A stretch of 64,000 nt of DNA from the NCBI RefSeq assembly GCF_002742635.1, contig NZ_PEGF01000002.1, positions 930,001 through 994,000 of the forward strand, given 5' to 3'. How positions within the stretch are numbered: the stretch's first letter is position 1; every line of letters starts with the position of its first letter. This stretch comes from Caulobacter sp. X (GTDB lineage: Bacteria > Pseudomonadota > Alphaproteobacteria > Caulobacterales > Caulobacteraceae). Below the pieces are notes generated by a model that saw nothing but the letters and a program-made list of their open reading frames with translations, was not told where the DNA came from and did not search any database. The translations under genes were made by a program, and so were the position numbers. This document shows, in pieces, positions 1 to 64,000 of this stretch.

Positions 1-2
1 CG

Positions 3-1697
3 GCCCTGGGGCAATGGGCGGAAGGCGCGCTTCTCCTCTTCCTATTCAGCATGGGTCATTCCCTGGAGCATTACGCCATGGGCCGGGCCCGCCGGGCGAT
101 CGAAGCCCTGGCCAAGCTGGCCCCCGAGCGGGCCACGGTTCGCCGCGACGGCAAGACAGAGGACGTCGCCGTCGAGGCCCTGGAGATCGGCGACATCATC
201 CTGGTGCGGCCCAACGAGCGCATCGCCGCCGACGGCGTCGTCGTAGCCGGCGACAGCAGCGTCAACCAGGCCCCGGTCACCGGCGAAAGCGTGCCGGTCG
301 ACAAGCGCGCCAGCGCCGATCGCGACCTCGACTTCGCCAAGGCCAGCGCCGAGTACCGGGTCTTCGCCGGCACCATCAATGGCGCGGGCGCGCTCGACAT
401 CCGCGTGGCCCGCAAGGCCGGCGAGAGCACCCTGGCCCGCGTCGTGCGCATGGTCGCCGAGGCCGAGGCCCAGCGTTCGCCCACCCAGCGCTTTACCGAC
501 CGGTTCGAGAAGGTCTTCGTGCCGGCCGTGCTGGTGCTGGTCGCGACCCTGATGCTGGCCTTCCTGGTGCTCGACGAGCCGTTCAGCCGCAGCTTCTACC
601 GCGCCATGGCGGTCCTGGTAGCCGCTAGCCCCTGCGCCCTGGCCATTTCGGTGCCCAGCGCCGTGCTCAGTGGCGTGGCCCGGGCAGGGCGCGGCGGCGT
701 CCTGGTCAAGGGCGGCGGTCCCCTGGAAAATCTCGGAACGCTGACCGCTCTGGCCTTCGACAAGACCGGCACCCTAACCGAGGGCAAGCCCAAGCTGACC
801 GATATCGTCCCTGCCGAAGGCGTCGATGAGGCCGAGCTGCTCGCCATCGCCGTGGCCGTCGAGGCGCTCAGCGACCACCCGCTGGCGGCCGCCGTGGTGC
901 GCGACGGGGAGGCCAAGCTGATCGGCCAGGCCCATCGTGAAGCCACCAACGTCAAGAGCCTGACAGGGCAGGGCATCCAGGCCCAGGTCGATGGCAAGGA
1001 CGTCGTGATCGGCAAGCCGGGCCTATTCGAAGGCGACCAGAAAGACCTGCCCGTATCGGTCTGGAGCGATGCCAAGCGCCTTGAAGCGCGCGGCCGGACA
1101 GTGGTCGTCGTCCGCTACGGTGATCGTTTTCTCGGCGTGCTGGGCCTGATGGACACCGCCCGCCCCGCGGCCCGCGACGTTATCGTTCGCCTTCGCTCGC
1201 TGGGGATCACCCGCATGATCATGCTGTCGGGCGACAACCAGTCGGTCGCCGATGCGATCGCCCGTGATCTGGGTCTCGACGAAGCCCGCGGCGGCCTGAT
1301 GCCGGAGGACAAGGTCGAGACCATCAAGGCCCTGCGCCAGCACTACGGCAAGGCCGCGATGGTCGGCGACGGGGTCAATGACGCCCCGGCCATGGCCAAC
1401 GCCACCGTCGGCATCGCCATGGGCGCGGCCGGCTCGGACGTGGCGCTGGAAACCGCCGACGTCGCGCTGATGGCCGATGACCTGACCCATCTGCCGTTCG
1501 CCGTGGGCCTTAGCCGCAAGACCAGCGCCATCATCCGCCAGAACCTGTGGGTCAGCCTGGGCATGGTCGCGGTGCTGATCCCAGCGACCCTGTTTGGCCT
1601 GAAGATCGGCGAGGCGGTGATCTTCCACGAGGGCTCGACCCTTCTGGTGGTGGCCAACGCGCTGCGGTTGCTCGCCTACAAGGACCGCCAGGCATGA
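3..1697 (+). CDS. P1B-4-type heavy-metal P-type ATPase (5' partial)
   Basis: The open frame runs in from the left edge, so the N-terminus and first membrane helices are missing. The first visible ATG (51) lies inside a helix that is already open upstream, so it is not the start. Seen: actuator TGES, the membrane motif Ser-Pro-Cys (627-635), the phosphorylation motif DKTGTLT (759-779), a phosphatase-type MLSGDN and the hinge [12 protein letters not shown] instead of CPC is the mark of the P1B-4 subgroup (CoaT/CtpD/CzcP), which exports Co, Zn, Cd or Fe. It reads into three tightly coupled small genes and lies just upstream of the czc operon, which fits divalent-metal export from the cytoplasm. 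Exact metal unknown. Confidence 0.92.
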   Translation, partial: ALGQWAEGALLLFLFSMGHSLEHYAMGRARRAIEALAKLAPERATVRRDGKTEDVAVEALEIGDIILVRPNERIAADGVVVAGDSSVNQAPVTGESVPVDKRASADRDLDFAKASAEYRVFAGTINGAGALDIRVARKAGESTLARVVRMVAEAEAQRSPTQRFTDRFEKVFVPAVLVLVATLMLAFLVLDEPFSRSFYRAMAVLVAASPCALAISVPSAVLSGVARAGRGGVLVKGGGPLENLGTLTALAFDKTGTLTEGKPKLTDIVPAEGVDEAELLAIAVAVEALSDHPLAAAVVRDGEAKLIGQAHREATNVKSLTGQGIQAQVDGKDVVIGKPGLFEGDQKDLPVSVWSDAKRLEARGRTVVVVRYGDRFLGVLGLMDTARPAARDVIVRLRSLGITRMIMLSGDNQSVADAIARDLGLDEARGGLMPEDKVETIKALRQHYGKAAMVGDGVNDAPAMANATVGIAMGAAGSDVALETADVALMADDLTHLPFAVGLSRKTSAIIRQNLWVSLGMVAVLIPATLFGLKIGEAVIFHEGSTLLVVANALRLLAYKDRQA

Positions 1698-1837
1698 ATG
1701 GCGAAGAACCTCGCACCGAAGCGTCGGACTGGGCCCGCCGATCGGCCCGCCGTGCGATAATGGCCCTGGCTGCGGCGATGCTTCTGCTCGTCATGTCGAT
1801 TGGGGTTTTGGCGATCGACCTGGAGCATCGAACATGA
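1694..1837 (+). CDS. Small single-span membrane protein, 47 aa
   Basis: The ATG overlaps the ATPase stop (ATGA) and the stop overlaps the next ATG (ACATGA), so it is translationally coupled on both sides. It has a charged N-terminus with an RRSARR stretch, one hydrophobic helix (about residues 20-40, rich in Ala/Leu/Met/Val) and a short tail. No family recognised. By position it could be an accessory of the ATPase; that is inference. The coupling and the helix are the support. Confidence 0.6.
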   Translation: MNGEEPRTEASDWARRSARRAIMALAAAMLLLVMSIGVLAIDLEHRT

Positions 1838-2286
1838 ACCGACAACACTTGCGCCACCTAGGCGGAAAAGGAATTGGGCTTCTGATCCTGGCCTTTTCGG
1901 GCGGGGCTACTGCAGACACGATCGAAAAGCCCATCGTGCTCAACACTCAGCGGGGCTTCGCACTTGAGTCGGTCCGCGCCATCGCCGAAGGTGAGGGGGT
2001 CCGTTTCCATGGCGCGATCTGTCGACGGTCCATAGGATCCTCGCCGCGGATCATCCGAGCGGATCGTCTTGACGCGGGTGGAAACGTCATCAGCACGGCG
2101 ACGCGTGTCCTGTGGGGCCTGCGTGGGCGCGAGCGCCATTGCATTTTCTTCGACCTGCCGACCCCCGGCCCGGTCATGTCAGGCGAGCAGTTTCGGGTCT
2201 GTACGCTTTCCACCAACCGTCCGTGCCCGCAGCCTGTCTCGGCTGCATCGAGCTCAAGCGAGATGGCGACGAAAGGCCGCCCATGA
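1834..2286 (+). CDS. Secreted hypothetical protein, 150 aa
   Basis: It starts in the stop codon of the small membrane gene and ends in an ATGA overlap with the SRPBCC gene. The N-terminus looks like a signal peptide (hydrophobic stretch at residues 13-25 ending GGATA-D). The mature part has four cysteines, two of them near CRRSIG and ERHCIFF, and a Ser-rich tail. I do not recognise the family. The position in a chain of coupled genes behind a metal ATPase suggests a periplasmic accessory role, unproven. Confidence 0.6.
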   Translation: MNRQHLRHLGGKGIGLLILAFSGGATADTIEKPIVLNTQRGFALESVRAIAEGEGVRFHGAICRRSIGSSPRIIRADRLDAGGNVISTATRVLWGLRGRERHCIFFDLPTPGPVMSGEQFRVCTLSTNRPCPQPVSAASSSSEMATKGRP

Positions 2287-2747
2287 TCATTGAATCTGAG
2301 ATCGATATCGCCGCCCCCCCCACTAAGGTCTGGCGAACCTTGTCGGAGTTCGGTGGCTACCCGCGTTGGCATCCTCATTGGGAAATCGACGGCGTCCCCA
2401 TTCGGGGCGCCAGCGTCTACATCCGTATCGGCTCCAATCCGGAAAAGCGTCTGAGGGTCAGGGCTCGGGTCATTGGCATGGCGCCAGGCGAGGAGATCGC
2501 CTTCCAGTCCGGTCCATTCTTCGCGCGATCGTATGAATACTTCCACCTGGAGCGCAGCGCGCGCGGCACGCTGCTTCGCCACACCAACAAGATAACCGGC
2601 CTAGCGGCGCTGCAGTTCAAGTTTAAGGCCGAGCGCGAAAAGTTGATCAGAATCTATAGCTTCCGCCTGGACGCTCTTTCGAAATACGTGACCACCAGCA
2701 CGCCGCTGCGAGCGGTGACACGGGCCCGTCCGCGAACTCGGATCTAA
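2283..2747 (+). CDS. SRPBCC (START/Bet v1-fold) family protein
   Basis: The ATG at 2283 overlaps the previous stop and is chosen for that reason. The protein (154 aa) opens with the family's usual ESEIDIAAPPTKVW strand, then FGGYPRWHP, and has the GEEIAFQSGP and TLLRHTNK strands expected of a polyketide-cyclase/dehydrase-like hydrophobic-cavity protein. The C-terminal long helix is present (residues about 110-140). Last gene of the ATPase chain. Ligand and role unknown. A second, unrelated-looking SRPBCC gene lies at 57.7 kb. Confidence 0.75.
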   Translation: MIIESEIDIAAPPTKVWRTLSEFGGYPRWHPHWEIDGVPIRGASVYIRIGSNPEKRLRVRARVIGMAPGEEIAFQSGPFFARSYEYFHLERSARGTLLRHTNKITGLAALQFKFKAEREKLIRIYSFRLDALSKYVTTSTPLRAVTRARPRTRI

Positions 2748-2831
2748 CTCTCACTGCCGCGCTGATGCGCCACGCCAAGTGTATCTTGTAACGTATTTCC
2801 TCGACGCATCACGGACGCTATAGGCCCTTAC

Positions 2832-3197
2832 ATGTTCGATGTGGCGACATGGCTGAAAACCTGGACGGGAGCGCTTCTAGCGTGCCTGCTGGTGCTCGCC
2901 GTAGCTGCGCCATCATTGCGTTCAGGCTTATGCTCGGCCGACTCCCTGTCGAGCAAGAAGACGAGCGCCGTCGCCGAGGCCACGACCTTTGCCCAGGCCA
3001 ATGACCAGGATCCCGCAGACCTGGCCGACGGCGAGGTCTGCGGGATTGGCCATTGCCATCATTCTCCGTCGCTGATCGGGCTCGCCACGGCCGGGCAGAC
3101 CTACGTCTCCGTCACGCGCATCCGTCTGACTCCAGCGCCGCCCCACATGCCGCTCTCGCGCATGCCGGACGGCCCCAACGAGCCCCCTCGAGCCTGA
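2832..3197 (+). CDS. CzcI-like small periplasmic Cys/His protein
   Basis: 121 aa with a hydrophobic N-terminal signal (residues 12-28), a CGIGHCHH metal-ligand cluster in the middle, and a Pro-rich end with PDGPNEPPRA. It sits 59 bp upstream of czcC. The layout (signal, Cys/His centre, Pro/Asp tail, position before a czc operon) resembles CzcI of Cupriavidus, a small regulator of Czc; this is analogy rather than a sequence match I can verify. Similar proteins occur at 13.2 and 21.9 kb in this window. Confidence 0.65.
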   Translation: MFDVATWLKTWTGALLACLLVLAVAAPSLRSGLCSADSLSSKKTSAVAEATTFAQANDQDPADLADGEVCGIGHCHHSPSLIGLATAGQTYVSVTRIRLTPAPPHMPLSRMPDGPNEPPRA

Positions 3198-3256
3198 CCC
3201 TGGCCGCGCCCTCGCGCGCGTAATCGCCTTCGTCAGTTCTCACATAGGGACCTCTC

Positions 3257-4489
3257 ATGCATTCCCGCTATGCTCGGTCCGCCGCCATTTTCGGCGCGGT
3301 CCTGGCGCTTGCCGGCAGCGGCGCGCTTTCGCGCGCGCTCGCTGAGCCGCTCACCCTGGACGCCGCTATCATGCGCGCCCAGACCCAGTCACCGCTTGTC
3401 ACGGCAGCCGAAGCCTCGGTGAAAGCGGCTGAGGGCCGCGCTCGCCAAGCCGACCTGATGCCAAACCCTGAAGCCGGCCTCCAATCGGAGAACTTCGCCG
3501 GTTCGGGCCCCTATGGCCGCTTCGGCGCAGCCGAAACCACGGCCACCATCAGCCAGCGCCTGGAGCTGGGCGGCAAGCGTCGCACCCGCGCCGCCGCCGC
3601 CAACGCCGAGGTCGACGCCGCCCGGATCGGCTTCGTCATCGCCAAGGCCGACCTCACCCAAGAAGTCAGCGTCCGTTATGCCGAAGCCCTCGCGGCGCAG
3701 GATCGTCTGGCCCTGGCCCGAGAGACGGCCACCCGCGCCGAAGGCCTTTCCAAGGTCGCCGGCACGTTGGTCGAAGCCGGTCGCGAGCCGCCCCTGCGGG
3801 CGTTGCGGGCTGAGGCGGCCAGCCGTGAGGCCGCCGCCGCCGTCATTGCCGCCGAGGCCGAGGCCGCAGCCGCGCGCCGCGCTCTAGTAACCCTCTGGGG
3901 CGATGCGGCCGAGACCATCGAGCTGGTGCGGTCCCCGCAGCCGGCGACGCCGGTGATGGCCACGATCGATCCCGGCGAAACCCTGGATGTGCGCCAAGCG
4001 CGCGCCCAGCTGGAGACCGCCCGGGCGGTGATCGATCGCGAACGCGCCGCTGGTCGTCCGGACCTCACCGTCCAGGCCGGGGTTCGGCGGTTCGAGCAGA
4101 CCGGGGACTCGGCGATGATCGTCGGCTTTACCGCCCCGATCCCAATCTCCAACCGCAACCAGGGTACCGTCGCGGCCGCCCGCGCGGACGCCACCGCGGC
4201 CGAGGCGCGCGAACGCCTGGCCCTGGCGCGCTCGGTTCGGGCCGTTCGGGACGGGGAGGCGGCATTGCGCGCCGCCACCGCCAGGCTGGAAGTGCTCGAC
4301 AGCAAGGTCGTGCCCCAGGCCCAGACCGCCGTCGACCTGGCGCGAGGCGGCTTCGAGGCGGGGAAATTCTCGCTGCTCGAAGTCCTAGACGCGCAAGCCG
4401 CCCTGACGACCGCCCGCACCGAACTCATCGCCGCGCGTCTCGACCGCGCCAAGGCGCTGGCCGCGCTCGAACGCGCCGCCGCCCAATAG
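3257..4489 (+). CDS. czcC: TolC-family outer-membrane channel of the Czc efflux system
   Basis: 410 aa, normal for CzcC. There is a signal peptide (cleavage near ALA-EP), then two long Ala/Glu/Arg-rich coiled-coil halves. Each half has the outer-membrane efflux protein pattern: an early NPEAGLQSEN beta part, then LELGGKRRTRAAAA, and near the end GGFEAGKFSLLEVLDAQ. It forms the outer duct of a tripartite RND pump. First structural gene of the operon, followed 11 bp later by czcB. Confidence 0.93.
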   Translation: MHSRYARSAAIFGAVLALAGSGALSRALAEPLTLDAAIMRAQTQSPLVTAAEASVKAAEGRARQADLMPNPEAGLQSENFAGSGPYGRFGAAETTATISQRLELGGKRRTRAAAANAEVDAARIGFVIAKADLTQEVSVRYAEALAAQDRLALARETATRAEGLSKVAGTLVEAGREPPLRALRAEAASREAAAAVIAAEAEAAAARRALVTLWGDAAETIELVRSPQPATPVMATIDPGETLDVRQARAQLETARAVIDRERAAGRPDLTVQAGVRRFEQTGDSAMIVGFTAPIPISNRNQGTVAAARADATAAEARERLALARSVRAVRDGEAALRAATARLEVLDSKVVPQAQTAVDLARGGFEAGKFSLLEVLDAQAALTTARTELIAARLDRAKALAALERAAAQ

Positions 4490-4500
4490 GAAAGCTCACC

Positions 4501-5679
4501 ATGAAATCCAACGATCGAAAGACCCTGCTGACGGCCGTGGCGGTCAGTAGCCTGCTGGCCGCTGGCGTCGGCGCGCTGGTCGGCAAGTCCCTGCTGTCTT
4601 CGCCGGCCAAGGACGCCCCCGCGGCCGAGGCCAAGGAAGACCACGCCGGCGAAAAGCCCCACGTGGGCATGACCGCCGATCGCATCGTCTCCGATGGCAT
4701 CCAACTGTTGACCCTCACCGGCGGCGGCCTCGACGCCGCCGTTTCGGCCCAGGCCACCGTGGTGGCCACGCCCAACGGCGCGGCGATCCTGGCGGCCCGC
4801 GCCGACGGGGCTATCGTCCGCATCAACAAGCGCCTGGGGGACCCCGTCGCCGCCGGTGAAGTGATCGCCGCCATAGAAAGCCGCGACGCCGCGGCCATCA
4901 GCGCCGACCGTAGCACCGCGGCCGCCAAGGCCGCTGCCGCCCGCCAGGCCCTGGTCCGCGAGCAGCGCCTGTTCGACGCCAAGATCACCGCTCGCCAGGA
5001 CCTCGAAGCCGCCCAGCGCGAGGCGGCCATCGCCGAGTCGGAGTTGCGCCGCGCCAGCGGCGCCAGCGCCGCCGCCGGCGTCAGCGGCAACGGTCGTACG
5101 TTGGCGGTCACCAGCCCGATCTCCGGCCGGATCACCGCCGCTAGCGCCACGCTCGGCGCCTATGTCACGGCCGGTTCCGAACTCTTCCGCGTCGCCGACC
5201 CGGGCCGCATCGAGATCCAGGCGGCCCTGCCGGTCGCCGACGCCCAGCGCGTCAAGCCAGGCGACACGGCCATCCTGGAGACCGCCAGCGGCTCGGTGAA
5301 CGCCACGGTGCGCAGCATCACGCCAGCCTTGGACGCCGAGAACCGCTCGGCTACCGCCGTGCTGGCCGTCAGCGGCCGCGCTCCGATGTTGACACCCGGC
5401 CAGGCCCTGCGCGCGCGGATCACCCCGCGCGGTCCGGCCGCCGGCCCAGAGGGTCGCATCTCCGCACCCGATGAAGCCGTCCAGACGGTCAATGGCGCGG
5501 AGGTCGTCTTCGTCCGCACCAAGGAGGGCTTCGAGCCGCGCCCGGTCCGGGTGGGCCGCCGCGGCGGCGGTCACGTCGAGATCCTCTCGGGCGTGCGCGC
5601 CGGCGAGCAGATCGCCGGCAAAGGCGCCTTCCTGCTCAAGGCCGAACTCGGCAAGGGGGAGGCGAGCCATGAGGACTAA
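4501..5679 (+). CDS. czcB: RND periplasmic adaptor (membrane fusion protein), Czc type
   Basis: 392 aa. An uncleaved or signal helix (residues 11-30) is followed by a His-containing linker (EDHAGEKPHVGMT), then the lipoyl/barrel-sandwich halves (IVRINKRLGDPV; ISGRITAASATLGAYV) flanking a helical hairpin, then beta-barrel and membrane-proximal domains ending in GKGAFLLKAELGKGE. It links CzcC to CzcA. The 3' end overlaps the next gene by 11 bp. Confidence 0.93.
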   Translation: MKSNDRKTLLTAVAVSSLLAAGVGALVGKSLLSSPAKDAPAAEAKEDHAGEKPHVGMTADRIVSDGIQLLTLTGGGLDAAVSAQATVVATPNGAAILAARADGAIVRINKRLGDPVAAGEVIAAIESRDAAAISADRSTAAAKAAAARQALVREQRLFDAKITARQDLEAAQREAAIAESELRRASGASAAAGVSGNGRTLAVTSPISGRITAASATLGAYVTAGSELFRVADPGRIEIQAALPVADAQRVKPGDTAILETASGSVNATVRSITPALDAENRSATAVLAVSGRAPMLTPGQALRARITPRGPAAGPEGRISAPDEAVQTVNGAEVVFVRTKEGFEPRPVRVGRRGGGHVEILSGVRAGEQIAGKGAFLLKAELGKGEASHED

Positions 5680-6088
5680 GGTCATCCTCGCCGTGGCCGC
5701 CCTGGCCGCGAGCTTCACCGCCTCGGCCGCCGTGGCCAAGGATAGCGTGACCATCGACCGCCTCGGCGGTCGGGAGGTCGAGATCATCACTGCCTCGGCG
5801 CGCGACACCGCAAGCGGTCTGCGTGTCTTTGGCCTGATCCGGCGCGCGTCTGGTGCAAGCCTGCCACCTGTCACCGCTCACCTCGACATCAGCGCCTACG
5901 ATCCTGACGGTCACTGGGCCATCACCGTGCCCACACGCCTGGCCGCGCTCAGTCCCCAGCGCATGGATCGCGAACCGGCTCGCTACGAGGCGACCTTGCC
6001 GCTGGTGCAGCGGGCGTCGGTGACCAGGCTGCAGGTCCGCTACGCCGCCAAACCACACGCCATGGAAACCGGCGAGGTGGCCCGATGA
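5669..6088 (+). CDS. Periplasmic protein encoded between czcB and czcA, 139 aa
   Basis: The ATG at 5669 lies within the end of czcB and the stop overlaps the czcA ATG (ATGA), so it is a built-in operon member. A clear signal peptide (MRTKVILAVAALAAS, cut near AVA-K) is followed by about 115 residues that look beta-rich. There are no Cys and few His. It is not a member of the standard CzcCBA set and I do not recognise the family. A periplasmic assembly or metal-handling partner of the pump is the simplest guess. Confidence 0.75.
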   Translation: MRTKVILAVAALAASFTASAAVAKDSVTIDRLGGREVEIITASARDTASGLRVFGLIRRASGASLPPVTAHLDISAYDPDGHWAITVPTRLAALSPQRMDREPARYEATLPLVQRASVTRLQVRYAAKPHAMETGEVAR

Positions 6089-9000
6089 TCGGCCGCATCC
6101 TCGACCTTTCCGTTCGCTTCCGCTGGGCGGTCATCGCTCTGGTCACGCTGGTCGCGGCCCTGGGCGTCTACAACCTCGTGCGCCTGCCGATCGACGCAGT
6201 GCCCGACATCACCAACAAGCAGGTGCAGATCAACACCGTCTCGGGGACCCTGGCCCCGGCCGAGGTGGAAAAGCTCGTCACCTTCCCGGTGGAGACGGCC
6301 ATGGCCGGCATCCCCGGTCTGGAGTCGACCCGCTCGATCTCACGCAACGGCTTTTCCCAGGTCACCATCGTCTTCAAGGAAAAGACCGACATCTACTTCG
6401 CCCGCCAGCAGGTGGCCGAGCGCCTGACCCAGGTGCGCCAAAGTCTGCCCGCCGGCGCCGAACCGGCCATGGGCCCAATCTCGTCGGGTCTCGGCGAGGT
6501 CCTGATGTGGACCGTGGCCTACGAGCATCCGGGCGGGAAGGGCGCCAAGGTCACCGACGGCGCCCCCGGTTGGCAAAGCGATGGAACCTACCTGACCTCT
6601 ACGGGCGAGCGACTGTCGGATTCCACAGCCCAGGCGGCCTTCCTGCGCGAAGTGCAAGACTGGATCGTGCGGCCCCAGATGCGTTCGGTCGCGGGCGTGG
6701 CCGGCGTCGACTCCATCGGCGGCTTCGAAAAGCAGTTCATCGTCCAGCCGGACGCTGTGCGCATGGCCTCGCTGGGCGTGTCGTTCAACGACCTGGCCAA
6801 GGCCCTGGAGGCGGCTAACCTCGCGGTCGGCGCCAACTTCGTCGAGAAGGGCGGGGAAGCCTTCCTCGTCCGCGCCGACGCCCGCGTGCGCACGGTCGAC
6901 GAGATCGCCAACGCCACGGTCGCCGCGCGCGAAGGCGTTTCGATCCGCGTCCGCGACGTCGCCGTGGTCAAGCTCGGCGGCGCCTTGCGCACCGGCGCGG
7001 CCTCGGAGAATGGCGAGGAGGTCGTGGTCGGCACCGTCCTGATGCTGACCGGCGAAAACAGCCGCACCGTGGCCGGCGCCTCGGCCGAGAAGCTGGCCGA
7101 GGTCACCAAGAGCCTGCCGCCCGGCATCAAGGTCCAGGTGGTCTACGACCGCTCCAAGCTGGTCGGCGCGACCATCAAGACGGTCGAGAAGAACCTGACC
7201 GAAGGCGCGCTGCTGGTCATCGTGGTGCTGTTCCTGCTGCTGGGTAACTTCCGCGCCGCCCTGATCACGGCCCTGGTCATCCCGCTGTCGATGCTGATCA
7301 CCGCGATCGGCATGAACAAGCTTGGCGTCTCGGGCAATCTGATGAGCCTGGGCGCGCTGGACTTTGGCCTGATCGTCGACGGCGCCGTCATCATCGTCGA
7401 GAACGCCCTGCGGCGCCTGGCCGAGCGCCAGCACCACGAGGGCCGTCTCCTGACCCTGTCGGAGCGTCTTGGCGAAACCCGTGAAGCCGCCCGCGAGATG
7501 ATCTCGCCCACCGTCTATGGCCAGGCGATCATCCTGTTGGTCTACGCCCCGCTGCTGACCTTCACCGGTGTCGAGGGCAAGACCTTCTCGCCGATGGCCA
7601 TCACCGTGATGCTGGCCCTGGCCGGCGCCTTCGTGCTGTCGCTGACCTTCATCCCGGCCATGATCGCCATCTTGATCAACGGCAAGGTGGCCGAGAAGGA
7701 AGTCGCGCCGGTCCGTTGGACCAAGTCCCGCTACGAACCGGCCCTGCGCAAGGTCGTGGCCAAGCCCTGGCCTGTGATTGGCGCGGCGGCCGGCATCTTC
7801 GTCGTCGCCGCAGTGACCTTCGGGTTCCTGGGCCGGGAGTTCACGCCTCAGCTCGACGAGAAGGACATGGCCGTCCAGGCCCTGCGCATCCCGTCGACCT
7901 CGCTGGAACAGTCTCTGCGCATGCAGCGGCGGATCGAGCGCGTCGTGGCAGGCTTCCCCGAAGTGGCCTTCGTCTACTCCAAGACCGGCACGGCCGAGGT
8001 CGCCAGCGACCCCATGCCGCCCAACGCCTCGGACGCCTTCATTATCCTCAAACCCCAGAAGGAATGGCCCAACAAGGGTGAGACCAAGGCCGAGCTGATC
8101 GGCCGTATCGAGAGCAAGCTGGAAGGCCTGACGGGCAACGCCTACGAGTTCAGCCAGCCGATCCAGATGCGCTTCAACGAGCTGATCGCCGGTGTGCGCG
8201 GCGATGTGGCCATCAAGGTCTATGGCGACGATCTCGATGCCATGAGCCGAACGGCCGAGGAGATCGCCACGGTCCTGCGGACGGTGAAGGGCGCGGCGGA
8301 CGTCAAGGTCGAGCAGACCTCTGGCTTCCCGACCCTCGACGTTCAGCTCGACCGCGACGCCATCGGCCGCCTGGGCCTGACGGTCGAAGAGGTCGCCGAC
8401 ACCCTGGCCGTGGCCATGGGCGGTCGCGAGGCCGGCCTGGTCTTCCAGGGCGACCGCCGCTTCGACGTGGTGGTCCGCCTGCCGGACGCCAGCCGCAACG
8501 ACCTGGACGCCGTCGGCGCCCTGCCGGTGATGCTGCCGGAACGGGCCGGTGGCGGGGCCCGCGCATCTGTGCCGCTGCGCGACGTGGCCAAGTTCTCCTA
8601 TTCGGAAGGCCTCAACCAGGTCAGCCGCGAGAACGGCAAGCGTCGCGTCGTCGTCCAGTCCAATGTTCGCGGCGCGGACCTGGGCTCGTTCGTCACGCAG
8701 GCCCAGCAGAAGGTCGATGCGCAGGTCAAGCTGCCGGCCGGCTCCTGGCTGGTCTGGGGTGGTCAGTACGAGAACCTTAAGGCTGCCCAAGGCCGCCTGG
8801 CGCTCGTGGTCCCGCTCTGCTTCCTGCTGATCTTCGGCCTGCTCTATATGGCCTTGGGTGGCATCGCGCCGGCCGCGGCCGTGTTCTCGGCCATTCCGCT
8901 GGCCTTGGCCGGTGGGGTGTTTGGCCTGGCGCTGCGGGGCATCCCGTTCTCGGTCTCGGCCGCCGTCGGCTTCATCGCGCTCTCGGGCGTGGCGGTGCTG

Positions 9001-9303
9001 AACGGCCTGGTGATGATGACGGCCATCCGACAGCGCCTGGCCACCGGCATGGCGCTGGAGAAGGCGATCATCGACGGGGCCATGGAACGCCTGCGGCCGG
9101 TGATGATGACCGGCCTCGTCGCGTCCCTGGGCTTCGTGCCCATGGCGCTGGCGACGGGCACCGGCGCGGAGGTCCAGCGCCCGCTGGCCACCGTCGTCAT
9201 CGGCGGCCTGATCACGGCCACGGCCCTGACCCTGTTCGTGCTGCCGGCCATCTGCCGGTTCGTCCTGCGCAAGGCCGAAATCCGGAGTCCTGAACACAGC
9301 TGA
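6085..9303 (+). CDS. czcA: Heavy-metal RND efflux pump, CzcA (HME1-like)
   Basis: 1072 aa, full length for the HME-RND family, with twelve membrane helices in the usual two-lobe layout. The motif DFGLIVDGAVIIVEN in TM4 carries the paired Asp residues and the Glu used for proton relay and is the form found in Zn/Co/Cd pumps, unlike the [13 protein letters not shown] form of CusA at 15.7 kb. Substrate therefore probably Zn, Co or Cd. Translation is coupled to the preceding gene, and a strong terminator follows 9 bp after the stop. Confidence 0.95.
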   Translation: MIGRILDLSVRFRWAVIALVTLVAALGVYNLVRLPIDAVPDITNKQVQINTVSGTLAPAEVEKLVTFPVETAMAGIPGLESTRSISRNGFSQVTIVFKEKTDIYFARQQVAERLTQVRQSLPAGAEPAMGPISSGLGEVLMWTVAYEHPGGKGAKVTDGAPGWQSDGTYLTSTGERLSDSTAQAAFLREVQDWIVRPQMRSVAGVAGVDSIGGFEKQFIVQPDAVRMASLGVSFNDLAKALEAANLAVGANFVEKGGEAFLVRADARVRTVDEIANATVAAREGVSIRVRDVAVVKLGGALRTGAASENGEEVVVGTVLMLTGENSRTVAGASAEKLAEVTKSLPPGIKVQVVYDRSKLVGATIKTVEKNLTEGALLVIVVLFLLLGNFRAALITALVIPLSMLITAIGMNKLGVSGNLMSLGALDFGLIVDGAVIIVENALRRLAERQHHEGRLLTLSERLGETREAAREMISPTVYGQAIILLVYAPLLTFTGVEGKTFSPMAITVMLALAGAFVLSLTFIPAMIAILINGKVAEKEVAPVRWTKSRYEPALRKVVAKPWPVIGAAAGIFVVAAVTFGFLGREFTPQLDEKDMAVQALRIPSTSLEQSLRMQRRIERVVAGFPEVAFVYSKTGTAEVASDPMPPNASDAFIILKPQKEWPNKGETKAELIGRIESKLEGLTGNAYEFSQPIQMRFNELIAGVRGDVAIKVYGDDLDAMSRTAEEIATVLRTVKGAADVKVEQTSGFPTLDVQLDRDAIGRLGLTVEEVADTLAVAMGGREAGLVFQGDRRFDVVVRLPDASRNDLDAVGALPVMLPERAGGGARASVPLRDVAKFSYSEGLNQVSRENGKRRVVVQSNVRGADLGSFVTQAQQKVDAQVKLPAGSWLVWGGQYENLKAAQGRLALVVPLCFLLIFGLLYMALGGIAPAAAVFSAIPLALAGGVFGLALRGIPFSVSAAVGFIALSGVAVLNGLVMMTAIRQRLATGMALEKAIIDGAMERLRPVMMTGLVASLGFVPMALATGTGAEVQRPLATVVIGGLITATALTLFVLPAICRFVLRKAEIRSPEHS

Positions 9304-9311
9304 GCCAAGGG

Positions 9312-9350
9312 CGGCGCGCCGAGCAGGTCTCGGCGCGCCGTCTTTTTCTT
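9312..9350 (+). terminator. Rho-independent terminator after czcA
   Basis: A perfect 12-bp stem (CGGCGCGCCGAG at 9312-9323 pairing with 9329-9340) has a 5-nt loop and is followed by TCTTTTTCTT. It ends the czc transcript and separates it from the flgC-like gene, whose ATG is 25 bp beyond. Confidence 0.9.
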
Positions 9351-9374
9351 CAAACCCAAGTCCGGAGACAGTCC

Positions 9375-9794
9375 ATGACCAAGTCGTCGATCGAAGGGGG
9401 AAGCACGGCCATCGCCGTGTCGGGGCTGCAGGCCCAGAAGAAGCGTATCCAGATCCTGGCCGAGAACATCGCCAACGCCAACTCGACCGCCAGAACTCCC
9501 GGCGGCGAGCCCTATCGACGCCAGATTCCCGTCTTCAAGGTCGAGCCCATGGGCGGCGACGAGGGCGTGGTGCTGAGCGGGGTGAAGGCCGATCCCAAGC
9601 CATTCCCGCAAGCCTATGACCCTGGCCACCCGGCGGCCAACGCCGCCGGTTACGTGCTGTTGCCCAACGTCAACAGCCTGGCCGAGAGCCTCGACCTCAA
9701 GCAGGCCATGAAAGCCTACGAGGCCAATCTCAACGTCCTGGACACCCAGGACGCGATGGAGAAGGCCACCCTTTCCATTCTCGATAAGAAATAG
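9375..9794 (+). CDS. flgC: Orphan FlgC-like flagellar basal-body rod protein
   Basis: 139 aa, the usual FlgC length. Seen: the N-terminal rod signature (AVSGLQAQKKRIQILAENIA, then NANS), the central YRRQIPVFK, the Asp/Pro strand DPGHPAANAAGYVLLPNVN, and the C-terminal helix with LDTQDAMEKA. FlgC normally builds the proximal rod and sits in an flgBC-fliE operon. Here there is no flgB, fliE or any other flagellar gene nearby, and the gene lies between czcA and czcD behind its own short leader. It may be a displaced or extra copy. Function in this position unknown. Confidence 0.85.
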   Translation: MTKSSIEGGSTAIAVSGLQAQKKRIQILAENIANANSTARTPGGEPYRRQIPVFKVEPMGGDEGVVLSGVKADPKPFPQAYDPGHPAANAAGYVLLPNVNSLAESLDLKQAMKAYEANLNVLDTQDAMEKATLSILDKK

Positions 9795-9896
9795 ACCATC
9801 GGATCACGCGCGACGCCCACAATTGATCGGTTTCGTGCGTTGATCCCTCAAACTTGGCAGGCGCGTCTCGGCGCACGGGAAAGGGAGACGTTTTCG

Positions 9897-10787
9897 ATGG
9901 GAGCGGGACACGATCACGGCGCGAGCCAGGCCAATGGCCGCAGGCTCGCGATCGCCTTGGCGCTGACCTCGACGTTTCTGATCGCCGAGGTCGTCGCCGG
10001 CATCGCCTTCAACAGCTTGGCGCTGCTGTCGGACGCGGCGCACATGTTCACCGACGCCGCCGCCCTCGCCATCGCTCTGGCCGCCATCCGCGTCGGTCAG
10101 AAAAAGGCGACCGAGGAATTCACGTTCGGCTATCGGCGCTTTGAAATCCTCGCCGCGGCCTTCAACGCCATCCTGCTGTTCGGCGTGGCCATCTACGTGC
10201 TGGTCGAGGGCGTCAAGCGCATCGTCAATCCCGAGCCGGTCGGGTCGGTGGGGATGTTCATCGTCGCGGTGCTGGGCCTGGTCATCAACCTGGTCTCCAT
10301 GCGCCTGCTCAGCAGCCACAAAGACAAGAGTCTCAACGTCAAGGGCGCCTATCTGGAGGTCTGGGCCGACATGCTCGGCTCGCTGGGCGTGATCGTCGGC
10401 GCCGTCGTCATCAAGTTCACGGGATGGCGCTTCGTCGACCCGATCGTCGCCATCGGCATCGGCCTCTGGGTGCTGCCGCGCACCTGGATCCTGCTGAAGG
10501 ACACCTCCCGCATCCTGCTGGAAGGCGCCCCTCCGGGCATGGCCTTGGCCGGCGTGCGCAAGGCCATCACCGAGATGCTCGGCGTCGCCAGCGTCCATGA
10601 GCTGCACCTGTGGACCACCGGCGCCGACCAGGCCGTCTGCACCGTCCATGTCGTGCTGGCCGACGGGGCAGTGGGTGAGGATGTCCGCAAGGCCATCGCT
10701 GCGCGGCTGGAGACCGACTTCGACCTGCATCACGTCACGATCCAGACCGAGGTCGTGGAGTGCGCGGAGGAAGATCGGCACGCCTAG
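9897..10787 (+). CDS. czcD: Cation diffusion facilitator, CzcD type
   Basis: The ATG at 9897 is preferred (AAGGGAGA ribosome site 10 bp upstream), giving 296 aa. It starts MGAGHDHG, has six membrane helices, the TM2 site SDAAHMFTD, the TM5 site YLEVWADMLGS with Glu in place of the more common His, and a cytosolic tail with the LHLW strand. It exchanges cytoplasmic Zn, Co or Cd for protons and commonly accompanies CzcCBA. Confidence 0.93.
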   Translation: MGAGHDHGASQANGRRLAIALALTSTFLIAEVVAGIAFNSLALLSDAAHMFTDAAALAIALAAIRVGQKKATEEFTFGYRRFEILAAAFNAILLFGVAIYVLVEGVKRIVNPEPVGSVGMFIVAVLGLVINLVSMRLLSSHKDKSLNVKGAYLEVWADMLGSLGVIVGAVVIKFTGWRFVDPIVAIGIGLWVLPRTWILLKDTSRILLEGAPPGMALAGVRKAITEMLGVASVHELHLWTTGADQAVCTVHVVLADGAVGEDVRKAIAARLETDFDLHHVTIQTEVVECAEEDRHA

Positions 10788-10860
10788 GCGGCCGGCTGAA
10801 TGAGCGTAAGGCGCGTCCGCGTTCCGGGGCGCGCCAGGATTTTAGAGAGTGAGGTGACCC

Positions 10861-11211
10861 GTGGCCCAAGACGACCTGCACATCCTGAGGATCTATCTCG
10901 ACGCCGAGGCGACCTTGAACGGCGTGGCCTATGACGCGGTGCTGATCGAGCGCGCCCGCGCCATGGACATCGCTGGCGCGGCGGTGCTGCGCATCGAGGA
11001 GGCCTTCGGCGAGGCGGTGCTGCATGGCGCCAAGGCCCGCGACCTGGCGCCTGAACAGCACCTGATCGTCGAGATGGTCGATACCCGGTCCAAGCTCGAC
11101 GCTTTGGCCGCGACGCTCGAAGTGGCGGCCGATGTCGGTCTGGCGACCCTGGGCAAGGTCCAGGTCGTCGCCTATAGCGGCCACCGTCATCACAGCGCGC
11201 CGCCCGCCTGA
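10861..11211 (+). CDS. DUF190 (PII-like) protein
   Basis: GTG start with a GAGAGTGAGG ribosome site just upstream; 116 aa. The pattern RARAMDIAGAAVLRIEEAFGEA, then LHGAKARDLAPEQHLIVEMVD, is that of DUF190, a small PII-like nucleotide- or signal-binding fold often found beside CrcB or metal transporters. The C-terminus ends in GHRHH. It follows czcD by 73 bp and could modulate transport; the ligand is unknown. Confidence 0.8.
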   Translation: MAQDDLHILRIYLDAEATLNGVAYDAVLIERARAMDIAGAAVLRIEEAFGEAVLHGAKARDLAPEQHLIVEMVDTRSKLDALAATLEVAADVGLATLGKVQVVAYSGHRHHSAPPA

Positions 11212-11264
11212 GGCCGCGATCAAGCTAGCCCCGACCCGCAAGGGTCTATGTCGAGGAGCCGAAG

Positions 11265-11441
11265 ATGACCGATCCAAAATCCCCGCTCAAGCCAGATCCC
11301 CAGCCCGCGCCGCCATCCGATCGTTCGCCCCCCGAAGAGGGCGGCATGATCGACGAGGGCGGCGTCTATCGCGGCAATGTCGAAGGCGTCGAAAGTGAAA
11401 CCGAGACCCGCCGCGACGGCGGGATGATCGGCGAAGGCTAG
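11265..11441 (+). CDS. Small acidic hypothetical protein, 58 aa
   Basis: ATG 11265 with a GAGGAG ribosome site 9-14 bp upstream, stop TAG at 11439-11441. The composition is hydrophilic: a Pro-rich first third (KSPLKPDPQPAPP) and then two copies of a Gly-Met-Ile element (GGMIDEGG and GGMIGEG). No membrane helix or signal. Codon third positions are GC-rich as in real genes here. No family recognised. Confidence 0.6.
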   Translation: MTDPKSPLKPDPQPAPPSDRSPPEEGGMIDEGGVYRGNVEGVESETETRRDGGMIGEG

Positions 11442-11514
11442 GGCGCGCGGCACCAGGAGCGCCACCCGCGTTCGGGGACGCTCGGGTGCCATCCCGTCGC
11501 CGTCGGGGGACGAC

Positions 11515-12604
11515 ATGTATCCAGCTGACCTCAAATCCTTGACGGGCTTGCGCATCGTCGCGGCCGGATGGGTGCTCGTTTATCACTTCCGAAACCGGCT
11601 CGGCCTCGACCTCGAGCAGGTCGGCATGATCGACAAGGGCTACCTTGGGGTGGACCTGTTCTTCATCCTGTCGGGCTTCATCCTGTCCCACGTCTATGTG
11701 CGCGCCTGGGCGGAAGGTCGCTTCCCCTACAGCTCGTTTCTCTGGGCGCGCCTGGCGCGGCTCTATCCGGTCCACCTTCTGACTCTCGGCGCGACCATCA
11801 TGCTGTGGGGGCTGGGGCGCTGGGCCGGCGCCCGGTTCGAGGCCGCGGCCTTCGATCCGGCCGCCATCCCCCAACATCTACTACTGGTCCACGCCTGGTG
11901 GGCGACGCCGACCGTGCAGTGGAATTTTCCCTCCTGGTCGATCTCGGCCGAGTGGTTCGCCTACCTGACTTTCCCCGCCTTCGCCCTGGCGTCGTTGACC
12001 CTGCGCCGACGTCCGATCGTGGCGGTCGTCCTGGCGGCAACCCTGTTCTTTTCGCTCGACGCCATCGTTCAGGCCTACGGCGGATCGCTGACCAGGCTGA
12101 CCGCGCACGGCGGCGTGCTGCGGATCATCCCGTCCTTCGCCATGGGCGTGGCGCTCCATAGGCTCGGTTCGACCCGCGCGCCGCCCACGCTGGTGGCGCA
12201 CACGGGCATGGGCGTCGCCGTGGTCTGGATCGTCGTGGCCGCGACGCTGGGCCTGGCCGATCGCTGGACCTGGCTGGGTCTGGCGGCGCTCATCTACTGC
12301 ACCGCCGAGACGGCGAAGGCCGGGCGGGGCGGCGTCCTGGCCGGCGCCGCTGATGGTCTATCTGGGCGAGGTCTCCTACGCCGTCTACATGACCCACCTA
12401 CCGGTCGACATCGCCTATTTCGAGCTGCTCGATCGCTTCGTGCGGCCGGTCGGCGGCTGGGCGTGGGTGGCCTGGGGCGGTGTCCTGGTCTTCTGCATGT
12501 TCGTCTCCGTTGCGGTCTATCATGGCGTGGAGCGTCCCGCGCGCGGCTGGCTACGCCGCCATGATCCGTTCGTCAGGCGGCCCGAGCCCCATCAGCCGGC
12601 CTGA
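11515..12604 (+). pseudogene. Acyltransferase-3 family membrane protein, frameshifted
   Basis: The first 275 or so residues are a clear acyltransferase-3/OafA-type protein: LVYHFRN with the catalytic-type His in TM1, GYLGVDLFFILSGF, and WSISAEWFAY. Around 12336-12352 the frame ends and the conserved C-terminus (MVYLGEVSYAVYMTHLP, then ERPARGWL) continues one base further on, to 12604. One extra base would explain it. A paralogue at 54.5 kb reads through this point (APALVYLGEVSYS), which confirms the shift. Real decay or sequencing error cannot be told apart here. Confidence 0.8.
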
Positions 12605-13010
12605 CGAGCGCGCCGTCCTTCTCGGTCCCGTCAAACAGGACGACGAACTCGCTGACCGTGGAGCCGCGGGTGATCGACACGTGCGCCACGAACGTTAGGG
12701 GCTCGCGGACCTTGGCGGTCGACTCCAGCCGACCGTTCCGTCGGTCGAAAACGAACCTCAGTCCAAGGCCGTCGGCGCGCAGCGTGGCGACGACGACTTG
12801 GTCGGCTTGGAGGCTTCCCAGGAGCGGGGTTACGCGGAAGTTCCAGGCCGCCCGGCGGCGAATGATCTCCAGCCGAATGGCCCCATTGTCGAGATAGATG
12901 CAATGGGGGTCTCCGCCATCGCCGTCGTGGTAGAGCGCCAGCACCCCCTCGAACCGGTGCATCCAGACCAAGATCAGTACCGCGACTAGGGCGATGAAAA
13001 CCAACAGCAC
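12573..13010 (-). CDS. Membrane-anchored hypothetical protein, 145 aa
   Basis: GTG start at 13010. An N-terminal hydrophobic anchor (LLVFIALVAVLILVW) is followed by a soluble, probably beta-rich domain (YLDNGAIRLEIIRRR, then VTPLLGSLQADQVVVATL). The 3' end overlaps the 3' end of the acyltransferase by 32 bp in convergent orientation. Family not recognised. Confidence 0.5.
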   Translation of the reverse strand: MLLVFIALVAVLILVWMHRFEGVLALYHDGDGGDPHCIYLDNGAIRLEIIRRRAAWNFRVTPLLGSLQADQVVVATLRADGLGLRFVFDRRNGRLESTAKVREPLTFVAHVSITRGSTVSEFVVLFDGTEKDGALVRPADGARAA

Positions 13011-13213
13011 GGCGGCGGTCAGGGCTCAGGGGTGGGCGGCGGCATAGAGCGTCAGATCGTGGATCGGGGTCACGAGGCGTTGCTTCCGGCTAGTGACGGG
13101 TAGGACAGGAGGGGGCCGGCGCGCACCGACGCGCAGAGCCGCGGCATGCGGCCGATAGATTTCTGAGACATGGAATTCCTCGAACACGGAGGGCGCGGCC
13201 GTGGCCGCGCGGT

Positions 13214-13630
13214 CTAGGCGATGGATTCGAGATCGGGTTTGGGCGGACGGTCTTGCGGGTTGCTGGTCAGGCCCGTGCTGCGGTCGTTCGTCAGGTGGAA
13301 CCGGACGACCATGGCGAGCGAGACCGTGGGTTCGATCGCATGGGCGGTCGACCCAAAGAGGGAGGGGCCATCGGCATGGTGCTGATGGGCGCCCGAGGCG
13401 GGCGATTCTGAGGTCTGGAGATCGGTCGGCGTCGACGGCGCCGAGACGCGATCGTCTGTCCTACCGACGGGGCGCTCCGGGTCCTCAGCGATCGTGGAGG
13501 GCGCGGCCCCGAAGAGGTCGGCGTCAAGATGGGTCCGGTCGACCGGCATCAGCAGGGCGAGCACCGCCATTAGCAGGGCGGCCATGGCCACCACCACCTG
13601 ACGAAGCTGCCCTAACACGCCAACCCCCAC
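13214..13630 (-). CDS. CzcI-like small membrane/periplasmic His-rich protein
   Basis: GTG start, 138 aa. An N-terminal hydrophobic helix (VVVAMAALLMAVLALLM) is followed by a polar region with the cluster GAHQHHADG and a Pro-rich tail (NPQDRPPKP). The tail and layout echo the proteins at 2832 and 21901, which precede RND operons. Here no efflux operon follows on this strand, so it looks like an orphan copy. Function unknown. Confidence 0.5.
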   Translation of the reverse strand: MGVGVLGQLRQVVVAMAALLMAVLALLMPVDRTHLDADLFGAAPSTIAEDPERPVGRTDDRVSAPSTPTDLQTSESPASGAHQHHADGPSLFGSTAHAIEPTVSLAMVVRFHLTNDRSTGLTSNPQDRPPKPDLESIA

Positions 13631-14031
13631 GGTCCCCCGCTAGCTGCAATGCCGACACTCTTGCGCTTTCGGCCGATATCTTCAACGCTGCAGGCCGGTT
13701 GCGAGTGTGTTCAGCTATCCGTTTCGGACAGCGGTCCGGGCTGCCCGCGGGCTGAGGCCGTCTTTGACCCACTGCTTCACATAGTGGCTCCCGATATGGG
13801 CATTGGTCGGACCTGATGTCGATCCCAGCTTTCGGCCAGGGCGGGATACGCGAGACGTCCGGCACGTTCAGGAACGAGCGATTTAGGCTCCATCCCGCCG
13901 CCTGAGGCTGCCGCACCGCCCCGGCCCGATGACCCTTGAAGGTGTCGAGGGCTAAGTACTCTAGGCGGCGGCCCACTGGAGGTCAATTTCATCTAAAGCC
14001 GGCTAGATCGAGGTGAGGCGGGCTGTAGTAC
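13631..14031 (+). other. Intergenic stretch without a recognisable gene
   Basis: About 400 bp between the His-rich gene and the GDCCVxC gene. Open frames here are short and in no known family. The longest on the - strand extends into the neighbouring gene antisense and has no ribosome site. One - strand frame ends in a plausible protein-like tail (YVKQWVKDGLSPRAA) but has no start. It may be remnant sequence. Confidence 0.4.
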
Positions 14032-14253
14032 TCACCCGCAACACGCGCTGCAATTTTTCTGAATCGGTGGGCACGGAACGTCGCCGTAGGAGCAGTAGAC
14101 GCAGCAGTCGCCCGGCTTGGGCTTCAGCACCGCGCCACAGCCTCGGCAGTCGTAGAAATACTGACAGGCGTCGGTAGGCATGGTCTCGGTGGCCTTGTGG
14201 CCGCATTGCGGACAGGTCAGGGTCGACTGAGGTTTGATCTGGACATCGCTCAT
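14032..14253 (-). CDS. GDCCVxC-domain small Cys-rich protein
   Basis: 73 aa with 12 cysteines: CPQC near residue 14, CQYFYDCRGC at 30-39, the family motif GDCCVYCSYG at 49-57, CPP at 61, and a C-terminal CSACC. The GDCCVxC family is known from mercury and metal loci, and some members are selenoproteins; no TGA is read through here. Its ATG overlaps the merT stop, so it is the second gene of the mer transcript. A zinc-ribbon-like metal-binding protein, probably handling Hg delivered by MerT (inference). Confidence 0.85.
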   Translation of the reverse strand: MSDVQIKPQSTLTCPQCGHKATETMPTDACQYFYDCRGCGAVLKPKPGDCCVYCSYGDVPCPPIQKNCSACCG

Positions 14254-14612
14254 CGGCGCGCATTCCGGATCAGGCCCAGGGCCCAAGGTTCGATGATCGG
14301 CTGCCAGAGCATGGCAAGGACGACGAGAAGGGTGGCCGCGCCCAACAGACCCACCTCCAGCCGCGAGGGGGCAGCGCAGGCGTTGTCGATCCGACACCTC
14401 CGCGCCCGTCGCCAGGTCAGGGCCCAGCCCGCGCCGATGGCGCCCAGCGCCAGAAGGGTGAGCCAAGCGCGCTGACCCGCGATCCAGCCAAGACCGCCCA
14501 AGCCCAGGCCCGCCAGCGCCAGGGACATCGGCAAAATGCAGCAAGCCGCCCAGGCCAGCACCGCACTGGCCGCCGCTGTCAGCGCGGTCCAGCTCAAGGC
14601 CGCCTCCGTCAT
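14250..14612 (-). CDS. merT: MerT-like mercuric ion transport protein
   Basis: 120 aa from the ATG at 14612 (an in-frame ATG at 14660 is possible). Three to four hydrophobic helices. The first contains the vicinal pair Cys24-Cys25 (WAACCILP), the same positions as in Tn21 MerT. The cytoplasmic loop has Cys73 and Cys79, six apart as in MerT. MerT moves Hg(II) across the inner membrane, normally handing it to MerA. No merA or merP is seen in this window. Confidence 0.85.
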   Translation of the reverse strand: MTEAALSWTALTAAASAVLAWAACCILPMSLALAGLGLGGLGWIAGQRAWLTLLALGAIGAGWALTWRRARRCRIDNACAAPSRLEVGLLGAATLLVVLAMLWQPIIEPWALGLIRNARR

Positions 14613-14700
14613 GCGCCGGGGCGTTCCGTCGCCCGGTGTCCCAAGCCCGCGTCTTGTCATCACGCCATCACCTGCTGTTGCGATCCGCGCCAAGATGCCA

Positions 14701-14717
14701 TCTGTAGCGACTACAGA
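14701..14717 (-). promoter_or_regulatory. MerR operator in the merT promoter
   Basis: A perfect dyad TCTGTAG-CGA-CTACAGA. On the - strand it lies between a -35-like TTGAGT (14717-14722) and a -10-like CATCTT, spaced 19 bp, which is the long spacer expected of MerR-activated promoters. It sits between the divergent merR (14746) and merT (14612) starts, so it can serve both activation of merT and autoregulation. Confidence 0.75.
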
Positions 14718-14745
14718 CTCAAGCCCTAATCGAAGACCGCGAACC

Positions 14746-15198
14746 ATGGCTGGCCAGGCAATTCAGATCGGCGAACTTGCTCGTCGTACTGGCTGCAACA
14801 TCGAGACGATCCGCTACTACGAGCGGATCGGCTTGATTTCCGCGCCCCTGCGCCGAGGACGCTACCGGACCTATGAGACCCGGGACGTCGAGCAGCTGAG
14901 CTTCGTGCGTAGAGCGCGGGAGCTGGGGTTCAAGTTGGATGAAGTCCGCGCCTTGCTGACCTTGGCGACCGATGAAGCCGCCGCCTGCGCCGAAGTTCGC
15001 GATCTGGCGGCGGCCCACCTTCATGACGTGCGTGCCCGGATCGCCGACCTTCGGCGGATGGAACGGGTCTTGGCGGACGCTGTGAAAGCGTGCGAGGCCG
15101 GGCAAGATCCAGGATGCCCGCTGATCCAGACGCTTGGCGCGAAGGCCGGCGGCGCGGGGCAAGACACGATCTCCGCCGCGCCATGGGCGAGACCCTGA
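14746..15198 (+). CDS. merR: Hg(II)-type MerR transcriptional regulator
   Basis: 150 aa, starting MAGQAIQIGELARRTG with the winged HTH (NIETIRYYERIGL). Cys81, Cys116 and Cys124 correspond in context to the three Hg ligands of MerR (82, 117, 126); the last two sit in ACEAGQDPGCPLIQ. That makes it a genuine mercury-type sensor rather than CueR or ZntR. It is divergent from merT, with a dyad operator between them. Confidence 0.9.
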   Translation: MAGQAIQIGELARRTGCNIETIRYYERIGLISAPLRRGRYRTYETRDVEQLSFVRRARELGFKLDEVRALLTLATDEAAACAEVRDLAAAHLHDVRARIADLRRMERVLADAVKACEAGQDPGCPLIQTLGAKAGGAGQDTISAAPWARP

Positions 15199-15258
15199 CC
15201 TTGGCGGGTGACAGGATCGGCGGACGCGAACATCGATCCGCGCCCGCCGGCCAAGCCG

Positions 15259-15645
15259 CTATCGCTTGCTGATCGCGGTCACCTCGCCCGCGCCGTCATG
15301 GAGCTTCAGGTCGAAGGCGACATGATCGCCGATCGCGACGCCGTCCAGCAGGGCCGGCGCAATCTTGAAGCCCATGGTCATGGCCGGCCAGCCGGCCTGG
15401 GGGATGGCTTCGTGGTCGAGGGTGATCGTGCCGGCGGCCTTGTCGATCGCCTTCACGACGCCGACGCCCTTGGCCATCTTGTCGGCCGGAGCCATGTCCA
15501 TGCCGGCCATCGCGTTGCTCGCTGGAGCAGGAGTGGCGGCGGGAGCTGGAGCGGCGGGCGTCGCGGGCGCTTCGGCCTTGCGGCCGCAGGCGGCCAGGCT
15601 GGTCGTCGCTAGCAGGGCGGCCAGGGTCAGGGACAGGGTCTTCAT
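15259..15645 (-). CDS. cusF: CusF-domain periplasmic copper lipoprotein
   Basis: 128 aa. The signal ends in a lipobox LAAC, an Ala/Pro linker and MAGMDMAP follow, then a CusF fold with the Cu(I)-binding His and WPAMTMGF motif (His-Trp-Met-Met site). It hands Cu(I)/Ag(I) to the CusCBA pump. Last gene of the cus operon, 12 bp after cusA. Confidence 0.9.
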   Translation of the reverse strand: MKTLSLTLAALLATTSLAACGRKAEAPATPAAPAPAATPAPASNAMAGMDMAPADKMAKGVGVVKAIDKAAGTITLDHEAIPQAGWPAMTMGFKIAPALLDGVAIGDHVAFDLKLHDGAGEVTAISKR

Positions 15646-15657
15646 CGGGTTAATCTC

Positions 15658-18600
15658 CTAGGCTGAAGTGGAAGCAGAAGCGGGGGGGCGGGCCTGGCGG
15701 CGGCGCAGCAGCAGGTAGCCGGCCGGGATCACGAACATCGACAGCAGCGGCGCGGTGAGCATGCCGCCGATCATCGGGGCGGCGATGCGGCTCATCACTT
15801 CGGAACCCGCGCCATGACCCCAGAGGATCGGCGCCAGACCCGCCAGGATCACGGCCACGGTCATGGCCTTGGGCCGCACCCGCAGCAGGGCGCCTTCTCG
15901 TACGGCGGCCTCGACCTGGTCGGGCGTGGGGTTGGGACCCAGGGCGTCCATGGCGTGCTTGAGATAGATCAGCATCACCACCCCGAACTCGGCCGAGACC
16001 CCGGCCAGGGCGATGAACCCGACGCCGGTGGCCACCGACTGATGGAAGCCTGCCAGGTACAGCGTCCAAATCCCGCCGGTCAGGGCGAACGGCAAGGTAG
16101 CCATAATCAGCCCCGCTTCGTCGAAGCGACGGAAGATCACGTAGAGCAGCACGAAGATGATCAGCAGGGTGGCCGGCACGACGATCTTCAGCCGGTCGGC
16201 GGCCCGCTGCAGATATTCGAACTGCCCCGAGTAGGAGACGCTGACGCCGGGCGAGAGCCGCACCTTCTGGGTCACTGCTTGGCGCAGGTCGCCGACGACC
16301 GAAGCCAGGTCACGGCCTCGAACGTCGACATAGACCCAGGTCGTGGGTCGGCCGTTCTCGCTCTTGAGCATCGGCGGCCCGTCGGCGATCTGGACCTGCG
16401 CCACCGTGCCCAGGGTGATCTGGGCGCCGCCGGGCGTCAGCACCGGCAGGGCCCGCAGGCCTTCCAGGCTATCCCTCAGTTCACGCGGATAGCGGACACT
16501 GATCGGATAGCGCGCCAGGCCCTCGACCGTCTGGCCGATGGTCTCGCCGCCGATCGCGCCGGAGACGATCGATTGGACGTCATCGATGTTGAGCCCGAAC
16601 CGCGCGGCGGCGGCCCGGTCGATGCGGACGTCGACATAACGCCCGCCGGTCAGCCGCTCGGCCAAGGCCGAACTGACCCCGGGAACGCTCTTGGCCACGC
16701 CCTCGACTTCGCGCGCGATGCGGTCGAGTTCCGCCAGGTTGGCCCCCGACACCTTGACCCCGATCGGGCTCTTGATGCCGGTGGCCAGCATGTCGATACG
16801 GTTGCGGATCGGCGGCACCCAGACATTGGTGAGGCCCGGGACGCGTACGCGCTGGTCGAGCTCGGCGACCAACTTGTCGGGCGTCATGCCCAGCCGCCAC
16901 TGGTCGCGCGGCTTGAAGCGGATGGTGGTCTCGAACATCTCCAGCGGGGCCGGATCGGTGGCGCTCTCGGCGCGGCCGGCCTTGCCGAACACGCTGTCGA
17001 CCTCCGGTACGGTCTTAATCATCCGGTCGGTCTGCTGGAGGAGCTGTCCGGCCTTGGCGGCCGACAGGCCCGGCAGGGCCGAGGGCATATAGAGCAGGTC
17101 GCCTTCGTCCATGTTGGGCATGAACTCCCCGCCCAGATGGGCCAGCGGCCAAGCGGTGGTGGCAAAGGCCAGAAGCGCGACCACAAGCGTCGTCCTGGGG
17201 CGATGCATCACCCGGTCCAGCAGCGGGCGATAAGCCGCCGTCAGCACGCGGTTGATCGGATTGGACGCCTCGTCGGGGATACGGCCCCGGATCAAATAGC
17301 CCATCAGCACCGGGATCAAGGTCACCGACAGGACGGCCGCCGCCGCCATGGCGTAGGTCTTGGTGAAGGCCAGGGGGCGGAAGAGCCGGCCTTCCTGCGC
17401 TTGTAGTGTGAAGACCGGGATGAACGACAGGGTGATGATCAACAGGCTGAAGAACAGCGCCGGACCGACCTCGGCGGCGGCCTCGGTGATCACCTTCCAG
17501 CGGGTCTCGCCAGCCAGGGTCTCACCCGGATGCTCGTGGGCCCATCGCTCCAGCTTCTTGTGGGCGTTCTCGATCATCACCACGGCCGCGTCGACCATGG
17601 CTCCTATGGCGATGGCGATGCCACCCAGCGACATGATGTTGGCGTCGACGCCCTGGCTCTTCATGACCAGAAAGGCGGCCAGGACGCCCAGCGGCAGCGA
17701 GATGATCGCCACCAGGGCCGAACGCAGGTGGCCCAGGAACAGGGCGCAGACCAGGGCGACGACCAGGAATTCCTCCAGGAGCTTGCCGGTCAGGTTATGG
17801 ACGGCGCGGTCGATCAGGCCCGAGCGGTCGTAGGTGGTGACCACCTCGACGCCGGGCGGCAGGCTCTTCTTCAGCTCGGTCAGCTTGGCCTTCACCGCCG
17901 CGATCGTGGTGCGGGCGTTTTCGCCGGAGCGCAAGATCACCACCCCACCGGCCACCTCGCCTTGACCGTTGAGTTCGGCGATGCCGCGTCGCATCTCCGG
18001 GCCGACCTGGATCGTGGCCACGTCCCCGAGACGCACGGGGATCCCGCCGGCCGCCGTCCTGAACGGCACGGCCTGGAAGTCCTCAATCGTCTTCAGATAG
18101 CCGGTGGCGCGGACCATGTACTCGGCCTCGCCCAGCTCCAGCACCGAACCGCCGGTCTCGGCGTTGGCGCCCTTCAGCGCGGCGACGACCTGTTGGTGCG
18201 TGACCCCGAAGCTGGCCAGCTTCTGCGGATCGAGCACGACCTGATACTCGCGCACCATGCCGCCGATCGCCGAGACCTCGGCTACGCCCGGCAGGGCCTT
18301 CAGCTCATAGCGCAGGAACCAGTCCTGCAACGAGCGCAGCTGGCTGAGGTCGTGGCCGCCGGTCTTGTCGACCAAGGCGTACTCATAGACCCAGCCGACC
18401 CCTGTGGCGTCGGGACCTAGGGCTGGGCGGGCGCTTTCGGGCAGGCGCGACTGAACCTGGTTGAGATATTCCAAGACCCGCGATCGGGCCCAGTAGAGGT
18501 CGGTCTTGTCGTCGAAGATCACGTAGACGAAGCTGTCGCCGAAGAACGAATAGCCGCGCACGGTCTTGGCTCCGGGCACCGACAGCATGGTGGTGGCCAA

Positions 18601-18804
18601 GGGATAGGTGACTTGGTTTTCGACCAGTTGCGGGGCTTGGCCCGGATAGCTGGTGCGGATGATCACCTGGGTGTCGGAGAGGTCGGGCAAGGCGTCGATC
18701 GAGGTCGAGCGCACGGCCAGGCCGCCGGCCACGATCAGCGCCAGGGCGCCCAGCAGCACGAAGAAGCGGTTGGCGACCGACCAGCGGATCAGGGCGGCGA
18801 TCAT
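15658..18804 (-). CDS. cusA: Cu(I)/Ag(I) RND efflux pump CusA (HME4)
   Basis: 1048 aa. TM4 carries [16 protein letters not shown], the copper/silver form of the motif. The periplasmic cleft contains methionines in APLEMFET and NRIDMLATG, matching the Met triad that binds Cu(I) in E. coli CusA. The ATG overlaps the cusB stop. Trimeric inner-membrane pump taking metal from periplasm or cytoplasm and driving it through CusBC. Confidence 0.95.
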
Positions 18805-20315
18805 GCACCACCGCCGATCTTGGCGATGCGCCGGACGGTGGGATCGGCCGGCGGCGGATCGAAGGCGAAGCTGACCTGGTCGCCGACCTTCAAGCCCTTC
18901 AGCAGCATCGGGTCGGCGCGGAAAGTCATGGTCATGGCCGGCCAGCCGATCGCTGGCACGGGACCGTGGGACAGGGTGACGCCGTCCTTCGTCACCTGCT
19001 CGACGCGGCCGACAGCTTCGGCCAGCGCGGGCTTGGCCGGCGTCATAGGCTTGGCCATGCTCATGTCGCTCGGCGACGCTGGAGGTCCTGACGCCGGAAG
19101 TGGCTGGACCTGCAAGCCGGCCAGGCTGGCTTCGGAGTCGATTAGGAACTGACCCGAGGCGATGATCCGCTGCCCCGAAGACAGTCCCGCCAGGACCTCC
19201 GTCCGGCCTCCAGCCTCGCGCCCGGTCCGAACCTCGACGGCCTGGTAGCGGCCGCCGTCCGAGGCCCGCATCACGACGTTGCGCGCGCCGGTGCGGATCA
19301 CCGCCTCGGATGGGACCAGCAAGGTGGTGCGGGTCGTCGCGTCGAAGGCGACGGTGGCGAACATGCCGGGCTTGAGGCGGCCGTCGCGGTTGGGCAGTTC
19401 GATCCGCGCCTGCAAGGTGCGGCTGTCGCCTTGAGCCTGCGGGAGCACGGCCTGGACCGTCCCGCGCAAGGTCTCGCCCGGATAGGCCGCCAGGGTGACG
19501 CCGACGCCCTGGCCAGGACGCAGCTGGCCGGCCTGCGCCTCAGGCACGGCGGCCGTGACCCAGACCTTCGAGAGGCCGTTGATCTCGGCCAGGGTCTGGC
19601 CCAAGGCCACGGTCATGCCCGCCCGCACGTCGAGCTTGGAGATCACCCCGCCCAAGGGCGCGGTGACGGTGATCGTCGTGCGTGGCCGACCGTCGCGGTC
19701 GAGACCGGCGACGACGCCGTCGGGCATACCCAAGAGGCGCAGGCGCTGGCGGGCGGCGGCGGTCAGGGCCGCGTCGCCGGTGCGCCGGACGGCGAGGTAT
19801 TCGGCCTGGGCGCCGCCCCATTCGGGAACCAGCAGGTCGGCCAGCGGCGCACCGGCGGCGATCACGTCGCCGGGCGCGCGGCCGTAGACCCGCTGCACGA
19901 ACCCGCCGCTGCGGGCCTGGACCACGGCGACGTCGCGTTGGTTAAAGTCGACGATCCCGGTGGCGGTCAAGCCGCTGGAAAGCGCGCCTTCCTCCACGGT
20001 CGCCAGCCGGAAGCCCAGGTTCTGTGCGGCCGACGGATCGATGCGCACGCCCGCCGCCGAACCGCCTGCCTCGGCTTCGCCGGCGTATTTGGGCACCAGC
20101 TGCATGTCCATGAACGGCGACTTGCCCGGCTTGTCGAAGTGCTGGGCCGGGACCATCGGGTCGTACCAGTAAAGGACCTTGCGGTCGTCGGCCGAGGGTT
20201 GCGACATCGCCGGCTTGGCGGTCAGGCGGGCCAGGCCGTAGCCACCGGCTCCAGCCAGGACGACCAGGGCGGCGGCGCCCGCGAGCAGCGCCTTCATCGA
20301 GGGGGACGGGGTCAT
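18801..20315 (-). CDS. cusB: CusB adaptor with C-terminal CusF domain
   Basis: 504 aa from the ATG at 20315, which overlaps the cusC stop. Residues about 1-60 hold the membrane anchor and the [20 protein letters not shown], then MDMQLVPKY metal-binding segment typical of CusB. Lipoyl, hairpin and barrel domains follow. After a Met/Pro linker a complete CusF fold is fused at the end ([20 protein letters not shown]). So this operon encodes CusF twice, once tethered to the adaptor. Confidence 0.93.
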
Positions 20316-21535
20316 TGGTCGTTTCCGTAGGTCAGGGTCAGGCGGGCGGCGTCGAGGGCAACGGCGGCCTCGCGATCGAGGGTGGTGAGCTGGGCGTCGG
20401 CCAGGCCAGAGAACGCGGTCAGCACATCGGGCAGACCGGCCGTGCCGGCGCCATAGGCGGCGGTCTCCAGCTGAGCCTTTTGCTTGGCCAGCGGCAGCAG
20501 CGTGTCGCGGGCCCGCAGCCATTGCTCGTGGTGCATGACGTGGTCGGCGAGATCGGCTTCGAGCTGAGCGGCCAGCGCCCGGTGCGTGTCCTCACGCTCG
20601 GCGTCTGCGCGGCCGGCGCTGGCGGCGCGCGCCGCGATCATCGGGTCCTGGCGGCTCTTGCCCCACAGCGGCAGGCTGATGCTGACCCCGGCCGAGACCA
20701 TGTCGCCGAACATCGGGTCGCGGCGCTGATAGGCCACCTCCCAACTCCAGTCGGGGCGCTTGTCGGCCTTGGCCAGGGCGACATCGGCCTGGGCCTGAAG
20801 GGCGGCGGCGTCTTTCGCCAGCACGGCGGGATTGCGATCGATCGCCGCCCTGAGACTGGCAGGGGCAAGGTCGAGATCGGGCCCCTGGCCAACGGCCTGT
20901 GGATCGGCGTCGCCCGTCCAGCGGGCCAGCATGGCGCGGGCGCGCCCCAGTTCGGAGACAGCTTCGCTGCGGCGGTCTTCCAGGGCGGCGCGCATCTGGG
21001 CCGCCTCCAGCGCCTGGGCCGGCCTTGATCGTCCCGAGGCGACGCCGGACGGCGCGGCGTCCCACAGCGGGGCCAGCTGGGCGACCACCCCATCGAGCGC
21101 AGCGAGTTTGCGCTGGGCATAGAGCAGTTGGATCCAGGCGAGCGCCGTGGCGACACGGACCTGGCGGGCCTCGACCGCGCCCTCGGCGCCCGCCGCGACG
21201 ATGTCGGCCTCGGCGCGGCCGATCCGCGCGTGGCGCTTTGCGGCGCTGGGCATGTCCTGGCTGAAGCCGACCCGGCCCATGGTCATCTCGTCGGTGCCGA
21301 ACCGACCGGCCGGCGGACCCGAGACTGGGAAGTTGTCGAGGCCGACGGCGAGCTTGGGATCGGGCAGGGCGCCGGCCGCCTTGGCCGAGGCCTTGGCGGC
21401 CTCGACCTGCAGGGCCGCGGCGCGCAGCGCCGGCGCATTGGCCGCGGCCGCGTCGAGGCTCTGGGCGTAGGTCAGGGGCGCGGCGTGGGCGACGCTCGCC
21501 AAGCTCAGCCCGGCCAGAAGGGGGAGAATACGCAT
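20312..21535 (-). CDS. cusC: TolC-family outer-membrane channel of the Cus system
   Basis: 407 aa, signal peptide cut near AHA-AP, two outer-membrane efflux protein repeats with long Ala-rich coiled coils. The RVGFSQDMPSAAKR and VSISLPLWGKSR segments mark the beta parts. First pump gene of the operon cusCBAF; its stop overlaps the cusB start. Confidence 0.9.
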   Translation of the reverse strand: MRILPLLAGLSLASVAHAAPLTYAQSLDAAAANAPALRAAALQVEAAKASAKAAGALPDPKLAVGLDNFPVSGPPAGRFGTDEMTMGRVGFSQDMPSAAKRHARIGRAEADIVAAGAEGAVEARQVRVATALAWIQLLYAQRKLAALDGVVAQLAPLWDAAPSGVASGRSRPAQALEAAQMRAALEDRRSEAVSELGRARAMLARWTGDADPQAVGQGPDLDLAPASLRAAIDRNPAVLAKDAAALQAQADVALAKADKRPDWSWEVAYQRRDPMFGDMVSAGVSISLPLWGKSRQDPMIAARAASAGRADAEREDTHRALAAQLEADLADHVMHHEQWLRARDTLLPLAKQKAQLETAAYGAGTAGLPDVLTAFSGLADAQLTTLDREAAVALDAARLTLTYGNDQ

Positions 21536-21574
21536 GGAGACGAAAATCCTGGAGGAAGCCGTGAGGGGCCAGCG

Positions 21575-21608
21575 CCCCGGCGAAGCGTTTGCAGCCGCTT
21601 CGCCGGGG
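21575..21608 (-). repeat. Perfect hairpin in the cusC leader
   Basis: Inverted repeat with 13-bp arms (CCCCGGCGAAGCG, 21575-21587, and 21596-21608) and an 8-nt loop. It lies 40 bp upstream of the cusC start, after two small genes. There is no T-run on the - strand side, so it may be an mRNA stability or attenuation element rather than a full terminator. Confidence 0.6.
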
Positions 21609-21659
21609 CCGGACGGGACGGGCGAAGACAGGGGATCGGCCCCACCCGTCCCGGCCGAG

Positions 21660-21785
21660 CTAGCGAGCCAGGCAGGCCGGTTGGGCGGCCCGCAAATAGC
21701 CGCAGGCGCGTGGCGTGGCGGCCGAGACGGTCGTCGCGGAAGCTAGGCCGGAGACGAGCGCCAGCGCGGGAAGGCGGGGAGACAT
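21660..21785 (-). CDS. Putative secreted mini-protein, 41 aa
   Basis: From the ATG at 21785 (AAGG 9 bp upstream; an alternative ATG at 21794). Almost the whole frame is a signal-like peptide (LPALALVSGLASATTVSA) followed by a short mature part with two cysteines (ACGYLRAAQPAC). It lies between the Cys-rich leader gene and cusC on the same strand. Could be a real mini-protein or chance. Confidence 0.35.
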   Translation of the reverse strand: MSPRLPALALVSGLASATTVSAATPRACGYLRAAQPACLAR

Positions 21786-21900
21786 GAAGGTCATCCTTGA
21801 AGATCGAAAAGCCAGCCGGCGAAAGCGCGGGCGATCACGCGCGCCCGGCAGGACCGGGGCGTGAAACCAGCGATGGCGGGGATCGGCCCTCGGGCCGGTC

Positions 21901-22263
21901 CTAGGCGATCGTTCGGGGGGGCGGATCTTCGGGGATGAGGCGGTGGGTGCGGCCGCTGGTGTTGGACCAGCGGGTCTCGACGCGATAGCCGACGGCGATC
22001 GGGGTCTCCGAGCCCGGGCAGGGGGCCGCAACGGACAGGGCGCAACTGATCGCGCAGGCCTTGGCGCAATCCTTGGCCGACATGGTCTTGCCGTGATCGC
22101 AGCAGGGCTCGGCCTGGGCCACGTCGTCGCCGGCGGGGGCCATGGCGATCATGCTCATCGCGTCCATGCCGGCCATGTCGCAATCAGCCCGCGCGGCGTT
22201 GACCGCCAGCGGACTGAACGCGAGGGCCACGGCGGCCAGGAAAGCGAGCGCATGCCTTAGCAT
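21901..22263 (-). CDS. Cys/Met-rich periplasmic leader protein of the cus operon
   Basis: 120 aa. Signal peptide, then DCDMAGMDAMSMIAM, a CCDHGK cluster and CAKACAISCALSVAAPCP, and a Pro-rich tail (PEDPPPR). It carries seven Cys plus several Met after the signal, a strong Cu(I)-ligand set. First gene of the operon leading into cusC. The same plan (signal, Cys/His/Met core, Pro/acidic tail) is seen at 2832 before czcC. Confidence 0.7.
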   Translation of the reverse strand: MLRHALAFLAAVALAFSPLAVNAARADCDMAGMDAMSMIAMAPAGDDVAQAEPCCDHGKTMSAKDCAKACAISCALSVAAPCPGSETPIAVGYRVETRWSNTSGRTHRLIPEDPPPRTIA

Positions 22264-22551
22264 CGGGCGAGCTTAGCGCGGTCACACGGCCTCGTCATGT
22301 CCGGACAATCCCCGAATGCGATTTGCCGCGACGCGCGCGGACTGGCGACGGCTTGGAGGCGGGGCCTGAAAGCCGCCATCTGGTCCAATACGCAGCGGCC
22401 TGGACCATCCCTCGACCTTTGGCGCGGTCGCGGTGAATATTTTCAGAGGCGGAACGGGGGCGCCGTTCGCCGGTTGTGGGAGCATCGCAACCCGCTGGAA
22501 AACCTCGCCCCGGCGCGTGGTTGCGCCGGGCTCCAGGAGCGGAAAACAGTC

Positions 22552-23031
22552 ATGGCCGAGCACCACGCGCCCAAAGACCATCAACACCACAGGCCCTACC
22601 TGCGCCTGGCCGCCATGACCGTGCTGTCGTTCCTGGCCATGTATGTCCTGATGTACGCCATGGTCGACAGGGCCGCGAACATCCATCCAAGCTTCAACCA
22701 GGCCTACATGGCCGGCCTGATGACCGCGCCGATGGTCATGCTCGAACTCGTGCTCATGGGCATGATGTATCCGCGCAAGGGCCTCAACCGCGGCTTGGTC
22801 GCGTCCAGCCTCGTCATCGGGGTCTTGTGCTTTGCGGCCATTCGCCAGCAGTGGCTGGTCGGCGACCGCGAGTTCCTGCGCTCGATGATCCCGCATCACG
22901 CTGGCGCGATCCTGATGTGCGGACGCGCGCCGGTGAAGGATCCTGAGATCCGCAGCCTTTGCGCCACGATCATCAAGGGCCAGCAGCAGGAGATCGACCA
23001 GATGAGCGCCATGCTCGCGCCCCTTCGCTGA
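22552..23031 (+). CDS. DUF305 membrane protein
   Basis: 159 aa from the ATG at 22552 (CAGGAGCGG upstream). A His-rich N-terminus (HHAPKDHQHH) is followed by three hydrophobic helices and a C-terminal DUF305 part with FLRSMIPHHAGAILMC and a helix ending GQQQEIDQMSAML. DUF305 proteins accompany copper loci and are thought to be periplasmic or membrane metal-binding proteins. Divergent from the cus operon, 288 bp away; that gap holds a palindrome TGTCCGGACA (22298-22307), a possible regulator site. Confidence 0.8.
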   Translation: MAEHHAPKDHQHHRPYLRLAAMTVLSFLAMYVLMYAMVDRAANIHPSFNQAYMAGLMTAPMVMLELVLMGMMYPRKGLNRGLVASSLVIGVLCFAAIRQQWLVGDREFLRSMIPHHAGAILMCGRAPVKDPEIRSLCATIIKGQQQEIDQMSAMLAPLR

Positions 23032-23066
23032 GCATCGCCCGGTCGCCCCCGCGGCGATGGCGGGGG

Positions 23067-23705
23067 TCAACGCAACGGCCAGCGGGGGATGAAGGCGGGA
23101 ACCCGCGCCCTGTAGTCGCGATAGGCGTCGCCGAACTGCGCCAGCGCCGCCTGCTCCTCGTGACGGGCCAGGCGGACGTACATCACCACCAGCACGGGGA
23201 ACATCGCCAGCGTCAACAGCGTGGGCCACTGCAGCAGGAAGCCTAGCATCACCAGGATGAAGCCGGCGTACTGGGGATGGCGCACCCTGGCGTAGACCCC
23301 CGTGGTGGCCAGCTCCCGGTGGCGCTGACGGGCGTGCAGCGCCACCCAGCCGACCGAGATCAGCCAGAACCCGGTCCCGATCAGCACGAAGCTGGCGATA
23401 TGGAACGGTCCGAAGTGGGGATTGACCCGCCAGCCGAACATCATCTCCAGCAGGTGGCCGGCGTCGTGGCTCCACCAGTCGACACTGGGAAAACGCGACT
23501 GCAGCCATCCCGAGAGCAGGAAGATGGTCAGGGGGAAGCCGTACATCTCGGCGAACAGGGCGACGATAAAGGCGCTGAACGCGCCGAAGCTGCGCCAGTC
23601 GCGGCCGGTCGCGGGCTTGAAGAAGCTGAACGCGAACAGGATGAAGACGGCGGCGTTGACCAAAGCCAGTCCCCAGAGGCCGTAGCCGTAACCGGGATGG
23701 GTCAT
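23067..23705 (-). CDS. Isoprenylcysteine carboxyl methyltransferase (ICMT)-like membrane protein
   Basis: 212 aa, about five helices. The C-terminal catalytic-type region has TTGVYARVRHPQYAGF, then HEEQAALAQFGDAYRDYRARVP, the ICMT/phospholipid-methyltransferase signature for S-adenosylmethionine-dependent methylation of a membrane substrate. Bacterial members of copper islands have no proven substrate. Start overlaps the stop of the DUF2933 gene. Confidence 0.8.
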   Translation of the reverse strand: MTHPGYGYGLWGLALVNAAVFILFAFSFFKPATGRDWRSFGAFSAFIVALFAEMYGFPLTIFLLSGWLQSRFPSVDWWSHDAGHLLEMMFGWRVNPHFGPFHIASFVLIGTGFWLISVGWVALHARQRHRELATTGVYARVRHPQYAGFILVMLGFLLQWPTLLTLAMFPVLVVMYVRLARHEEQAALAQFGDAYRDYRARVPAFIPRWPLR

Positions 23706-23971
23706 CGCCGCTGCCTCTCGACCGGTTCGTTGGGATTGGCCGGCGCGTCCGCCGGGATGCGGCCGGGCGCGTCCTCTCGCCCGTGCTGATGGGCGCCATG
23801 GCCATGGTGCATGAACAGGTGCATCAGCGGACAGGCCAGTAGGAGCAGATAGGGCAAGACGCCGAGCACATGCGCGGCGTGCTCGGTGGTCAGGAAGAAG
23901 CCGGCGATCAGCAGGAACCCGACCAGGACGATCGTTCCGCGCCGACGCAGCTTTTGGTGTTGAACATCCAT
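23702..23971 (-). CDS. DUF2933 small membrane protein
   Basis: 89 aa with two hydrophobic segments (IVLVGFLLIAGFFL; VLPYLLLLACPLMHLF) followed by HHGHGAHQHG. The ACPLMHxFxHHGHG pattern is that of DUF2933, a frequent partner of copper-resistance genes. Coupled to the ICMT-like gene. A second DUF2933 gene is at 56982. Confidence 0.8.
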   Translation of the reverse strand: MDVQHQKLRRRGTIVLVGFLLIAGFFLTTEHAAHVLGVLPYLLLLACPLMHLFMHHGHGAHQHGREDAPGRIPADAPANPNEPVERQRR

Positions 23972-24176
23972 GGATCGCTCACTTCAGGCCTTGACGCCCT
24001 ATCATAGGCCCGCGACCCGGGCGCCAAGTATAGGTAGAGGCCGCAGCGGCGGGTGGGGGCGGCGCCCGCGGGTCCCCGGAGGCAGGCGGCGATGTCTGCG
24101 GCCTTTGCGTATTGGCCCGCGGCGACCGAGCCTGAAAGGCTGCGCGGCGAGCATCATCACCAGAGGCAAGCCGCCC

Positions 24177-25637
24177 ATGCACAGGAACAGGAAGAAGCAA
24201 CGGCTCCACGGCAATTTCGGAACGGCCGCCCTTGAACGCGAAGCGCGCATCGACCTTGCCGAGCGGCCGGCCGGCGGCCTTGCCGTGGCCTTCCTCGGCG
24301 CGTCGGGCACGGTGACGGGCTCGCGCTACCTGCTGGACGACGGCCAGACCCGGATCGTGGTCGATTCCGGTCTGTTCCAGGGGGCCAAGGACCTGCGCCG
24401 CCTCAACTGGGCGCCGCTTGCGCCCGAGGTGGCCGACGTCGAGCAGGTGCTGCTCACCCACGCCCATCTCGACCATTCGGGCGCCCTGCCACGCATGGCC
24501 CGCCTGGGATGGGATGGGACCGTCCTCAGCACGCCGGCCACGGCGGCCCTTTGCCAACTGCTGCTCGCCGACAGCGGGCGCATCCAGGAGAAGGACGCGG
24601 AGTTCGCCAACCGCCACGGCTTCTCGCGCCACGATCCGGCGCTGCCGCTCTACACGGAGGCCGACGCGCGCCTGGCCCTGCGGCTGTTCGAGACCATCGG
24701 GTTTGGCGAATGGCGCTCGCTCGCCGACGGGATCAGGACGCGCTACCATCGCGCCGGCCACATCCTCGGCGCGGCGTCGATCGAGATCGACTGGAAGGGC
24801 CGGTCGGTTCTCTTCTCGGGCGATATCGGGCGCTATGACGACGCGGTGATCAAGGACCCCGAACCGCCGGCGCGGGCCGACTACGTCATCGTCGAATCCA
24901 CCTATGGCGACCGCCGCCATGACCGCGTGGATCCGTCGCGGGCGCTGGGAGACCATATCGAACGGTGCATCCGACGCGGGGGAACCGTGGTGATCCCCGC
25001 CTTCGCGGTCGGTCGCGTCCAATCGCTGCTCTATCATCTGTCCCGTCTGCGCGCGGACGGCCGGCTGCGTGATGCGCCGATCTATCTGGACAGCCCGATG
25101 GCGATCGACGCCAGCGGGCTGATGTGTGATTTCATGGACGAACACAGGCTGAGCCGCGCGGCATGCGAAGCCGCGTGCGGCGTCGCGCACTATGTGCGCG
25201 AAGTCGAGGAATCCAAGGCGCTGACCGCGGACGCCACCCCCAAGGTGATCATCTCGGCCAGCGGCATGGCGACCGGTGGCCGCGTCGTGCACCATCTCAA
25301 GCGGTTCGCCCCGGATGAGCGCAACCTCATCCTGTTCTCCGGCTTCCAGGCGGCCGGCACGCGCGGCGCTGCGCTCGTCTCGGGGGCCCGGACGATCAAG
25401 ATCCACGGCGAACACGTCCCCGTCCACGCCGAGGTGGCGAACCTGACCATGCTGTCGGCCCACGCCGACAGCGACGAGCTCATGCGGTGGCTGGGCGCCA
25501 TGCAGGCGGCGCCGCGGCATGTCTATGTCACCCATGGCGAGCCGGCCGGCGCGCAGGTCCTGGCCAAGCGCATCGGCGAGGAACACGGCTGGCCTTGCAC
25601 CGTCCCGACCCTCGGCAGCTGGGGGCGGCTGGCGTGA
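24177..25637 (+). CDS. MBL-fold beta-CASP ribonuclease-like protein
   Basis: 486 aa from the ATG at 24177. Metallo-beta-lactamase motifs: THAHLDHSGALPRM (HxHxDH), a later GHILGAASIEI and FSGDIGRYD, then the beta-CASP region (VIPAFAVGRVQSLLY; SGMATGGRVVHHL) and the C-terminal LSAHADSDELMRW with its last His. This is the two-zinc CPSF/RNA-processing exonuclease family. Its stop overlaps the GTG of the phosphorylase gene, so the two are made together. Confidence 0.88.
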   Translation: MHRNRKKQRLHGNFGTAALEREARIDLAERPAGGLAVAFLGASGTVTGSRYLLDDGQTRIVVDSGLFQGAKDLRRLNWAPLAPEVADVEQVLLTHAHLDHSGALPRMARLGWDGTVLSTPATAALCQLLLADSGRIQEKDAEFANRHGFSRHDPALPLYTEADARLALRLFETIGFGEWRSLADGIRTRYHRAGHILGAASIEIDWKGRSVLFSGDIGRYDDAVIKDPEPPARADYVIVESTYGDRRHDRVDPSRALGDHIERCIRRGGTVVIPAFAVGRVQSLLYHLSRLRADGRLRDAPIYLDSPMAIDASGLMCDFMDEHRLSRAACEAACGVAHYVREVEESKALTADATPKVIISASGMATGGRVVHHLKRFAPDERNLILFSGFQAAGTRGAALVSGARTIKIHGEHVPVHAEVANLTMLSAHADSDELMRWLGAMQAAPRHVYVTHGEPAGAQVLAKRIGEEHGWPCTVPTLGSWGRLA

Positions 25638-27172
25638 GCGTCCCAAGGCACGAGCAGGCCGACGCGAGGCCGGCGTCGGCCACGCTGCGCGCGCGTCGCA
25701 TGGGGCTCACCGCGGCTGGCGGCGACATGATCGCGGTGATGCGGCACGACTGCCCGGTCTGCCGGTCCGAGGGCCTGGGGTCGCGCGCCCAGGTCGTCCT
25801 GCGCGCCGGCGGCCGCGAGGCGGTGGTGTCCTTGTTGCACAGCTCGGGCGACACGCCAGACCCCGGCGAGATCGGCCTTTCCGAGACCGCATGGGCCCGG
25901 CTCGGGGTCAAGGCGGGCGACCGCGTGGAGGTCGCCCACGCTCCGCCGTTGGCCTCGCTGCGGGCGGTGCGCCGCCGGATCTATGGAGAGCGCCTGAGCC
26001 AGGCGGCCTTTTCGGCGATCGTCGCGGATATCGCCGAGCATCGCTATAGCGACGTCCACCTCTCGGCGTTCGTCACCGCCTGTTCGGCGGCGCCGCTCGA
26101 TCAGGCCGAGACGATCGGACTGACCAAGGCCATGGTCGAGGTCGGCGAGCAGTTGAGCTGGCCTGGGCCGATCGTCGTCGACAAGCACAGCGTCGGCGGC
26201 TTGCCGGGCAACCGCACCACGCCGATCATCGTCTCGATCATGGCGGCCGAAGGCCTGGTCATGCCCAAGACCTCCTCGCGCGCGATCACCTCACCGGCCG
26301 GCACCGCCGACACCATGGAGGTTCTGGCGCCCGTCGACCTCGACATCGCCGCGATCCGCCGGGTGGTGGCGCGCGAGGGGGGCTGCATCGCCTGGGGCGG
26401 GGCGGTTCGGTTGAGCCCGGCCGACGACGTGATCATTGGCGTCGAGCGGGCGCTCGACATCGACGCGGTCGGCCAGCTGGTGGCCTCGGTGCTGTCCAAG
26501 AAGATCGCCGCCGGCGCGACCCACCTGGTGATCGACGTTCCTGTGGGACCGACCGCCAAGGTGCGGAGCCTGGAGGCCGCGCGGGATCTCGAGGCGGCGC
26601 TCACCTCGGTGGCCGCCGCCTTCGGCCTGCGCACGCGGGTGATGTATGGCCCTGGGGCTGAGCCGATCGGACGCGGCATCGGGCCGGCGCTGGAGGCGCT
26701 GGACATACTGGCCGTGCTTCAAGGCGAGCCCGGCGTCGAGGATCTCGCCCATAGGGCCTGTGAACTGGCCGGGGGATTGTTCGAGCTGGCGGGCGTGGCG
26801 GCCCCTGGCGCTGGCCTCGCGCGCGCGCGGCAAAGCCTCGAGAGCGGCCGCGCCTGGGCCAAGTTCAAGCGCATCTGCCAGGCCCAAGGCGGCATGCGCT
26901 CGCCGCCGGTCGCCCGCTTCCAGCGAGACCTGACCGCGCCCTCCAGCGGCCGGATCGCCAGCATCGACAACCGCAAACTCGCGACCGTCGCCAAGCTCGC
27001 GGGCGCGCCGATGGCCAAGGCGGCCGGGGTGGCGGTCCACGCCCGGCTCGGCCAGTCGATCGTCGCGGGGTCGCCCTTGTGCACCCTTCACGCCGAGAGC
27101 CCCGGCGAACTGGACTATGCGGCCGCCTTCGCCTTGAGCGACGGGGCGATCTTCGCGATCGCGGCGCCATGA
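25634..27172 (+). CDS. Thymidine phosphorylase-family protein, AMP-phosphorylase-like
   Basis: 512 aa from a GTG that overlaps the previous stop (GTGA). About 100 extra N-terminal residues precede the phosphorylase body, as in archaeal AMP phosphorylase and unlike E. coli DeoA. The phosphate site VDKHSVGGLPGNRTT and the SSRAITSPAGTADTMEVL region are intact, and the C-terminal domain (AGVAVHARLGQSIVAGSPLC) is present. Expected reaction: phosphorolysis of a nucleoside or nucleoside 5'-monophosphate to base plus ribose-phosphate. Neighbour is a PRPP-synthase-like gene, which fits ribose-phosphate salvage. Confidence 0.85.
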   Translation: MSVPRHEQADARPASATLRARRMGLTAAGGDMIAVMRHDCPVCRSEGLGSRAQVVLRAGGREAVVSLLHSSGDTPDPGEIGLSETAWARLGVKAGDRVEVAHAPPLASLRAVRRRIYGERLSQAAFSAIVADIAEHRYSDVHLSAFVTACSAAPLDQAETIGLTKAMVEVGEQLSWPGPIVVDKHSVGGLPGNRTTPIIVSIMAAEGLVMPKTSSRAITSPAGTADTMEVLAPVDLDIAAIRRVVAREGGCIAWGGAVRLSPADDVIIGVERALDIDAVGQLVASVLSKKIAAGATHLVIDVPVGPTAKVRSLEAARDLEAALTSVAAAFGLRTRVMYGPGAEPIGRGIGPALEALDILAVLQGEPGVEDLAHRACELAGGLFELAGVAAPGAGLARARQSLESGRAWAKFKRICQAQGGMRSPPVARFQRDLTAPSSGRIASIDNRKLATVAKLAGAPMAKAAGVAVHARLGQSIVAGSPLCTLHAESPGELDYAAAFALSDGAIFAIAAP

Positions 27173-28053
27173 CGCCGCCGATCGTCTTCGCCTTGGACGG
27201 CGGCGAGCGCCTGGCCCAAGCCCTTGGCCCAGCGCTCGGCGCGGAGGCAGGGGTCCTGCTGCAGCGCCAGTTTCCAGATGGCGAGACCTACCTTCGGATC
27301 GACAGCGACGTCACCGAGCGCGATGTCATCCTGGTCTGCGGCCTCGAGCGTCCGGACGCGAAATTGCCGCCGCTGCTCTTCGCGGCGGACACGCTGCGCG
27401 AGCTTGGCGCGCGCGGGGTGGGCCTGATCGCGCCCTATCTGGCCTACATGCGCCAGGACACCCGTTTCCATCCGGGCGAGGCGGTCACGTCGCGTATTTT
27501 CGCGGCGGTGCTCTCGCGCCACCTCGACTGGCTGGTGACCGTCGATCCCCACCTGCACCGCCATCACGCCCTGGCGGAGATCTACCGAATCCCCAGCCAG
27601 CTCGTTCACGCCGCGCCGCTCATGGCGTCGTGGATCAGGCGGAACGTCGCCCGACCGGTGATCGTCGGGCCCGATCTGGAGAGCGAGCAGTGGGTGGCGC
27701 AGGTGGCGGCCGGCGCCGACGCGCCGTTCCTGGTCTGCCAAAAGCAGCGGTCCGGGGATCGTGAGGTCGACATCTCGATCCCCAACGCCGGCGCCTTCCT
27801 GGGCCGCCAAGCCGTGCTCGTCGACGACATCGCCTCGTCGGGCCGCACGCTCGCCGTCGCGGCCCGCCAGCTCAAGGCCCTGGGTTTTGCGCCGCCGGAC
27901 TGCGTCGTGGTGCATGCGCTGTTCGCCGGCGACGCCGCCCAGGTCCTGGGCGAACACGTCGCGCGCATCGTCAGCACCAACACGGTCGCCCATGCGTCGA
28001 ACGCCATCGACATGACGCCGGCGATCGCCCAGGCCGTGCGCGCCCTGCTGTGA
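27169..28053 (+). CDS. prs: Ribose-phosphate pyrophosphokinase (PRPP synthase)-like protein
   Basis: 294 aa; ATG overlaps the phosphorylase stop (ATGA). Seen: FPDGETYLRI, APYLAYMRQDTRFHPGE (ATP/flexible loop side), TVDPHLHRHH, and the PRPP loop VLVDDIASSGRTL. Slightly shorter than housekeeping Prs and part of a three-gene unit with the MBL and phosphorylase genes, so likely a specialised paralogue rather than the essential copy. Confidence 0.88.
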   Translation: MTPPIVFALDGGERLAQALGPALGAEAGVLLQRQFPDGETYLRIDSDVTERDVILVCGLERPDAKLPPLLFAADTLRELGARGVGLIAPYLAYMRQDTRFHPGEAVTSRIFAAVLSRHLDWLVTVDPHLHRHHALAEIYRIPSQLVHAAPLMASWIRRNVARPVIVGPDLESEQWVAQVAAGADAPFLVCQKQRSGDREVDISIPNAGAFLGRQAVLVDDIASSGRTLAVAARQLKALGFAPPDCVVVHALFAGDAAQVLGEHVARIVSTNTVAHASNAIDMTPAIAQAVRALL

Positions 28054-28205
28054 ACGGCGTTCGCCAATCCTCGGCCAGCCGCCGGGAGGCGAACGGCGAA
28101 GCCTCTTGACCCTGGACCCCGGTCCAACCCGCACAAGGCGTCCGCGAAGCGGCGCCGCATTCGCCACTGCAGCCTGGCGCCCGCTCAGTTCGCCTGAGGA
28201 GGCCC

Positions 28206-28832
28206 ATGGGGGACAAGCGTGTCGTTCATATCGTCGACGACGAGGAGACGATCCAGCGGTCGGTCGGCTTCATGCTCCGCGCCACGGGCTTCAGCGTCGA
28301 GACCTATCCGTCGGGGACGGCGTTTGTGGCCGTCGCGACGCAGGCCAAGATCGGCTGCGTCATCCTGGACATGCAGATGCCGGGCCTGGGCGGGCTTGAG
28401 GTTCAGGTCGCCCTGGCCGATATCGGCGTCGACATGCCGGTCGTCGTGCTGACCGGCAATGGCGATGTCGCCCTGGCGGTCCGGGCGATGCGGGCCGGGG
28501 CCGTCGACTTCCTGGCCAAGCCTGTTGAAAAGGCCATGCTGCTCGAAGCGCTCCATCGCGGCTTCGCGCGCATCGACCGGGCCGATGGCCGGGCGGCCGA
28601 GGAAGCCGAGGCGCAGGGCCGCGTCGAGGCTCTGTCGCCGCGCGAGCGGGATGTCCTCGAAGGTCTCGCCCAGGGGCGCGCGAACAAGGCCATCGCCTAT
28701 GATCTCGGGATCTCCTCGCGCACGGTCGAGGTCTGTCGCGCGAGCCTGGCACGCAAGCTCGGCGTCCAGACCTTGGCCCAGACCCTGCGGATCGCCTTCG
28801 CGGCGGGGATGGGACGGCCGCCGCGAGCCTAG
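28206..28832 (+). CDS. fixJ: FixJ-like response regulator (receiver plus LuxR HTH)
   Basis: 208 aa. The receiver has acidic pair DD at 11-12, phospho-acceptor Asp55 (CVILDMQMP) and Lys105 (FLAKP). A linker and a LuxR-type HTH follow (LSPRERDVLEGLAQGRANK, then SSRTVEVCRASLARKLG). No kinase is adjacent; the FixL-like kinase lies 5 kb away with its own FixJ (34940), so the two regulators may share it. About 150 bp upstream is free of genes. Confidence 0.88.
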   Translation: MGDKRVVHIVDDEETIQRSVGFMLRATGFSVETYPSGTAFVAVATQAKIGCVILDMQMPGLGGLEVQVALADIGVDMPVVVLTGNGDVALAVRAMRAGAVDFLAKPVEKAMLLEALHRGFARIDRADGRAAEEAEAQGRVEALSPRERDVLEGLAQGRANKAIAYDLGISSRTVEVCRASLARKLGVQTLAQTLRIAFAAGMGRPPRA

Positions 28833-28863
28833 ACGCTCGCCGCGGCGGCCGCCCCGGCGATCG

Positions 28864-30630
28864 CTAGTCCGCGATCAGATGAAACCGCTCGACCAGCTTG
28901 GCGATCTCGGTGCCTTCCAGCGTCTTCAGCAGCAGCTTGCGCAGGATGGCGGGGCCGGGGATCTCGATGCCCTCGCCATCCCGCAGCGGCGCGACGGCGG
29001 CGAGCAGAGTGCGAATGTCATAGGTCGAGTTGAACACTTCGGGCACGCCGCGCTCGACATCGAGCAGCGTGTAGACCGCCTCCATCGGCGTGCGGACCGA
29101 ATACTCCGTGGTGAAGATGCAGTCGCGCTGCTTGGACTCGGCGAACTGGCCGATGAAGGCGAAATTGACGGCCCCCGCCGGGACCACGTCCGGCCGGTCT
29201 CCGGCCTGGCGGGGCATGAAGAAGGCGGTGATATAGGGCATCATCACCGGCACGGTCCTGGCGCCGCTCGCCGCGAGATCGGCGATATCCTCGACCGGGA
29301 CGCCGAGGTGATAGAGCCATTCCTGGGTGATCTCCTCGCCAGTGCAGGCCTGCATCGGCTTTTTCACATAGTCGCCGGGCCGATCGACGAACAGGGCGTA
29401 GAACCAGGCCACGAGCTGGTCCTTCGGCTGCTTCTTGAAATGGGGCTGGCGGCTGACCGTCCAACTCAGCAGCCAGCTCGAATCCTTGGCCGTGACGATG
29501 CCGGCGGTGACCACCTTGCCGCTGAACGGATCGCGCTTGGCGATCTTGCGGATGTACTGCGGAATACGCGCGTCGAGCGTGGTGATGGTCGCCGACGCCC
29601 ATTTGGTCTGCGCAATATGGGCCCCGAACACGTCGGGACGTCCGAAGGCCGGGTCCTTGGCCGCGATGCGCCGCCACAGGTCCCAGGCGGGCGCCGGGCC
29701 TTGATTCAGCTTGGCCGGGGTCTGATGGTCGCCGCTGTCGGAATTTTCGGTCAGCGACCCGATGGTGATGAACACCAGATCGTCGGGGCCAAGATCGACG
29801 CCGCCCTCGGCGCCCTTCTCGATCCAGCCGATCCGCGTCGCCTGCTTGCGTTCGGCGTCGATCGCGAAATCGATGTCGGTGACCTGAACGCCGTAGCGGA
29901 ACCGGACGCCCTGATCCTGCAGCCACTTGACCAGCGGCAGGACCATCGACTCGTACTGATTGTACCGGTTGAACTTGAGCGACGAGAAGTCGGCGAGCTG
30001 GCCGATGTGGTGGATGAAGCGGTGGAGATAGAGTTTCATCTCCAGGGCCGAATGCCACTCCTCGAACGCGAACATCGTACGCCAGAACAGCCAGAAATTG
30101 CTCTTCAGGAAATCGGGGCCGAACACCTCGTTGATCCGCTTGTTCTCCATCTCTTCGCGGGTCGCCAGGAAGACGGAGAGGAGCTCTCGTTGGGCCTTGT
30201 CGTTCAGCGTCAGCAGCGCCTTGTCGGGCACATCCTGCCCGCGGCTCTGCGTGACCCGCTGCAGCGAGACGTTCGGATCGTCCTTGTTGAGCCGGTAGAA
30301 TTCGTCGAGGACGCTGGCGTCTTCGATCTCGAGCGAGGGGATCGAGCGGTAGAGATCCCAGAGGCACTCGAAATGCGCCTCCATCTCGCGCCCGCCGCGG
30401 ATGACGAACCCCTTTTCCGCCACGTCCAGGCCATCAAGGGCGCCGCCGGGAAGCTCCAACTCCTCGAGAAGCGTGATGCGCTCGCCCGCGACGCCGCCGT
30501 CCCTGATGAGGAAGGCCGCGCCCGCCAGGCCGGCGAGGCCCGCGCCGACGAACCAGGCCGTCGCCCTGTCGGCCCGCTCCGGCTTGCGGGGACGGACGAA
30601 CGCTTCATAATTTCCGCGGCTGTAATGCAT
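28864..30630 (-). CDS. ohyA: Oleate hydratase (MCRA family)
   Basis: 588 aa, normal family length. The N-terminal FAD-binding motif GAGLAGLAGAAFL (residues 29-41) is followed by LEELELPGGALDG, GGREMEAHFECLWDL and FNRYNQYESMVLPL, all hallmark stretches, and FTTEYSVRTPMEAVY near the end. The FAD enzyme adds water to the double bond of oleic acid to give 10-hydroxystearate. It lies 60 bp after copA on the same strand and may be co-transcribed with it. Confidence 0.93.
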   Translation of the reverse strand: MHYSRGNYEAFVRPRKPERADRATAWFVGAGLAGLAGAAFLIRDGGVAGERITLLEELELPGGALDGLDVAEKGFVIRGGREMEAHFECLWDLYRSIPSLEIEDASVLDEFYRLNKDDPNVSLQRVTQSRGQDVPDKALLTLNDKAQRELLSVFLATREEMENKRINEVFGPDFLKSNFWLFWRTMFAFEEWHSALEMKLYLHRFIHHIGQLADFSSLKFNRYNQYESMVLPLVKWLQDQGVRFRYGVQVTDIDFAIDAERKQATRIGWIEKGAEGGVDLGPDDLVFITIGSLTENSDSGDHQTPAKLNQGPAPAWDLWRRIAAKDPAFGRPDVFGAHIAQTKWASATITTLDARIPQYIRKIAKRDPFSGKVVTAGIVTAKDSSWLLSWTVSRQPHFKKQPKDQLVAWFYALFVDRPGDYVKKPMQACTGEEITQEWLYHLGVPVEDIADLAASGARTVPVMMPYITAFFMPRQAGDRPDVVPAGAVNFAFIGQFAESKQRDCIFTTEYSVRTPMEAVYTLLDVERGVPEVFNSTYDIRTLLAAVAPLRDGEGIEIPGPAILRKLLLKTLEGTEIAKLVERFHLIAD

Positions 30631-30690
30631 TGGCGGGCTCCTAGGGGCGGCGAGCGGTTTGGGCGGCGGCTTCGGGACGAGCGCGCATGC

Positions 30691-33027
<2,337 letters not shown>

Positions 33028-33414
33028 CCGCGCGTTCCTTTCGCCAGCAGTCCTTGTAGGGTCTGAGATCGTGCCGGGGTCAATACGTACTCTCCTCAGA
33101 CCCGCGGCTGGAGAGGGCAACAGGCCGCGAGGCGTTCGACAAGCCGCGCGGGCGCCAAGCAACGGCGCGGCCGCACTTTGCGCTGAAATTCTGAGGGGAC
33201 CGGCCGGCCCGCGCGTAAACGCGATAGGACCCCGCGGATACAAGCGAGACCGTGACCCATGGATGCACTATCGGACCCGCGCGCGTGGGGGCTGAAGGCT
33301 GGCGCGCGGCGTTGTCGGGCGGCCTGCCGGTCCGGCCCCGCGGGGTGTCGCCAAGCTCGCGCTCGCGCCGCATCGCCGCGCCTGCGCGCCGCGGATCTGG
33401 CCTGAGCCGGCGGC
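33028..33414. other. Divergent intergenic region copA/fixL
   Basis: About 390 bp between two divergent starts with no supported gene. It holds the copA promoter candidate (33053-33083), a TACGTA sequence (33084-33089), and an inverted repeat GGGTCTGAG (33059-33067) with its complement at 33095-33103. The rest shows nothing recognisable. Confidence 0.5.
33053..33083 (-). promoter_or_regulatory. Candidate MerR-family-type promoter of copA
   Basis: On the - strand TTGACC (33078-33083) and TACAAG (33053-33058) are separated by exactly 19 bp, the long spacer used by CueR/MerR-type promoters. The predicted start would lie about 20 bp before the copA ATG. The spacer lacks a clear dyad, which weakens the call. 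A CueR-like MerR is encoded at 48454. Confidence 0.35.
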
Positions 33415-34950
33415 ATGCGCGACCAGGATCAAGGCCCCGAGGCGGGCGTGGCCGCCGTCGAGCAGCTTGCGCGGCTGTTTCTGCGCCAGGCCGGCGGCTA
33501 TGTACTGACGCTGCTTGCCGCCTCGGGACGGGTCCTGAGCTACAATATCGGCGGCGAACGGATCGAATGCTGGTCAGCCGATCACGTCGTCGGCCAGCAG
33601 CACGATGTCTTCTATCCGCCCGATGAGATCCACGCCGGGCGTCCCCGGGCGGATCTCGCCGCGGCCTTGCGCGACGGCGTGCTGGAGCGCGAGGCCTGGC
33701 GGGTCTGCGAAAACGGCGCTGAATACCTCGCCCGCCTGACCGTCACGCCGCTGTTCGACGCGGGCGCGCATCGCGGCTTCGCCTGCATCGCCCGCGACAT
33801 CACCGACGAGGCCGCGGTGCGCGCCTCCATCGAAACGCGCGAGCAGCATTTGCAATCGATCCTGGCGACGGTGCCGGACGCGATGATCATCATCGACGAG
33901 GCCGGCGCCATCACCTCGTTCAGCGCGGCGGCCGAGCGCCTGTTCGGCTATCGCGAGGCCGAGCTGATCGGCCGCAATGTCGCGTGTCTGATGCCCGAGC
34001 CGGACCATGGCCGGCACGACGCGTACATCAACCACTACCTGCAGACCGGCGAGCGCAGGATCATCGGCGTCGGCCGCGTCGTGGTGGGGCTGCGACGTGA
34101 CGGGGCGACCTTCCCGATGGAGCTTTCGGTCGGCGAGGCGGGCGAGAACGGCCAGCGGCTGTTCACCGGCTTCATTCGCGATCTGACCGCCAAGGAGCAG
34201 GACGAACTGAAGCTGAAGGCGCTTCAGGCCGAGCTGGTTCATGTCTCCCGGCTGAGCGCCATGGGCACCATGGCCTCGACCCTGGCGCATGAACTCAACC
34301 AGCCTCTGGCGGCCGTCTCGCTCTATCTGGAGACGATCCGCGACATGCTGGAAGCCGAGCAGGGGGAACCCTTCGCCACCTTTCGCCGGGTCATGGACGA
34401 GGCCGCGCAGGAGACCCTGCGCGCTGGCCATATCGTGCGCCGCCTGCGCGACTTCGTGGCGCGCGGCGAGGTCGAGAAGAGCCTGCACGACCTGGCGCAG
34501 GTGATCGGCGACGCCGGCCAGCTGGCGCTCGTGGGCGCGCGCGAGCGGGGGGTGCGCAGCTTCTTCGATTTCGATCCGGCGGCCACGCCCGTCCTCGTCG
34601 ATCGGGTGCAGATTCAACAGGTCCTGGTCAACCTTATGCGCAACGCCATCGAGGCGATGGCGGACACCCCGATCCGCGACCTGAGAATCGCCACGCGCCT
34701 GCGCGGCGACGGCCTGATCGAGGTCACCGTCGAGGATAGCGGGCCGGGCATCGCCGAGGACATCGGCGAGCAGCTCTTCACGGCGTTCGTCTCGACCAAG
34801 GCCGACGGCATGGGTCTGGGGCTCTCGATCTGCCGGACCATCATCGAAGCGCACGGCGGGCGGATCTGGGTCGAAGCGCCTGAGCGTGGCGGCGCCCGGT
34901 TCCATTTCACCTTGATCCACGCGGGGGCGGAGGAGGATTATGGGGGATAG
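33415..34950 (+). CDS. fixL: FixL-type oxygen sensor histidine kinase with heme PAS
   Basis: 511 aa, no membrane helices. Two PAS domains; the second (about 145-260) has RHDAYINHY with His201 and IIGVGR with Arg221, exactly 20 apart like the heme ligand His200 and the O2-contacting Arg220 of Bradyrhizobium FixL. Kinase part: LAHELNQPLAA (His292 phosphorylated), NLMRNAIEAM, DSGPGIA and GMGLGLS. It should be inhibited by O2 and phosphorylate FixJ, whose start lies inside its 3' end. Sits amid copper genes. Confidence 0.92.
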   Translation: MRDQDQGPEAGVAAVEQLARLFLRQAGGYVLTLLAASGRVLSYNIGGERIECWSADHVVGQQHDVFYPPDEIHAGRPRADLAAALRDGVLEREAWRVCENGAEYLARLTVTPLFDAGAHRGFACIARDITDEAAVRASIETREQHLQSILATVPDAMIIIDEAGAITSFSAAAERLFGYREAELIGRNVACLMPEPDHGRHDAYINHYLQTGERRIIGVGRVVVGLRRDGATFPMELSVGEAGENGQRLFTGFIRDLTAKEQDELKLKALQAELVHVSRLSAMGTMASTLAHELNQPLAAVSLYLETIRDMLEAEQGEPFATFRRVMDEAAQETLRAGHIVRRLRDFVARGEVEKSLHDLAQVIGDAGQLALVGARERGVRSFFDFDPAATPVLVDRVQIQQVLVNLMRNAIEAMADTPIRDLRIATRLRGDGLIEVTVEDSGPGIAEDIGEQLFTAFVSTKADGMGLGLSICRTIIEAHGGRIWVEAPERGGARFHFTLIHAGAEEDYGG

Positions 34951-35563
34951 GCGGATCATACACCTCGTCGACGACGAAGAGGCGATCCGGCGCGCGGCCG
35001 GGTTTGCGTTGAAGGCGGTCGGCCTTGGCGTTGAGACCTACGCCTCGGGTGTCGAATTTCTGGCCCGGGCCCGGCCCACGACCCAGGGCTGCGTCATTCT
35101 CGACGTGCGCATGCCGGCGATGGACGGCCTGGAGGTGCAGACCGCCATGGCCGAGCGCGGCATCCAGATGCCGGTCATCGTGCTGACGGGTCATGGCGAT
35201 GTGTCGGTCGCGGTGCAGGCGATGAAGGCCGGCGCCGTGGATTTCCTCGAAAAGCCCTTCGAGAAGGCCGCTCTTCTCCATGCGGTCGAGCGAGCATTCG
35301 CGCGTATCGACGACGCCGACGTCCGCGCGATCGAGGCGTCGGACGCGCAGGTTCGCATCGCCAGCCTCACCCCTCGTGAGCGCGAGGTGCTGGAGGGCTT
35401 GGCCCAAGGCCATCCCAACAAGACCATCGCCTATGACCTTGGATGCTCGTCACGCACCGTGGAGGTGCATCGCGCCAGCCTGATGACCAAGCTGGACGTG
35501 CGCAACCTGTCCGAGGCGCTTAGGATCGCCTTCGCCGCCGGGATGGGCCGCAAACCCAAGTGA
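34940..35563 (+). CDS. fixJ: FixJ response regulator paired with FixL
   Basis: 207 aa; overlaps the fixL 3' end by 11 bp. Receiver with DD at 11-12, Asp55 (CVILDVRMP), Thr/His switch region (VLTGHGD) and Lys105 (FLEKP). LuxR HTH (LTPREREVLEGLAQGHPNK, then SSRTVEVHRASLMTKLD). Closely similar to the protein at 28206, so they are probably duplicates. In known systems FixJ activates fixK; no fixK gene is seen here, but a FixK-type box is present at 57306. Confidence 0.92.
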   Translation: MGDRRIIHLVDDEEAIRRAAGFALKAVGLGVETYASGVEFLARARPTTQGCVILDVRMPAMDGLEVQTAMAERGIQMPVIVLTGHGDVSVAVQAMKAGAVDFLEKPFEKAALLHAVERAFARIDDADVRAIEASDAQVRIASLTPREREVLEGLAQGHPNKTIAYDLGCSSRTVEVHRASLMTKLDVRNLSEALRIAFAAGMGRKPK

Positions 35564-35643
35564 CTGCGACGTTTACGTAGCGACCCGGAGGCGGCGGACA
35601 TGCGACGGTCACCAGGCTTTCAACCGGATGCCTTCATCGCGCG

Positions 35644-36093
35644 ATGTTATCGGTCAGTTCCTCGCCGCGCGATCGCCGCTATACGGTCCTCGTCTCCGAC
35701 GATGATCCTGGCGTGCGACGCGGCCTCCTCCTCATGCTTCGAGCCCGCGGCTACACGGTGAGCGGCTACACCACGGGGAGCGCCCTTCTGGCTGATCCGC
35801 GCGCTAGGGAAGCCGATTGCGTGATCCTCGACTACCGGATGCCCGACATCGACGGCCTGACGCTCCTGGATCATCTCCGGCGCCAGGGCTGGCGCGGCGG
35901 CGCCATCCTGATCTCCGGCTTCTACGACGAGGATCTCGAGCAACGCGCGCGCGCGGCCGGCTTCGATCAGGTGATCCCCAAGCCGGTGATCGGCCGGGCG
36001 GTGCTCGAAGCCTTGCGTCAGGCAGTCGGGGATGTCGCGCGACGCGCATTGACCCGACGCCAGCCCATGGCCCTGACCGTTGGAGGTCAGTAG
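35644..36093 (+). CDS. Single-domain response-regulator receiver
   Basis: 149 aa, receiver only: SDDDPG acidic pocket, Asp63 (CVILDYRMPDIDG), Ser91 (ILISGF), Lys113 (VIPKPV). There is no output domain, only a basic tail. It could be a phosphate sink or feedback partner of FixL, like the role FixT plays in Caulobacter, though it is a normal receiver and that is only inference. Convergent with the DUF411 gene, overlapping 7 bp. Confidence 0.85.
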   Translation: MLSVSSSPRDRRYTVLVSDDDPGVRRGLLLMLRARGYTVSGYTTGSALLADPRAREADCVILDYRMPDIDGLTLLDHLRRQGWRGGAILISGFYDEDLEQRARAAGFDQVIPKPVIGRAVLEALRQAVGDVARRALTRRQPMALTVGGQ

Positions 36094-36524
36094 CGGGCGA
36101 AAACCCGCGCGCCGGCCGGCCCGAAGGCCACGACATCGTAGTGTTGCCGCGCCCCGCTCGGCGCCGCCATGCCCTCCGAGCCGATCGGCATGCCGCCGAC
36201 GGCGAGCCCCTTCACGCCAGCCGGCCGGGCGGCCAGGAGACGCTTCACCTCGGCGACCGGCACATGACCTTCGATAACGAAACCGTCGATGATCGCGGTG
36301 TGGCAGGAGGAAAGCGCCGGCGGCAGGCCGGATTGGCGCTGCAGGCGCACGCGGGCGACCTGATCCCTGACGATGACCTTTCTGTCCAGTTTCGCACGGA
36401 CGGCCTGGGCCCAGGCCTCGCAGCAACCACATCCAGGGTCGCGATAGAGCAGGATGTCGCCAGCCGCCAGCGCGGCGCTGGGCAAGGCGAGCAACAGCAG
36501 AACGGCGGCGAGGCGGATTTTCAT
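36087..36524 (-). CDS. DUF411 periplasmic copper-associated protein
   Basis: 145 aa. Signal peptide (LAAVLLLLALPSAALA), then the DUF411 motif YRDPGCGCCEAWAQ at the start of a thioredoxin-like fold, LPPALSSCHTA, and the conserved tail LAVGGMPIGSEGM. These proteins accompany copper operons and are thought to bind metal in the periplasm via CGCC. Lies 64 bp downstream of the MFS gene on the same strand, so probably the end of that operon. Confidence 0.9.
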   Translation of the reverse strand: MKIRLAAVLLLLALPSAALAAGDILLYRDPGCGCCEAWAQAVRAKLDRKVIVRDQVARVRLQRQSGLPPALSSCHTAIIDGFVIEGHVPVAEVKRLLAARPAGVKGLAVGGMPIGSEGMAAPSGARQHYDVVAFGPAGARVFARY

Positions 36525-36588
36525 GGGCGGACTCCTTGGCGTGAAGCTGGGCGCGTGGCGGACGCGGCTCTCGGACGTGGCGGCGCTG

Positions 36589-37851
36589 TCACGCCCTTTC
36601 CCCGGCTGGATGGACCGGTGTCGCCGTCCGGCGCCATATCGCCGGCAGAAGCGCGAGCAGACCGAGCGACAGCCAGCCGATCGCTTCGACGACGGCCGCT
36701 TGCCGATGGGGTGACACGACGGCGAGCGACATGGGCGCCAGCGCCTGGCCGAGGCTCGCGGCTGTATGCTGCAGCCCAAGCATGACTCCAGAGGGCCGCA
36801 TGGGGCCGCTGATCCAGAAGCTCGTGACCAGCCGAAGACTGGCTGAGCTCCAGCCGGCGACGGCGATGAGACCGGCCATTTCGACCACGGTCGTTCCAAA
36901 CCGAAAGAGAAACAGCGACAGGGCTAGAAGCGCGAGCGTGAGGCAGGCCAGGCGTCGAGGCGCGGTCACCAGCCAGGTGACGCGGGTGTGGAAAAGCTGA
37001 GCCGCCAACATCGCCAGCCCGCAGAGACTGAGCATCCCGGCGATCGCCTCGCGGCTCAGCGCGCCCTCGGAGCGGGTCACGAGCAGACTGACATGCATGG
37101 CGGCGAGTCCGCCGCCGCCGACGATGGTGACAAGCAGGAGGACAAGCGTGACGACGCGCGGCGGGGCTTGCAGGCGACGTCCCTCGGGACGGGCGGCACA
37201 GCGGGCCGGCAAGCGCACAATGCCGGTCGTCAGCGCCAGCGCCAGCACGGCGATGACGAGCGCGAGCACCAACAGCGGCGTGCGGGGAAAGAGCGACGCG
37301 GACGCTTCGGCGAGCAGGGGGCCGAACAGGTCGCCAAGAAACATGAAGGCCGTCAGCCAGGTGAAACGCCTCGCCTGCTCGTCCCGGCCACCGGGTGCGA
37401 AGTTCGTTGACAGCAGCGCCAGCGGGATGATGGCGGCCGCGGACAGCCCAGCCAGCAAGCGAAGTCCATACAGCATGGGGAGCGGGACCGCCCCGACCGG
37501 CGCGGTCGCCAGCGCGAGGACGACCAGGGCCGTGCGCAGAATGATCCGGTAGTCGATGCGGTCGGCGAGCCATCCCCAGAGCGGCGCGAAGACGAGCGCC
37601 GCCAGCGGGTGGGCCGCCGTCAAACTCGCGACATGGACATCGTGGATGCGCAGCGCCAAGTCGGCCTGGCCTCCGTCGACGAGGGTCGGGAGAAAGGCGA
37701 GGACGGCGGTCTGGCCCGCAGACGCCGCCGCGACCGCGAGAAGCAACAGGATCGACGCAGCCGTCTGGCTCCGGCCAGGGCTATCGTCCGCCGCAGAACA
37801 CGTCAGGCCGTCTTCCGGTCGCCAAGGCGCCGCGCAGCGCCTCACCACCAT
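36589..37851 (-). CDS. MFS transporter, 12 TM
   Basis: 420 aa. The start overlaps the copB stop by 10 bp. Twelve hydrophobic segments with the MFS loop-2 motif in the form FAPLWGWLADRIDYRIIL. Substrate not evident. Translational coupling to CopB and the upstream CopA oxidase makes a copper- or siderophore/chelate-related role likely. A cytoplasmic importer supplying copper to the exported oxidase is one possibility; efflux of a ligand another. Confidence 0.8.
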   Translation of the reverse strand: MVVRRCAAPWRPEDGLTCSAADDSPGRSQTAASILLLLAVAAASAGQTAVLAFLPTLVDGGQADLALRIHDVHVASLTAAHPLAALVFAPLWGWLADRIDYRIILRTALVVLALATAPVGAVPLPMLYGLRLLAGLSAAAIIPLALLSTNFAPGGRDEQARRFTWLTAFMFLGDLFGPLLAEASASLFPRTPLLVLALVIAVLALALTTGIVRLPARCAARPEGRRLQAPPRVVTLVLLLVTIVGGGGLAAMHVSLLVTRSEGALSREAIAGMLSLCGLAMLAAQLFHTRVTWLVTAPRRLACLTLALLALSLFLFRFGTTVVEMAGLIAVAGWSSASLRLVTSFWISGPMRPSGVMLGLQHTAASLGQALAPMSLAVVSPHRQAAVVEAIGWLSLGLLALLPAIWRRTATPVHPAGERA

Positions 37852-38810
37852 GATCGCAAGCCGACAACCACCCGATGCTCGGCCGGGCGCTGGCGATCGG
37901 CACGTCGGAAGTCGGCGGTGTCGTCCAGCGCCCGCTCCCAGACGAAGCCGACATAGGGCGCGAATTTCCGCGAGACCTCGTAGCGCAGCCGAGCGCTCAG
38001 CTCGACGTTGCTGAAGCCGCCGCCGAGCTCACGGTCGGTCGAGCGCTTGGAATAGAGGTTGGTTTCGACCTGCGGGGTCAGGATGAGGCGATTGGTGAAG
38101 CGGACCTCGTAGGCGCCCTTGGCGCGAGCGCCGAGGCGGCCGTCGTCGCCGACGTAGCCGGTCAGCTGGACATCGAACCAGTAGGGCGCCAGGCCCTCGA
38201 CGCCGGCGGCGAGCCAAGTGGTCGCCCCCTTGCCGAGATCCTGACGAACGCCCAGCAACGTGCCCCAGAACGGGCTCTTGCTGCGCCACCACAGCGCCTC
38301 GACGCTGCTCTCCGGATCGAGGCGATCCTTGGAGTTCTTGAGGCCCTGGCTGCGCAGCCAGAGCTTGCTGTCGTCCTGGCCCTGGGTGACGAGGACGGTC
38401 CAGCCGACGCCCTGCCCCTCGTTGCCGCTGGCGAACTCCAGTTCGTCAACGAGAACCTTGGGGATCGACAGCTTGTCGGCCATCTCGTAGCCCGGCAGCG
38501 TCGAATTGCGATAGCCGTCCGCATAGTCGTCGGAGTTGCGGGCGTCCGGCGGAGCCTTGCCGCCCTGCATCCGTCCCATGTCCATGGTCATGCCGCCGGC
38601 GGGCGTCCCCGCGCCGGACATATCCATGCCGGACATATCCATGCCCGCGTGATCCGCAGGCGCCGCGGGGGAGGCCGTTGGGGCCGGGCTCGGCGGCGGT
38701 GGCGCGGCGTGCTGATGGGGGGCGTCCTGGGCGATTGCGGGCGCGGCCACGGCCGAAACGCTCAGAGCCAAGGCGAGCAGAGACGCTCGCGAGAGGGCCA
38801 GACGGGTCAT
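37842..38810 (-). CDS. pcoB: Copper resistance outer-membrane protein CopB (copy 1)
   Basis: 322 aa; ATG overlaps the CopA oxidase stop. Signal peptide, His/Pro/Met-rich region (DAPHQHAAPP; HAGMDMSGMDMSG), then the CopB beta-barrel domain with SNVELSARLRYEV and KFAPYVGFVWER near the end. Outer-membrane protein that binds or sequesters copper with CopA. A second copy is at 53077. Confidence 0.92.
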   Translation of the reverse strand: MTRLALSRASLLALALSVSAVAAPAIAQDAPHQHAAPPPPSPAPTASPAAPADHAGMDMSGMDMSGAGTPAGGMTMDMGRMQGGKAPPDARNSDDYADGYRNSTLPGYEMADKLSIPKVLVDELEFASGNEGQGVGWTVLVTQGQDDSKLWLRSQGLKNSKDRLDPESSVEALWWRSKSPFWGTLLGVRQDLGKGATTWLAAGVEGLAPYWFDVQLTGYVGDDGRLGARAKGAYEVRFTNRLILTPQVETNLYSKRSTDRELGGGFSNVELSARLRYEVSRKFAPYVGFVWERALDDTADFRRADRQRPAEHRVVVGLRSWW

Positions 38811-40495
38811 GCGACGACCACCTCCCGGAACATGCCGGCCGCCATGTGGTAGAGCAGATGACAGTGGAAGGCCCATCGCCCCATGGCGTCGGCGGTGACG
38901 CGAAAGCTGATCCGCTGGGCGGGCTGGACCACCACGGTATGCTTGCGGACCTGGAACGCGCCGTCCGGGCCTTCGACATCGCTCCACATGCCGTGGAGGT
39001 GCATCGGGTGGGCCATCATCGTGTCGTTGACGAGAACGATGCGCAGCCGCGCGTTCGGCTTGAAGTGGAGCGGACGGGAATCGTTCAGCTTGATCCCGTC
39101 CAGCGTCCAGATGAAGCGCTCCATGTTGCCGGTGAGGTGCAACTCGATCTCACGCTCCGGCTCGCGAGGATCCGGATCGCCGCCGGGCGTGCGAAGGTCG
39201 GCCAGGGTCAGCACCCGCCAGGACCGCTCGCGCAGGCCCGCGCCGGGATCGTCGAGATTGGTGCGCGGATAGTCGACGCGCATGTCGGTGTTGGCGCCGT
39301 ACTCGGTGCGCGCGTGACGCGCCTTCGGGGGCGTGTCCGCCATGCCGTGGCCGGCGTGTTCGCCGCCCATGGCGGCCATGGCGCCCATCATGTCGACCGG
39401 ATCGAGCCAGGTCCGCGCATCGAGCGCCGGCGTCGGCGCCGTCATGCCGGGCGCTGGGGCGATGACGCCGCGGGCGAAACCCGTCCGGTCGATCGATTGG
39501 GCGAAGATCGTTCGGGCGCCCTCGGGCATGACGAACTCGACATCGTAGGTTTCGCCCGGTCCGATCCGGAACTCCTCGACCGTCACCGGCTCCACCGGCT
39601 GGCCATCGGTCGAGACGACGGTCAGCGGGACCCCAGGAAGGCGCACGTCGAAGAAGGTCGCCGTCCCCGCCCCCACGAACCGGAGGCGAACTCGCTCGCC
39701 GGGGGCGGCGATCGCCGTCCAATTCCCGGCCGGCGGCGTTCCGTTCATCAGGTAGGTGTAGGTGGCGGCGGAAACGTCGCTGTAGTCGGTCGGGTTCATC
39801 CGCGACCGGTTCCACATCCGCCGCCGCGCGAGGGCCTCGCCGAACCCCAGCTTGCCCACATCCTTGAGGAAGTCTCCGGCGGTCGGCTGCGCGAAATTGT
39901 AGTAGCTGCTCAGCTTCTTGAGGTTCGTGAAGATCTGCAGCGGCGGTTCGTCCGACCAGTCGCTCAGCAGGATGGCGTAGTCCCGATCGGGCCCAGGTCC
40001 GGTCGGCGCGCGCGGCTCGACGATGATCGCGCCATAAAGCCCGGTTTGCTCGGCCAAGGTGTGCGCGTGATACCAGTAGGTGCCCGCCTGACGCAGCTCG
40101 AAGCGATAGGTGAAGGTCTCGCCGGGCGCGATCCCGGGAAAGCTGATGCCTGGTACGCCGTCCATCTCGGCGGGCAGGATGACCCCGTGCCAGTGGATGC
40201 TGGACATCTCCTTGAGGCGGTTGCGGACGCGCAGGGTGACGGTGTCGCCCTCGCGCAATCGCAGCACGGGGGCGGGCACGGCGCCGTTCACCGCCGTGGC
40301 GATCCGACGCTTGCCGGTGAAGTTGACCGGCAGTTCGGCGATCTCGAGATCGAATTCGGTCCCGCGCAATTCGGCGGTCGCGGCGGCGGCGGGGCCCGCC
40401 AGCAGCGCCGGCGAAACTCCGGCCACCGCCCCGCTGACCGCCAGGCCCTGGACGAAGCGGCGCCGTGTGGCCGGCAAGGTAGGACTGTCGAACAT
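38807..40495 (-). CDS. pcoA: Periplasmic multicopper oxidase CopA/PcoA (copy 1)
   Basis: 562 aa. Tat signal (TRRRFVQGLAVSG), so folded and copper-loaded before export. Copper sites: HWHG (101-104), WYHAH (141-145), HPMHLHG and a C-terminal HCHLLYHMAAGM. A moderate Met/His insert (DMMGAMAAMGGEHAGHGM) lies in the middle. It oxidises Cu(I) and binds extra copper. Part of the aldehyde dehydrogenase-alcohol dehydrogenase-CopA-CopB-MFS series. Confidence 0.94.
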   Translation of the reverse strand: MFDSPTLPATRRRFVQGLAVSGAVAGVSPALLAGPAAAATAELRGTEFDLEIAELPVNFTGKRRIATAVNGAVPAPVLRLREGDTVTLRVRNRLKEMSSIHWHGVILPAEMDGVPGISFPGIAPGETFTYRFELRQAGTYWYHAHTLAEQTGLYGAIIVEPRAPTGPGPDRDYAILLSDWSDEPPLQIFTNLKKLSSYYNFAQPTAGDFLKDVGKLGFGEALARRRMWNRSRMNPTDYSDVSAATYTYLMNGTPPAGNWTAIAAPGERVRLRFVGAGTATFFDVRLPGVPLTVVSTDGQPVEPVTVEEFRIGPGETYDVEFVMPEGARTIFAQSIDRTGFARGVIAPAPGMTAPTPALDARTWLDPVDMMGAMAAMGGEHAGHGMADTPPKARHARTEYGANTDMRVDYPRTNLDDPGAGLRERSWRVLTLADLRTPGGDPDPREPEREIELHLTGNMERFIWTLDGIKLNDSRPLHFKPNARLRIVLVNDTMMAHPMHLHGMWSDVEGPDGAFQVRKHTVVVQPAQRISFRVTADAMGRWAFHCHLLYHMAAGMFREVVVA

Positions 40496-40523
40496 GGTTT
40501 GCTCGCGGTTCGTCGCGGGGGGA

Positions 40524-41549
40524 TTAGGCGAGGTCGAGGACGATGCGGCCCTCGATGTCGCCGTGGTGCATGCGCGCGAAGACGTCGTTGATCTTCTCGA
40601 GCGGTTCGGTGTGGACAGTCGCGTGAACCTTGCCCTCGCCGGCGAAGGCCAGCGCCTCCATCAGGTCGAGCCGGGTGCCGACGATCGAGCCGCGGACGGT
40701 GACGCCGTTGAGCACGGTGTCGAAGATCGACAGCGGAAAATCGCCGGGCGGCAGGCCATTGAGGGCCACCGTGCCGCCGCGCCGGACCATGCCGAGCGCC
40801 TGCTGGAAGGCCTTGGGCGAGACGGCGGTGACGAGGACGCCCTGCGCGCCGCCGATCGCCGCCTTGATCGCGGCGGCGGGATCCTGCTCTCGGGCGTTGA
40901 CGGTCACGGCCGCGCCAAGGCGTGTCGCCAGATCGAGCTTGCGGTCGTCGATGTCGACCGCCGCCACGTTGAGCCCCATCGCCTTGGCGTACTGCACGGC
41001 CATGTGACCCAGGCCGCCGATGCCGGAGACCACGACCCACTCGCCCGGCTTGGCCTCGGTCGCCTTCAGTCCCTTGTAGACGGTAACGCCCGCGCACAGG
41101 ATCGGCGCGATGTCGATAAAGCCGACATTGTCCGGCAGGTGGCCGACATAGTTGGGGTCGGCGAGGACGTATTCGGCGAAGCTGCCGTTGACCGAATAGC
41201 CGGTGTTCTGCTGGCTCTCGCACAGGGTCTCCCATCCCCCCAGGCAATGCACGCAATGGCCGCAGGCGGTGTAGAGCCACGGCACGCCGACCCGGTCGCC
41301 CTCCTTGACGTGGGTGACGCCCGACCCGACAGCGGCGACGTGACCGACGCCTTCATGGCCAGGAATGAAGGGCGGGTTCGGCTTCACCGGCCAATCGCCC
41401 TCGGCGGCGTGCAGGTCGGTGTGACAGACGCCGGTGGCGGCGATCTTCACCAGGATCTGTCCGGGACCGACCGTGGGGATCGGCGCTTCCTCGATCACCA
41501 GCGGCGCGCCGAATTGGCGGACGACAGCCGCCTTCATGGTCTTGGCCAT
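40524..41549 (-). CDS. adhP: Zinc-dependent alcohol dehydrogenase (AdhP type)
   Basis: 341 aa from the ATG at 41549. Catalytic zinc ligands GVCHTDLH and GHEGVGHV; structural zinc [18 protein letters not shown] site [18 protein letters not shown]. Oxidises or reduces simple alcohols/aldehydes with NAD. It follows the aldehyde dehydrogenase by 22 bp and precedes CopA by 28 bp, so all appear to be one transcript. Confidence 0.93.
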
Positions 41550-41571
41550 GGCTGTGCTCCTTTGCGAGGGA

Positions 41572-43092
41572 TCAGAAGAGACCAAGGCCGTGCTCGTCGT
41601 AGGAGACGAGCAGGTTCTTGGTCTGCTGGTAGTGATCGAGCATCGCCTTGTGGGTCTCGCGTCCGAACCCCGAGGCCTTGTAGCCGCCGAAGGCGGCGTG
41701 GGCCGGATACTGGTGATAGCAGTTGGTCCAGACCCGTCCGGCCTCGATGGCGCGGCCGAGGCGATAGGCGGTGTTGCCGCTGCGGCTCCAGACGCCGGCG
41801 CCCAGACCATAGGGGGTGTCGTTGGCGATCGCGATCGCCTCGTCGAGGGTCTTGAAGGTCGTCACCGACAACACTGGGCCGAAGATCTCCTCCTGGAAGA
41901 TTCGCATGCTGTTGTCGCCGACGAAGACGGTCGGCTGCACGAAATAGCCCCCGTCGAGTTCGCCTCCGGGCAGCGCCCGCGCGCCGCCGATCAGGCATTG
42001 CGCGCCCTCGTTCTTGCCGATCTCGATATAGCCGAGGATCTTGCGCAGCTGGTCTTCGGACGCCTGGGCGCCCAGCTGGGTCGCGGGGTCGAGCGGATCG
42101 CCCTGACGGATCGCCGCCACGCGGGCCACGGCCCGCTCCATGAACCGGTCGAAGATCGATTCATGGATCAGGGCGCGCGAGGGACAGGTGCAGACCTCGC
42201 CCTTGTTGAAGGCGAAGAGCGTGAACCCTTCCAGCGCCTTGTCGAAGAAGGCGTCCTCCTCATCAAGGACGTCGGCCATGAAGATGTTGGGCGACTTGCC
42301 CCCGAGCTCCATCGTCTGCGGGATCAGGTGATCGGCCGCGGCGTGCATGATCGCCTTGCCCGTGACCGTCTCGCCGGTGAACGAGACCTTGGCGATCCGC
42401 GGGTTGGCGGCGATCGCCTGGCCGACGGTTCGGCCGGGCCCGGTCACGACGTTGAGCACGCCCGGCGGCAGGATGTCGGCGGTGAGTTCGGCGAGCATCA
42501 TCAGCGTCAGGGGCGTCTGGGACGCTGGCTTGATGACCGTGCAGTTGCCGGCGGCCAGCGCGGGCGCGATCTTCCAGGCCGCCATCAGCAGGGGGAAGTT
42601 CCAGGGAATGATCTGGCCGACCACGCCAAGCGGCTCGCGGAAATGGTAGGCGATGGTGTCGGCGTCGATCGTCGAGATCGCGCCTTCCTCGGCCCGGATG
42701 CATCCAGCGAAATAGCGGAAGTGATCGACCGCGAGCGGCACGTCGGCGCCGCGCGTCTCGCGGATCGGCTTGCCGTTGTCGAGCGTCTCGGCGAGCGCCA
42801 GCAGGTCGAGGTTCTGCTCCAGGCGATCGGCGACCCGGCTCAGCAGCCGGGACCGCTCGGCCGGCGACAACCGCGCCCAGCCGGCCTTGGCGCGATGGGC
42901 GGCGTCGAGCGCCAGTTCCACGTCGGCCGGACCCGACAGGGCGAACTCGGCGATCCGGTCGCCATTGATCGGGCTGTGGTCGGCGAAGTACTCGCCCGTG
43001 GTCGGGGCCGACCAGGCGCCGCCGATGAAGTTGTCGTAGCGCGCCTTGAACAAGGGCGCGGCGCGCATCGTCTCGATGGCCTTGTGGAACAT
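41572..43092 (-). CDS. NAD(P)-dependent aldehyde dehydrogenase
   Basis: 506 aa. Seen: [22 protein letters not shown], the catalytic Glu in [10 protein letters not shown], and the Cys region, here [14 protein letters not shown]; the family usually has GQxC. The C-terminal [10 protein letters not shown] and ASGFGRE fit class ALDH2/AldA-like exaC enzymes. First gene of the series with alcohol dehydrogenase and the Cop proteins. It may clear reactive aldehydes; why it belongs to a copper operon is open. Confidence 0.92.
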
Positions 43093-43145
43093 CGCTTGGC
43101 TCCCTGCTGGTGACGACGAGCCTAGTGGCGGGCGCGGCCGAGGAT

Positions 43146-43169
43146 ATCCGTAGATGTCACATCGCCTGG
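43146..43169 (-). promoter_or_regulatory. Weak copy of the TACGTAT promoter-like element before the ALDH operon
   Basis: On the - strand this 24-bp stretch agrees at 15 positions with the element at 49489-49512, sharing the ATCTACG core but reading CTACGGAT. It lies 54 bp upstream of the aldehyde dehydrogenase start. It supports a shared regulator of the copper operons but is the weakest of three copies. Confidence 0.3.
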
Positions 43170-43185
43170 CGGCGCCCGGACGTGA

Positions 43186-43221
43186 AAGAACCTGCCGGGC
43201 GTGCTCGCCCGGCAGGTTCTT
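43186..43221 (-). terminator. Hairpin after the Met-rich gene
   Basis: Perfect 16-bp arms (left AAGAACCTGCCGGGCG at 43186-43201, right 43206-43221) with a TGCT loop. It lies 25 bp beyond the stop of the Met-rich gene. Read on the - strand the stem ends in TTCTT followed by TCAC, a short T-run, consistent with a terminator. Confidence 0.8.
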
Positions 43222-43246
43222 CGGCGCGTCGCGGCTTGAGCGGGCG

Positions 43247-43606
43247 TTACATGTCCTTCATGGGCATGGCGGGATCCTTGGCGTCCTTGGGAGCCATGGG
43301 TTTGCCTTTCGGGGCCATCGGCTTGTCCATGCAGCAGCCCTTCATGGGCTTCTTGGCGGCGGGATCCTTGGGCGGCGTGGCCGGCATGTTCGCCATCCCC
43401 TGTTGATGGTCCTTCATCATCTGGTCGTGCATCTGCTGGCCGCCATGGTCCATGCCCTGCATGTGGGCGTGGTCCGGCGGGGTCTGGGCGGAGGCGGCCG
43501 GCGCGGGCTGGGTCTGGGCCTTGGGCGCGGGGCCGTCGGCGAATGCGGCGGTCCCCATGGCCAGAAGGCCGACAGCGCCGGCCACGACTGCGATCTTGCG
43601 CATCAT
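43247..43606 (-). CDS. Secreted Met/His-rich copper-binding-like protein
   Basis: 119 aa; start at tandem ATGs with GGAGATCAG upstream. Signal peptide ([18 protein letters not shown]), then a Pro/Ala linker, [19 protein letters not shown] and [15 protein letters not shown] and a C-terminal run of Met-Pro-Lys repeats ([13 protein letters not shown]). Low complexity, 15 or more Met. Probably a periplasmic copper buffer. It has its own promoter-like element (43702-43725) and terminator. Confidence 0.8.
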
Positions 43607-43701
43607 TTCTGATCTCCAACTTATGACGTTCGCGTCCGATGGCGTCGTCTGCATCTCTAACGGCGCGACGCTTGCAATGCCCGCAATTGGCGGCCGCGTG
43701 T

Positions 43702-43725
43702 ATACGTAAGGTCCGAAGGCGCGGT
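43702..43725 (-). promoter_or_regulatory. Promoter-like element before the Met-rich gene
   Basis: On the - strand it reads ACC-N5-CTTCGGA-N3-TACGTAT and matches the 49489-49512 element at 17 of 24 positions. The following base makes CGTATA. It lies about 96 bp upstream of the Met-rich ATG. Spacing of the two conserved blocks suggests an ECF-sigma -35/-10 pair or a regulator site; which one is not decided by sequence. Confidence 0.45.
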
Positions 43726-44171
43726 CAGCGCGACATCTGTCGGCAGCCCGCGGCGCACACCCTGCACGTCTCGGCGCACTGGGCCATCGGGGCGTCGGCG
43801 CGGGGTTTCGAACAGGCCGCCGCGCACAGGTCGCAGGCTTCGGCGCAGGCGCGGCAGAGCACCGGGTGCAGGGCCGAGCCGCGGAGCATGGAGTTGGCGG
43901 TCGCCTGGCACAGCTCGGCGCAGTCGGTGAGCATGGCGATCAGGTCGGGGGCGGCGAGCGCGCCGCCTTGACCGAGGGCGTATGCGGCGGTCTCAAGGCA
44001 CCGGCGATGGGAAGCCAGGCAGTGATCGATGCAGTCGCTCATCGACATCGCCATGCCGGGCATGGCGTCCATGCCCTTCATGTCGTGGGCCTGGGCGGCC
44101 GCCGCGGCGGGCTGGGCGGCGCCGGCCGCCAACAGGGCGGCTCCCGTGAGCAGGTCTCGTCGTTGCAGCAT
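43725..44171 (-). CDS. csp1: Csp1-like periplasmic copper-storage protein
   Basis: 148 aa with a Tat-type signal (QRRDLLTGAALLAAGAA). The mature part is a four-helix-bundle sequence with 14 cysteines, mostly as CxxxC/CxxC pairs (DCIDHC, DCAELC, CRACAEACDLCAAAC, QCAETCRVCAAGC). This matches Csp1 of methanotrophs (13 Cys, binds many Cu(I) inside the bundle). Tat export implies folding before translocation. Follows the DUF1622 gene by 30 bp as the last gene of the redox operon. Confidence 0.88.
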   Translation of the reverse strand: MLQRRDLLTGAALLAAGAAQPAAAAAQAHDMKGMDAMPGMAMSMSDCIDHCLASHRRCLETAAYALGQGGALAAPDLIAMLTDCAELCQATANSMLRGSALHPVLCRACAEACDLCAAACSKPRADAPMAQCAETCRVCAAGCRQMSR

Positions 44172-44201
44172 GTCAATCTCCCGGCGGGTGGGCGGGTCTG
44201 G

Positions 44202-44603
44202 TCAGACCCGCGGTGAGGAAGGTTCGCGGCCCGTGGCCCTGGCCATGCGCGTGTCCTCCCAGGGCCAGTGGCCGTTGATCTCGACGCCGAGCGAGATGCT
44301 AAGGAAGGTGCGCACGAAGACCAGACCGGCCAGGACGATGAGATCGTCCAAGGTCGGGTTGATGACGAGCGACTTGACGATGTCGCCGGCGACCAGGAAT
44401 TCGAGGCCAAGAAGGATGCTTCGGCCGAGGGCGGACCGGAACGCGCCATAGGCCTTGGCCCGGTCGCCCGATCGGGCCCGCAGGGCGAACAGGATCGTCG
44501 CCAGCGCCGCGCCGCTGAGGATGGTCAGCGTGCCCGCCAGCTCGAGGATGATCACCGCGAGCCTGAAGAAGGCGCTGAGCCAGCCGGACTCAATGGTGAT
44601 CAT
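44202..44603 (-). CDS. DUF1622 membrane protein
   Basis: 133 aa, three hydrophobic helices, with FRSALGRSILLGLEFLVAGDI and RTFLSISLGVEINGHWPW, the DUF1622 signature. Function of the family unknown. Its start overlaps the stop of the heptaheme cytochrome gene by 14 bp, so it is translated with the redox proteins. Confidence 0.85.
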   Translation of the reverse strand: MITIESGWLSAFFRLAVIILELAGTLTILSGAALATILFALRARSGDRAKAYGAFRSALGRSILLGLEFLVAGDIVKSLVINPTLDDLIVLAGLVFVRTFLSISLGVEINGHWPWEDTRMARATGREPSSPRV

Positions 44604-45306
44604 ACCAGCCTCGGCGGCGGATGTTGTTGAAGCTGTCGGTGGTGTGACAGGCGTAGCATTGTTCGACGCGCGCCTTGGAGCCGGCGGCGCGCTGGGAGAC
44701 CATGCTGAAGTGCTCCATGAAATGACTGGGCGGCGCGGTGTGGCACTCCGAGCATTGCGTCGAGCTGACCGACGGATGCCGGAAGTTGGGAACCTTCCAA
44801 CTGCTGGTCGCGTGGCAGCTGGCGCAGTCCTGGCCGAAGAGTCCCAGATGCGGATCGCGGACGGAATGGCAGCTTGCGCAATTGAGCGCGGCTTCGGGCG
44901 GCAAGGCGTGCGGATTGGGTGGCGAAACAGCCGGCCCTCGCCACACCGCCGGATCGAGCAACGCCTGATGGTCCATCTTCACGATGGCGCGCGCGCCTTC
45001 GTGCTCGACGTGGCAAGCCGTGCACTCCTTGGCCTGGGCATGGAACTGGGTCGACTGTTTGTTTCCGAAATCGGTGCTCGCGTGGCAGGCGACGCAGGTC
45101 TTGCTCTCCACGCCCTTGAGAGGCGTGTGGCAACTGGCGCACTGCGCGCCGAAGGCTTGGTGGGCCGGCGACAGGGGGCCTGGCGCGACAAGCTGAGCCA
45201 CCGGTCCGGCGCCGGGCGGCGCGCTTGTCTGCATCATCGCCGCGACGCCCAGCAGCGCCAGGCCGGCGGCGACAAAGATCCAGTAGAGGAGGCGGTCCCG
45301 CATCAT
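44590..45306 (-). CDS. Membrane-anchored seven-heme c-type cytochrome
   Basis: 238 aa. An N-terminal helix (residues 7-24) is an anchor or signal. Seven CxxCH sites at Cys56, 71, 95, 143, 161, 185 and 217; additional His (for example 89, 102, 113, 177, 199) could be sixth ligands. Spacing resembles cytochrome c3/NrfH-like multiheme electron carriers. Start overlaps the stop of the membrane protein gene upstream. It would take electrons at the outer face of the inner membrane and pass them to a periplasmic acceptor, possibly copper or a metal chelate. Confidence 0.9.
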   Translation of the reverse strand: MMRDRLLYWIFVAAGLALLGVAAMMQTSAPPGAGPVAQLVAPGPLSPAHQAFGAQCASCHTPLKGVESKTCVACHASTDFGNKQSTQFHAQAKECTACHVEHEGARAIVKMDHQALLDPAVWRGPAVSPPNPHALPPEAALNCASCHSVRDPHLGLFGQDCASCHATSSWKVPNFRHPSVSSTQCSECHTAPPSHFMEHFSMVSQRAAGSKARVEQCYACHTTDSFNNIRRRGWYDHH

Positions 45307-46025
45307 AGCCAGCGCAGCCCGAAATAGATGGCCGCGGCGATGTGCAAAAGCAGCACCAGGTAGACCAGCGCCCCCAGGACAGCGTGCAGCCACCGCCAAC
45401 GCGACAACAGCCGGTTGGTCGCACCCTCCGCGCGGATGGCGAACTCGGTGTCGGCCAAGGCCGCGGCCAGGGCCTCGGCCCCATCGGGCGGCGGCGCCGG
45501 CGGTTCGCCGGCGACGAAGAACAGCCGCTTCCAGCGGGAAAGCGCAACGGCCGCCGCCGTCGGCGCCGGGGGCGCCGGCAGGTGGAGATACGCCGCTTGC
45601 AGGGACGCCAGCTCGGAGCGGCGGCCGCGCAGGGCCCGCGCCGTCTGCGCCAGCAGGTAGCGGCCGACGAAGCCGCTGAGGACCGTCAGCAGCACAAGGC
45701 CGGTCAGCGTTAGGCCGACGGGGCTGCCGAACTTGTGGGCGGCATGAACCAACCCCAGGATCGGAGCCAGCACGCCCGCATACACATGCAGGGCCAGCAG
45801 CGTCGGCTTGCTGACGAACCGGCCTGTCCACCGTTCCGCCGCCTTGACGTGCTTGACCACCACATAGGGCAGGGTCAGCAGCATGAGGACGGCGGCGACG
45901 ACGCCGATGACGCCGCCGACCAGGCTGCCGGGAAAGCGCGGCGCGACGTGCAGGACGTAGCCCAGCGGAAAGAGCAGCAGGAAGGCCACAAGCAGGCCGA
46001 CGGCCATGTCGCCGCGCTCGCGCAT
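45303..46025 (-). CDS. Five-helix membrane protein, cytochrome b-like
   Basis: 240 aa. Hydrophobic segments about 8-26, 35-55, 75-95, 103-123 and 210-235. His80 and His94/97 lie in or at helix 3 (LALHVYAG, GLVHAAH) and His214 and His228 in helix 5 (WLHAVLGALVYLVLLLHIA), the 14-residue spacing typical of b-heme ligands. No family certain. It lies between an FAD/2Fe-2S oxidoreductase and a multiheme cytochrome with overlapping ends on both sides, which points to transmembrane electron transfer. Confidence 0.75.
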   Translation of the reverse strand: MRERGDMAVGLLVAFLLLFPLGYVLHVAPRFPGSLVGGVIGVVAAVLMLLTLPYVVVKHVKAAERWTGRFVSKPTLLALHVYAGVLAPILGLVHAAHKFGSPVGLTLTGLVLLTVLSGFVGRYLLAQTARALRGRRSELASLQAAYLHLPAPPAPTAAAVALSRWKRLFFVAGEPPAPPPDGAEALAAALADTEFAIRAEGATNRLLSRWRWLHAVLGALVYLVLLLHIAAAIYFGLRWL

Positions 46026-47944
46026 CAGGCCTCCACCACGAGCGGCTGGCCCGTGCTCTTGGCCTGGCAGGCCAGGATGTAGCCCTTGGCCTTGTCGGCG
46101 GGATCCAGGCCGGTCTCCACCGCCATGGTGACCTCGCCCGAAATCAGCCGGGTGACGCAGACGCCGCATTCACCCGAGCGGCAGGCATAGGGGATTTCCA
46201 CCCCCGCGCCCTCCGCGGCTTCCAGGACGGTCTGGCCGGCGGGGAGCGGGGCCGACACGCCCGCCACGGAAAAGGTGATGGTGGCCGCGGCGACCGCCGG
46301 CGTGGGGGGCGCGACGACGCTCGGGGATGACGGCGCGGGGGGCGGCGCCTTGACCTCGAGCTCGGCCGCGTCGGCGGGCAGCGACGCGGGCCCGAAGGCT
46401 TCGGTGTGAAGTTGAGCGTCCGGGACGCCCAGAGCGGCCAGCTCCCGGCGCATCGCGGCCATCATGCCCGGCGGCCCGCACATGTGAATGCGGCGGCGGG
46501 CGATGTCTGGGACCGCGTCGAGCAGCATCTGGCGGGTGAGCGGGCCTTGCGGCCCCAGCCAGACCGTGCCGGCCGAGCGTCGCATGGCCGCCATCACGTG
46601 CAGATTGGAGAACCGCCGCTCGAGCCGCTCGAGCTCCTCGCGGAAGACGAATTCGTCGGTCGAACGGGCGCCGTACAGGAAGAAGATCTCGCCCGACCAA
46701 GCCGTGTCGGTCAGGTAGCGCAGGACCGACATCATGGGGGTGATGCCGACCCCGCCGGCGATCAGCACGATGCTGTCGGCGTCGGTTCCGGTGAAGGTGA
46801 ACGCGCCGAAGGGGCCCGTCGTCTTCAGCAGGTCGCCGACGGCGACCTTGTCGTGCAGAAAGCACGACACGACGCCCTGCTCCTCGCGCTTGACCGTTAG
46901 CTCGACATAGGCGCGCTGCGTCGGCGAGGAGGCGATGGTGTAGGATCGCCGCGAGGGCTTGCCATCCACCGGCTCCACCTCGACCTGGAGAAACTGGCCG
47001 GGCAGAAAATCGAAGGGCAGCCGATCGGCGGCCGGGTCGGCCAGCCGGAAGGTCTGAATCGTCGGCGTCTCCCGCACGATCTGGACCACCCGCAACGGGC
47101 CAGACCAGCTCCTGGGCTTGCGCAGCGACGCCCCGGCGGGCGGCGCGGCGTTGCTCGGCGTGAGCGTTTCAGCGCCCGGCTCAACGGCCGCCGCCTGGCG
47201 TGGCGAGGCCGTCGCGGTCGCCGGGGCGGGCGCGGGGGCCGTCGACCCGCCGGCGTCGACGATCTTGCGGACCCGCCGCAGGCGCGCGACCTGCAGGCCC
47301 AGCAGCATCGCGCTGACCGTCGCCAGGACGAACATCAGCATGAAATGGGGCGGCGAGACGCCGAGCCACCGGATCGGCGCCGCGTGCGGCGGCGCGCCCA
47401 GGCTCATCTGATCCCGAAACCAGCTGATTGCCGCCGGCTGCGGGGACGCGCCGCGGTCGAGGGCGGCGAGCGCGGCCGATCCGCTCGCGAAGAGGTCGCT
47501 TGCTTCACGCAGGCGCCGCGCCGCGCTCGCCCGGGCGGCCGGATCTTCGGACCGCGCGGCGGCGGAGGCCTCGGCGGCCATGGCCAGTCCGCGCTCCACG
47601 CGCGCTTGGGCCTCGCCCATCAACCGGTTGCGCCCCTCGGCGCTGAGCGACGGGGCGGCGAGCAGTTGTGAGACGAAGGGCGTGCGCCGGGCGCCATGCT
47701 CGCCTTCGCCCTCCATCATCTCGTCCATCATTCCGCTCATGCCGGCTGCCGCGGGGCTCGGCGCGGCGCCCATGACGCCGGCGTCCGCCATCGCGCCGCC
47801 TTGCGCGCCCGGATGGTGGGCCGCGTGCTCGTCGCCTTCCTGGGCGATGGCCGCCGTCGAAAGCAGAAGGCAGGCGGCGGCCAGACCCAAGCTCCATCCC
47901 TGTCGGCTGGTCGTCCCGCGCATCGGGCTTGCCCTCGTCTTCAC
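46025..47944 (-). CDS. Membrane-bound FAD/NAD(P) oxidoreductase with C-terminal 2Fe-2S ferredoxin
   Basis: 639 aa, GTG start overlapping the lipoprotein stop. Residues 1-34 signal; 35-195 a periplasmic Met/His-rich part (EHAAHHPG, MSGMMDEMMEG) and a helical region; 199-218 one membrane helix; then a cytoplasmic ferredoxin-reductase: FAD motif RRSYTIASS (332-340), NAD(P) motif AGGVGITPMMSVLR, MCGPPGMM (488-495). The plant-type 2Fe-2S site is Cys588, 593, 596 and 626 (CxxxxCxxC then 29 residues). It should pull electrons from NAD(P)H to the membrane partner. The periplasmic copper-like domain on the same chain is unusual. Confidence 0.88.
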   Translation of the reverse strand: MKTRASPMRGTTSRQGWSLGLAAACLLLSTAAIAQEGDEHAAHHPGAQGGAMADAGVMGAAPSPAAAGMSGMMDEMMEGEGEHGARRTPFVSQLLAAPSLSAEGRNRLMGEAQARVERGLAMAAEASAAARSEDPAARASAARRLREASDLFASGSAALAALDRGASPQPAAISWFRDQMSLGAPPHAAPIRWLGVSPPHFMLMFVLATVSAMLLGLQVARLRRVRKIVDAGGSTAPAPAPATATASPRQAAAVEPGAETLTPSNAAPPAGASLRKPRSWSGPLRVVQIVRETPTIQTFRLADPAADRLPFDFLPGQFLQVEVEPVDGKPSRRSYTIASSPTQRAYVELTVKREEQGVVSCFLHDKVAVGDLLKTTGPFGAFTFTGTDADSIVLIAGGVGITPMMSVLRYLTDTAWSGEIFFLYGARSTDEFVFREELERLERRFSNLHVMAAMRRSAGTVWLGPQGPLTRQMLLDAVPDIARRRIHMCGPPGMMAAMRRELAALGVPDAQLHTEAFGPASLPADAAELEVKAPPPAPSSPSVVAPPTPAVAAATITFSVAGVSAPLPAGQTVLEAAEGAGVEIPYACRSGECGVCVTRLISGEVTMAVETGLDPADKAKGYILACQAKSTGQPLVVEA

Positions 47945-48321
47945 ATGTCCTTCATCGGAGCCGATGGGCTCATCGGCGCGGCGTCGGGTTGGGGCGTCGT
48001 CCCCGTGGCCGCGCCGCCCTGGCGCATGGCGTGGTGATCCATCTCCTGACGATGATGGCGTTCCATCGTCGCCGCGTCGTGATCGGCGTCATGTTGCCCG
48101 GCGGCGTTGTTCGAAGGCGCCGTCGAGCCGCCGACGCCGGGATCCGGATCGGCGGCGCTGGGGACCGGGGCCGCGGCGGGCGACGGGGCCGGGGCCTGGA
48201 CCGAGGCCGCGGGCGGCGGGGGCTCAGCGCCCTTGTCGCCGCAGGCGGTGAGGGCGAGCGCCGCGGCGCCGATCACAAGCGCCTGGATGGGCGCGCGAAG
48301 TGTGTGGCGGATGTCGATCAT
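47941..48321 (-). CDS. Met/His-rich lipoprotein
   Basis: 126 aa from the ATG at 48321, preceded by GGGAGGAA at good spacing. Signal with lipobox LTAC, a long Ala/Pro linker, then HDADHDAATMERHHRQEMDH, then HAM, ending in APMSPSAPMKDM. The C-terminal MKDM echoes the end of the Met-rich protein at 43247. Probable periplasmic metal scavenger. First gene of the redox operon, coupled to the oxidoreductase (GTGA). Confidence 0.75.
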   Translation of the reverse strand: MIDIRHTLRAPIQALVIGAAALALTACGDKGAEPPPPAASVQAPAPSPAAAPVPSAADPDPGVGGSTAPSNNAAGQHDADHDAATMERHHRQEMDHHAMRQGGAATGTTPQPDAAPMSPSAPMKDM

Positions 48322-48401
48322 GGCAAGTTCCTCCCTGGAGATCATGGGCTCGACACCGATGGCCTTCGCCGCGGACGGGCGCGCCAGGGGCGAGCGGTGG
48401 A

Positions 48402-48419
48402 GCCGGCGAGGTCGCCGGC
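48402..48419. promoter_or_regulatory. Dyad in the leader of the redox operon
   Basis: GCCGGCGA-GG-TCGCCGGC, 8-bp perfect arms with a 2-bp centre, between the MerR gene stop (48454) and the lipoprotein start (48321). It could be the operator of the neighbouring MerR protein, but no convincing -10 lies at the right distance, so this is tentative. Confidence 0.25.
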
Positions 48420-48453
48420 CAAGGATTGACGTGTCGCCGCGCGCCCGGGCGGG

Positions 48454-48903
48454 TCAGAGCGCCTCCCGCGGTGCGTCGCCGCGGGCGTCCGACCGCCGGA
48501 CCCGTCTTTCGGCGAGGAAGGCCAGGATCGGACAGTCCGAGGCCGCCACGTCCATCGGGCAATCGTCGGCCAGCGCGCTGAGCACGTCACGGATATCCGA
48601 CAGCCGCTGAATGCGGCGTTCGGCGTCGCGGATCTTCTCGCGGGTGATCTCCAGCACCGCCGACGCCTTGGCGGTGTCGGAGGCTTGAAGCGCGAGCAGG
48701 TCGGCGGTTTCGGCGAGCGTGAAGCCGAGCTCCTGCGCGGCCCGGATGAAATGGAGCCGCAGGAGGTCGGCGTCCTCATAGACACGGTAGCCGGCGCCGG
48801 TCCTGCCCGGATCGCGCAGCAGGCCGGTGCGCTCGTAGTACCGGATCGTATCGCGCCGCACGCCGGCGGCTGCGGCGAACGCGCCGATCTTGAAGGTCGT
48901 CAT
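48454..48903 (-). CDS. CueR-like MerR-family regulator
   Basis: 149 aa from the ATG at 48903. N-terminal MerR HTH (FKIGAFAAAAGVRRDTIRYYER). Dimer helix with Ser81 where CueR has Ser77 (a mark of monovalent-ion sensors), and a C-terminal metal loop Cys115-Cys124 (DCPMDVAASDCPIL), one residue longer than in E. coli CueR. Likely Cu(I)/Ag(I) sensor. Same strand and upstream of the redox operon. Confidence 0.85.
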   Translation of the reverse strand: MTTFKIGAFAAAAGVRRDTIRYYERTGLLRDPGRTGAGYRVYEDADLLRLHFIRAAQELGFTLAETADLLALQASDTAKASAVLEITREKIRDAERRIQRLSDIRDVLSALADDCPMDVAASDCPILAFLAERRVRRSDARGDAPREAL

Positions 48904-49019
48904 GATACTCGTCGCCTCGCTCGTTGGACGAAAGCCCAAGGTCAGCGGAGGGGCGCGCGCGCCGGTCGCTCCGGCGAGACGGCGTGGGCCATCCCGCCGC
49001 TGGCGAACCGATCGCCCGC

Positions 49020-49373
49020 TCAGTTCTTGCGCAGCTCGACGATGTCGTGCTTGGCCGGCGTACCGTCGGCGACCGTGACATGGGCGAAGTGGTCGTCGAA
49101 GACGTGGTCGATCTTCACGTGCCCGACGAGGTCGCGCCGATAGGACGGCGGGGCCTTGTTGGGCCCCGGCAGCTGCTTGACGCGGTAGACTTCCAGGGTC
49201 TGGCCGACCTCGGCGCCGTCCGCCTTGCCGATGCAGATCACGGTGCCGTTGCTGTCGTTCGCGACGATCGAGCCCTTCATGAAGAAGGTGTGGCCGCTCC
49301 CTTGCGCCAGAACCGGCGTTGCAACGAGCATCGCGATGCCGGCCAAGCCGGCGATGACGGACGTCTTGATCAT
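49020..49373 (-). CDS. Periplasmic hypothetical protein, 117 aa
   Basis: Signal peptide (VIAGLAGIAMLVATPVLA), then a compact domain with VICIGKADGAEVGQTLEVYRVK and VGHVKIDHVFDDHFAHVTV, resembling a small beta-barrel with His pairs near the C-terminus. Ribosome site AAGGAG. Divergent from the CnrYXH-like genes and preceded by a TACGTAT element. Family not recognised. Confidence 0.7.
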   Translation of the reverse strand: MIKTSVIAGLAGIAMLVATPVLAQGSGHTFFMKGSIVANDSNGTVICIGKADGAEVGQTLEVYRVKQLPGPNKAPPSYRRDLVGHVKIDHVFDDHFAHVTVADGTPAKHDIVELRKN

Positions 49374-49827
49374 CTTTGACTCCTTAGATGAATAGGTTTG
49401 AAGATGAGTAGATGCGCCGCCGTTTGATCTTCGACGGGAAGAAGTTGTTCTTCGAGTCCAGGACTAGGGTCCTACGTCCCGGGTCGGAATACGTAGATTC
49501 CGAAGCGCAGGTTTTGGCCCTCGTCTCGCGCGACGGGGCGCCAGGCCGCGGCGGCGATCGCGCCGCTCCGAACCTCGGCCGTCCTGGGCGCGGGCGCGTC
49601 CCCCCGGGGGGCGATCGCCATGCGGGGCCGGGGCGTGCGTGGCTTTCACCCGCACCCGAGCGTCGCCAGCGGCCCAACACCTGTGGATCCGTGCGGACGT
49701 TTTCAGCATATGGTTTTTCTCCGCGTCGTGCGCCGGACGCACGGCCGGCCCGGGGGCGCGTCGCGCCTGAGGTGAGGGGTTGGACCGCGGGCCGCGTATG
49801 TAGGCGTGCAGAGTCAGGGGATCGACG
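49374..49827. other. Divergent intergenic region before the CnrYXH-like genes
   Basis: About 450 bp without a supported gene. It contains the 49489-49512 element, the near-palindrome GGAATACGTAGATTCC (49486-49501), and a CGTATG (49795-49800) 28 bp before the first + strand gene that could be a -10 of an ECF promoter. The middle is GC-rich with no other recognisable feature. Confidence 0.5.
49489..49512 (-). promoter_or_regulatory. Promoter-like element before the 117-aa gene
   Basis: - strand copy of ACC-N5-CTTCGGA-N3-TACGTAT, matching the 43702-43725 element at 17 of 24 positions, 115 bp upstream of the gene start. Close to the sigma-factor genes, so a target of that ECF sigma is a natural hypothesis. 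Confidence 0.45.
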
Positions 49828-50115
49828 ATGAGCGACCAGCTCGACGAACTTTTCGAGGCGTTGCGGGGCCAGCCGCACGCCCAGCTGCCCGGCCTGGAAG
49901 GCCAGGTGTGGGCCAGGATCGACAGCTGGCGCGACGGCCGGCGCGCGGCGAACGCGCTCGTGCCGCTGCGCGCGGCCTCGGTGGTGGCGGCCCTGGGCCT
50001 GGGCATGGTCGGCGGCAGTCTCGCGGCCAACGCCGCCGCGCGCGCCCCCTCCGAGATCTCGGCGTTTTCGGTCGACGCGCACCTGGCGCCGTCGACCCTG
50101 CTCGGCGGGCGCTGA
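49828..50115 (+). CDS. CnrY-like membrane anti-sigma factor (putative)
   Basis: 95 aa. A cytoplasmic acidic N-terminus (DQLDELFEALRG) and one membrane helix (about 48-65, VVAALGLGMVGGSLAANAA), with a short periplasmic tail. Small size, single helix and position directly before a CnrX-like sensor and an ECF sigma gene match the Y-X-H order of Cupriavidus cnr. Sequence similarity to CnrY itself is not obvious, so the assignment rests on context. Confidence 0.65.
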   Translation: MSDQLDELFEALRGQPHAQLPGLEGQVWARIDSWRDGRRAANALVPLRAASVVAALGLGMVGGSLAANAAARAPSEISAFSVDAHLAPSTLLGGR

Positions 50116-50116
50116 C

Positions 50117-50557
50117 ATGCGCCGGATCTCGCGCGGGGCGGCCCTGACCGTCGTCCTGGCGCTGCTGGCCGGGATCGCCGGCGGCTGGCTCGGCTCGGGC
50201 CGGTTCTTGCCGATGCATCACGCCCAGTCGCTGCACGAGATGGTTCACCACGAGCTGAAGCTCAGCCCGGATCAGGATCGCCGGCTCGAGGCGCTCGAAC
50301 AGGATTTCGCCGTGCGTCGCCGCGCCCGGGAGGCCGAGCTGCGCGCGGCCAACGCCCAACTGGCCGCCGCCATCCAGGCGCGCCACGAATACGGGCCCGA
50401 GGTCGAGGCCGCGGTCGAGCGTTTCCATGTCGCCATGGGGGCGCTGCAGCTGGAGACGGTCCAGCACGTCCTGGCGATGCGTAAGGTGCTGACCCCCGAG
50501 CAGGCGGCCAAATTCGACCGCCGCGTCAGCGAGGCGCTCACGAACGAGACGCCGTGA
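50117..50557 (+). CDS. CnrX-like periplasmic metal sensor (heavy-metal-resistance/CpxP-like fold)
   Basis: 146 aa. One N-terminal membrane helix, then a helical hairpin domain: LHEMVHHELKLSPDQDRRLEALE and later FHVAMGALQLETVQHVLAM, then RKVLTPEQAAKFD. The His clusters and the HxxxM pair are like the metal site of CnrX. The stop overlaps the start of the sigma gene. It would sense periplasmic metal and relieve the anti-sigma factor. Confidence 0.8.
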   Translation: MRRISRGAALTVVLALLAGIAGGWLGSGRFLPMHHAQSLHEMVHHELKLSPDQDRRLEALEQDFAVRRRAREAELRAANAQLAAAIQARHEYGPEVEAAVERFHVAMGALQLETVQHVLAMRKVLTPEQAAKFDRRVSEALTNETP

Positions 50558-51125
50558 CCGCCGGCCTTGGCGAGGACGAGGACGGCGCGCTGGCCAGGCG
50601 CGCGGCGCGCGGCGACGAGCGCGCCTTCAGCACGCTGATGCGGCGTCACAAGGGCGCCTTGCACGCCTTCGCCCGGCGCCATGTCGGCGACTCCGAAGCC
50701 GCCCACGAGGTGGTGCAGGAAAGCTTCGTGGCCGCCTGGAAGGCGCTGGATCGCTATGATCCGACCCGGCCGTTCGGCGCCTGGATGCGGGCCATCGTCC
50801 TGAACAAGTGCCGCGACCGGGGCGTCGCCTGCTGGTTCGGCGGCTGATCCTGGGCGAGCGGTCGATCGACGCGCCAGGCGCGCCCGATCCCGCCGACCCC
50901 GCGCCGGGCCCCGAGGCGGCGAGTCTGCGCGCCGAACAACTGTCGCGCCTGGAGGCGGCGATCGCGCGCCTGCCCGACCAGCTCAAGGAGCCGCTGATCC
51001 TCACCTATCTGGAAGGCTATTCACAACAGGACGCCGCGGCGGTCCTGGGCGTCAGCGTCAAGACCATCGAGATGCGCGCCTATCGCGCCCGCAAGCGGCT
51101 GGCCGACTGGCTGGTCGATCCCTGA
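50554..51125 (+). pseudogene. ECF sigma factor (CnrH-like), frameshifted
   Basis: Region 2 (GDERAFSTLMRRHKGALHAF, then RYDPTRPFGAWMRAIVLNKCRDR) reads from 50554 and stops at 50847. Region 4 (ARLPDQLKEPLILTYLEGYS, then VLGVSVKTIEMRAYRARKRL) reads in another frame to 51125. Adding one G in the GGGG run at 50819-50822 joins them into a normal sigma of about 190 aa. As written the factor would lack region 4 and not recognise -35 sites. The run makes either sequencing error or slippage-type phase variation plausible. Confidence 0.85.
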
Positions 51126-51238
51126 CTTTTTTCGCCCGCCGGCGAGGGGGGCGACGGTTTGGCGCGTAGCCACCTATAGATCGCGTCGCGGCCGTCCCTC
51201 ACGGCCTGCCGCCGGCGCGTCATCGTCAAAGGGCTGTC

Positions 51239-53080
51239 ATACTTCGATCCAGCGCGGCTTTCGATCGCCGTCGTTTTCTCCAATCGCTCGCCGTCCTCGG
51301 CGGCGGCGCCACCCTGGCGAGCCTGCTGCCGTCCTGGGCGCGCGCGGCGGGCGATCCCGGCCGCGCGCCGGCCGCCCTTTCGGGCGAGGACATCAAGCTG
51401 ACCATCGGCCACACGCCGATCACGGTCGACGGCAAGGCCGGCCACGCCGTGACGATCAACGGCACGGTTCCTGGCCCGCTGATCCGGCTGAAGGAAGGCC
51501 AGCATGTCCGCCTGTCGGTGACCAACACGCTCGACGAGGACACCTCGATCCACTGGCACGGCCTGCTCGTGCCCTTCCAGATGGACGGCGTGCCCGGCGT
51601 CAGCTTCCCGGGCGTCAAGCCCGGCGAGACCTTCACCTACGAATTCCAGGTCCGCCAGGCGGGCACCTATTGGTACCACAGCCATTCGGGCCTGCAGGAG
51701 CAGATGGGCCACTATGGGCCCATTATCATCGATCCGGTCGGTCCTGATCCGGTGGCCTTCGACCGCGAGCACGTCGTGGTGCTGTCGGACTTCAGCCGCC
51801 TGCACCCGCACCAGATCTTCAAGAAGCTCAAGCAGCAGAGCGGCGCATTCAACTACCAGCGCCAGACCCTCGCTGGGCTTCTGGCCGGCAAGGACCAGAC
51901 CCTGGCCGAGCGCCTGGACTGGGCCAAGATGCTGATGGACCCGACCGACATCTCCGACGTCACCGGCGCGGCCTACACCTTCCTGGTCAATGGCCATGGC
52001 CCCGCGGACAACTGGACGGCGCTGTTCGCGCCCGGCGAGCGCGTGCGCCTGCGGTTCATCAACGCCGCGGCCCAGTCGGTCTTCAACGTCCGCATCCCGG
52101 GGCTGCGCATGACCGTGGTCGCCGCCGACGGCCAGCACGTGCGGCCCGTCGAGGTCGACGAGTTCCAGATCGGCAACGCCGAGACCTATGACGTGATCGT
52201 CCAGCCCGCCGAAGACAAGGCCTTCACGATCGTGTCGGAGTCGGTCGACCGCTCTGGGTTGGGCCGCGCCACCCTGGCGCCGCGGCTGGGCATGAGCGCC
52301 GAGGTCCCGCCGCCGCGCGAGCGGCCGCTGACCACCATGCGCGACATGGGCATGGATATGGAGGGAATGGACATGGGGGGCATGGACCATGGCTCCACGG
52401 ACATGTCCGGCATGGATCACGCGGCCATGGGCGCCAAGGCCGCGACCCCCGCGCCCGGCATGGCGCCGCCGCGCCAGCGCGGAAGCGACGTTATGGGCAA
52501 GATGGACAAGGGCGGCATGGACATGTCCATGCGCAATCCGGACAACGCGCCTCAGGTCAGGCTCGGTCCGGGCGTGCAGTCGATCGCGCCGATGCCGATG
52601 GATCGCACCGGCGAGCCTGGCCAGGGCCTCGAAAGCGTCGGCCACCGGGTCTTGGTCTATCGCGACCTGGTGGCCCTCGAGCCGAATCCCGACCCGCGCG
52701 CCCCGGAGCGATCCCTCGAGATTCACCTGACCGGCAACATGGAGCGGTTCATGTGGGGGTTTGACGGGCGCAAGTTCAGCGATAGGCCGCCGCCCTACGC
52801 CTTCCGCCACGGCGAGCGGGTCCGGGTCACCCTGGTCAACGACACCATGATGGCCCACCCCATCCACCTGCACGGCCACTTCTTCGAACTGGCCTTCGGA
52901 CCGGCGGGCCACATGCCGCGCAAGCACACCGTCATCGTCCTGCCCGGCGGCCGCGTCAGCTTCGACTTCACCGCCGAGACCGGCGACTGGGCCTTCCACT
53001 GCCACATGCTCTATCACATGCACGCGGGGATGTTTCAGGTCTTCAGCGTGCGCGACACCCCCGCGGAGGGCGCGCGATGA
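51239..53080 (+). CDS. pcoA: Periplasmic multicopper oxidase CopA/PcoA (copy 2), non-standard start
   Basis: The frame is open from 51170 and encodes a Tat signal (FDRRRFLQSLAVLGGGATLA), but no ATG, GTG or TTG precedes it. ATA at 51239 has AAAGGG six bases upstream and gives the usual 613 aa; the first normal start (GTG 51449) would lose the signal. Copper motifs HWHG, WYHSHSG, HPIHLHGHFF and HCHMLYHMHAGM are intact, and a Met-rich insert (MGMDMEGMDMGGMDHG) binds extra copper. Followed by copB with ATGA overlap. Confidence 0.85.
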   Translation: MLRSSAAFDRRRFLQSLAVLGGGATLASLLPSWARAAGDPGRAPAALSGEDIKLTIGHTPITVDGKAGHAVTINGTVPGPLIRLKEGQHVRLSVTNTLDEDTSIHWHGLLVPFQMDGVPGVSFPGVKPGETFTYEFQVRQAGTYWYHSHSGLQEQMGHYGPIIIDPVGPDPVAFDREHVVVLSDFSRLHPHQIFKKLKQQSGAFNYQRQTLAGLLAGKDQTLAERLDWAKMLMDPTDISDVTGAAYTFLVNGHGPADNWTALFAPGERVRLRFINAAAQSVFNVRIPGLRMTVVAADGQHVRPVEVDEFQIGNAETYDVIVQPAEDKAFTIVSESVDRSGLGRATLAPRLGMSAEVPPPRERPLTTMRDMGMDMEGMDMGGMDHGSTDMSGMDHAAMGAKAATPAPGMAPPRQRGSDVMGKMDKGGMDMSMRNPDNAPQVRLGPGVQSIAPMPMDRTGEPGQGLESVGHRVLVYRDLVALEPNPDPRAPERSLEIHLTGNMERFMWGFDGRKFSDRPPPYAFRHGERVRVTLVNDTMMAHPIHLHGHFFELAFGPAGHMPRKHTVIVLPGGRVSFDFTAETGDWAFHCHMLYHMHAGMFQVFSVRDTPAEGAR

Positions 53081-54117
53081 AGGCCTCGCTGATCGCCCTC
53101 TTGCCGGTCCTGTGGGCCGCGCCGGCCCTGGCCCAGCACGCCGGCCACGCCGGCGCGCCAGCCGCGCCCAGTTCCAAGCCTGCGCCGGCGGCCCCGCCTC
53201 CAGCCGCCGACCCCCATGCCGGACACGACATGGGCGCCATGCCGGCCATGGCCATGCCTCAGACGCAGGTCGCGCCGGCGACCGACCCCCACGCCGGCCA
53301 CGACATGGGCGCCATGCCCGGCCTGGCTGTCTCCGGTCAATCGGAACGCCCGGCCGAAGCGATGGGACCGCCGCCCTTGCCCGATCACGAAACAGCTCCG
53401 CCGGCGCCGCCCACCGACCATCTGGCCGACAGGGTCTTCGATCCGGCCGCCATGGACCGGGCTCGCGCCGTGCTCCGGCAGGAGCATGGCGGCGCCCAGG
53501 TCTCGCAGGTGATGGCCAACCTCCTGGAATACCGCGCCCAGGCCGGGGGCAACGGCTATCACTGGGACGGCGAGGCTTGGTTCGGCGGCGACCTCAATCG
53601 CCTGGTGATCAAATCCGAGGGCGAGGGCGGCCGTCACGGCGTTCAGGCCAGCGAGGTGCAGGCGCTCTATTCCAGGCCCGTGGCGCTCTATACCGACTTG
53701 CAGGTGGGCTTGCGCCAGGATGTCGAGCCCAAGTCGCGCACCTATGCCGCCGTCGGGTTCGAAACCCTGTTGCCCTACTGGATCGAGGCGGGCGGAGCGG
53801 TGTTCGTTTCCAGCAAGGGCGATGTCCTCGCGCGCGCCGAAGGGGCGATCGACTGGCGCCTCACCCAGCGCCTGATCCTGCAGCCGCGCACCGAACTCAA
53901 CTTCGCCGCCCAAGACATCCCCGAAGCGGCGATCGGTTCGGGGCTCTCGAGCGGCGAGCTCGGATTGCGCCTTCGCTATGAGGTTCGGCGCCAATTCGCG
54001 CCATATGTCGGCGTCGCCCTATCCAAGCGGTTCGGGCGCGCCGCGGACTTCGCCCGGCTGCGCGGCGACGAGGTCACCGAGACCAGTTTCGTGCTCGGCC
54101 TGAGGGCCTGGTTTTGA
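53077..54117 (+). CDS. pcoB: Copper resistance outer-membrane protein CopB (copy 2)
   Basis: 346 aa. Signal peptide, then a His/Met/Pro region with two repeats of DPHAGHDMGAMP, then the CopB barrel (YHWDGEAWFGGDLNRL; ELGLRLRYEVRRQFAPYVGV). Start overlaps the CopA stop. Longer His/Met repeats than copy 1. Confidence 0.92.
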   Translation: MKASLIALLPVLWAAPALAQHAGHAGAPAAPSSKPAPAAPPPAADPHAGHDMGAMPAMAMPQTQVAPATDPHAGHDMGAMPGLAVSGQSERPAEAMGPPPLPDHETAPPAPPTDHLADRVFDPAAMDRARAVLRQEHGGAQVSQVMANLLEYRAQAGGNGYHWDGEAWFGGDLNRLVIKSEGEGGRHGVQASEVQALYSRPVALYTDLQVGLRQDVEPKSRTYAAVGFETLLPYWIEAGGAVFVSSKGDVLARAEGAIDWRLTQRLILQPRTELNFAAQDIPEAAIGSGLSSGELGLRLRYEVRRQFAPYVGVALSKRFGRAADFARLRGDEVTETSFVLGLRAWF

Positions 54118-54140
54118 CCATCGATCCTAGCGAGGCTTCC

Positions 54141-54461
54141 ATGAAGATGCTGTCCATCGCTCTTGCGAACGCCCTGACCCTGCTGGCCCAGCCGGCGGCC
54201 GCCCAGATGAGCGCTATGGACCCTGCGGCGCATGCGGTTGAGGCGAGCGCGCCGGTCGAGGCGGTCGGCGTCGTGCGCGCCATCGACGCCAAGGCCGCCA
54301 AGATCACTCTGGCCCATGAAGCGATCCCGGCGCTGAAGTGGCCGCCGATGACCATGGCCTTCAAGGTCGCTGATCCGACCCTCCTGAAGGGCCTGAGCGT
54401 CGGGACCAAGGTGCGCTTCAAGCTGCGGGGCCAGACCATCGTCGGCCTGACCGCGCTCTAG
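54141..54461 (+). CDS. CusF-like periplasmic copper protein
   Basis: 106 aa from the ATG at 54141 (GAGG upstream). Signal peptide, then a CusF fold: VRAIDAKAAKITLAHEAIPALKWPPMTMAF, here noted as the His (LAHEAIP) and WPPMTM site. Third CusF domain of the window. Last member of the second CopAB set. Confidence 0.85.
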   Translation: MKMLSIALANALTLLAQPAAAQMSAMDPAAHAVEASAPVEAVGVVRAIDAKAAKITLAHEAIPALKWPPMTMAFKVADPTLLKGLSVGTKVRFKLRGQTIVGLTAL

Positions 54462-54514
54462 CGCCCATCGGGCCGGCGCTCGCCGGCTCCAACCATTGCC
54501 TCGGGGGAGGGGCC

Positions 54515-55616
54515 ATGTATCCGTCGGACATCCGTCCGCTCACGTCGTTGCGCATCTGCGCGGCGCTGTGGGTGCTCGTCTATCATTTCCGCAACCACCT
54601 GGACCTTGGTCTCGAGCGCTTTGGCCTGGCCGCCAAGGGCTACCTCGGCGTCGACCTCTTCTTCATCCTGTCGGGTTTCATCCTCAGCCACGTCTATACG
54701 CGGGCCTGGGCCGAGCGACGGTTCAACTACGGCTCCTTCCTTTGGGCGCGCCTGGCGCGTCTATCCCGTCCATCTGGTCACCCTGGCCGCGACGATCGCC
54801 ATCTGGCTCGCGGCCTTGAAGCTGGGCGTCCGCTTCGATCCCCAGGCGTTCGACCCGCGCATGCTCCCCCAGCACCTGTTGCTAGTGCATGCCTGGGGCA
54901 CGACGCCCACCGTGCAATGGAACTTCCCCTCCTGGTCGATCTCGGCTGAGTGGTTCGCCTACCTCGGCTTTCCGGTCGCGGCCATCGCCTCGGTGTCGCT
55001 GAGGCGTTGGCCACGCCTCTTCGTCCTCGCCGTGCTCGCCCTGTTCGTCGCCATGTTCCTGACGGCCCAGGGGCGCGGGGTGCTGTTCACCGACATGAGC
55101 GCCCAGATCGGCGCCTTGCGGATCATCCCGGCCTTCCTGATGGGCGCGGCCCTGCATCGCTTGGGATCGAGCCTGAGCCTGCCGGCCGGCATGGCCGGAT
55201 TCGGCGCGCTCGCCGCGACGGTCTGGGTGGCGATCGCCGCCAACCTGCGACTGAGCGATCTCTATATCTGGCCGGGTCTGGCTATGCTGATCTTCTGCCT
55301 GGCCGAGACGTCCAAGGCCGCGAAGCCAGGCGCGATGTCGGCGCCGGCGCTCGTCTATCTCGGCGAGGTCTCCTACAGCCTCTACATGGTCCACCTTCCG
55401 GCCGACATCGTCTATTTCCACGCTCTGGAAAGGCTGGCGCCAGACCTGTCCGGCGCCGGGATCGCCTTGGCCTGGGCAGGAGCGTTCGTGGCCTGTCAGC
55501 TGGCCGCGATGGTCGCCTACCATCTTGTCGAACGGCCTGCGCGTAACTGGTTGCGGGCGCGCGATCCCTTCGCGCGGCGCCCCACGCCCGAGCCGGCGCA
55601 CGAACCGGTGCTCTGA
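54515..55616 (+). pseudogene. Acyltransferase-3 family membrane protein (paralogue), frameshifted
   Basis: Closely similar to the gene at 11515. The N-terminus (LVYHFRNHLDL, GYLGVDLFFILSGF) reads from 54515; near 54760-54770 the frame changes and continues (YPVHLVTLAATIAIW, WSISAEWFAY, VYLGEVSYSLYMVHLP) to 55616. Compared with the paralogue (GCGCGGCTCTAT) this copy has GCGCGTCTAT, two bases fewer. Ten membrane helices when joined. Why acyltransferases sit in metal clusters is unknown. Confidence 0.8.
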
Positions 55617-55625
55617 ACGTTGCGG

Positions 55626-56552
55626 CTATTGCGCGCTGATCGGCGCGAGACGCCCTAGCCAGGCGACCACGGCGACGAGCGCCATCGCCGCGCTCAGTTC
55701 CAGCACGAGACTGCGGCGCAGCGCCTTGACCGCCGTGCTGGGCGGCGCCGGCTCGACCAGGGCTTCGCGCAGGGCCGGGGTCAGGCGAAACCGGTTGGCG
55801 GCGGCCAGCACGACCATGGCGCCGAAGAGAACGAGCTTGAGAAGCAGAAGAAGCCCGTAGGGCGTGCGGACCAGGGCCGCAACGCCCATGGGCCCGACGA
55901 GGAACCAGCTGTTGATCAGGCCGCTGGCGACCAGCACGGCGACGACGCCCGAGCCGATGCCCGAGAAACCCGCCAGGGCGGCATGGAAGGTCGGCGCCTG
56001 TCGCGCGTCACGCCGACTGACCCCGGCCAGCCCCAGAAAGAACACCAGGGCGCCGACCCACACGGCGGCCGCCGCCAGGTGGGCGATGTCGGCCGCCAGG
56101 TGCAGGCCCCCGCCCGGACCCTCGGTGGCCGCGCCATGGCCCATCCAGGCCATGCTCGCCGCTGCGACGGCGCCGAGCGCTGACGCGGCGATCCAGGCGG
56201 CCCGGCCGGGCCGCGCGAGCATAAGCACAGCCAGCGCCACGACCGCGGCCATGGCCCGCGCGAGCGAGGCCGCGCCCATCGCCATCTCGCTGACCACCGA
56301 GGCCAAGGTCGAGGGATCCAGCGCCGCGGTAAGCGACCCGGCGACCACGGCGGTTTGCAGCACGAGACCCAGAAGGCTGGCCAGGACCAGCAGGGCGGCG
56401 CAGCCCGCCAGGAGCCGGCGCGGCCAACCTAGCGCCGCGGCGCTGGACGGGCCGGCGGCCGGCAGAGCGTAGAGCGCGAAGAGCGCGCCGCCCGCCAGGG
56501 CGAAGCTCGTCACATATTGCACCCAGCGAACAAGGACGACCGCGGTCTCCAC
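55626..56552 (-). CDS. copD: Copper resistance inner-membrane protein CopD
   Basis: 308 aa, eight hydrophobic helices. HLAADIAHLAAAAVWVGALVFF and GHGAA are the CopD/PcoD pattern with His for copper. Takes copper from CopC across the inner membrane. Starts 3 bp after the copC stop. Confidence 0.9.
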   Translation of the reverse strand: METAVVLVRWVQYVTSFALAGGALFALYALPAAGPSSAAALGWPRRLLAGCAALLVLASLLGLVLQTAVVAGSLTAALDPSTLASVVSEMAMGAASLARAMAAVVALAVLMLARPGRAAWIAASALGAVAAASMAWMGHGAATEGPGGGLHLAADIAHLAAAAVWVGALVFFLGLAGVSRRDARQAPTFHAALAGFSGIGSGVVAVLVASGLINSWFLVGPMGVAALVRTPYGLLLLLKLVLFGAMVVLAAANRFRLTPALREALVEPAPPSTAVKALRRSLVLELSAAMALVAVVAWLGRLAPISAQ

Positions 56553-56555
56553 CGT

Positions 56556-56918
56556 CTATTTCACCGTGAAGGTCAAGGTCCCGTCCATGCGGTGGCCGTC
56601 GTCGGCCGCAGCCGCGTGCCAGGTGAGCTTGTAGGCGCCCGCCATCAGCCGGCCCTTGGGCGCGCCGGTGATGGTCTTGCGATCGGCCGAGACGCTGGTC
56701 TTGACCGGCGCCTTCATGCCGTCGGCCATGGCCAGCTCGAAGCTCGAGAAGGCCGGGGCGAGCTTTTCATTGAAGGTCAGGCGGATGGTCTTGGGCGCGG
56801 CGACCGTGGCGTTTGCCGCCGGATCGGAGGCCACCAGCTTGGCGTGGGCGCTGGCCTGGCCGCCGGCCAGGATCGAGGCCGACAGAACGGCGGTGGCGAG
56901 GAAAGCGCGATAGGTCAT
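56556..56918 (-). CDS. copC: Periplasmic copper-binding protein CopC
   Basis: 120 aa. After the signal (ASA cut) the mature protein begins His-Ala-Lys, giving the N-terminal His ligand of the Cu(II) site. LTFNEKLAPAFSSFEL and a late DDGHRMDGTLTF complete the CopC beta-sandwich. Partner of CopD. Upstream is a 63-bp gap to the second DUF2933 gene, on the same strand. Confidence 0.92.
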   Translation of the reverse strand: MTYRAFLATAVLSASILAGGQASAHAKLVASDPAANATVAAPKTIRLTFNEKLAPAFSSFELAMADGMKAPVKTSVSADRKTITGAPKGRLMAGAYKLTWHAAAADDGHRMDGTLTFTVK

Positions 56919-56981
56919 GGGGCGGGTCCTGTTGAAGGGCGACTTTGTCCTACGTGTCTACGCGGGACGCGGCCCGATCCC

Positions 56982-57251
56982 TCAAAACGCCTCAAGCCGT
57001 TCATCGCCCAATGCCACGCGGCCCTCAGGCGTCGGCTTTGGGGGCGGCGCCTGGGCAGGTCCGTCGCGGCCGTGGCGATGACCGCCATGACCGTGATGGA
57101 ACAGGTGCATCAGGGGACAGGCCAGCAGGAGCAGATAGGGCGCCAGGCCCAGGGCGTGAGCCCAGTGTTCGCGCAGGACGAAGAAGGACAGAACAAGGCC
57201 GGACGACAGCGCGGCCAAGGCGAGGGCGCGGTTTGTAAGGTTCAACGGCAT
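56982..57251 (-). CDS. DUF2933 small membrane protein (copy 2)
   Basis: 89 aa, two hydrophobic segments, with LAPYLLLLACPLMHLFHHGHGGHRHG. Same family as the protein at 23702. Begins the CopC-CopD series on the - strand, divergent from the secreted protein with the FixK box. Confidence 0.8.
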   Translation of the reverse strand: MPLNLTNRALALAALSSGLVLSFFVLREHWAHALGLAPYLLLLACPLMHLFHHGHGGHRHGRDGPAQAPPPKPTPEGRVALGDERLEAF

Positions 57252-57305
57252 CGGCCGTGCTCCACCGATTTTCCGTCCAGACTAGGCAAGGCGGGGATTT
57301 GGGCA

Positions 57306-57319
57306 TTGATCCGGATCAA
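57306..57319 (+). promoter_or_regulatory. Perfect FNR/FixK box
   Basis: TTGATCCGGATCAA, a perfect TTGAT-N4-ATCAA palindrome. It is centred about 61 bp before the ATG at 57374, so activation from -41.5 would give a 20-base leader. Links this small gene, and possibly the divergent DUF2933-CopC-CopD, to low-oxygen control via FixLJ-FixK. Confidence 0.75.
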
Positions 57320-57373
57320 GGCGATGGTCGGGGCGGCGCGCATCATGGAACACACTTGCAACGGAGGAACGCC

Positions 57374-57655
57374 ATGCGCGCGCTCGCTATCGCCTCGATA
57401 CTCGTCCTGACCGTCTCGGGAACGGCTTTTGCCCAGCAGCAACAGACCGCGACCCGTCCAGCTGCCGCCGACGCGCCGACGCACGAAATGTGCAAGTCGG
57501 TCATGGGCAAGGCCATGGACCGCACGGCGCCGCATGATCATGGGCGCGACAAGACCGGCGCTCCGACCTGGCCAAACGGCAAGGCCCTGACCAAGGCCGA
57601 AATGGAGCAGATGCATAAGACCTGCGCCGCGAAGATGGCGGGCGAGAAGAAGTAG
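57374..57655 (+). CDS. Small secreted protein, 93 aa
   Basis: Signal peptide (ALAIASILVLTVSGTAFA), then a Gln/Ala stretch and a short helix-rich part with EMCKSVMGKAMDRTAPHDHG and MEQMHKTCAAKM. Two Cys, several His and Met. GGAGGAAC ribosome site. Behind a perfect FixK/FNR box. Possibly a periplasmic copper-binding protein made at low oxygen. Confidence 0.7.
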   Translation: MRALAIASILVLTVSGTAFAQQQQTATRPAAADAPTHEMCKSVMGKAMDRTAPHDHGRDKTGAPTWPNGKALTKAEMEQMHKTCAAKMAGEKK

Positions 57656-57676
57656 GACGCAGAAGGCTTGGGTCGT

Positions 57677-58171
57677 ATGGGCAGCCAATTAAGCCAGACG
57701 GTGGACCTGACCGCCACGCCCGACGAGGTGTTTGACCACCTCGACGATCAGACCCGTCTGGCCGCCCATATGACCAAGTCGTCCATGATGATGGCCGGCG
57801 GCCGGATGTCGTACGACTTCGACGAAGGGCGCGGCCAGGTCGTGGGCTCCCATATTCGAATGGACGGCTCGGCTTTGGGATTGCGCTTGTTTGTCGACGA
57901 GGTGGTCACGGCCCGGGACCGACCCCATTCAAAACAGTGGGAAACGGCGGGCGCTTCACAGCTCGTCATTCTATCGGGCTATCGCATGGGGTTCGACATA
58001 ACGCCCACAGCCTTGGGCTCTCGCCTCACGGTTTGGATCGACTACGATCTTCCAACCGGGCCGCGCCGATGGCTCGGCTTGCTATTGGGGAGGTTCTACG
58101 GGCGTTGGTGCCTTGGCGGCACGACGGCTGACGCTGTGAAATACTTTAAAGGCAAGCGTGGCGGAAAGTGA
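57677..58171 (+). CDS. SRPBCC family protein
   Basis: 164 aa from the ATG at 57677. Opens QLSQTVDLTATPDEVFDHLDDQ, with RMSYDFDEGRGQVVGSHIRM and FVDEVVTARD strands and a C-terminal helix. Predicted lipid- or ligand-binding fold. A decayed relative follows at 58346. Ligand unknown. Confidence 0.7.
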   Translation: MGSQLSQTVDLTATPDEVFDHLDDQTRLAAHMTKSSMMMAGGRMSYDFDEGRGQVVGSHIRMDGSALGLRLFVDEVVTARDRPHSKQWETAGASQLVILSGYRMGFDITPTALGSRLTVWIDYDLPTGPRRWLGLLLGRFYGRWCLGGTTADAVKYFKGKRGGK

Positions 58172-58345
58172 TTGCGCTAGCCAGGTTCGTATTTTGCATG
58201 AAAGCCAACAAATATCTTATAAAGTCCGTCAGATTGTTATTCAATACTGAGCATTATTGATGTTGCGATATTTTTCTGAGAATTAGCTATTGGTATCCCG
58301 TATAGAGAATAATAGTTGGATTTTGCGATTTCATGAATTGCTAAG
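58172..58345. other. AT-rich insertion-like spacer
   Basis: This stretch is clearly AT-rich (for example ATATCTTATAAAG and GATATTTTTCTGAG), in sharp contrast to the GC-rich surroundings. No gene. It replaces the 5' half of the SRPBCC-related remnant that follows. Likely foreign DNA left by an insertion or deletion; no intact insertion-sequence ends are seen. Confidence 0.55.
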
Positions 58346-58678
58346 ATCGGCCTTTCTCTGGCGGTCGACGAGGTCGTGACCAAACGCGATCCGCACCGTC
58401 CCAAGGCCTGGCGAACCACCGGCGCCACCCGCCTGCTCATCCTTTAAGCCGACAAGATGGGCCTTGATCGCTCGCCCACGCCCAACGGTTCGAAGCTGCG
58501 AGTCTGGATCCGCTACGCGCTTCCCAAGGGCCAAGCCGGCCGCCTGCTTGGGCTCCTGACGGCCCCCGCCTATGCGCGCTGGTGCGTGGGCCGGATGGCG
58601 CGCGACGCCGCCGAGCACTTTTCGGCGCCAGCCGACCGCCCGGCGAGTGTCGCGGCGGCGCGTCCCAAGATGCGCTAG
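58346..58678 (+). pseudogene. 5'-truncated SRPBCC paralogue
   Basis: From 58346 the frame reads IGLSLAVDEVVTKRD, matching LGLRLFVDEVVTARD of the intact gene at 57677, then meets an in-frame TAA (58445-58447) and continues MGLDRSPTPNGSKLRVWIRYA, similar to the intact MGFDITPTALGSRLTVWIDYD. Missing its first half and interrupted by a stop, it is a pseudogene from tandem duplication. Confidence 0.75.
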
Positions 58679-59961
58679 TCCAAGGCATCGAGGACGAAGA
58701 CCGGCGCGAAGCCCCCGCCGGGGGTCCGAAAATTGGTCGTCTGGCCCTGATAGACGCGGGCGGCGAGCAGCAGCGGCGCGCCGCGATAGGTGTAGAGGCG
58801 CACGTCGAGCTTCAGGCTCTGAATCTCGCCGTCAATCCGGATCCGGCGCTCGCTGGGCGGGGCCAGCCCCTGGGCGATGTAGCCGCCCTGCTGGATCTGC
58901 GACCAGACGCGCTGGGTCAGCTTGTCGCCGCGATAGACCGCCTTGCCGCCATGACCGCCGGCGGGCTTGAAGAACAGCCCCTTGCGCCTGGTCCACAGCC
59001 CTTCGGCGTTCTGGGCGGTGACCAGGGTGGTCGGCGGAACGGCCGTAAGGCTGTTCTGTTGATCCGGCGATAGTCCCCAACGCGCGGCGGCTGACGGATC
59101 GGACAACAGGGCCAGGTTGCGCTTGTCGGCGAACAGGGCGTGGTTGCGCGGATTGGGCGTGACCACGACCGCCCCGGCCAGATAAGCCTCCCGCAGGGCC
59201 CTATGCTCGGCGGCCTCGAGCGAGAAATCGACCAGGCGATTATAAACGATGTCGATCGTCTCCCCTTCGTGCCGCAACCCGCCCTCGGCGAAGCGCAGTT
59301 GGGCCGGGTCGAGGATCCAGGCCTTCAAGCCTTGCCGTTCAAAGAAACGCTGGGCGATGAGAAACTCGGGGTAGAGGTACTGGTCCTGGGGGCCATCATC
59401 GACCAGGGCGATGGTCCGCGGCGGGCTTAGCCGCCCTTGCAGGCGCCATTCGGTGAGGAACATGCGCCAGACCGCGGGCTCGAATTGGGCGAGCAGGGGC
59501 GCGCCCAACGCCGCCTCGGCTTCACGGCAGCAGGCGGTCTGCGCCCGCGCGAGGAAGGCGTTGAGGAAGGCGCCGCCGGCGTTGGTGTTGACCTCGATGA
59601 GCCTGGGGCCATCTGGGCCCAGGTGAAAGTCGTAGCCCATGAAGACGCCGCGCGGACCCAAATCCGCACGGGCGATGTCGGGAGCCCACTCCAGAACCGT
59701 CGCCTGATAGGCCGGGCTCTGCGCGGCCGCCTCGATGGCGGCGACAACATCGGCCATGGCCGACAGGTCGCGGCTGGAGAGGAACACCGGGCCTTGGGAG
59801 AAAAGGTGGGGCCTGGCCGACAGCAGCGCGGCGAGAAGGTCCGCGTCGCGCGTTTGCGCCTCGATCGCCGCCCGCAGGCCGGCGCCATCCAATGTGATGC
59901 AAAAGCAATCCCTGTTCAGCACCGCGTCAAGATCGCCTCTGGCGCCGCTGTCATCGGGCAT
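58675..59961 (-). CDS. ATP-grasp-like protein, 428 aa
   Basis: Start at ATG 59961. RLIEVNTNAGGAFLNAFL and a late GLFFKPAGGHGGKAVYRGDKL look like ATP-grasp metal- and phosphate-binding strands, with DIVYNRLVDF as in circularly permuted ATP-grasp proteins. Such enzymes join a carboxylate and an amine with ATP; substrate unknown. Overlaps the 3' end of the upstream membrane protein gene by 11 bp. Confidence 0.7.
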   Translation of the reverse strand: MPDDSGARGDLDAVLNRDCFCITLDGAGLRAAIEAQTRDADLLAALLSARPHLFSQGPVFLSSRDLSAMADVVAAIEAAAQSPAYQATVLEWAPDIARADLGPRGVFMGYDFHLGPDGPRLIEVNTNAGGAFLNAFLARAQTACCREAEAALGAPLLAQFEPAVWRMFLTEWRLQGRLSPPRTIALVDDGPQDQYLYPEFLIAQRFFERQGLKAWILDPAQLRFAEGGLRHEGETIDIVYNRLVDFSLEAAEHRALREAYLAGAVVVTPNPRNHALFADKRNLALLSDPSAAARWGLSPDQQNSLTAVPPTTLVTAQNAEGLWTRRKGLFFKPAGGHGGKAVYRGDKLTQRVWSQIQQGGYIAQGLAPPSERRIRIDGEIQSLKLDVRLYTYRGAPLLLAARVYQGQTTNFRTPGGGFAPVFVLDALD

Positions 59962-60444
59962 GACGGTCCTCCGCCCATGCAGGCCCTGGCGGGCCGCCCA
60001 GCGCCAGCACAAGACTAAGAAGCCACAGTCCGGCCGGCATGATCAGCAGCCAGCGAAAGTCCGATCCCAAGGCGAAATTCACCGCGGCCATCGTTCCGAC
60101 CGACAGGGTGCCGGCCACGGCCAACAGGGCAAGCTCGCTGCGGCTGGCTTTCCGGTGGCCGAGCCGAACGCTCGCGCCGATCACGAGCACGCCGACGGCC
60201 GCCATCTGTCCGCCGAGCACCGTGAACACCAGGTGCAACCATGGTTCGAGGCGGGGCTGGGCGGCCCTGAGCGCGTCGTGTCCGACGCCGAAGAAGCGCA
60301 GGTCCTCCGCAAGGACCGGCGGCCTTTGAAATAGGTCCCGAGCCAGACCTGATAGGCCCCACACAGGCCGATCAAGGCGACCGCGCAGCCTCGCAGACCG
60401 CGGCGCGAAGTCGGATGATCAAGTGACGTCCCGCGGTTCTGCAT
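59951..60444 (-). pseudogene. Small four-helix membrane protein, frameshifted
   Basis: N-terminus (CAVALIGLCGAYQVWLGTYF) reads from the ATG at 60444; near 60320 the frame shifts and continues (RPPVLAEDLRFFGVGHDALRAA, HLVFTVLGGQMAAVGVLVIGA, FRWLLIMPAGLWLLSLVLAL) to 59951. One base missing in an AAA run would restore about 164 aa. Family not identified. Coupled to the ATP-grasp-like gene. Confidence 0.6.
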
Positions 60445-60632
60445 CTCTGGACCGATCGGTGTCAGCTCCAGGAAGCCCAGAGCGCTGCATCTGAAACACC
60501 ATCTTCAGCGCCGTCCGCCGCAAAGACAATGATCCACATCAACCGCGCGCGCGGACGCGCCGTCGTTGACCACGTCCGCCGCCGCCCGTCAGCCTCGTCG
60601 AACGGCCCGCCTCAAGGCCGGTGGTCCCGATG

Positions 60633-60884
60633 CTAGCGAAATGGGAGGGGTTCGCCATCGGATCGCAGGCGGCGGCGTCCCACGACCTTGGCGTCGTCGC
60701 AGCTGACGAGATTCCGCCGGTCCCAGGCGTCCAATTCCTCGATCGGATAGAGCACGGCCTTGCCGATTTTGACAAAGGGAGGGCCGATGCGTTGGGCGCG
60801 CCAATTTTCGAGGGTGCCGATCGAGACCTCGCCGCGATAGCGCTCGGCGACCTCCTCGGTGGTCAGGAACTTCTCGTCGGCCAT
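60633..60884 (-). CDS. Excisionase/AlpA-like helix-turn-helix protein
   Basis: 83 aa from ATG 60884. FLTTEEVAERYRGEVSIGTLENW and RIGPPFVKIGKAVLYPIEELDAWD is the HTH_17 excisionase-type fold, with a basic tail. Typical small DNA-binding gene of integrative elements. Marks the start of an element-like region. Confidence 0.8.
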   Translation of the reverse strand: MADEKFLTTEEVAERYRGEVSIGTLENWRAQRIGPPFVKIGKAVLYPIEELDAWDRRNLVSCDDAKVVGRRRLRSDGEPLPFR

Positions 60885-61118
60885 GAGGTCGGCTCCCGGC
60901 GCCCGCGCCGGCGCCCACCGGATCGGGGCCGTCCATTCACGTGGGCTCATGGGCCTTCACCTTGGCGCGGCGGGGCGTTCAAGCAACCCGGCCCGGGGCA
61001 AGACCGGGACCAGGCGATGTCGATAGCGCCCAGCGCGTACGAAAAGCGGAGTTGGCGATACGAGGGCGGGCGGAGTCAGATCGTGGCGGGCGGCCGGTAG
61101 GGTAACGGCCGTCGCCAG

Positions 61119-61430
61119 ATGTCTTGCAAGACGAGCCGCTTCCGGTTCGCCAGTCACGAGTCCCACACGCACTATGAACTGCTCCCGCCACCCCGGCTGC
61201 TCTACACGAAGGAGGCGGCGCGCTTCGTCAGCCTCTCGCCAAGGACCATGGAAAAGCATCGCTCCTACCGAACGGGGCCAGCCTATTCGAAGCTCGGCGG
61301 CAGGGTCGTTTACCGCATCGCGGATCTGCAGACATGGGTCGCGCTCGGCGCCCGGACCTCAACCAGCGACGTCGGCGTGGGGGTCGTTTATCCGGCCAAG
61401 GCGCGCTTCCGAACAGAGGGCGGCGCCTAG
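61119..61430 (+). CDS. HTH_17-type DNA-binding protein
   Basis: 103 aa. LLYTKEAARFVSLSPRTMEKHR and YSKLGGRVVYRIADLQTWV give the same excisionase-like winged helix, with an odd N-terminal extension (FASHESHTHYEL). Faces away from the gene at 60633. Probable regulator or excision factor of the element. Confidence 0.75.
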   Translation: MSCKTSRFRFASHESHTHYELLPPPRLLYTKEAARFVSLSPRTMEKHRSYRTGPAYSKLGGRVVYRIADLQTWVALGARTSTSDVGVGVVYPAKARFRTEGGA

Positions 61431-61438
61431 CGCCTCCA

Positions 61439-61717
61439 CTAGGCTTGGCCCGTCTTGGCCGTGAGGAGGTCCTTGTAGCCGGTCGTCGTCATCCACTCGG
61501 CCCGCTTCAAGTGCGTCTCCCAGCAGGCGCGGGCCGAGGCCTCATCCTGGGCGGCGTCGCGGTGCAGCACCAAGAGCGCGACTTCGCGCCAGTCAGCCTC
61601 GTCCCGGCGGGCGTCGAGCAGGCGCAGGTAGACGACCAGATGCTGTAGGTCGTAGTCCGTCAGGCTCTCGGACCAGGGCGCCAGGTCGGCGATCTCAGGA
61701 TCGAGCACGGGCGCCAT
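61439..61717 (-). CDS. Small integrative-element protein, DUF2285-associated
   Basis: 92 aa from ATG 61717. LTDYDLQHLVVYLRLLDARRDEADWREVALLVL and CWETHLKRAEWMTTTGYKDLL, given here in parts, is a pattern I know from small proteins beside DUF2285 genes in alphaproteobacterial ICEs; the exact family name is not certain. Function unknown. Confidence 0.65.
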   Translation of the reverse strand: MAPVLDPEIADLAPWSESLTDYDLQHLVVYLRLLDARRDEADWREVALLVLHRDAAQDEASARACWETHLKRAEWMTTTGYKDLLTAKTGQA

Positions 61718-61904
61718 GCGCGTCCTCCGTCTGGTCTTCGTCTTCGTCTGGACGGTCCCGCCACAGCGTGTCGGGGCCGTCCAACCCGGCGATGAATGAC
61801 CCGGCTTCCGCCCAGGCGCAACCGGCGCCGACGCCGGCCGCCCCTCGACAGCCCTTGGACCTTTGGCCAGACTTTTAGTCCTGCGCCATGATGAGCGGGT
61901 CGCC

Positions 61905-62798
61905 ATGTCGGCGGATCGGACGCCATTGCCGCCCTGGAGGTCCCAAGAGGCCTATCGCCCCCTGCTCGCGGCCGACCCGTCGGTGTGGGCCTGGGAATTT
62001 GGGCGACGACAGGCCGTGGCCGAGGCGCAGGATCTGGCCGGCGTCGTCCCGGGTCTCTGTTTCGTGGGCGAAGGCCCAGGCGCCGACCCGGTTCCTACGG
62101 TGCTTTGGCGCTGGCAAGCCGACAGTTCGGTGCCGGTGCTGAGCCTGACACCGGCGATGGTCGAGGATCCAGACGCCCTCGATCTGCGCGGGCTCGACTT
62201 GGCCGTCATCGTGGTGCGCACGCAGGATGGCCATCAACACGTGATGGTCAGCGACGGCGCGCGGCGTCTTCGCTTCGCCGTGGCCGACGGCGACGTCCTG
62301 GCCGGACCCGTGCGTTGCCGGTTCCATCTGCCCGCCTATAGCGTCGGCGTGGCGTCGATGGACGGCCTGCGTTCGCTGATCGCGTTGCGCGACACCGGAC
62401 GACTGTCATCGGTTGGACGAGGTTCGCGCTCGAAGGCCACGCGCTGGGTTCAAATGCTTCGGGCGCACGACGCCCGGCGCGCGGGGGCCAGCCAGCGCGA
62501 CATCGCCATGCTGCTGTTCGGGGAGGCCCGGGTTCACGAGGATTGGGGCGGCCGATCCGACTATATGCGCATGCGCGTCCAGCGCTTGCTGCGCGCCGCC
62601 GAGGATCTCGTCGCGGGCGGCTACCGCGCGCTCTGCGGCCTGCGGCCGGCCCGCACCGATCCGCCCAAGACCGTCGAGGTCTGGCGCTCCGCCGGCTGGA
62701 GAGGCGGGAGCGCGGTCATGCTGCTGCTGTCCGGATCTTTCCTGGGGACATCGTGTGCGCTGACGGGAGATCTGCACGGCCTGTGCCGGCTTTGGTAG
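61905..62798 (+). CDS. DUF2285 (RovC-like DNA-binding) protein
   Basis: 297 aa from ATG 61905. The C-terminal part (MLRAHDARRAGASQRDIAML, then VHEDWGGRSDYMRMRVQR and GGYRALCGL) is DUF2285/RovC-type. N-terminal half contains LAADPSVWAWEFGRR like the transcriptional-regulator domain often fused to it. The last 40 residues are hydrophobic and may be extra. Regulator of an integrative element. Confidence 0.7.
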   Translation: MSADRTPLPPWRSQEAYRPLLAADPSVWAWEFGRRQAVAEAQDLAGVVPGLCFVGEGPGADPVPTVLWRWQADSSVPVLSLTPAMVEDPDALDLRGLDLAVIVVRTQDGHQHVMVSDGARRLRFAVADGDVLAGPVRCRFHLPAYSVGVASMDGLRSLIALRDTGRLSSVGRGSRSKATRWVQMLRAHDARRAGASQRDIAMLLFGEARVHEDWGGRSDYMRMRVQRLLRAAEDLVAGGYRALCGLRPARTDPPKTVEVWRSAGWRGGSAVMLLLSGSFLGTSCALTGDLHGLCRLW

Positions 62799-62935
62799 AC
62801 GTCGTGCAGGAAACCGGTAGGCGTGGACGGGAATTCGGCGCGGACCGCACGACGGCGCCAATTTTCCGGCGCGACCGCCGAGCCTCGCGGCGCCGGTGAT
62901 TCCGGGGCGAGCGGATCAGGCGCTTCAATAAAGCC

Positions 62936-63325
62936 ATGGCCAAGCCCCTCGTCGCCGCCGTCCCGCCCCCGCTCGTCCCGGAATCCGTGGAACCAGCCGG
63001 CGTCGCCCTGTGCCTGGCGCGTCTGGCCTGGGAGTTCCTGCGACGAAATCCTCGCTACCGCGCGGACTATGCGCGCCTGCGAGCTGGCGCGATGGAGACC
63101 CTGCCCGGGCACTGGGGCTTGCGGGCGCCGGTCGATCCGGACGCGGTCGACATCGCCGTCGATGCGATCTGGCGCGGCCCACCAATCCTCGACGTTCCCC
63201 GCCAGCGGCGGGCCAGGACTATTCGTCCGGTGGCAGCATCCTTGGCAGATTCTCCGCCAACCAGCGCTCGGTGTTCTCGTCCCGCTTGTCCAGATGATCC
63301 TCGAGACTGTCGAACGGGCGCTTGA
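62936..63325 (+). CDS. Transcriptional-regulator-domain protein of ICE type
   Basis: 129 aa. LAWEFLRRNPRYRADYARLR is the signature of the small regulator domain (DUF6499/RovC N-terminal type), with HWGLRAPVDPDAVDIAVDAIW. The last 35 codons overlap the convergent XRE gene and have poor composition, so the true end may differ. Confidence 0.6.
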   Translation: MAKPLVAAVPPPLVPESVEPAGVALCLARLAWEFLRRNPRYRADYARLRAGAMETLPGHWGLRAPVDPDAVDIAVDAIWRGPPILDVPRQRRARTIRPVAASLADSPPTSARCSRPACPDDPRDCRTGA

Positions 63326-63713
63326 ACGCCTCGATCAGGATGGCCGGGCCGATGTGGGTCATCCGGTCTCCGACCTTGTCGCTGAACCGACGGAACGAGG
63401 CCAATTGAATGGAGACGATCTTATTGTCCATGCTGCGCAGGGCGTGGTCAGGCGAGCCGAGCATCAGCGTGTCCATGATGCCGGCCGGATCGCTGTCGGT
63501 GGCCTCGCCGAACCGCCAGATCTTGGCGATGTCCAGCGGACCCTGGCCAGCTTCGAAGCTGTAATAGCTGCGCAGCGGCATGCCCATGGCGTCGGCGACC
63601 GCGCGGGCGCTCATGTGGCGCAAGCCGCGGATCAGTTTCAGGGTCTTTGACAGGAGCTGGCGCTGACGCTCCAGGTCCTCGGATGCGCGTTTGACCAAAG
63701 CTGTACTCGACAC
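63219..63713 (-). CDS. XRE-type helix-turn-helix regulator
   Basis: 164 aa. LIRGLRHMSARAVADAMGMP and SYYSFEAGQGPLDIAKIWRF is a phage-repressor-like HTH; the rest (MDNKIVSIQLASFRRFSDK, then GPAILIEAFKRPFDSLEDHL) may mediate dimerisation. Typical element or prophage regulator. 3' end overlaps the + strand gene. Confidence 0.75.
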   Translation of the reverse strand: MSSTALVKRASEDLERQRQLLSKTLKLIRGLRHMSARAVADAMGMPLRSYYSFEAGQGPLDIAKIWRFGEATDSDPAGIMDTLMLGSPDHALRSMDNKIVSIQLASFRRFSDKVGDRMTHIGPAILIEAFKRPFDSLEDHLDKRDENTERWLAENLPRMLPPDE

Positions 63714-63826
63714 TGGCTACAGACATGAGTCCTCACGCGAACCCATGGTCAAAGCACAACCCTACGTATTCCGGGCTGTTGGGCCACATTTAATGTCGCC
63801 TGGCCGACCACCAAGCGTGTTCATCC

Positions 63827-64000
63827 GTGTCCGTGCGAATTTTCCGGAAGGCCGTACCGGATTCCTGCACGGTTCATGCAGACTGGCGGTTCGGCGGCGA
63901 ACCAGAGGGCGGCCCGACGTCGAAAAACGGCGTCAAACGCTGGAAGTCGCCGAGAAATGCGCTCGCCGACGTGTTCGCCCGCGTCGAAGGGTCGACCCGT
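63827..64000 (+). CDS. Partial open frame running off the right edge
   Basis: From a GTG at 63827 (alternative 63833) the frame stays open to the end of the window: VSVRIFRKAVPDSC, then WRFGGEPEGG and KRWKSPRNALADVF. Looks protein-like but no family is recognised and no good ribosome site is visible. May be the start of the next gene of the element. Confidence 0.3.
   Translation, partial: MSVRIFRKAVPDSCTVHADWRFGGEPEGGPTSKNGVKRWKSPRNALADVFARVEGSTR

Follow-up and report, generated by a model that had tools for sequence, protein, structure and literature searches.

A three-gene oxidoreductase, putative diheme b and heptaheme c module of Gram-negative copper islands as a candidate electron conduit to the periplasm

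Introduction

Copper storage by Csp1, export by Cus systems and transport by P-type pumps all use Cu(I), and hardly any specific copper reductase is known from bacteria. A review of 2020 names CcoG, a bacterial membrane Cu(II) reductase, as to its knowledge the first of this kind, and mentions that Fre/STEAP-type enzymes reduce Cu(II) too (PMC7558416). In the cited sections of a 2026 paper, a periplasmic copper reductase is speculated only, namely the PepSY_TM protein CrpH with its membrane hemes (PMC13038864). A related architecture is found in iron oxidisers, where a five-helix protein with an HX13H motif adjoins a multiheme cytochrome c; most such clusters hold another redox protein too, and the function of the five-helix protein is not given in the cited parts of that work (He et al. 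2017, PMC5566968).

This study concerns a gene run of Caulobacter sp. X that belongs to a mobile copper-resistance island and lies in a window of 64,000 nucleotides (contig NZ_PEGF01000002.1, positions 930,001 to 994,000), at the core of which are the genes for an oxidoreductase (R), a five-helix membrane protein (b) and a cytochrome c (c), together R-b-c. A preliminary description held that no such system had been described. This stands for the copper-linked gene set, of which no version was among the matches listed in the open-licence literature, but not for the unit of HX13H protein and multiheme c, which appears in PMC5566968; the passages cited from PMC6357080 and PMC6769254 do not describe R-b-c. 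New here, then, is the copper-island version with a fixed R, the pairing of a five-helix HX13H protein with a multiheme c being already in print (PMC5566968, as far as cited).

Results

Gene layout in the window

The Met/His-rich lipoprotein, R, b, c, DUF1622 and Csp1-like genes follow one another in this order, tightly packed, on the minus strand. The features of the locus are as follows:

49020..49373, minus strand: 117-aa protein with signal-like N-terminus, first in the gene run (family in 17/38 cluster representatives)
48454..48903, minus strand: MerR-family regulator (family in 16/38 representatives)
47941..48321, minus strand: Met/His-rich lipoprotein (family in 11/38 representatives)
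46025..47944, minus strand: R, FAD/NAD(P)/2Fe-2S oxidoreductase (Pfam; topology by eye)
45303..46025, minus strand: b, five-helix membrane protein, putative diheme b (His motifs; topology by eye)
44590..45306, minus strand: c, N-terminally anchored cytochrome c with seven CXXCH (motif count)
44202..44603, minus strand: DUF1622 membrane protein (Pfam, above cut-off; common, not constant partner)
43725..44171, minus strand: Csp1-like Cys-rich four-helix protein with RR (Tat-like) signal (family in 13/38 representatives)
43247..43606, minus strand: second Met/His-rich protein, signal-like N-terminus (family in 10/38 representatives)
41572..43092, minus strand: aldehyde dehydrogenase, which might supply NAD(P)H
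40524..41549, minus strand: AdhP alcohol dehydrogenase, which might supply NADH (start as in the annotated orthologue)
38807..40495, minus strand: multicopper oxidase
37842..38987, minus strand: CopB-like ORF, longer than its annotated orthologue and in one neighbour family with CopB 53077-54117
51449..53080, plus strand: second multicopper oxidase (copper_res_A, above cut-off)
53077..54117, plus strand: CopB
15658..21535, minus strand: CusABC-type efflux system whose adaptor contains a CusF domain

Every gene of the set claimed in the preliminary description was found on the minus strand. The range 44590-48321 given there encloses the five genes except for DUF1622 (44202-44603), and these genes, said to overlap end to start, do so at R/b (1 bp), b/c (4 bp) and c/DUF1622 (14 bp), while the lipoprotein/R overlap of 4 bp exists only if R starts at GTG 47944. 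The annotated R orthologue starts 7 codons downstream (ATG 47923 in the window), which leaves a 17-bp gap instead.

Across the window, no Rfam match reached the gathering score; the fold of the leader RNA is unremarkable (z -1.2), and the upstream regions yielded no shared dyad fitting a MerR operator. A composite pattern for an upstream element, which proved too strict, occurred nowhere in the window and at 4/216 loci.

Conservation and spread

R, b and c are arranged in one order and on one strand in 115/115 fetched close loci (102 once identical DNA is joined, window included), with c directly downstream of b each time, which excludes a chance arrangement. R and b overlap by 1 bp both in the window and in SYK-6. 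The neighbourhood is therefore kept far outside the strain, and confinement to one strain is ruled out. The proposed five-gene set is reduced to this three-gene core: DUF1622 is near R-b-c in 21/38 clusters, and five genes as one fixed unit can be dismissed. The module ranges over Proteobacteria and Bacteroidota, with Acidobacteriota represented by one genome bin, and is partly located on plasmids, 26/52 of which are conjugative. Many distant relatives of b are without R by a motif scan that is known to miss some R, and tblastn gave weak R-like matches in six short distant loci.

The b protein

Two H-x13-H pairs are present in b (H80/H94 and H214/H228), together with SGXXG on helix 4. The four ligand candidates and two further histidines (H26 and H97) are invariant in 38/38 cluster representatives. 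Helix 4 of the window protein reads LSGFVGRY, and its G118, G121 and R122 are invariant in 29 aligned sequences, window included. Helix 5 carries W210-x3-H214, the corresponding place on helix 3 being L76. These motifs suggest that b is a putative diheme membrane protein.

Membership of known families was considered. The Pfam ferric reductase family (PF01794) was rejected at 14.4 bits against a cut-off of 28; among the aligned b set, 2/29 sequences reached an E of up to 0.01 with this model, and profile comparison with ferric-reductase proteins (hhalign) gave a probability of 1%. A PepSY_TM reductase was likewise rejected, with neither PepSY nor PepSY_TM among the Pfam matches. A structure search with the b model (mean pLDDT 78) returned no solved relative (best E 1.1).

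The R oxidoreductase

FAD_binding_6, NAD_binding_1 and Fer2 were found in R above the Pfam cut-offs, and in sequence and fold its reductase part resembles flavohemoglobin, dioxygenase and b5 reductases. By eye, R begins with a signal helix and a periplasmic His/Met-rich stretch, continues with a helical hairpin and a single membrane helix (about 198-224), and ends in the cytoplasmic reductase. The His/Met stretch holds HAAHH at residues 40-44 in the window, and HxxHH is present in the R N-terminus of 33/38 representatives; the remaining five are L127, L129, L134 and L090, whose ORFs look truncated, mis-started or split, and L011 with the variant HGAPH. In distant b relatives with a readable R (L112/L146, L115, L118), the membrane helix comes first, without the His/Met stretch. 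A hydrogenase-linked R copy from the Alteromonas cluster retains the stretch as HASHH, so that inside the close clade it is no marker of copper context.

Cytochrome c and accessory proteins

The claim of a seven-heme cytochrome c agrees with the seven CXXCH counted in the window protein, which has eight further invariant histidines, so that bis-His ligation would be possible for all seven hemes. Seven CXXCH occur in c of 36/38 representatives, the exceptions being L135 (6) and L134 (4). A CcmF homologue is present in the host genome. A DsbE-type protein was seen in L013 as part of a Ccm cluster.

The regulator had been called a CueR-like MerR protein. Its MerR family holds, but its assignment to CueR is not established: the MerR, CueR and ZntR models score about equally and all below cut-off (107.2 bits vs 147.4 for CueR TIGR02044, the MerR model being marginally higher). 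For the Csp1-like store, placed 30 bp downstream, the position is correct (the gene starts 30 bp past DUF1622) and orthologues are annotated as 'four-helix bundle copper-binding protein', but the match to Csp1 TIGR04401 (E 1.4e-9, near-full model coverage) stays at 38.3 bits under the cut-off of 100. The Tat model on this protein was below cut-off.

Copper genes and other neighbours

Gene context was counted within 11 kb for one representative per cluster (n=38) and for same-contig controls (n=40), L125 with its short flank being the only close cluster outside this count. The copper markers were picked after viewing 17 annotated loci, and the scan's ranking by similarity to the window skews the sample to sphingomonads. 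A check of the wider neighbourhood, as suggested in the preliminary description, showed copper genes to be strongly enriched around R-b-c, with markers in 32/38 representatives vs 3/40 controls, and two or more marker kinds in 26/38 vs 1/40. For the non-seed clusters these counts are 22/26 and 18/26. When RND and CusB-like markers are excluded, 28/38 representatives, 19/26 non-seed clusters and 2/40 controls are left. Copper-blind genome draws yielded 8 close matches besides the window's own genome and the centre; 7 had flanks, with a copper marker in 6/7, and in 4/7 without pump markers.

The copper link is not universal. Six of the 38 representatives are free of copper markers (ten if RND and CusB-like are excluded), and five of the six fall in one 13-row clade of the b tree with a weaker link (8/13), as against 15/15 rows in the window's own clade. 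At loci of distant b relatives, copper markers were found in 0/9. Within the Alteromonas cluster, four of the seven full-flank loci have a [NiFe] hydrogenase and no copper marker, and for the other three the reverse is true, although the modules are near-identical.

Genes for zwf, gnd, AdhP or AldDH are located near R-b-c in 15/38 representatives (10/26 non-seed) vs 0/40 controls, which fits the earlier claim of NAD(P)H as donor. Hydrogenase occurs in 2/38 clusters, and a [NiFe] hydrogenase is seen in the Alteromonas cluster and at L089/L141; some module copies lie beside hydrogenase, pentose-phosphate, ATP synthase or glycogen genes.

Discussion

R-b-c can be read as an NAD(P)H-to-periplasm electron conduit, enlisted by copper islands, that most likely reduces periplasmic Cu(II), a reading to which we give an even chance on the basis of motifs and gene context. 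The conduit architecture is very probable and a role tied to copper islands is probable; Cu(II) as the main acceptor falls somewhat short of an even chance. It is put forward tentatively that Gram-negative copper islands have in R-b-c a dedicated, NAD(P)H-driven cupric reductase for the periplasm, a transmembrane heme wire of three proteins whose Cu(I) would go to storage and export there.

In the proposed path, cytoplasmic NAD(P)H would reduce the FAD of R and then its 2Fe-2S cluster, from which electrons would pass to the cytoplasmic-side b heme (H80/H214), the periplasmic-side b heme (H94/H228) and the anchored heptaheme c. The latter may reduce an acceptor present in oxidised form in the periplasm, most likely Cu(II) that R and the lipoprotein bind with their His/Met-rich stretches. 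The resulting Cu(I) might be stored by Csp1-type proteins and exported by Cus-type systems, perhaps mainly at low oxygen. We infer from sequence that the three proteins form a complex and that heme occupancy, electron direction and acceptor are as given. A path from NAD(P)H through b to a periplasmic c had been claimed before, and the topology, the invariant His pairs and the seven invariant heme motifs fit it. The adjacent multicopper oxidases can be expected to run the proposed reaction in reverse, by oxidising Cu(I), which counts against Cu(II) reduction.

An outward conduit might feed not copper but periplasmic repair or detoxification under copper stress (Met-sulfoxide, disulfide, peroxide), as MsrQ, a b-heme membrane protein, feeds periplasmic repair; the copper genes and the NAD(P)H-producing genes nearby would agree with this just as well. 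Such a role is unlikely, given that the gene tables of the 17 annotated loci, incomplete as they are, list no enzyme for Met-sulfoxide or peroxide. The host's one PF01794 protein, presumably MsrQ-like, sits outside the window.

R-b-c might instead be a redox valve of general use on mobile stress islands, only a passenger in copper islands, through which NAD(P)H is discharged to a range of acceptors in the periplasm under limited respiration. This would suit the copies whose neighbours are hydrogenase, pentose-phosphate, ATP synthase or glycogen genes, the six marker-free representatives and the partner swap within the Alteromonas cluster. Markers in 32/38 clusters vs 3/40 controls and 0/9 distant relatives, and in 15/15 rows of the window's clade, make such a valve rather unlikely. 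It is improbable that the conduit runs inward and that c and b carry electrons to NAD(P)+ from H2, Cu(I) or some other donor in the periplasm: a [NiFe] hydrogenase adjoins the module in 4/7 full-flank Alteromonas loci and at L089/L141, but hydrogenase is found in 2/38 clusters only, NAD(P)H-producing genes in 15/38, and Cu(I) is a weak electron donor for NAD(P)+. Equally improbable is a quinol-linked b with R as an independent enzyme, for which speak the quinone activity suggested for five-helix HX13H proteins such as PCC3/PCC4 in the cited parts of He et al. 2017 (PMC5566968) and the many distant relatives without R by the incomplete motif scan, and against which stand R fixed upstream of b in 115/115 close loci and the 1-bp overlap in the window and SYK-6.

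If outward Cu(II) reduction holds, R-b-c is a compact, often plasmid-borne candidate for a periplasmic copper reductase, and metal resistance would draw periplasmic reducing power from central metabolism. If the acceptor differs, R-b-c remains a conserved, previously uncharacterised electron route out of the cytoplasm.

Compared with known systems, R shares a flavodomain and a plant-type 2Fe-2S domain with reductases of the phthalate dioxygenase reductase, PaaE and glycine betaine monooxygenase reductase type, against whose models it scored under the equivalog cut-offs shown; unlike these, R is membrane-anchored with a periplasmic part. CcoG, with two tetranuclear iron-sulfur clusters, is tied to cbb3 oxidase assembly, whereas R-b-c would use b and c heme; a CcoG-type cupric reductase was rejected for R, in which Pfam finds a plant-type 2Fe-2S domain only and no two tetranuclear clusters. 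CrpH, in the cited sections, is linked to copper starvation and oxidase function and has PepSY domains (PMC13038864), of which Pfam finds none in b. The eukaryotic Fre/STEAP-type metalloreductases, like R-b-c as proposed, lead electrons from cytoplasmic NAD(P)H and flavin over membrane b hemes to a metal outside; R-b-c differs in its three separate proteins, its 2Fe-2S cluster and heptaheme c, and b is without clear homology to the ferric-reductase family. A likeness is also seen to the unit in the cited parts of He et al. 2017 (PMC5566968), which shares with b the five helices, H-x13-H on helices 3 and 5 and SGXXG on helix 4, and with R-b-c an adjacent multiheme c gene; the distant b loci match its description. 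The Trp three residues before His stands on both helices in PCC3/PCC4 and on helix 5 only in b. No copper link is described for that unit in those parts, and R-b-c is set apart by its fixed R with a periplasmic His/Met stretch, its seven hemes and its place in copper islands.

A close-packed gene run encodes a putative NAD(P)H-fed electron conduit

The genome holding the window is 4.8 Mb in size, with the window at positions 930001-994000 of contig C2. On its minus strand, a close-packed gene run encodes a Met/His lipoprotein, a FAD/NAD(P)/2Fe-2S reductase (R), a five-helix putative diheme membrane protein (b), an anchored cytochrome c (c), and a DUF1622 protein. These are followed downstream, in order, by genes for a Csp1-like protein, a second Met/His protein, an aldehyde dehydrogenase, AdhP, a multicopper oxidase, and a CopB-like protein. 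Window 50117-54117 holds, on the plus strand, ORFs that by eye resemble a sigma factor and a metal sensor of the periplasm, and after them a second CopA-CopB pair.

The FAD, NAD, and plant-type 2Fe-2S domains of R all score above the Pfam cut-offs, and its reductase part matches flavohemoglobin, phthalate dioxygenase reductase, and b5 reductases. In the structure model, residues 1-230 begin with a signal helix and a His/Met-rich stretch (low confidence); a helical hairpin comes next, and then a membrane helix. For b, no Pfam family scored above cut-off, and a structure search with its AlphaFold model (mean pLDDT 78) returned no convincing solved relative. Its charges, read by eye, place the N-terminus and loops 2-3 and 4-5 in the cytoplasm, so that H80/H214 would lie near the cytoplasmic face and H94/H228 near the periplasmic face, as expected for two stacked b hemes. 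These four residues, together with H26 and H97, do not vary across an alignment of 29 sequences that includes the window, nor across the cluster representatives (38/38; one per group of b proteins, see below). The seven CXXCH motifs of c and eight other histidines are likewise invariant in 29 aligned sequences; seven CXXCH occur in 36 of the 38 representatives, and the N-terminal helix of c, read by eye, looks uncleaved. Heme binding by b and c is putative and motif-based, and the R-b-c anatomy supports a predicted wire that spans the inner membrane and is fed by NAD(P)H.

The R-b-c module is conserved, uncommon, and mobile

R-b-c order and strand were kept in 115/115 fetched close loci, a set that includes repeats and the window itself and comes to 102 once identical overlapping DNA is joined. 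Among the named hosts are Alpha-, Beta-, and Gammaproteobacteria as well as Bacteroidota (Spirosoma, Pontibacter). The Acidobacteriota occurrence is a single genome bin (L088), and a Nitrospirae bin contig (L092), which clusters at ≥85% with an alphaproteobacterial bin (L076), may be mis-binned. In genome draws the close form was uncommon, with near full-length matches in 6/398 phylum genomes (own genome included), 3/376 class genomes (own included, one partial), and 2/321 genomes from the class of a Gammaproteobacterium (centre included). Among 60 relatives, one other member of the genus has the module, at 100% identity, and five have weak partial matches only. In a scan of genome contigs, 361 relatives of c were confirmed and the best 80 kept. 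Novosphingobium subterraneum carries three b gene copies, two of them in identical surroundings.

Among 72,556 PLSDB plasmids, protein searches (E ≤0.01) found b in 52 (29 with at least 80% query coverage) and c in 53 (52 with at least 80%). The 52 plasmids with b were typed as conjugative (26), mobilizable (6), or non-mobilizable (20). Plasmid p1 of Caulobacter sp. FWC26, which is conjugative, matches window 30306-49510 at 98.7% identity over 19.2 kb; judged from this identity, the transfer of the island was recent.

The motif TACGTAT occurs four times in the window (49489, 43702, 33083, 63763; 0.29 expected; 0/100 shuffles reach four), once upstream of the operon. By eye, several sphingomonad loci carry a similar TACGTAT - GGRCCCGGGTCC - AGTCC - CGAAGAA element before the orthologous first gene, and this candidate element may be a shared regulatory site.

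Copper genes surround most close modules

The 115 loci formed 39 clusters at 85% b identity, 38 of which were flanked by 12 kb or more, and contexts were counted for one representative per cluster. Eight copper markers (CopA-type oxidase, CopB, copper P-ATPase, Csp, heavy-metal RND, CusB-like, DUF411, and CusF-like) were looked for up to 11 kb away, with forty 20-kb stretches of the same contigs or plasmids, at least 22 kb away, as controls. At least one marker was present in 32/38 representatives versus 3/40 controls, and at least two in 26/38 versus 1/40; after removal of the 12 seed-locus clusters, the counts were 22/26 and 18/26. Fisher p-values for at least two markers (2e-10 for all clusters, 4e-9 for non-seed clusters) are too good, since the clusters have common ancestry, several of the controls come from a shared contig, and the markers were picked after 17 annotated loci had been viewed. 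Without the RND and CusB-like markers, left out because both also serve other metals, counts were 28/38, 19/26 (non-seed), and 2/40 (controls). Copper-blind draws gave eight close matches besides the own genome and the centre; of the seven that received flanks (L135-L141), six carried a marker, comprising only RND or CusB-like in two, only DUF411 in one, and only a 36%-identity P-ATPase in another.

NAD(P)H-producing genes (zwf, gnd, AdhP, AldDH) were found near 15/38 representatives, 10/26 non-seed representatives, and 0/40 controls; tal, sought alongside, altered no count. DUF1622 was nearby in 21/38 versus 0/40. The family of an unassigned 117-aa protein at the head of the gene run (window 49020-49373) occurs ~3.7 kb upstream of b in 17/38 representatives. 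At L011, L126, L137, L138, and L015, the module adjoins genes of the pentose-phosphate pathway (zwf, gnd, tal) or of glycogen breakdown, joined in several loci by thymidine phosphorylase and prs.

The copper link varies across the b tree

Copper markers were present in 15/15 rows of the window's clade of the b tree and in 8/13 of its sister clade, to which five of the six rows without a marker belong. Seven loci of the Alteromonas cluster, within which b proteins link at ≥85% identity, have full flanks: four with a [NiFe] hydrogenase and zero copper markers, and three with copper markers and zero hydrogenase. Judging by this exchange, the same R-b-c conduit seems capable of serving several partners in the periplasm. 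The hydrogenase-linked copies would also fit a possible inward electron flow through R-b-c. [NiFe] hydrogenase genes lie near the module or a distant relative at L009, L081, L084, L085, L089, L141, and L146 (the last read by eye from ORFs).

Weaker b-profile matches form a distant group, with four rows split from the 38 close rows at 100/100 support. Of nine distant loci fetched with flanks, eight have both SGXXG and W-x3-H-x13-H; a multiheme c lies close by in every one of the nine, and none has a copper marker. Readable c ORFs across scanned distant loci contain 8 to 34 CXXCH. In the readable distant R proteins (L112/L146, L115, L118), a membrane helix comes first and the His/Met stretch is absent, which makes this periplasmic stretch a trait of the close, mostly copper-linked clade; the hydrogenase-linked Alteromonas copy carries it as well.

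Predicted acceptor and comparison with known systems

Besides inward flow, R-b-c may possibly act as a general redox valve, be coupled to quinol, or power the repair of copper-damaged proteins. For the window's operon, Cu(II), as put forward in the preliminary description, is predicted to be the most likely acceptor because of the copper context, the His/Met-rich partners, the Csp-like protein, and the Cus-type pumps.

As described in part of He et al. 2017 (PMC5566968), five-helix HX13H proteins adjoin multiheme c, mostly with another redox protein; that part gives no function and deems extracellular electron transfer less likely without a porin gene. Compared by this description, the window locus would work alike and probably belongs to this broad kind. 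A copper-linked variant with a fixed R was not found among the matches listed in a literature search; relative to the kind of He et al., the copper link and the fixed R are among the differing features of the window's variant.
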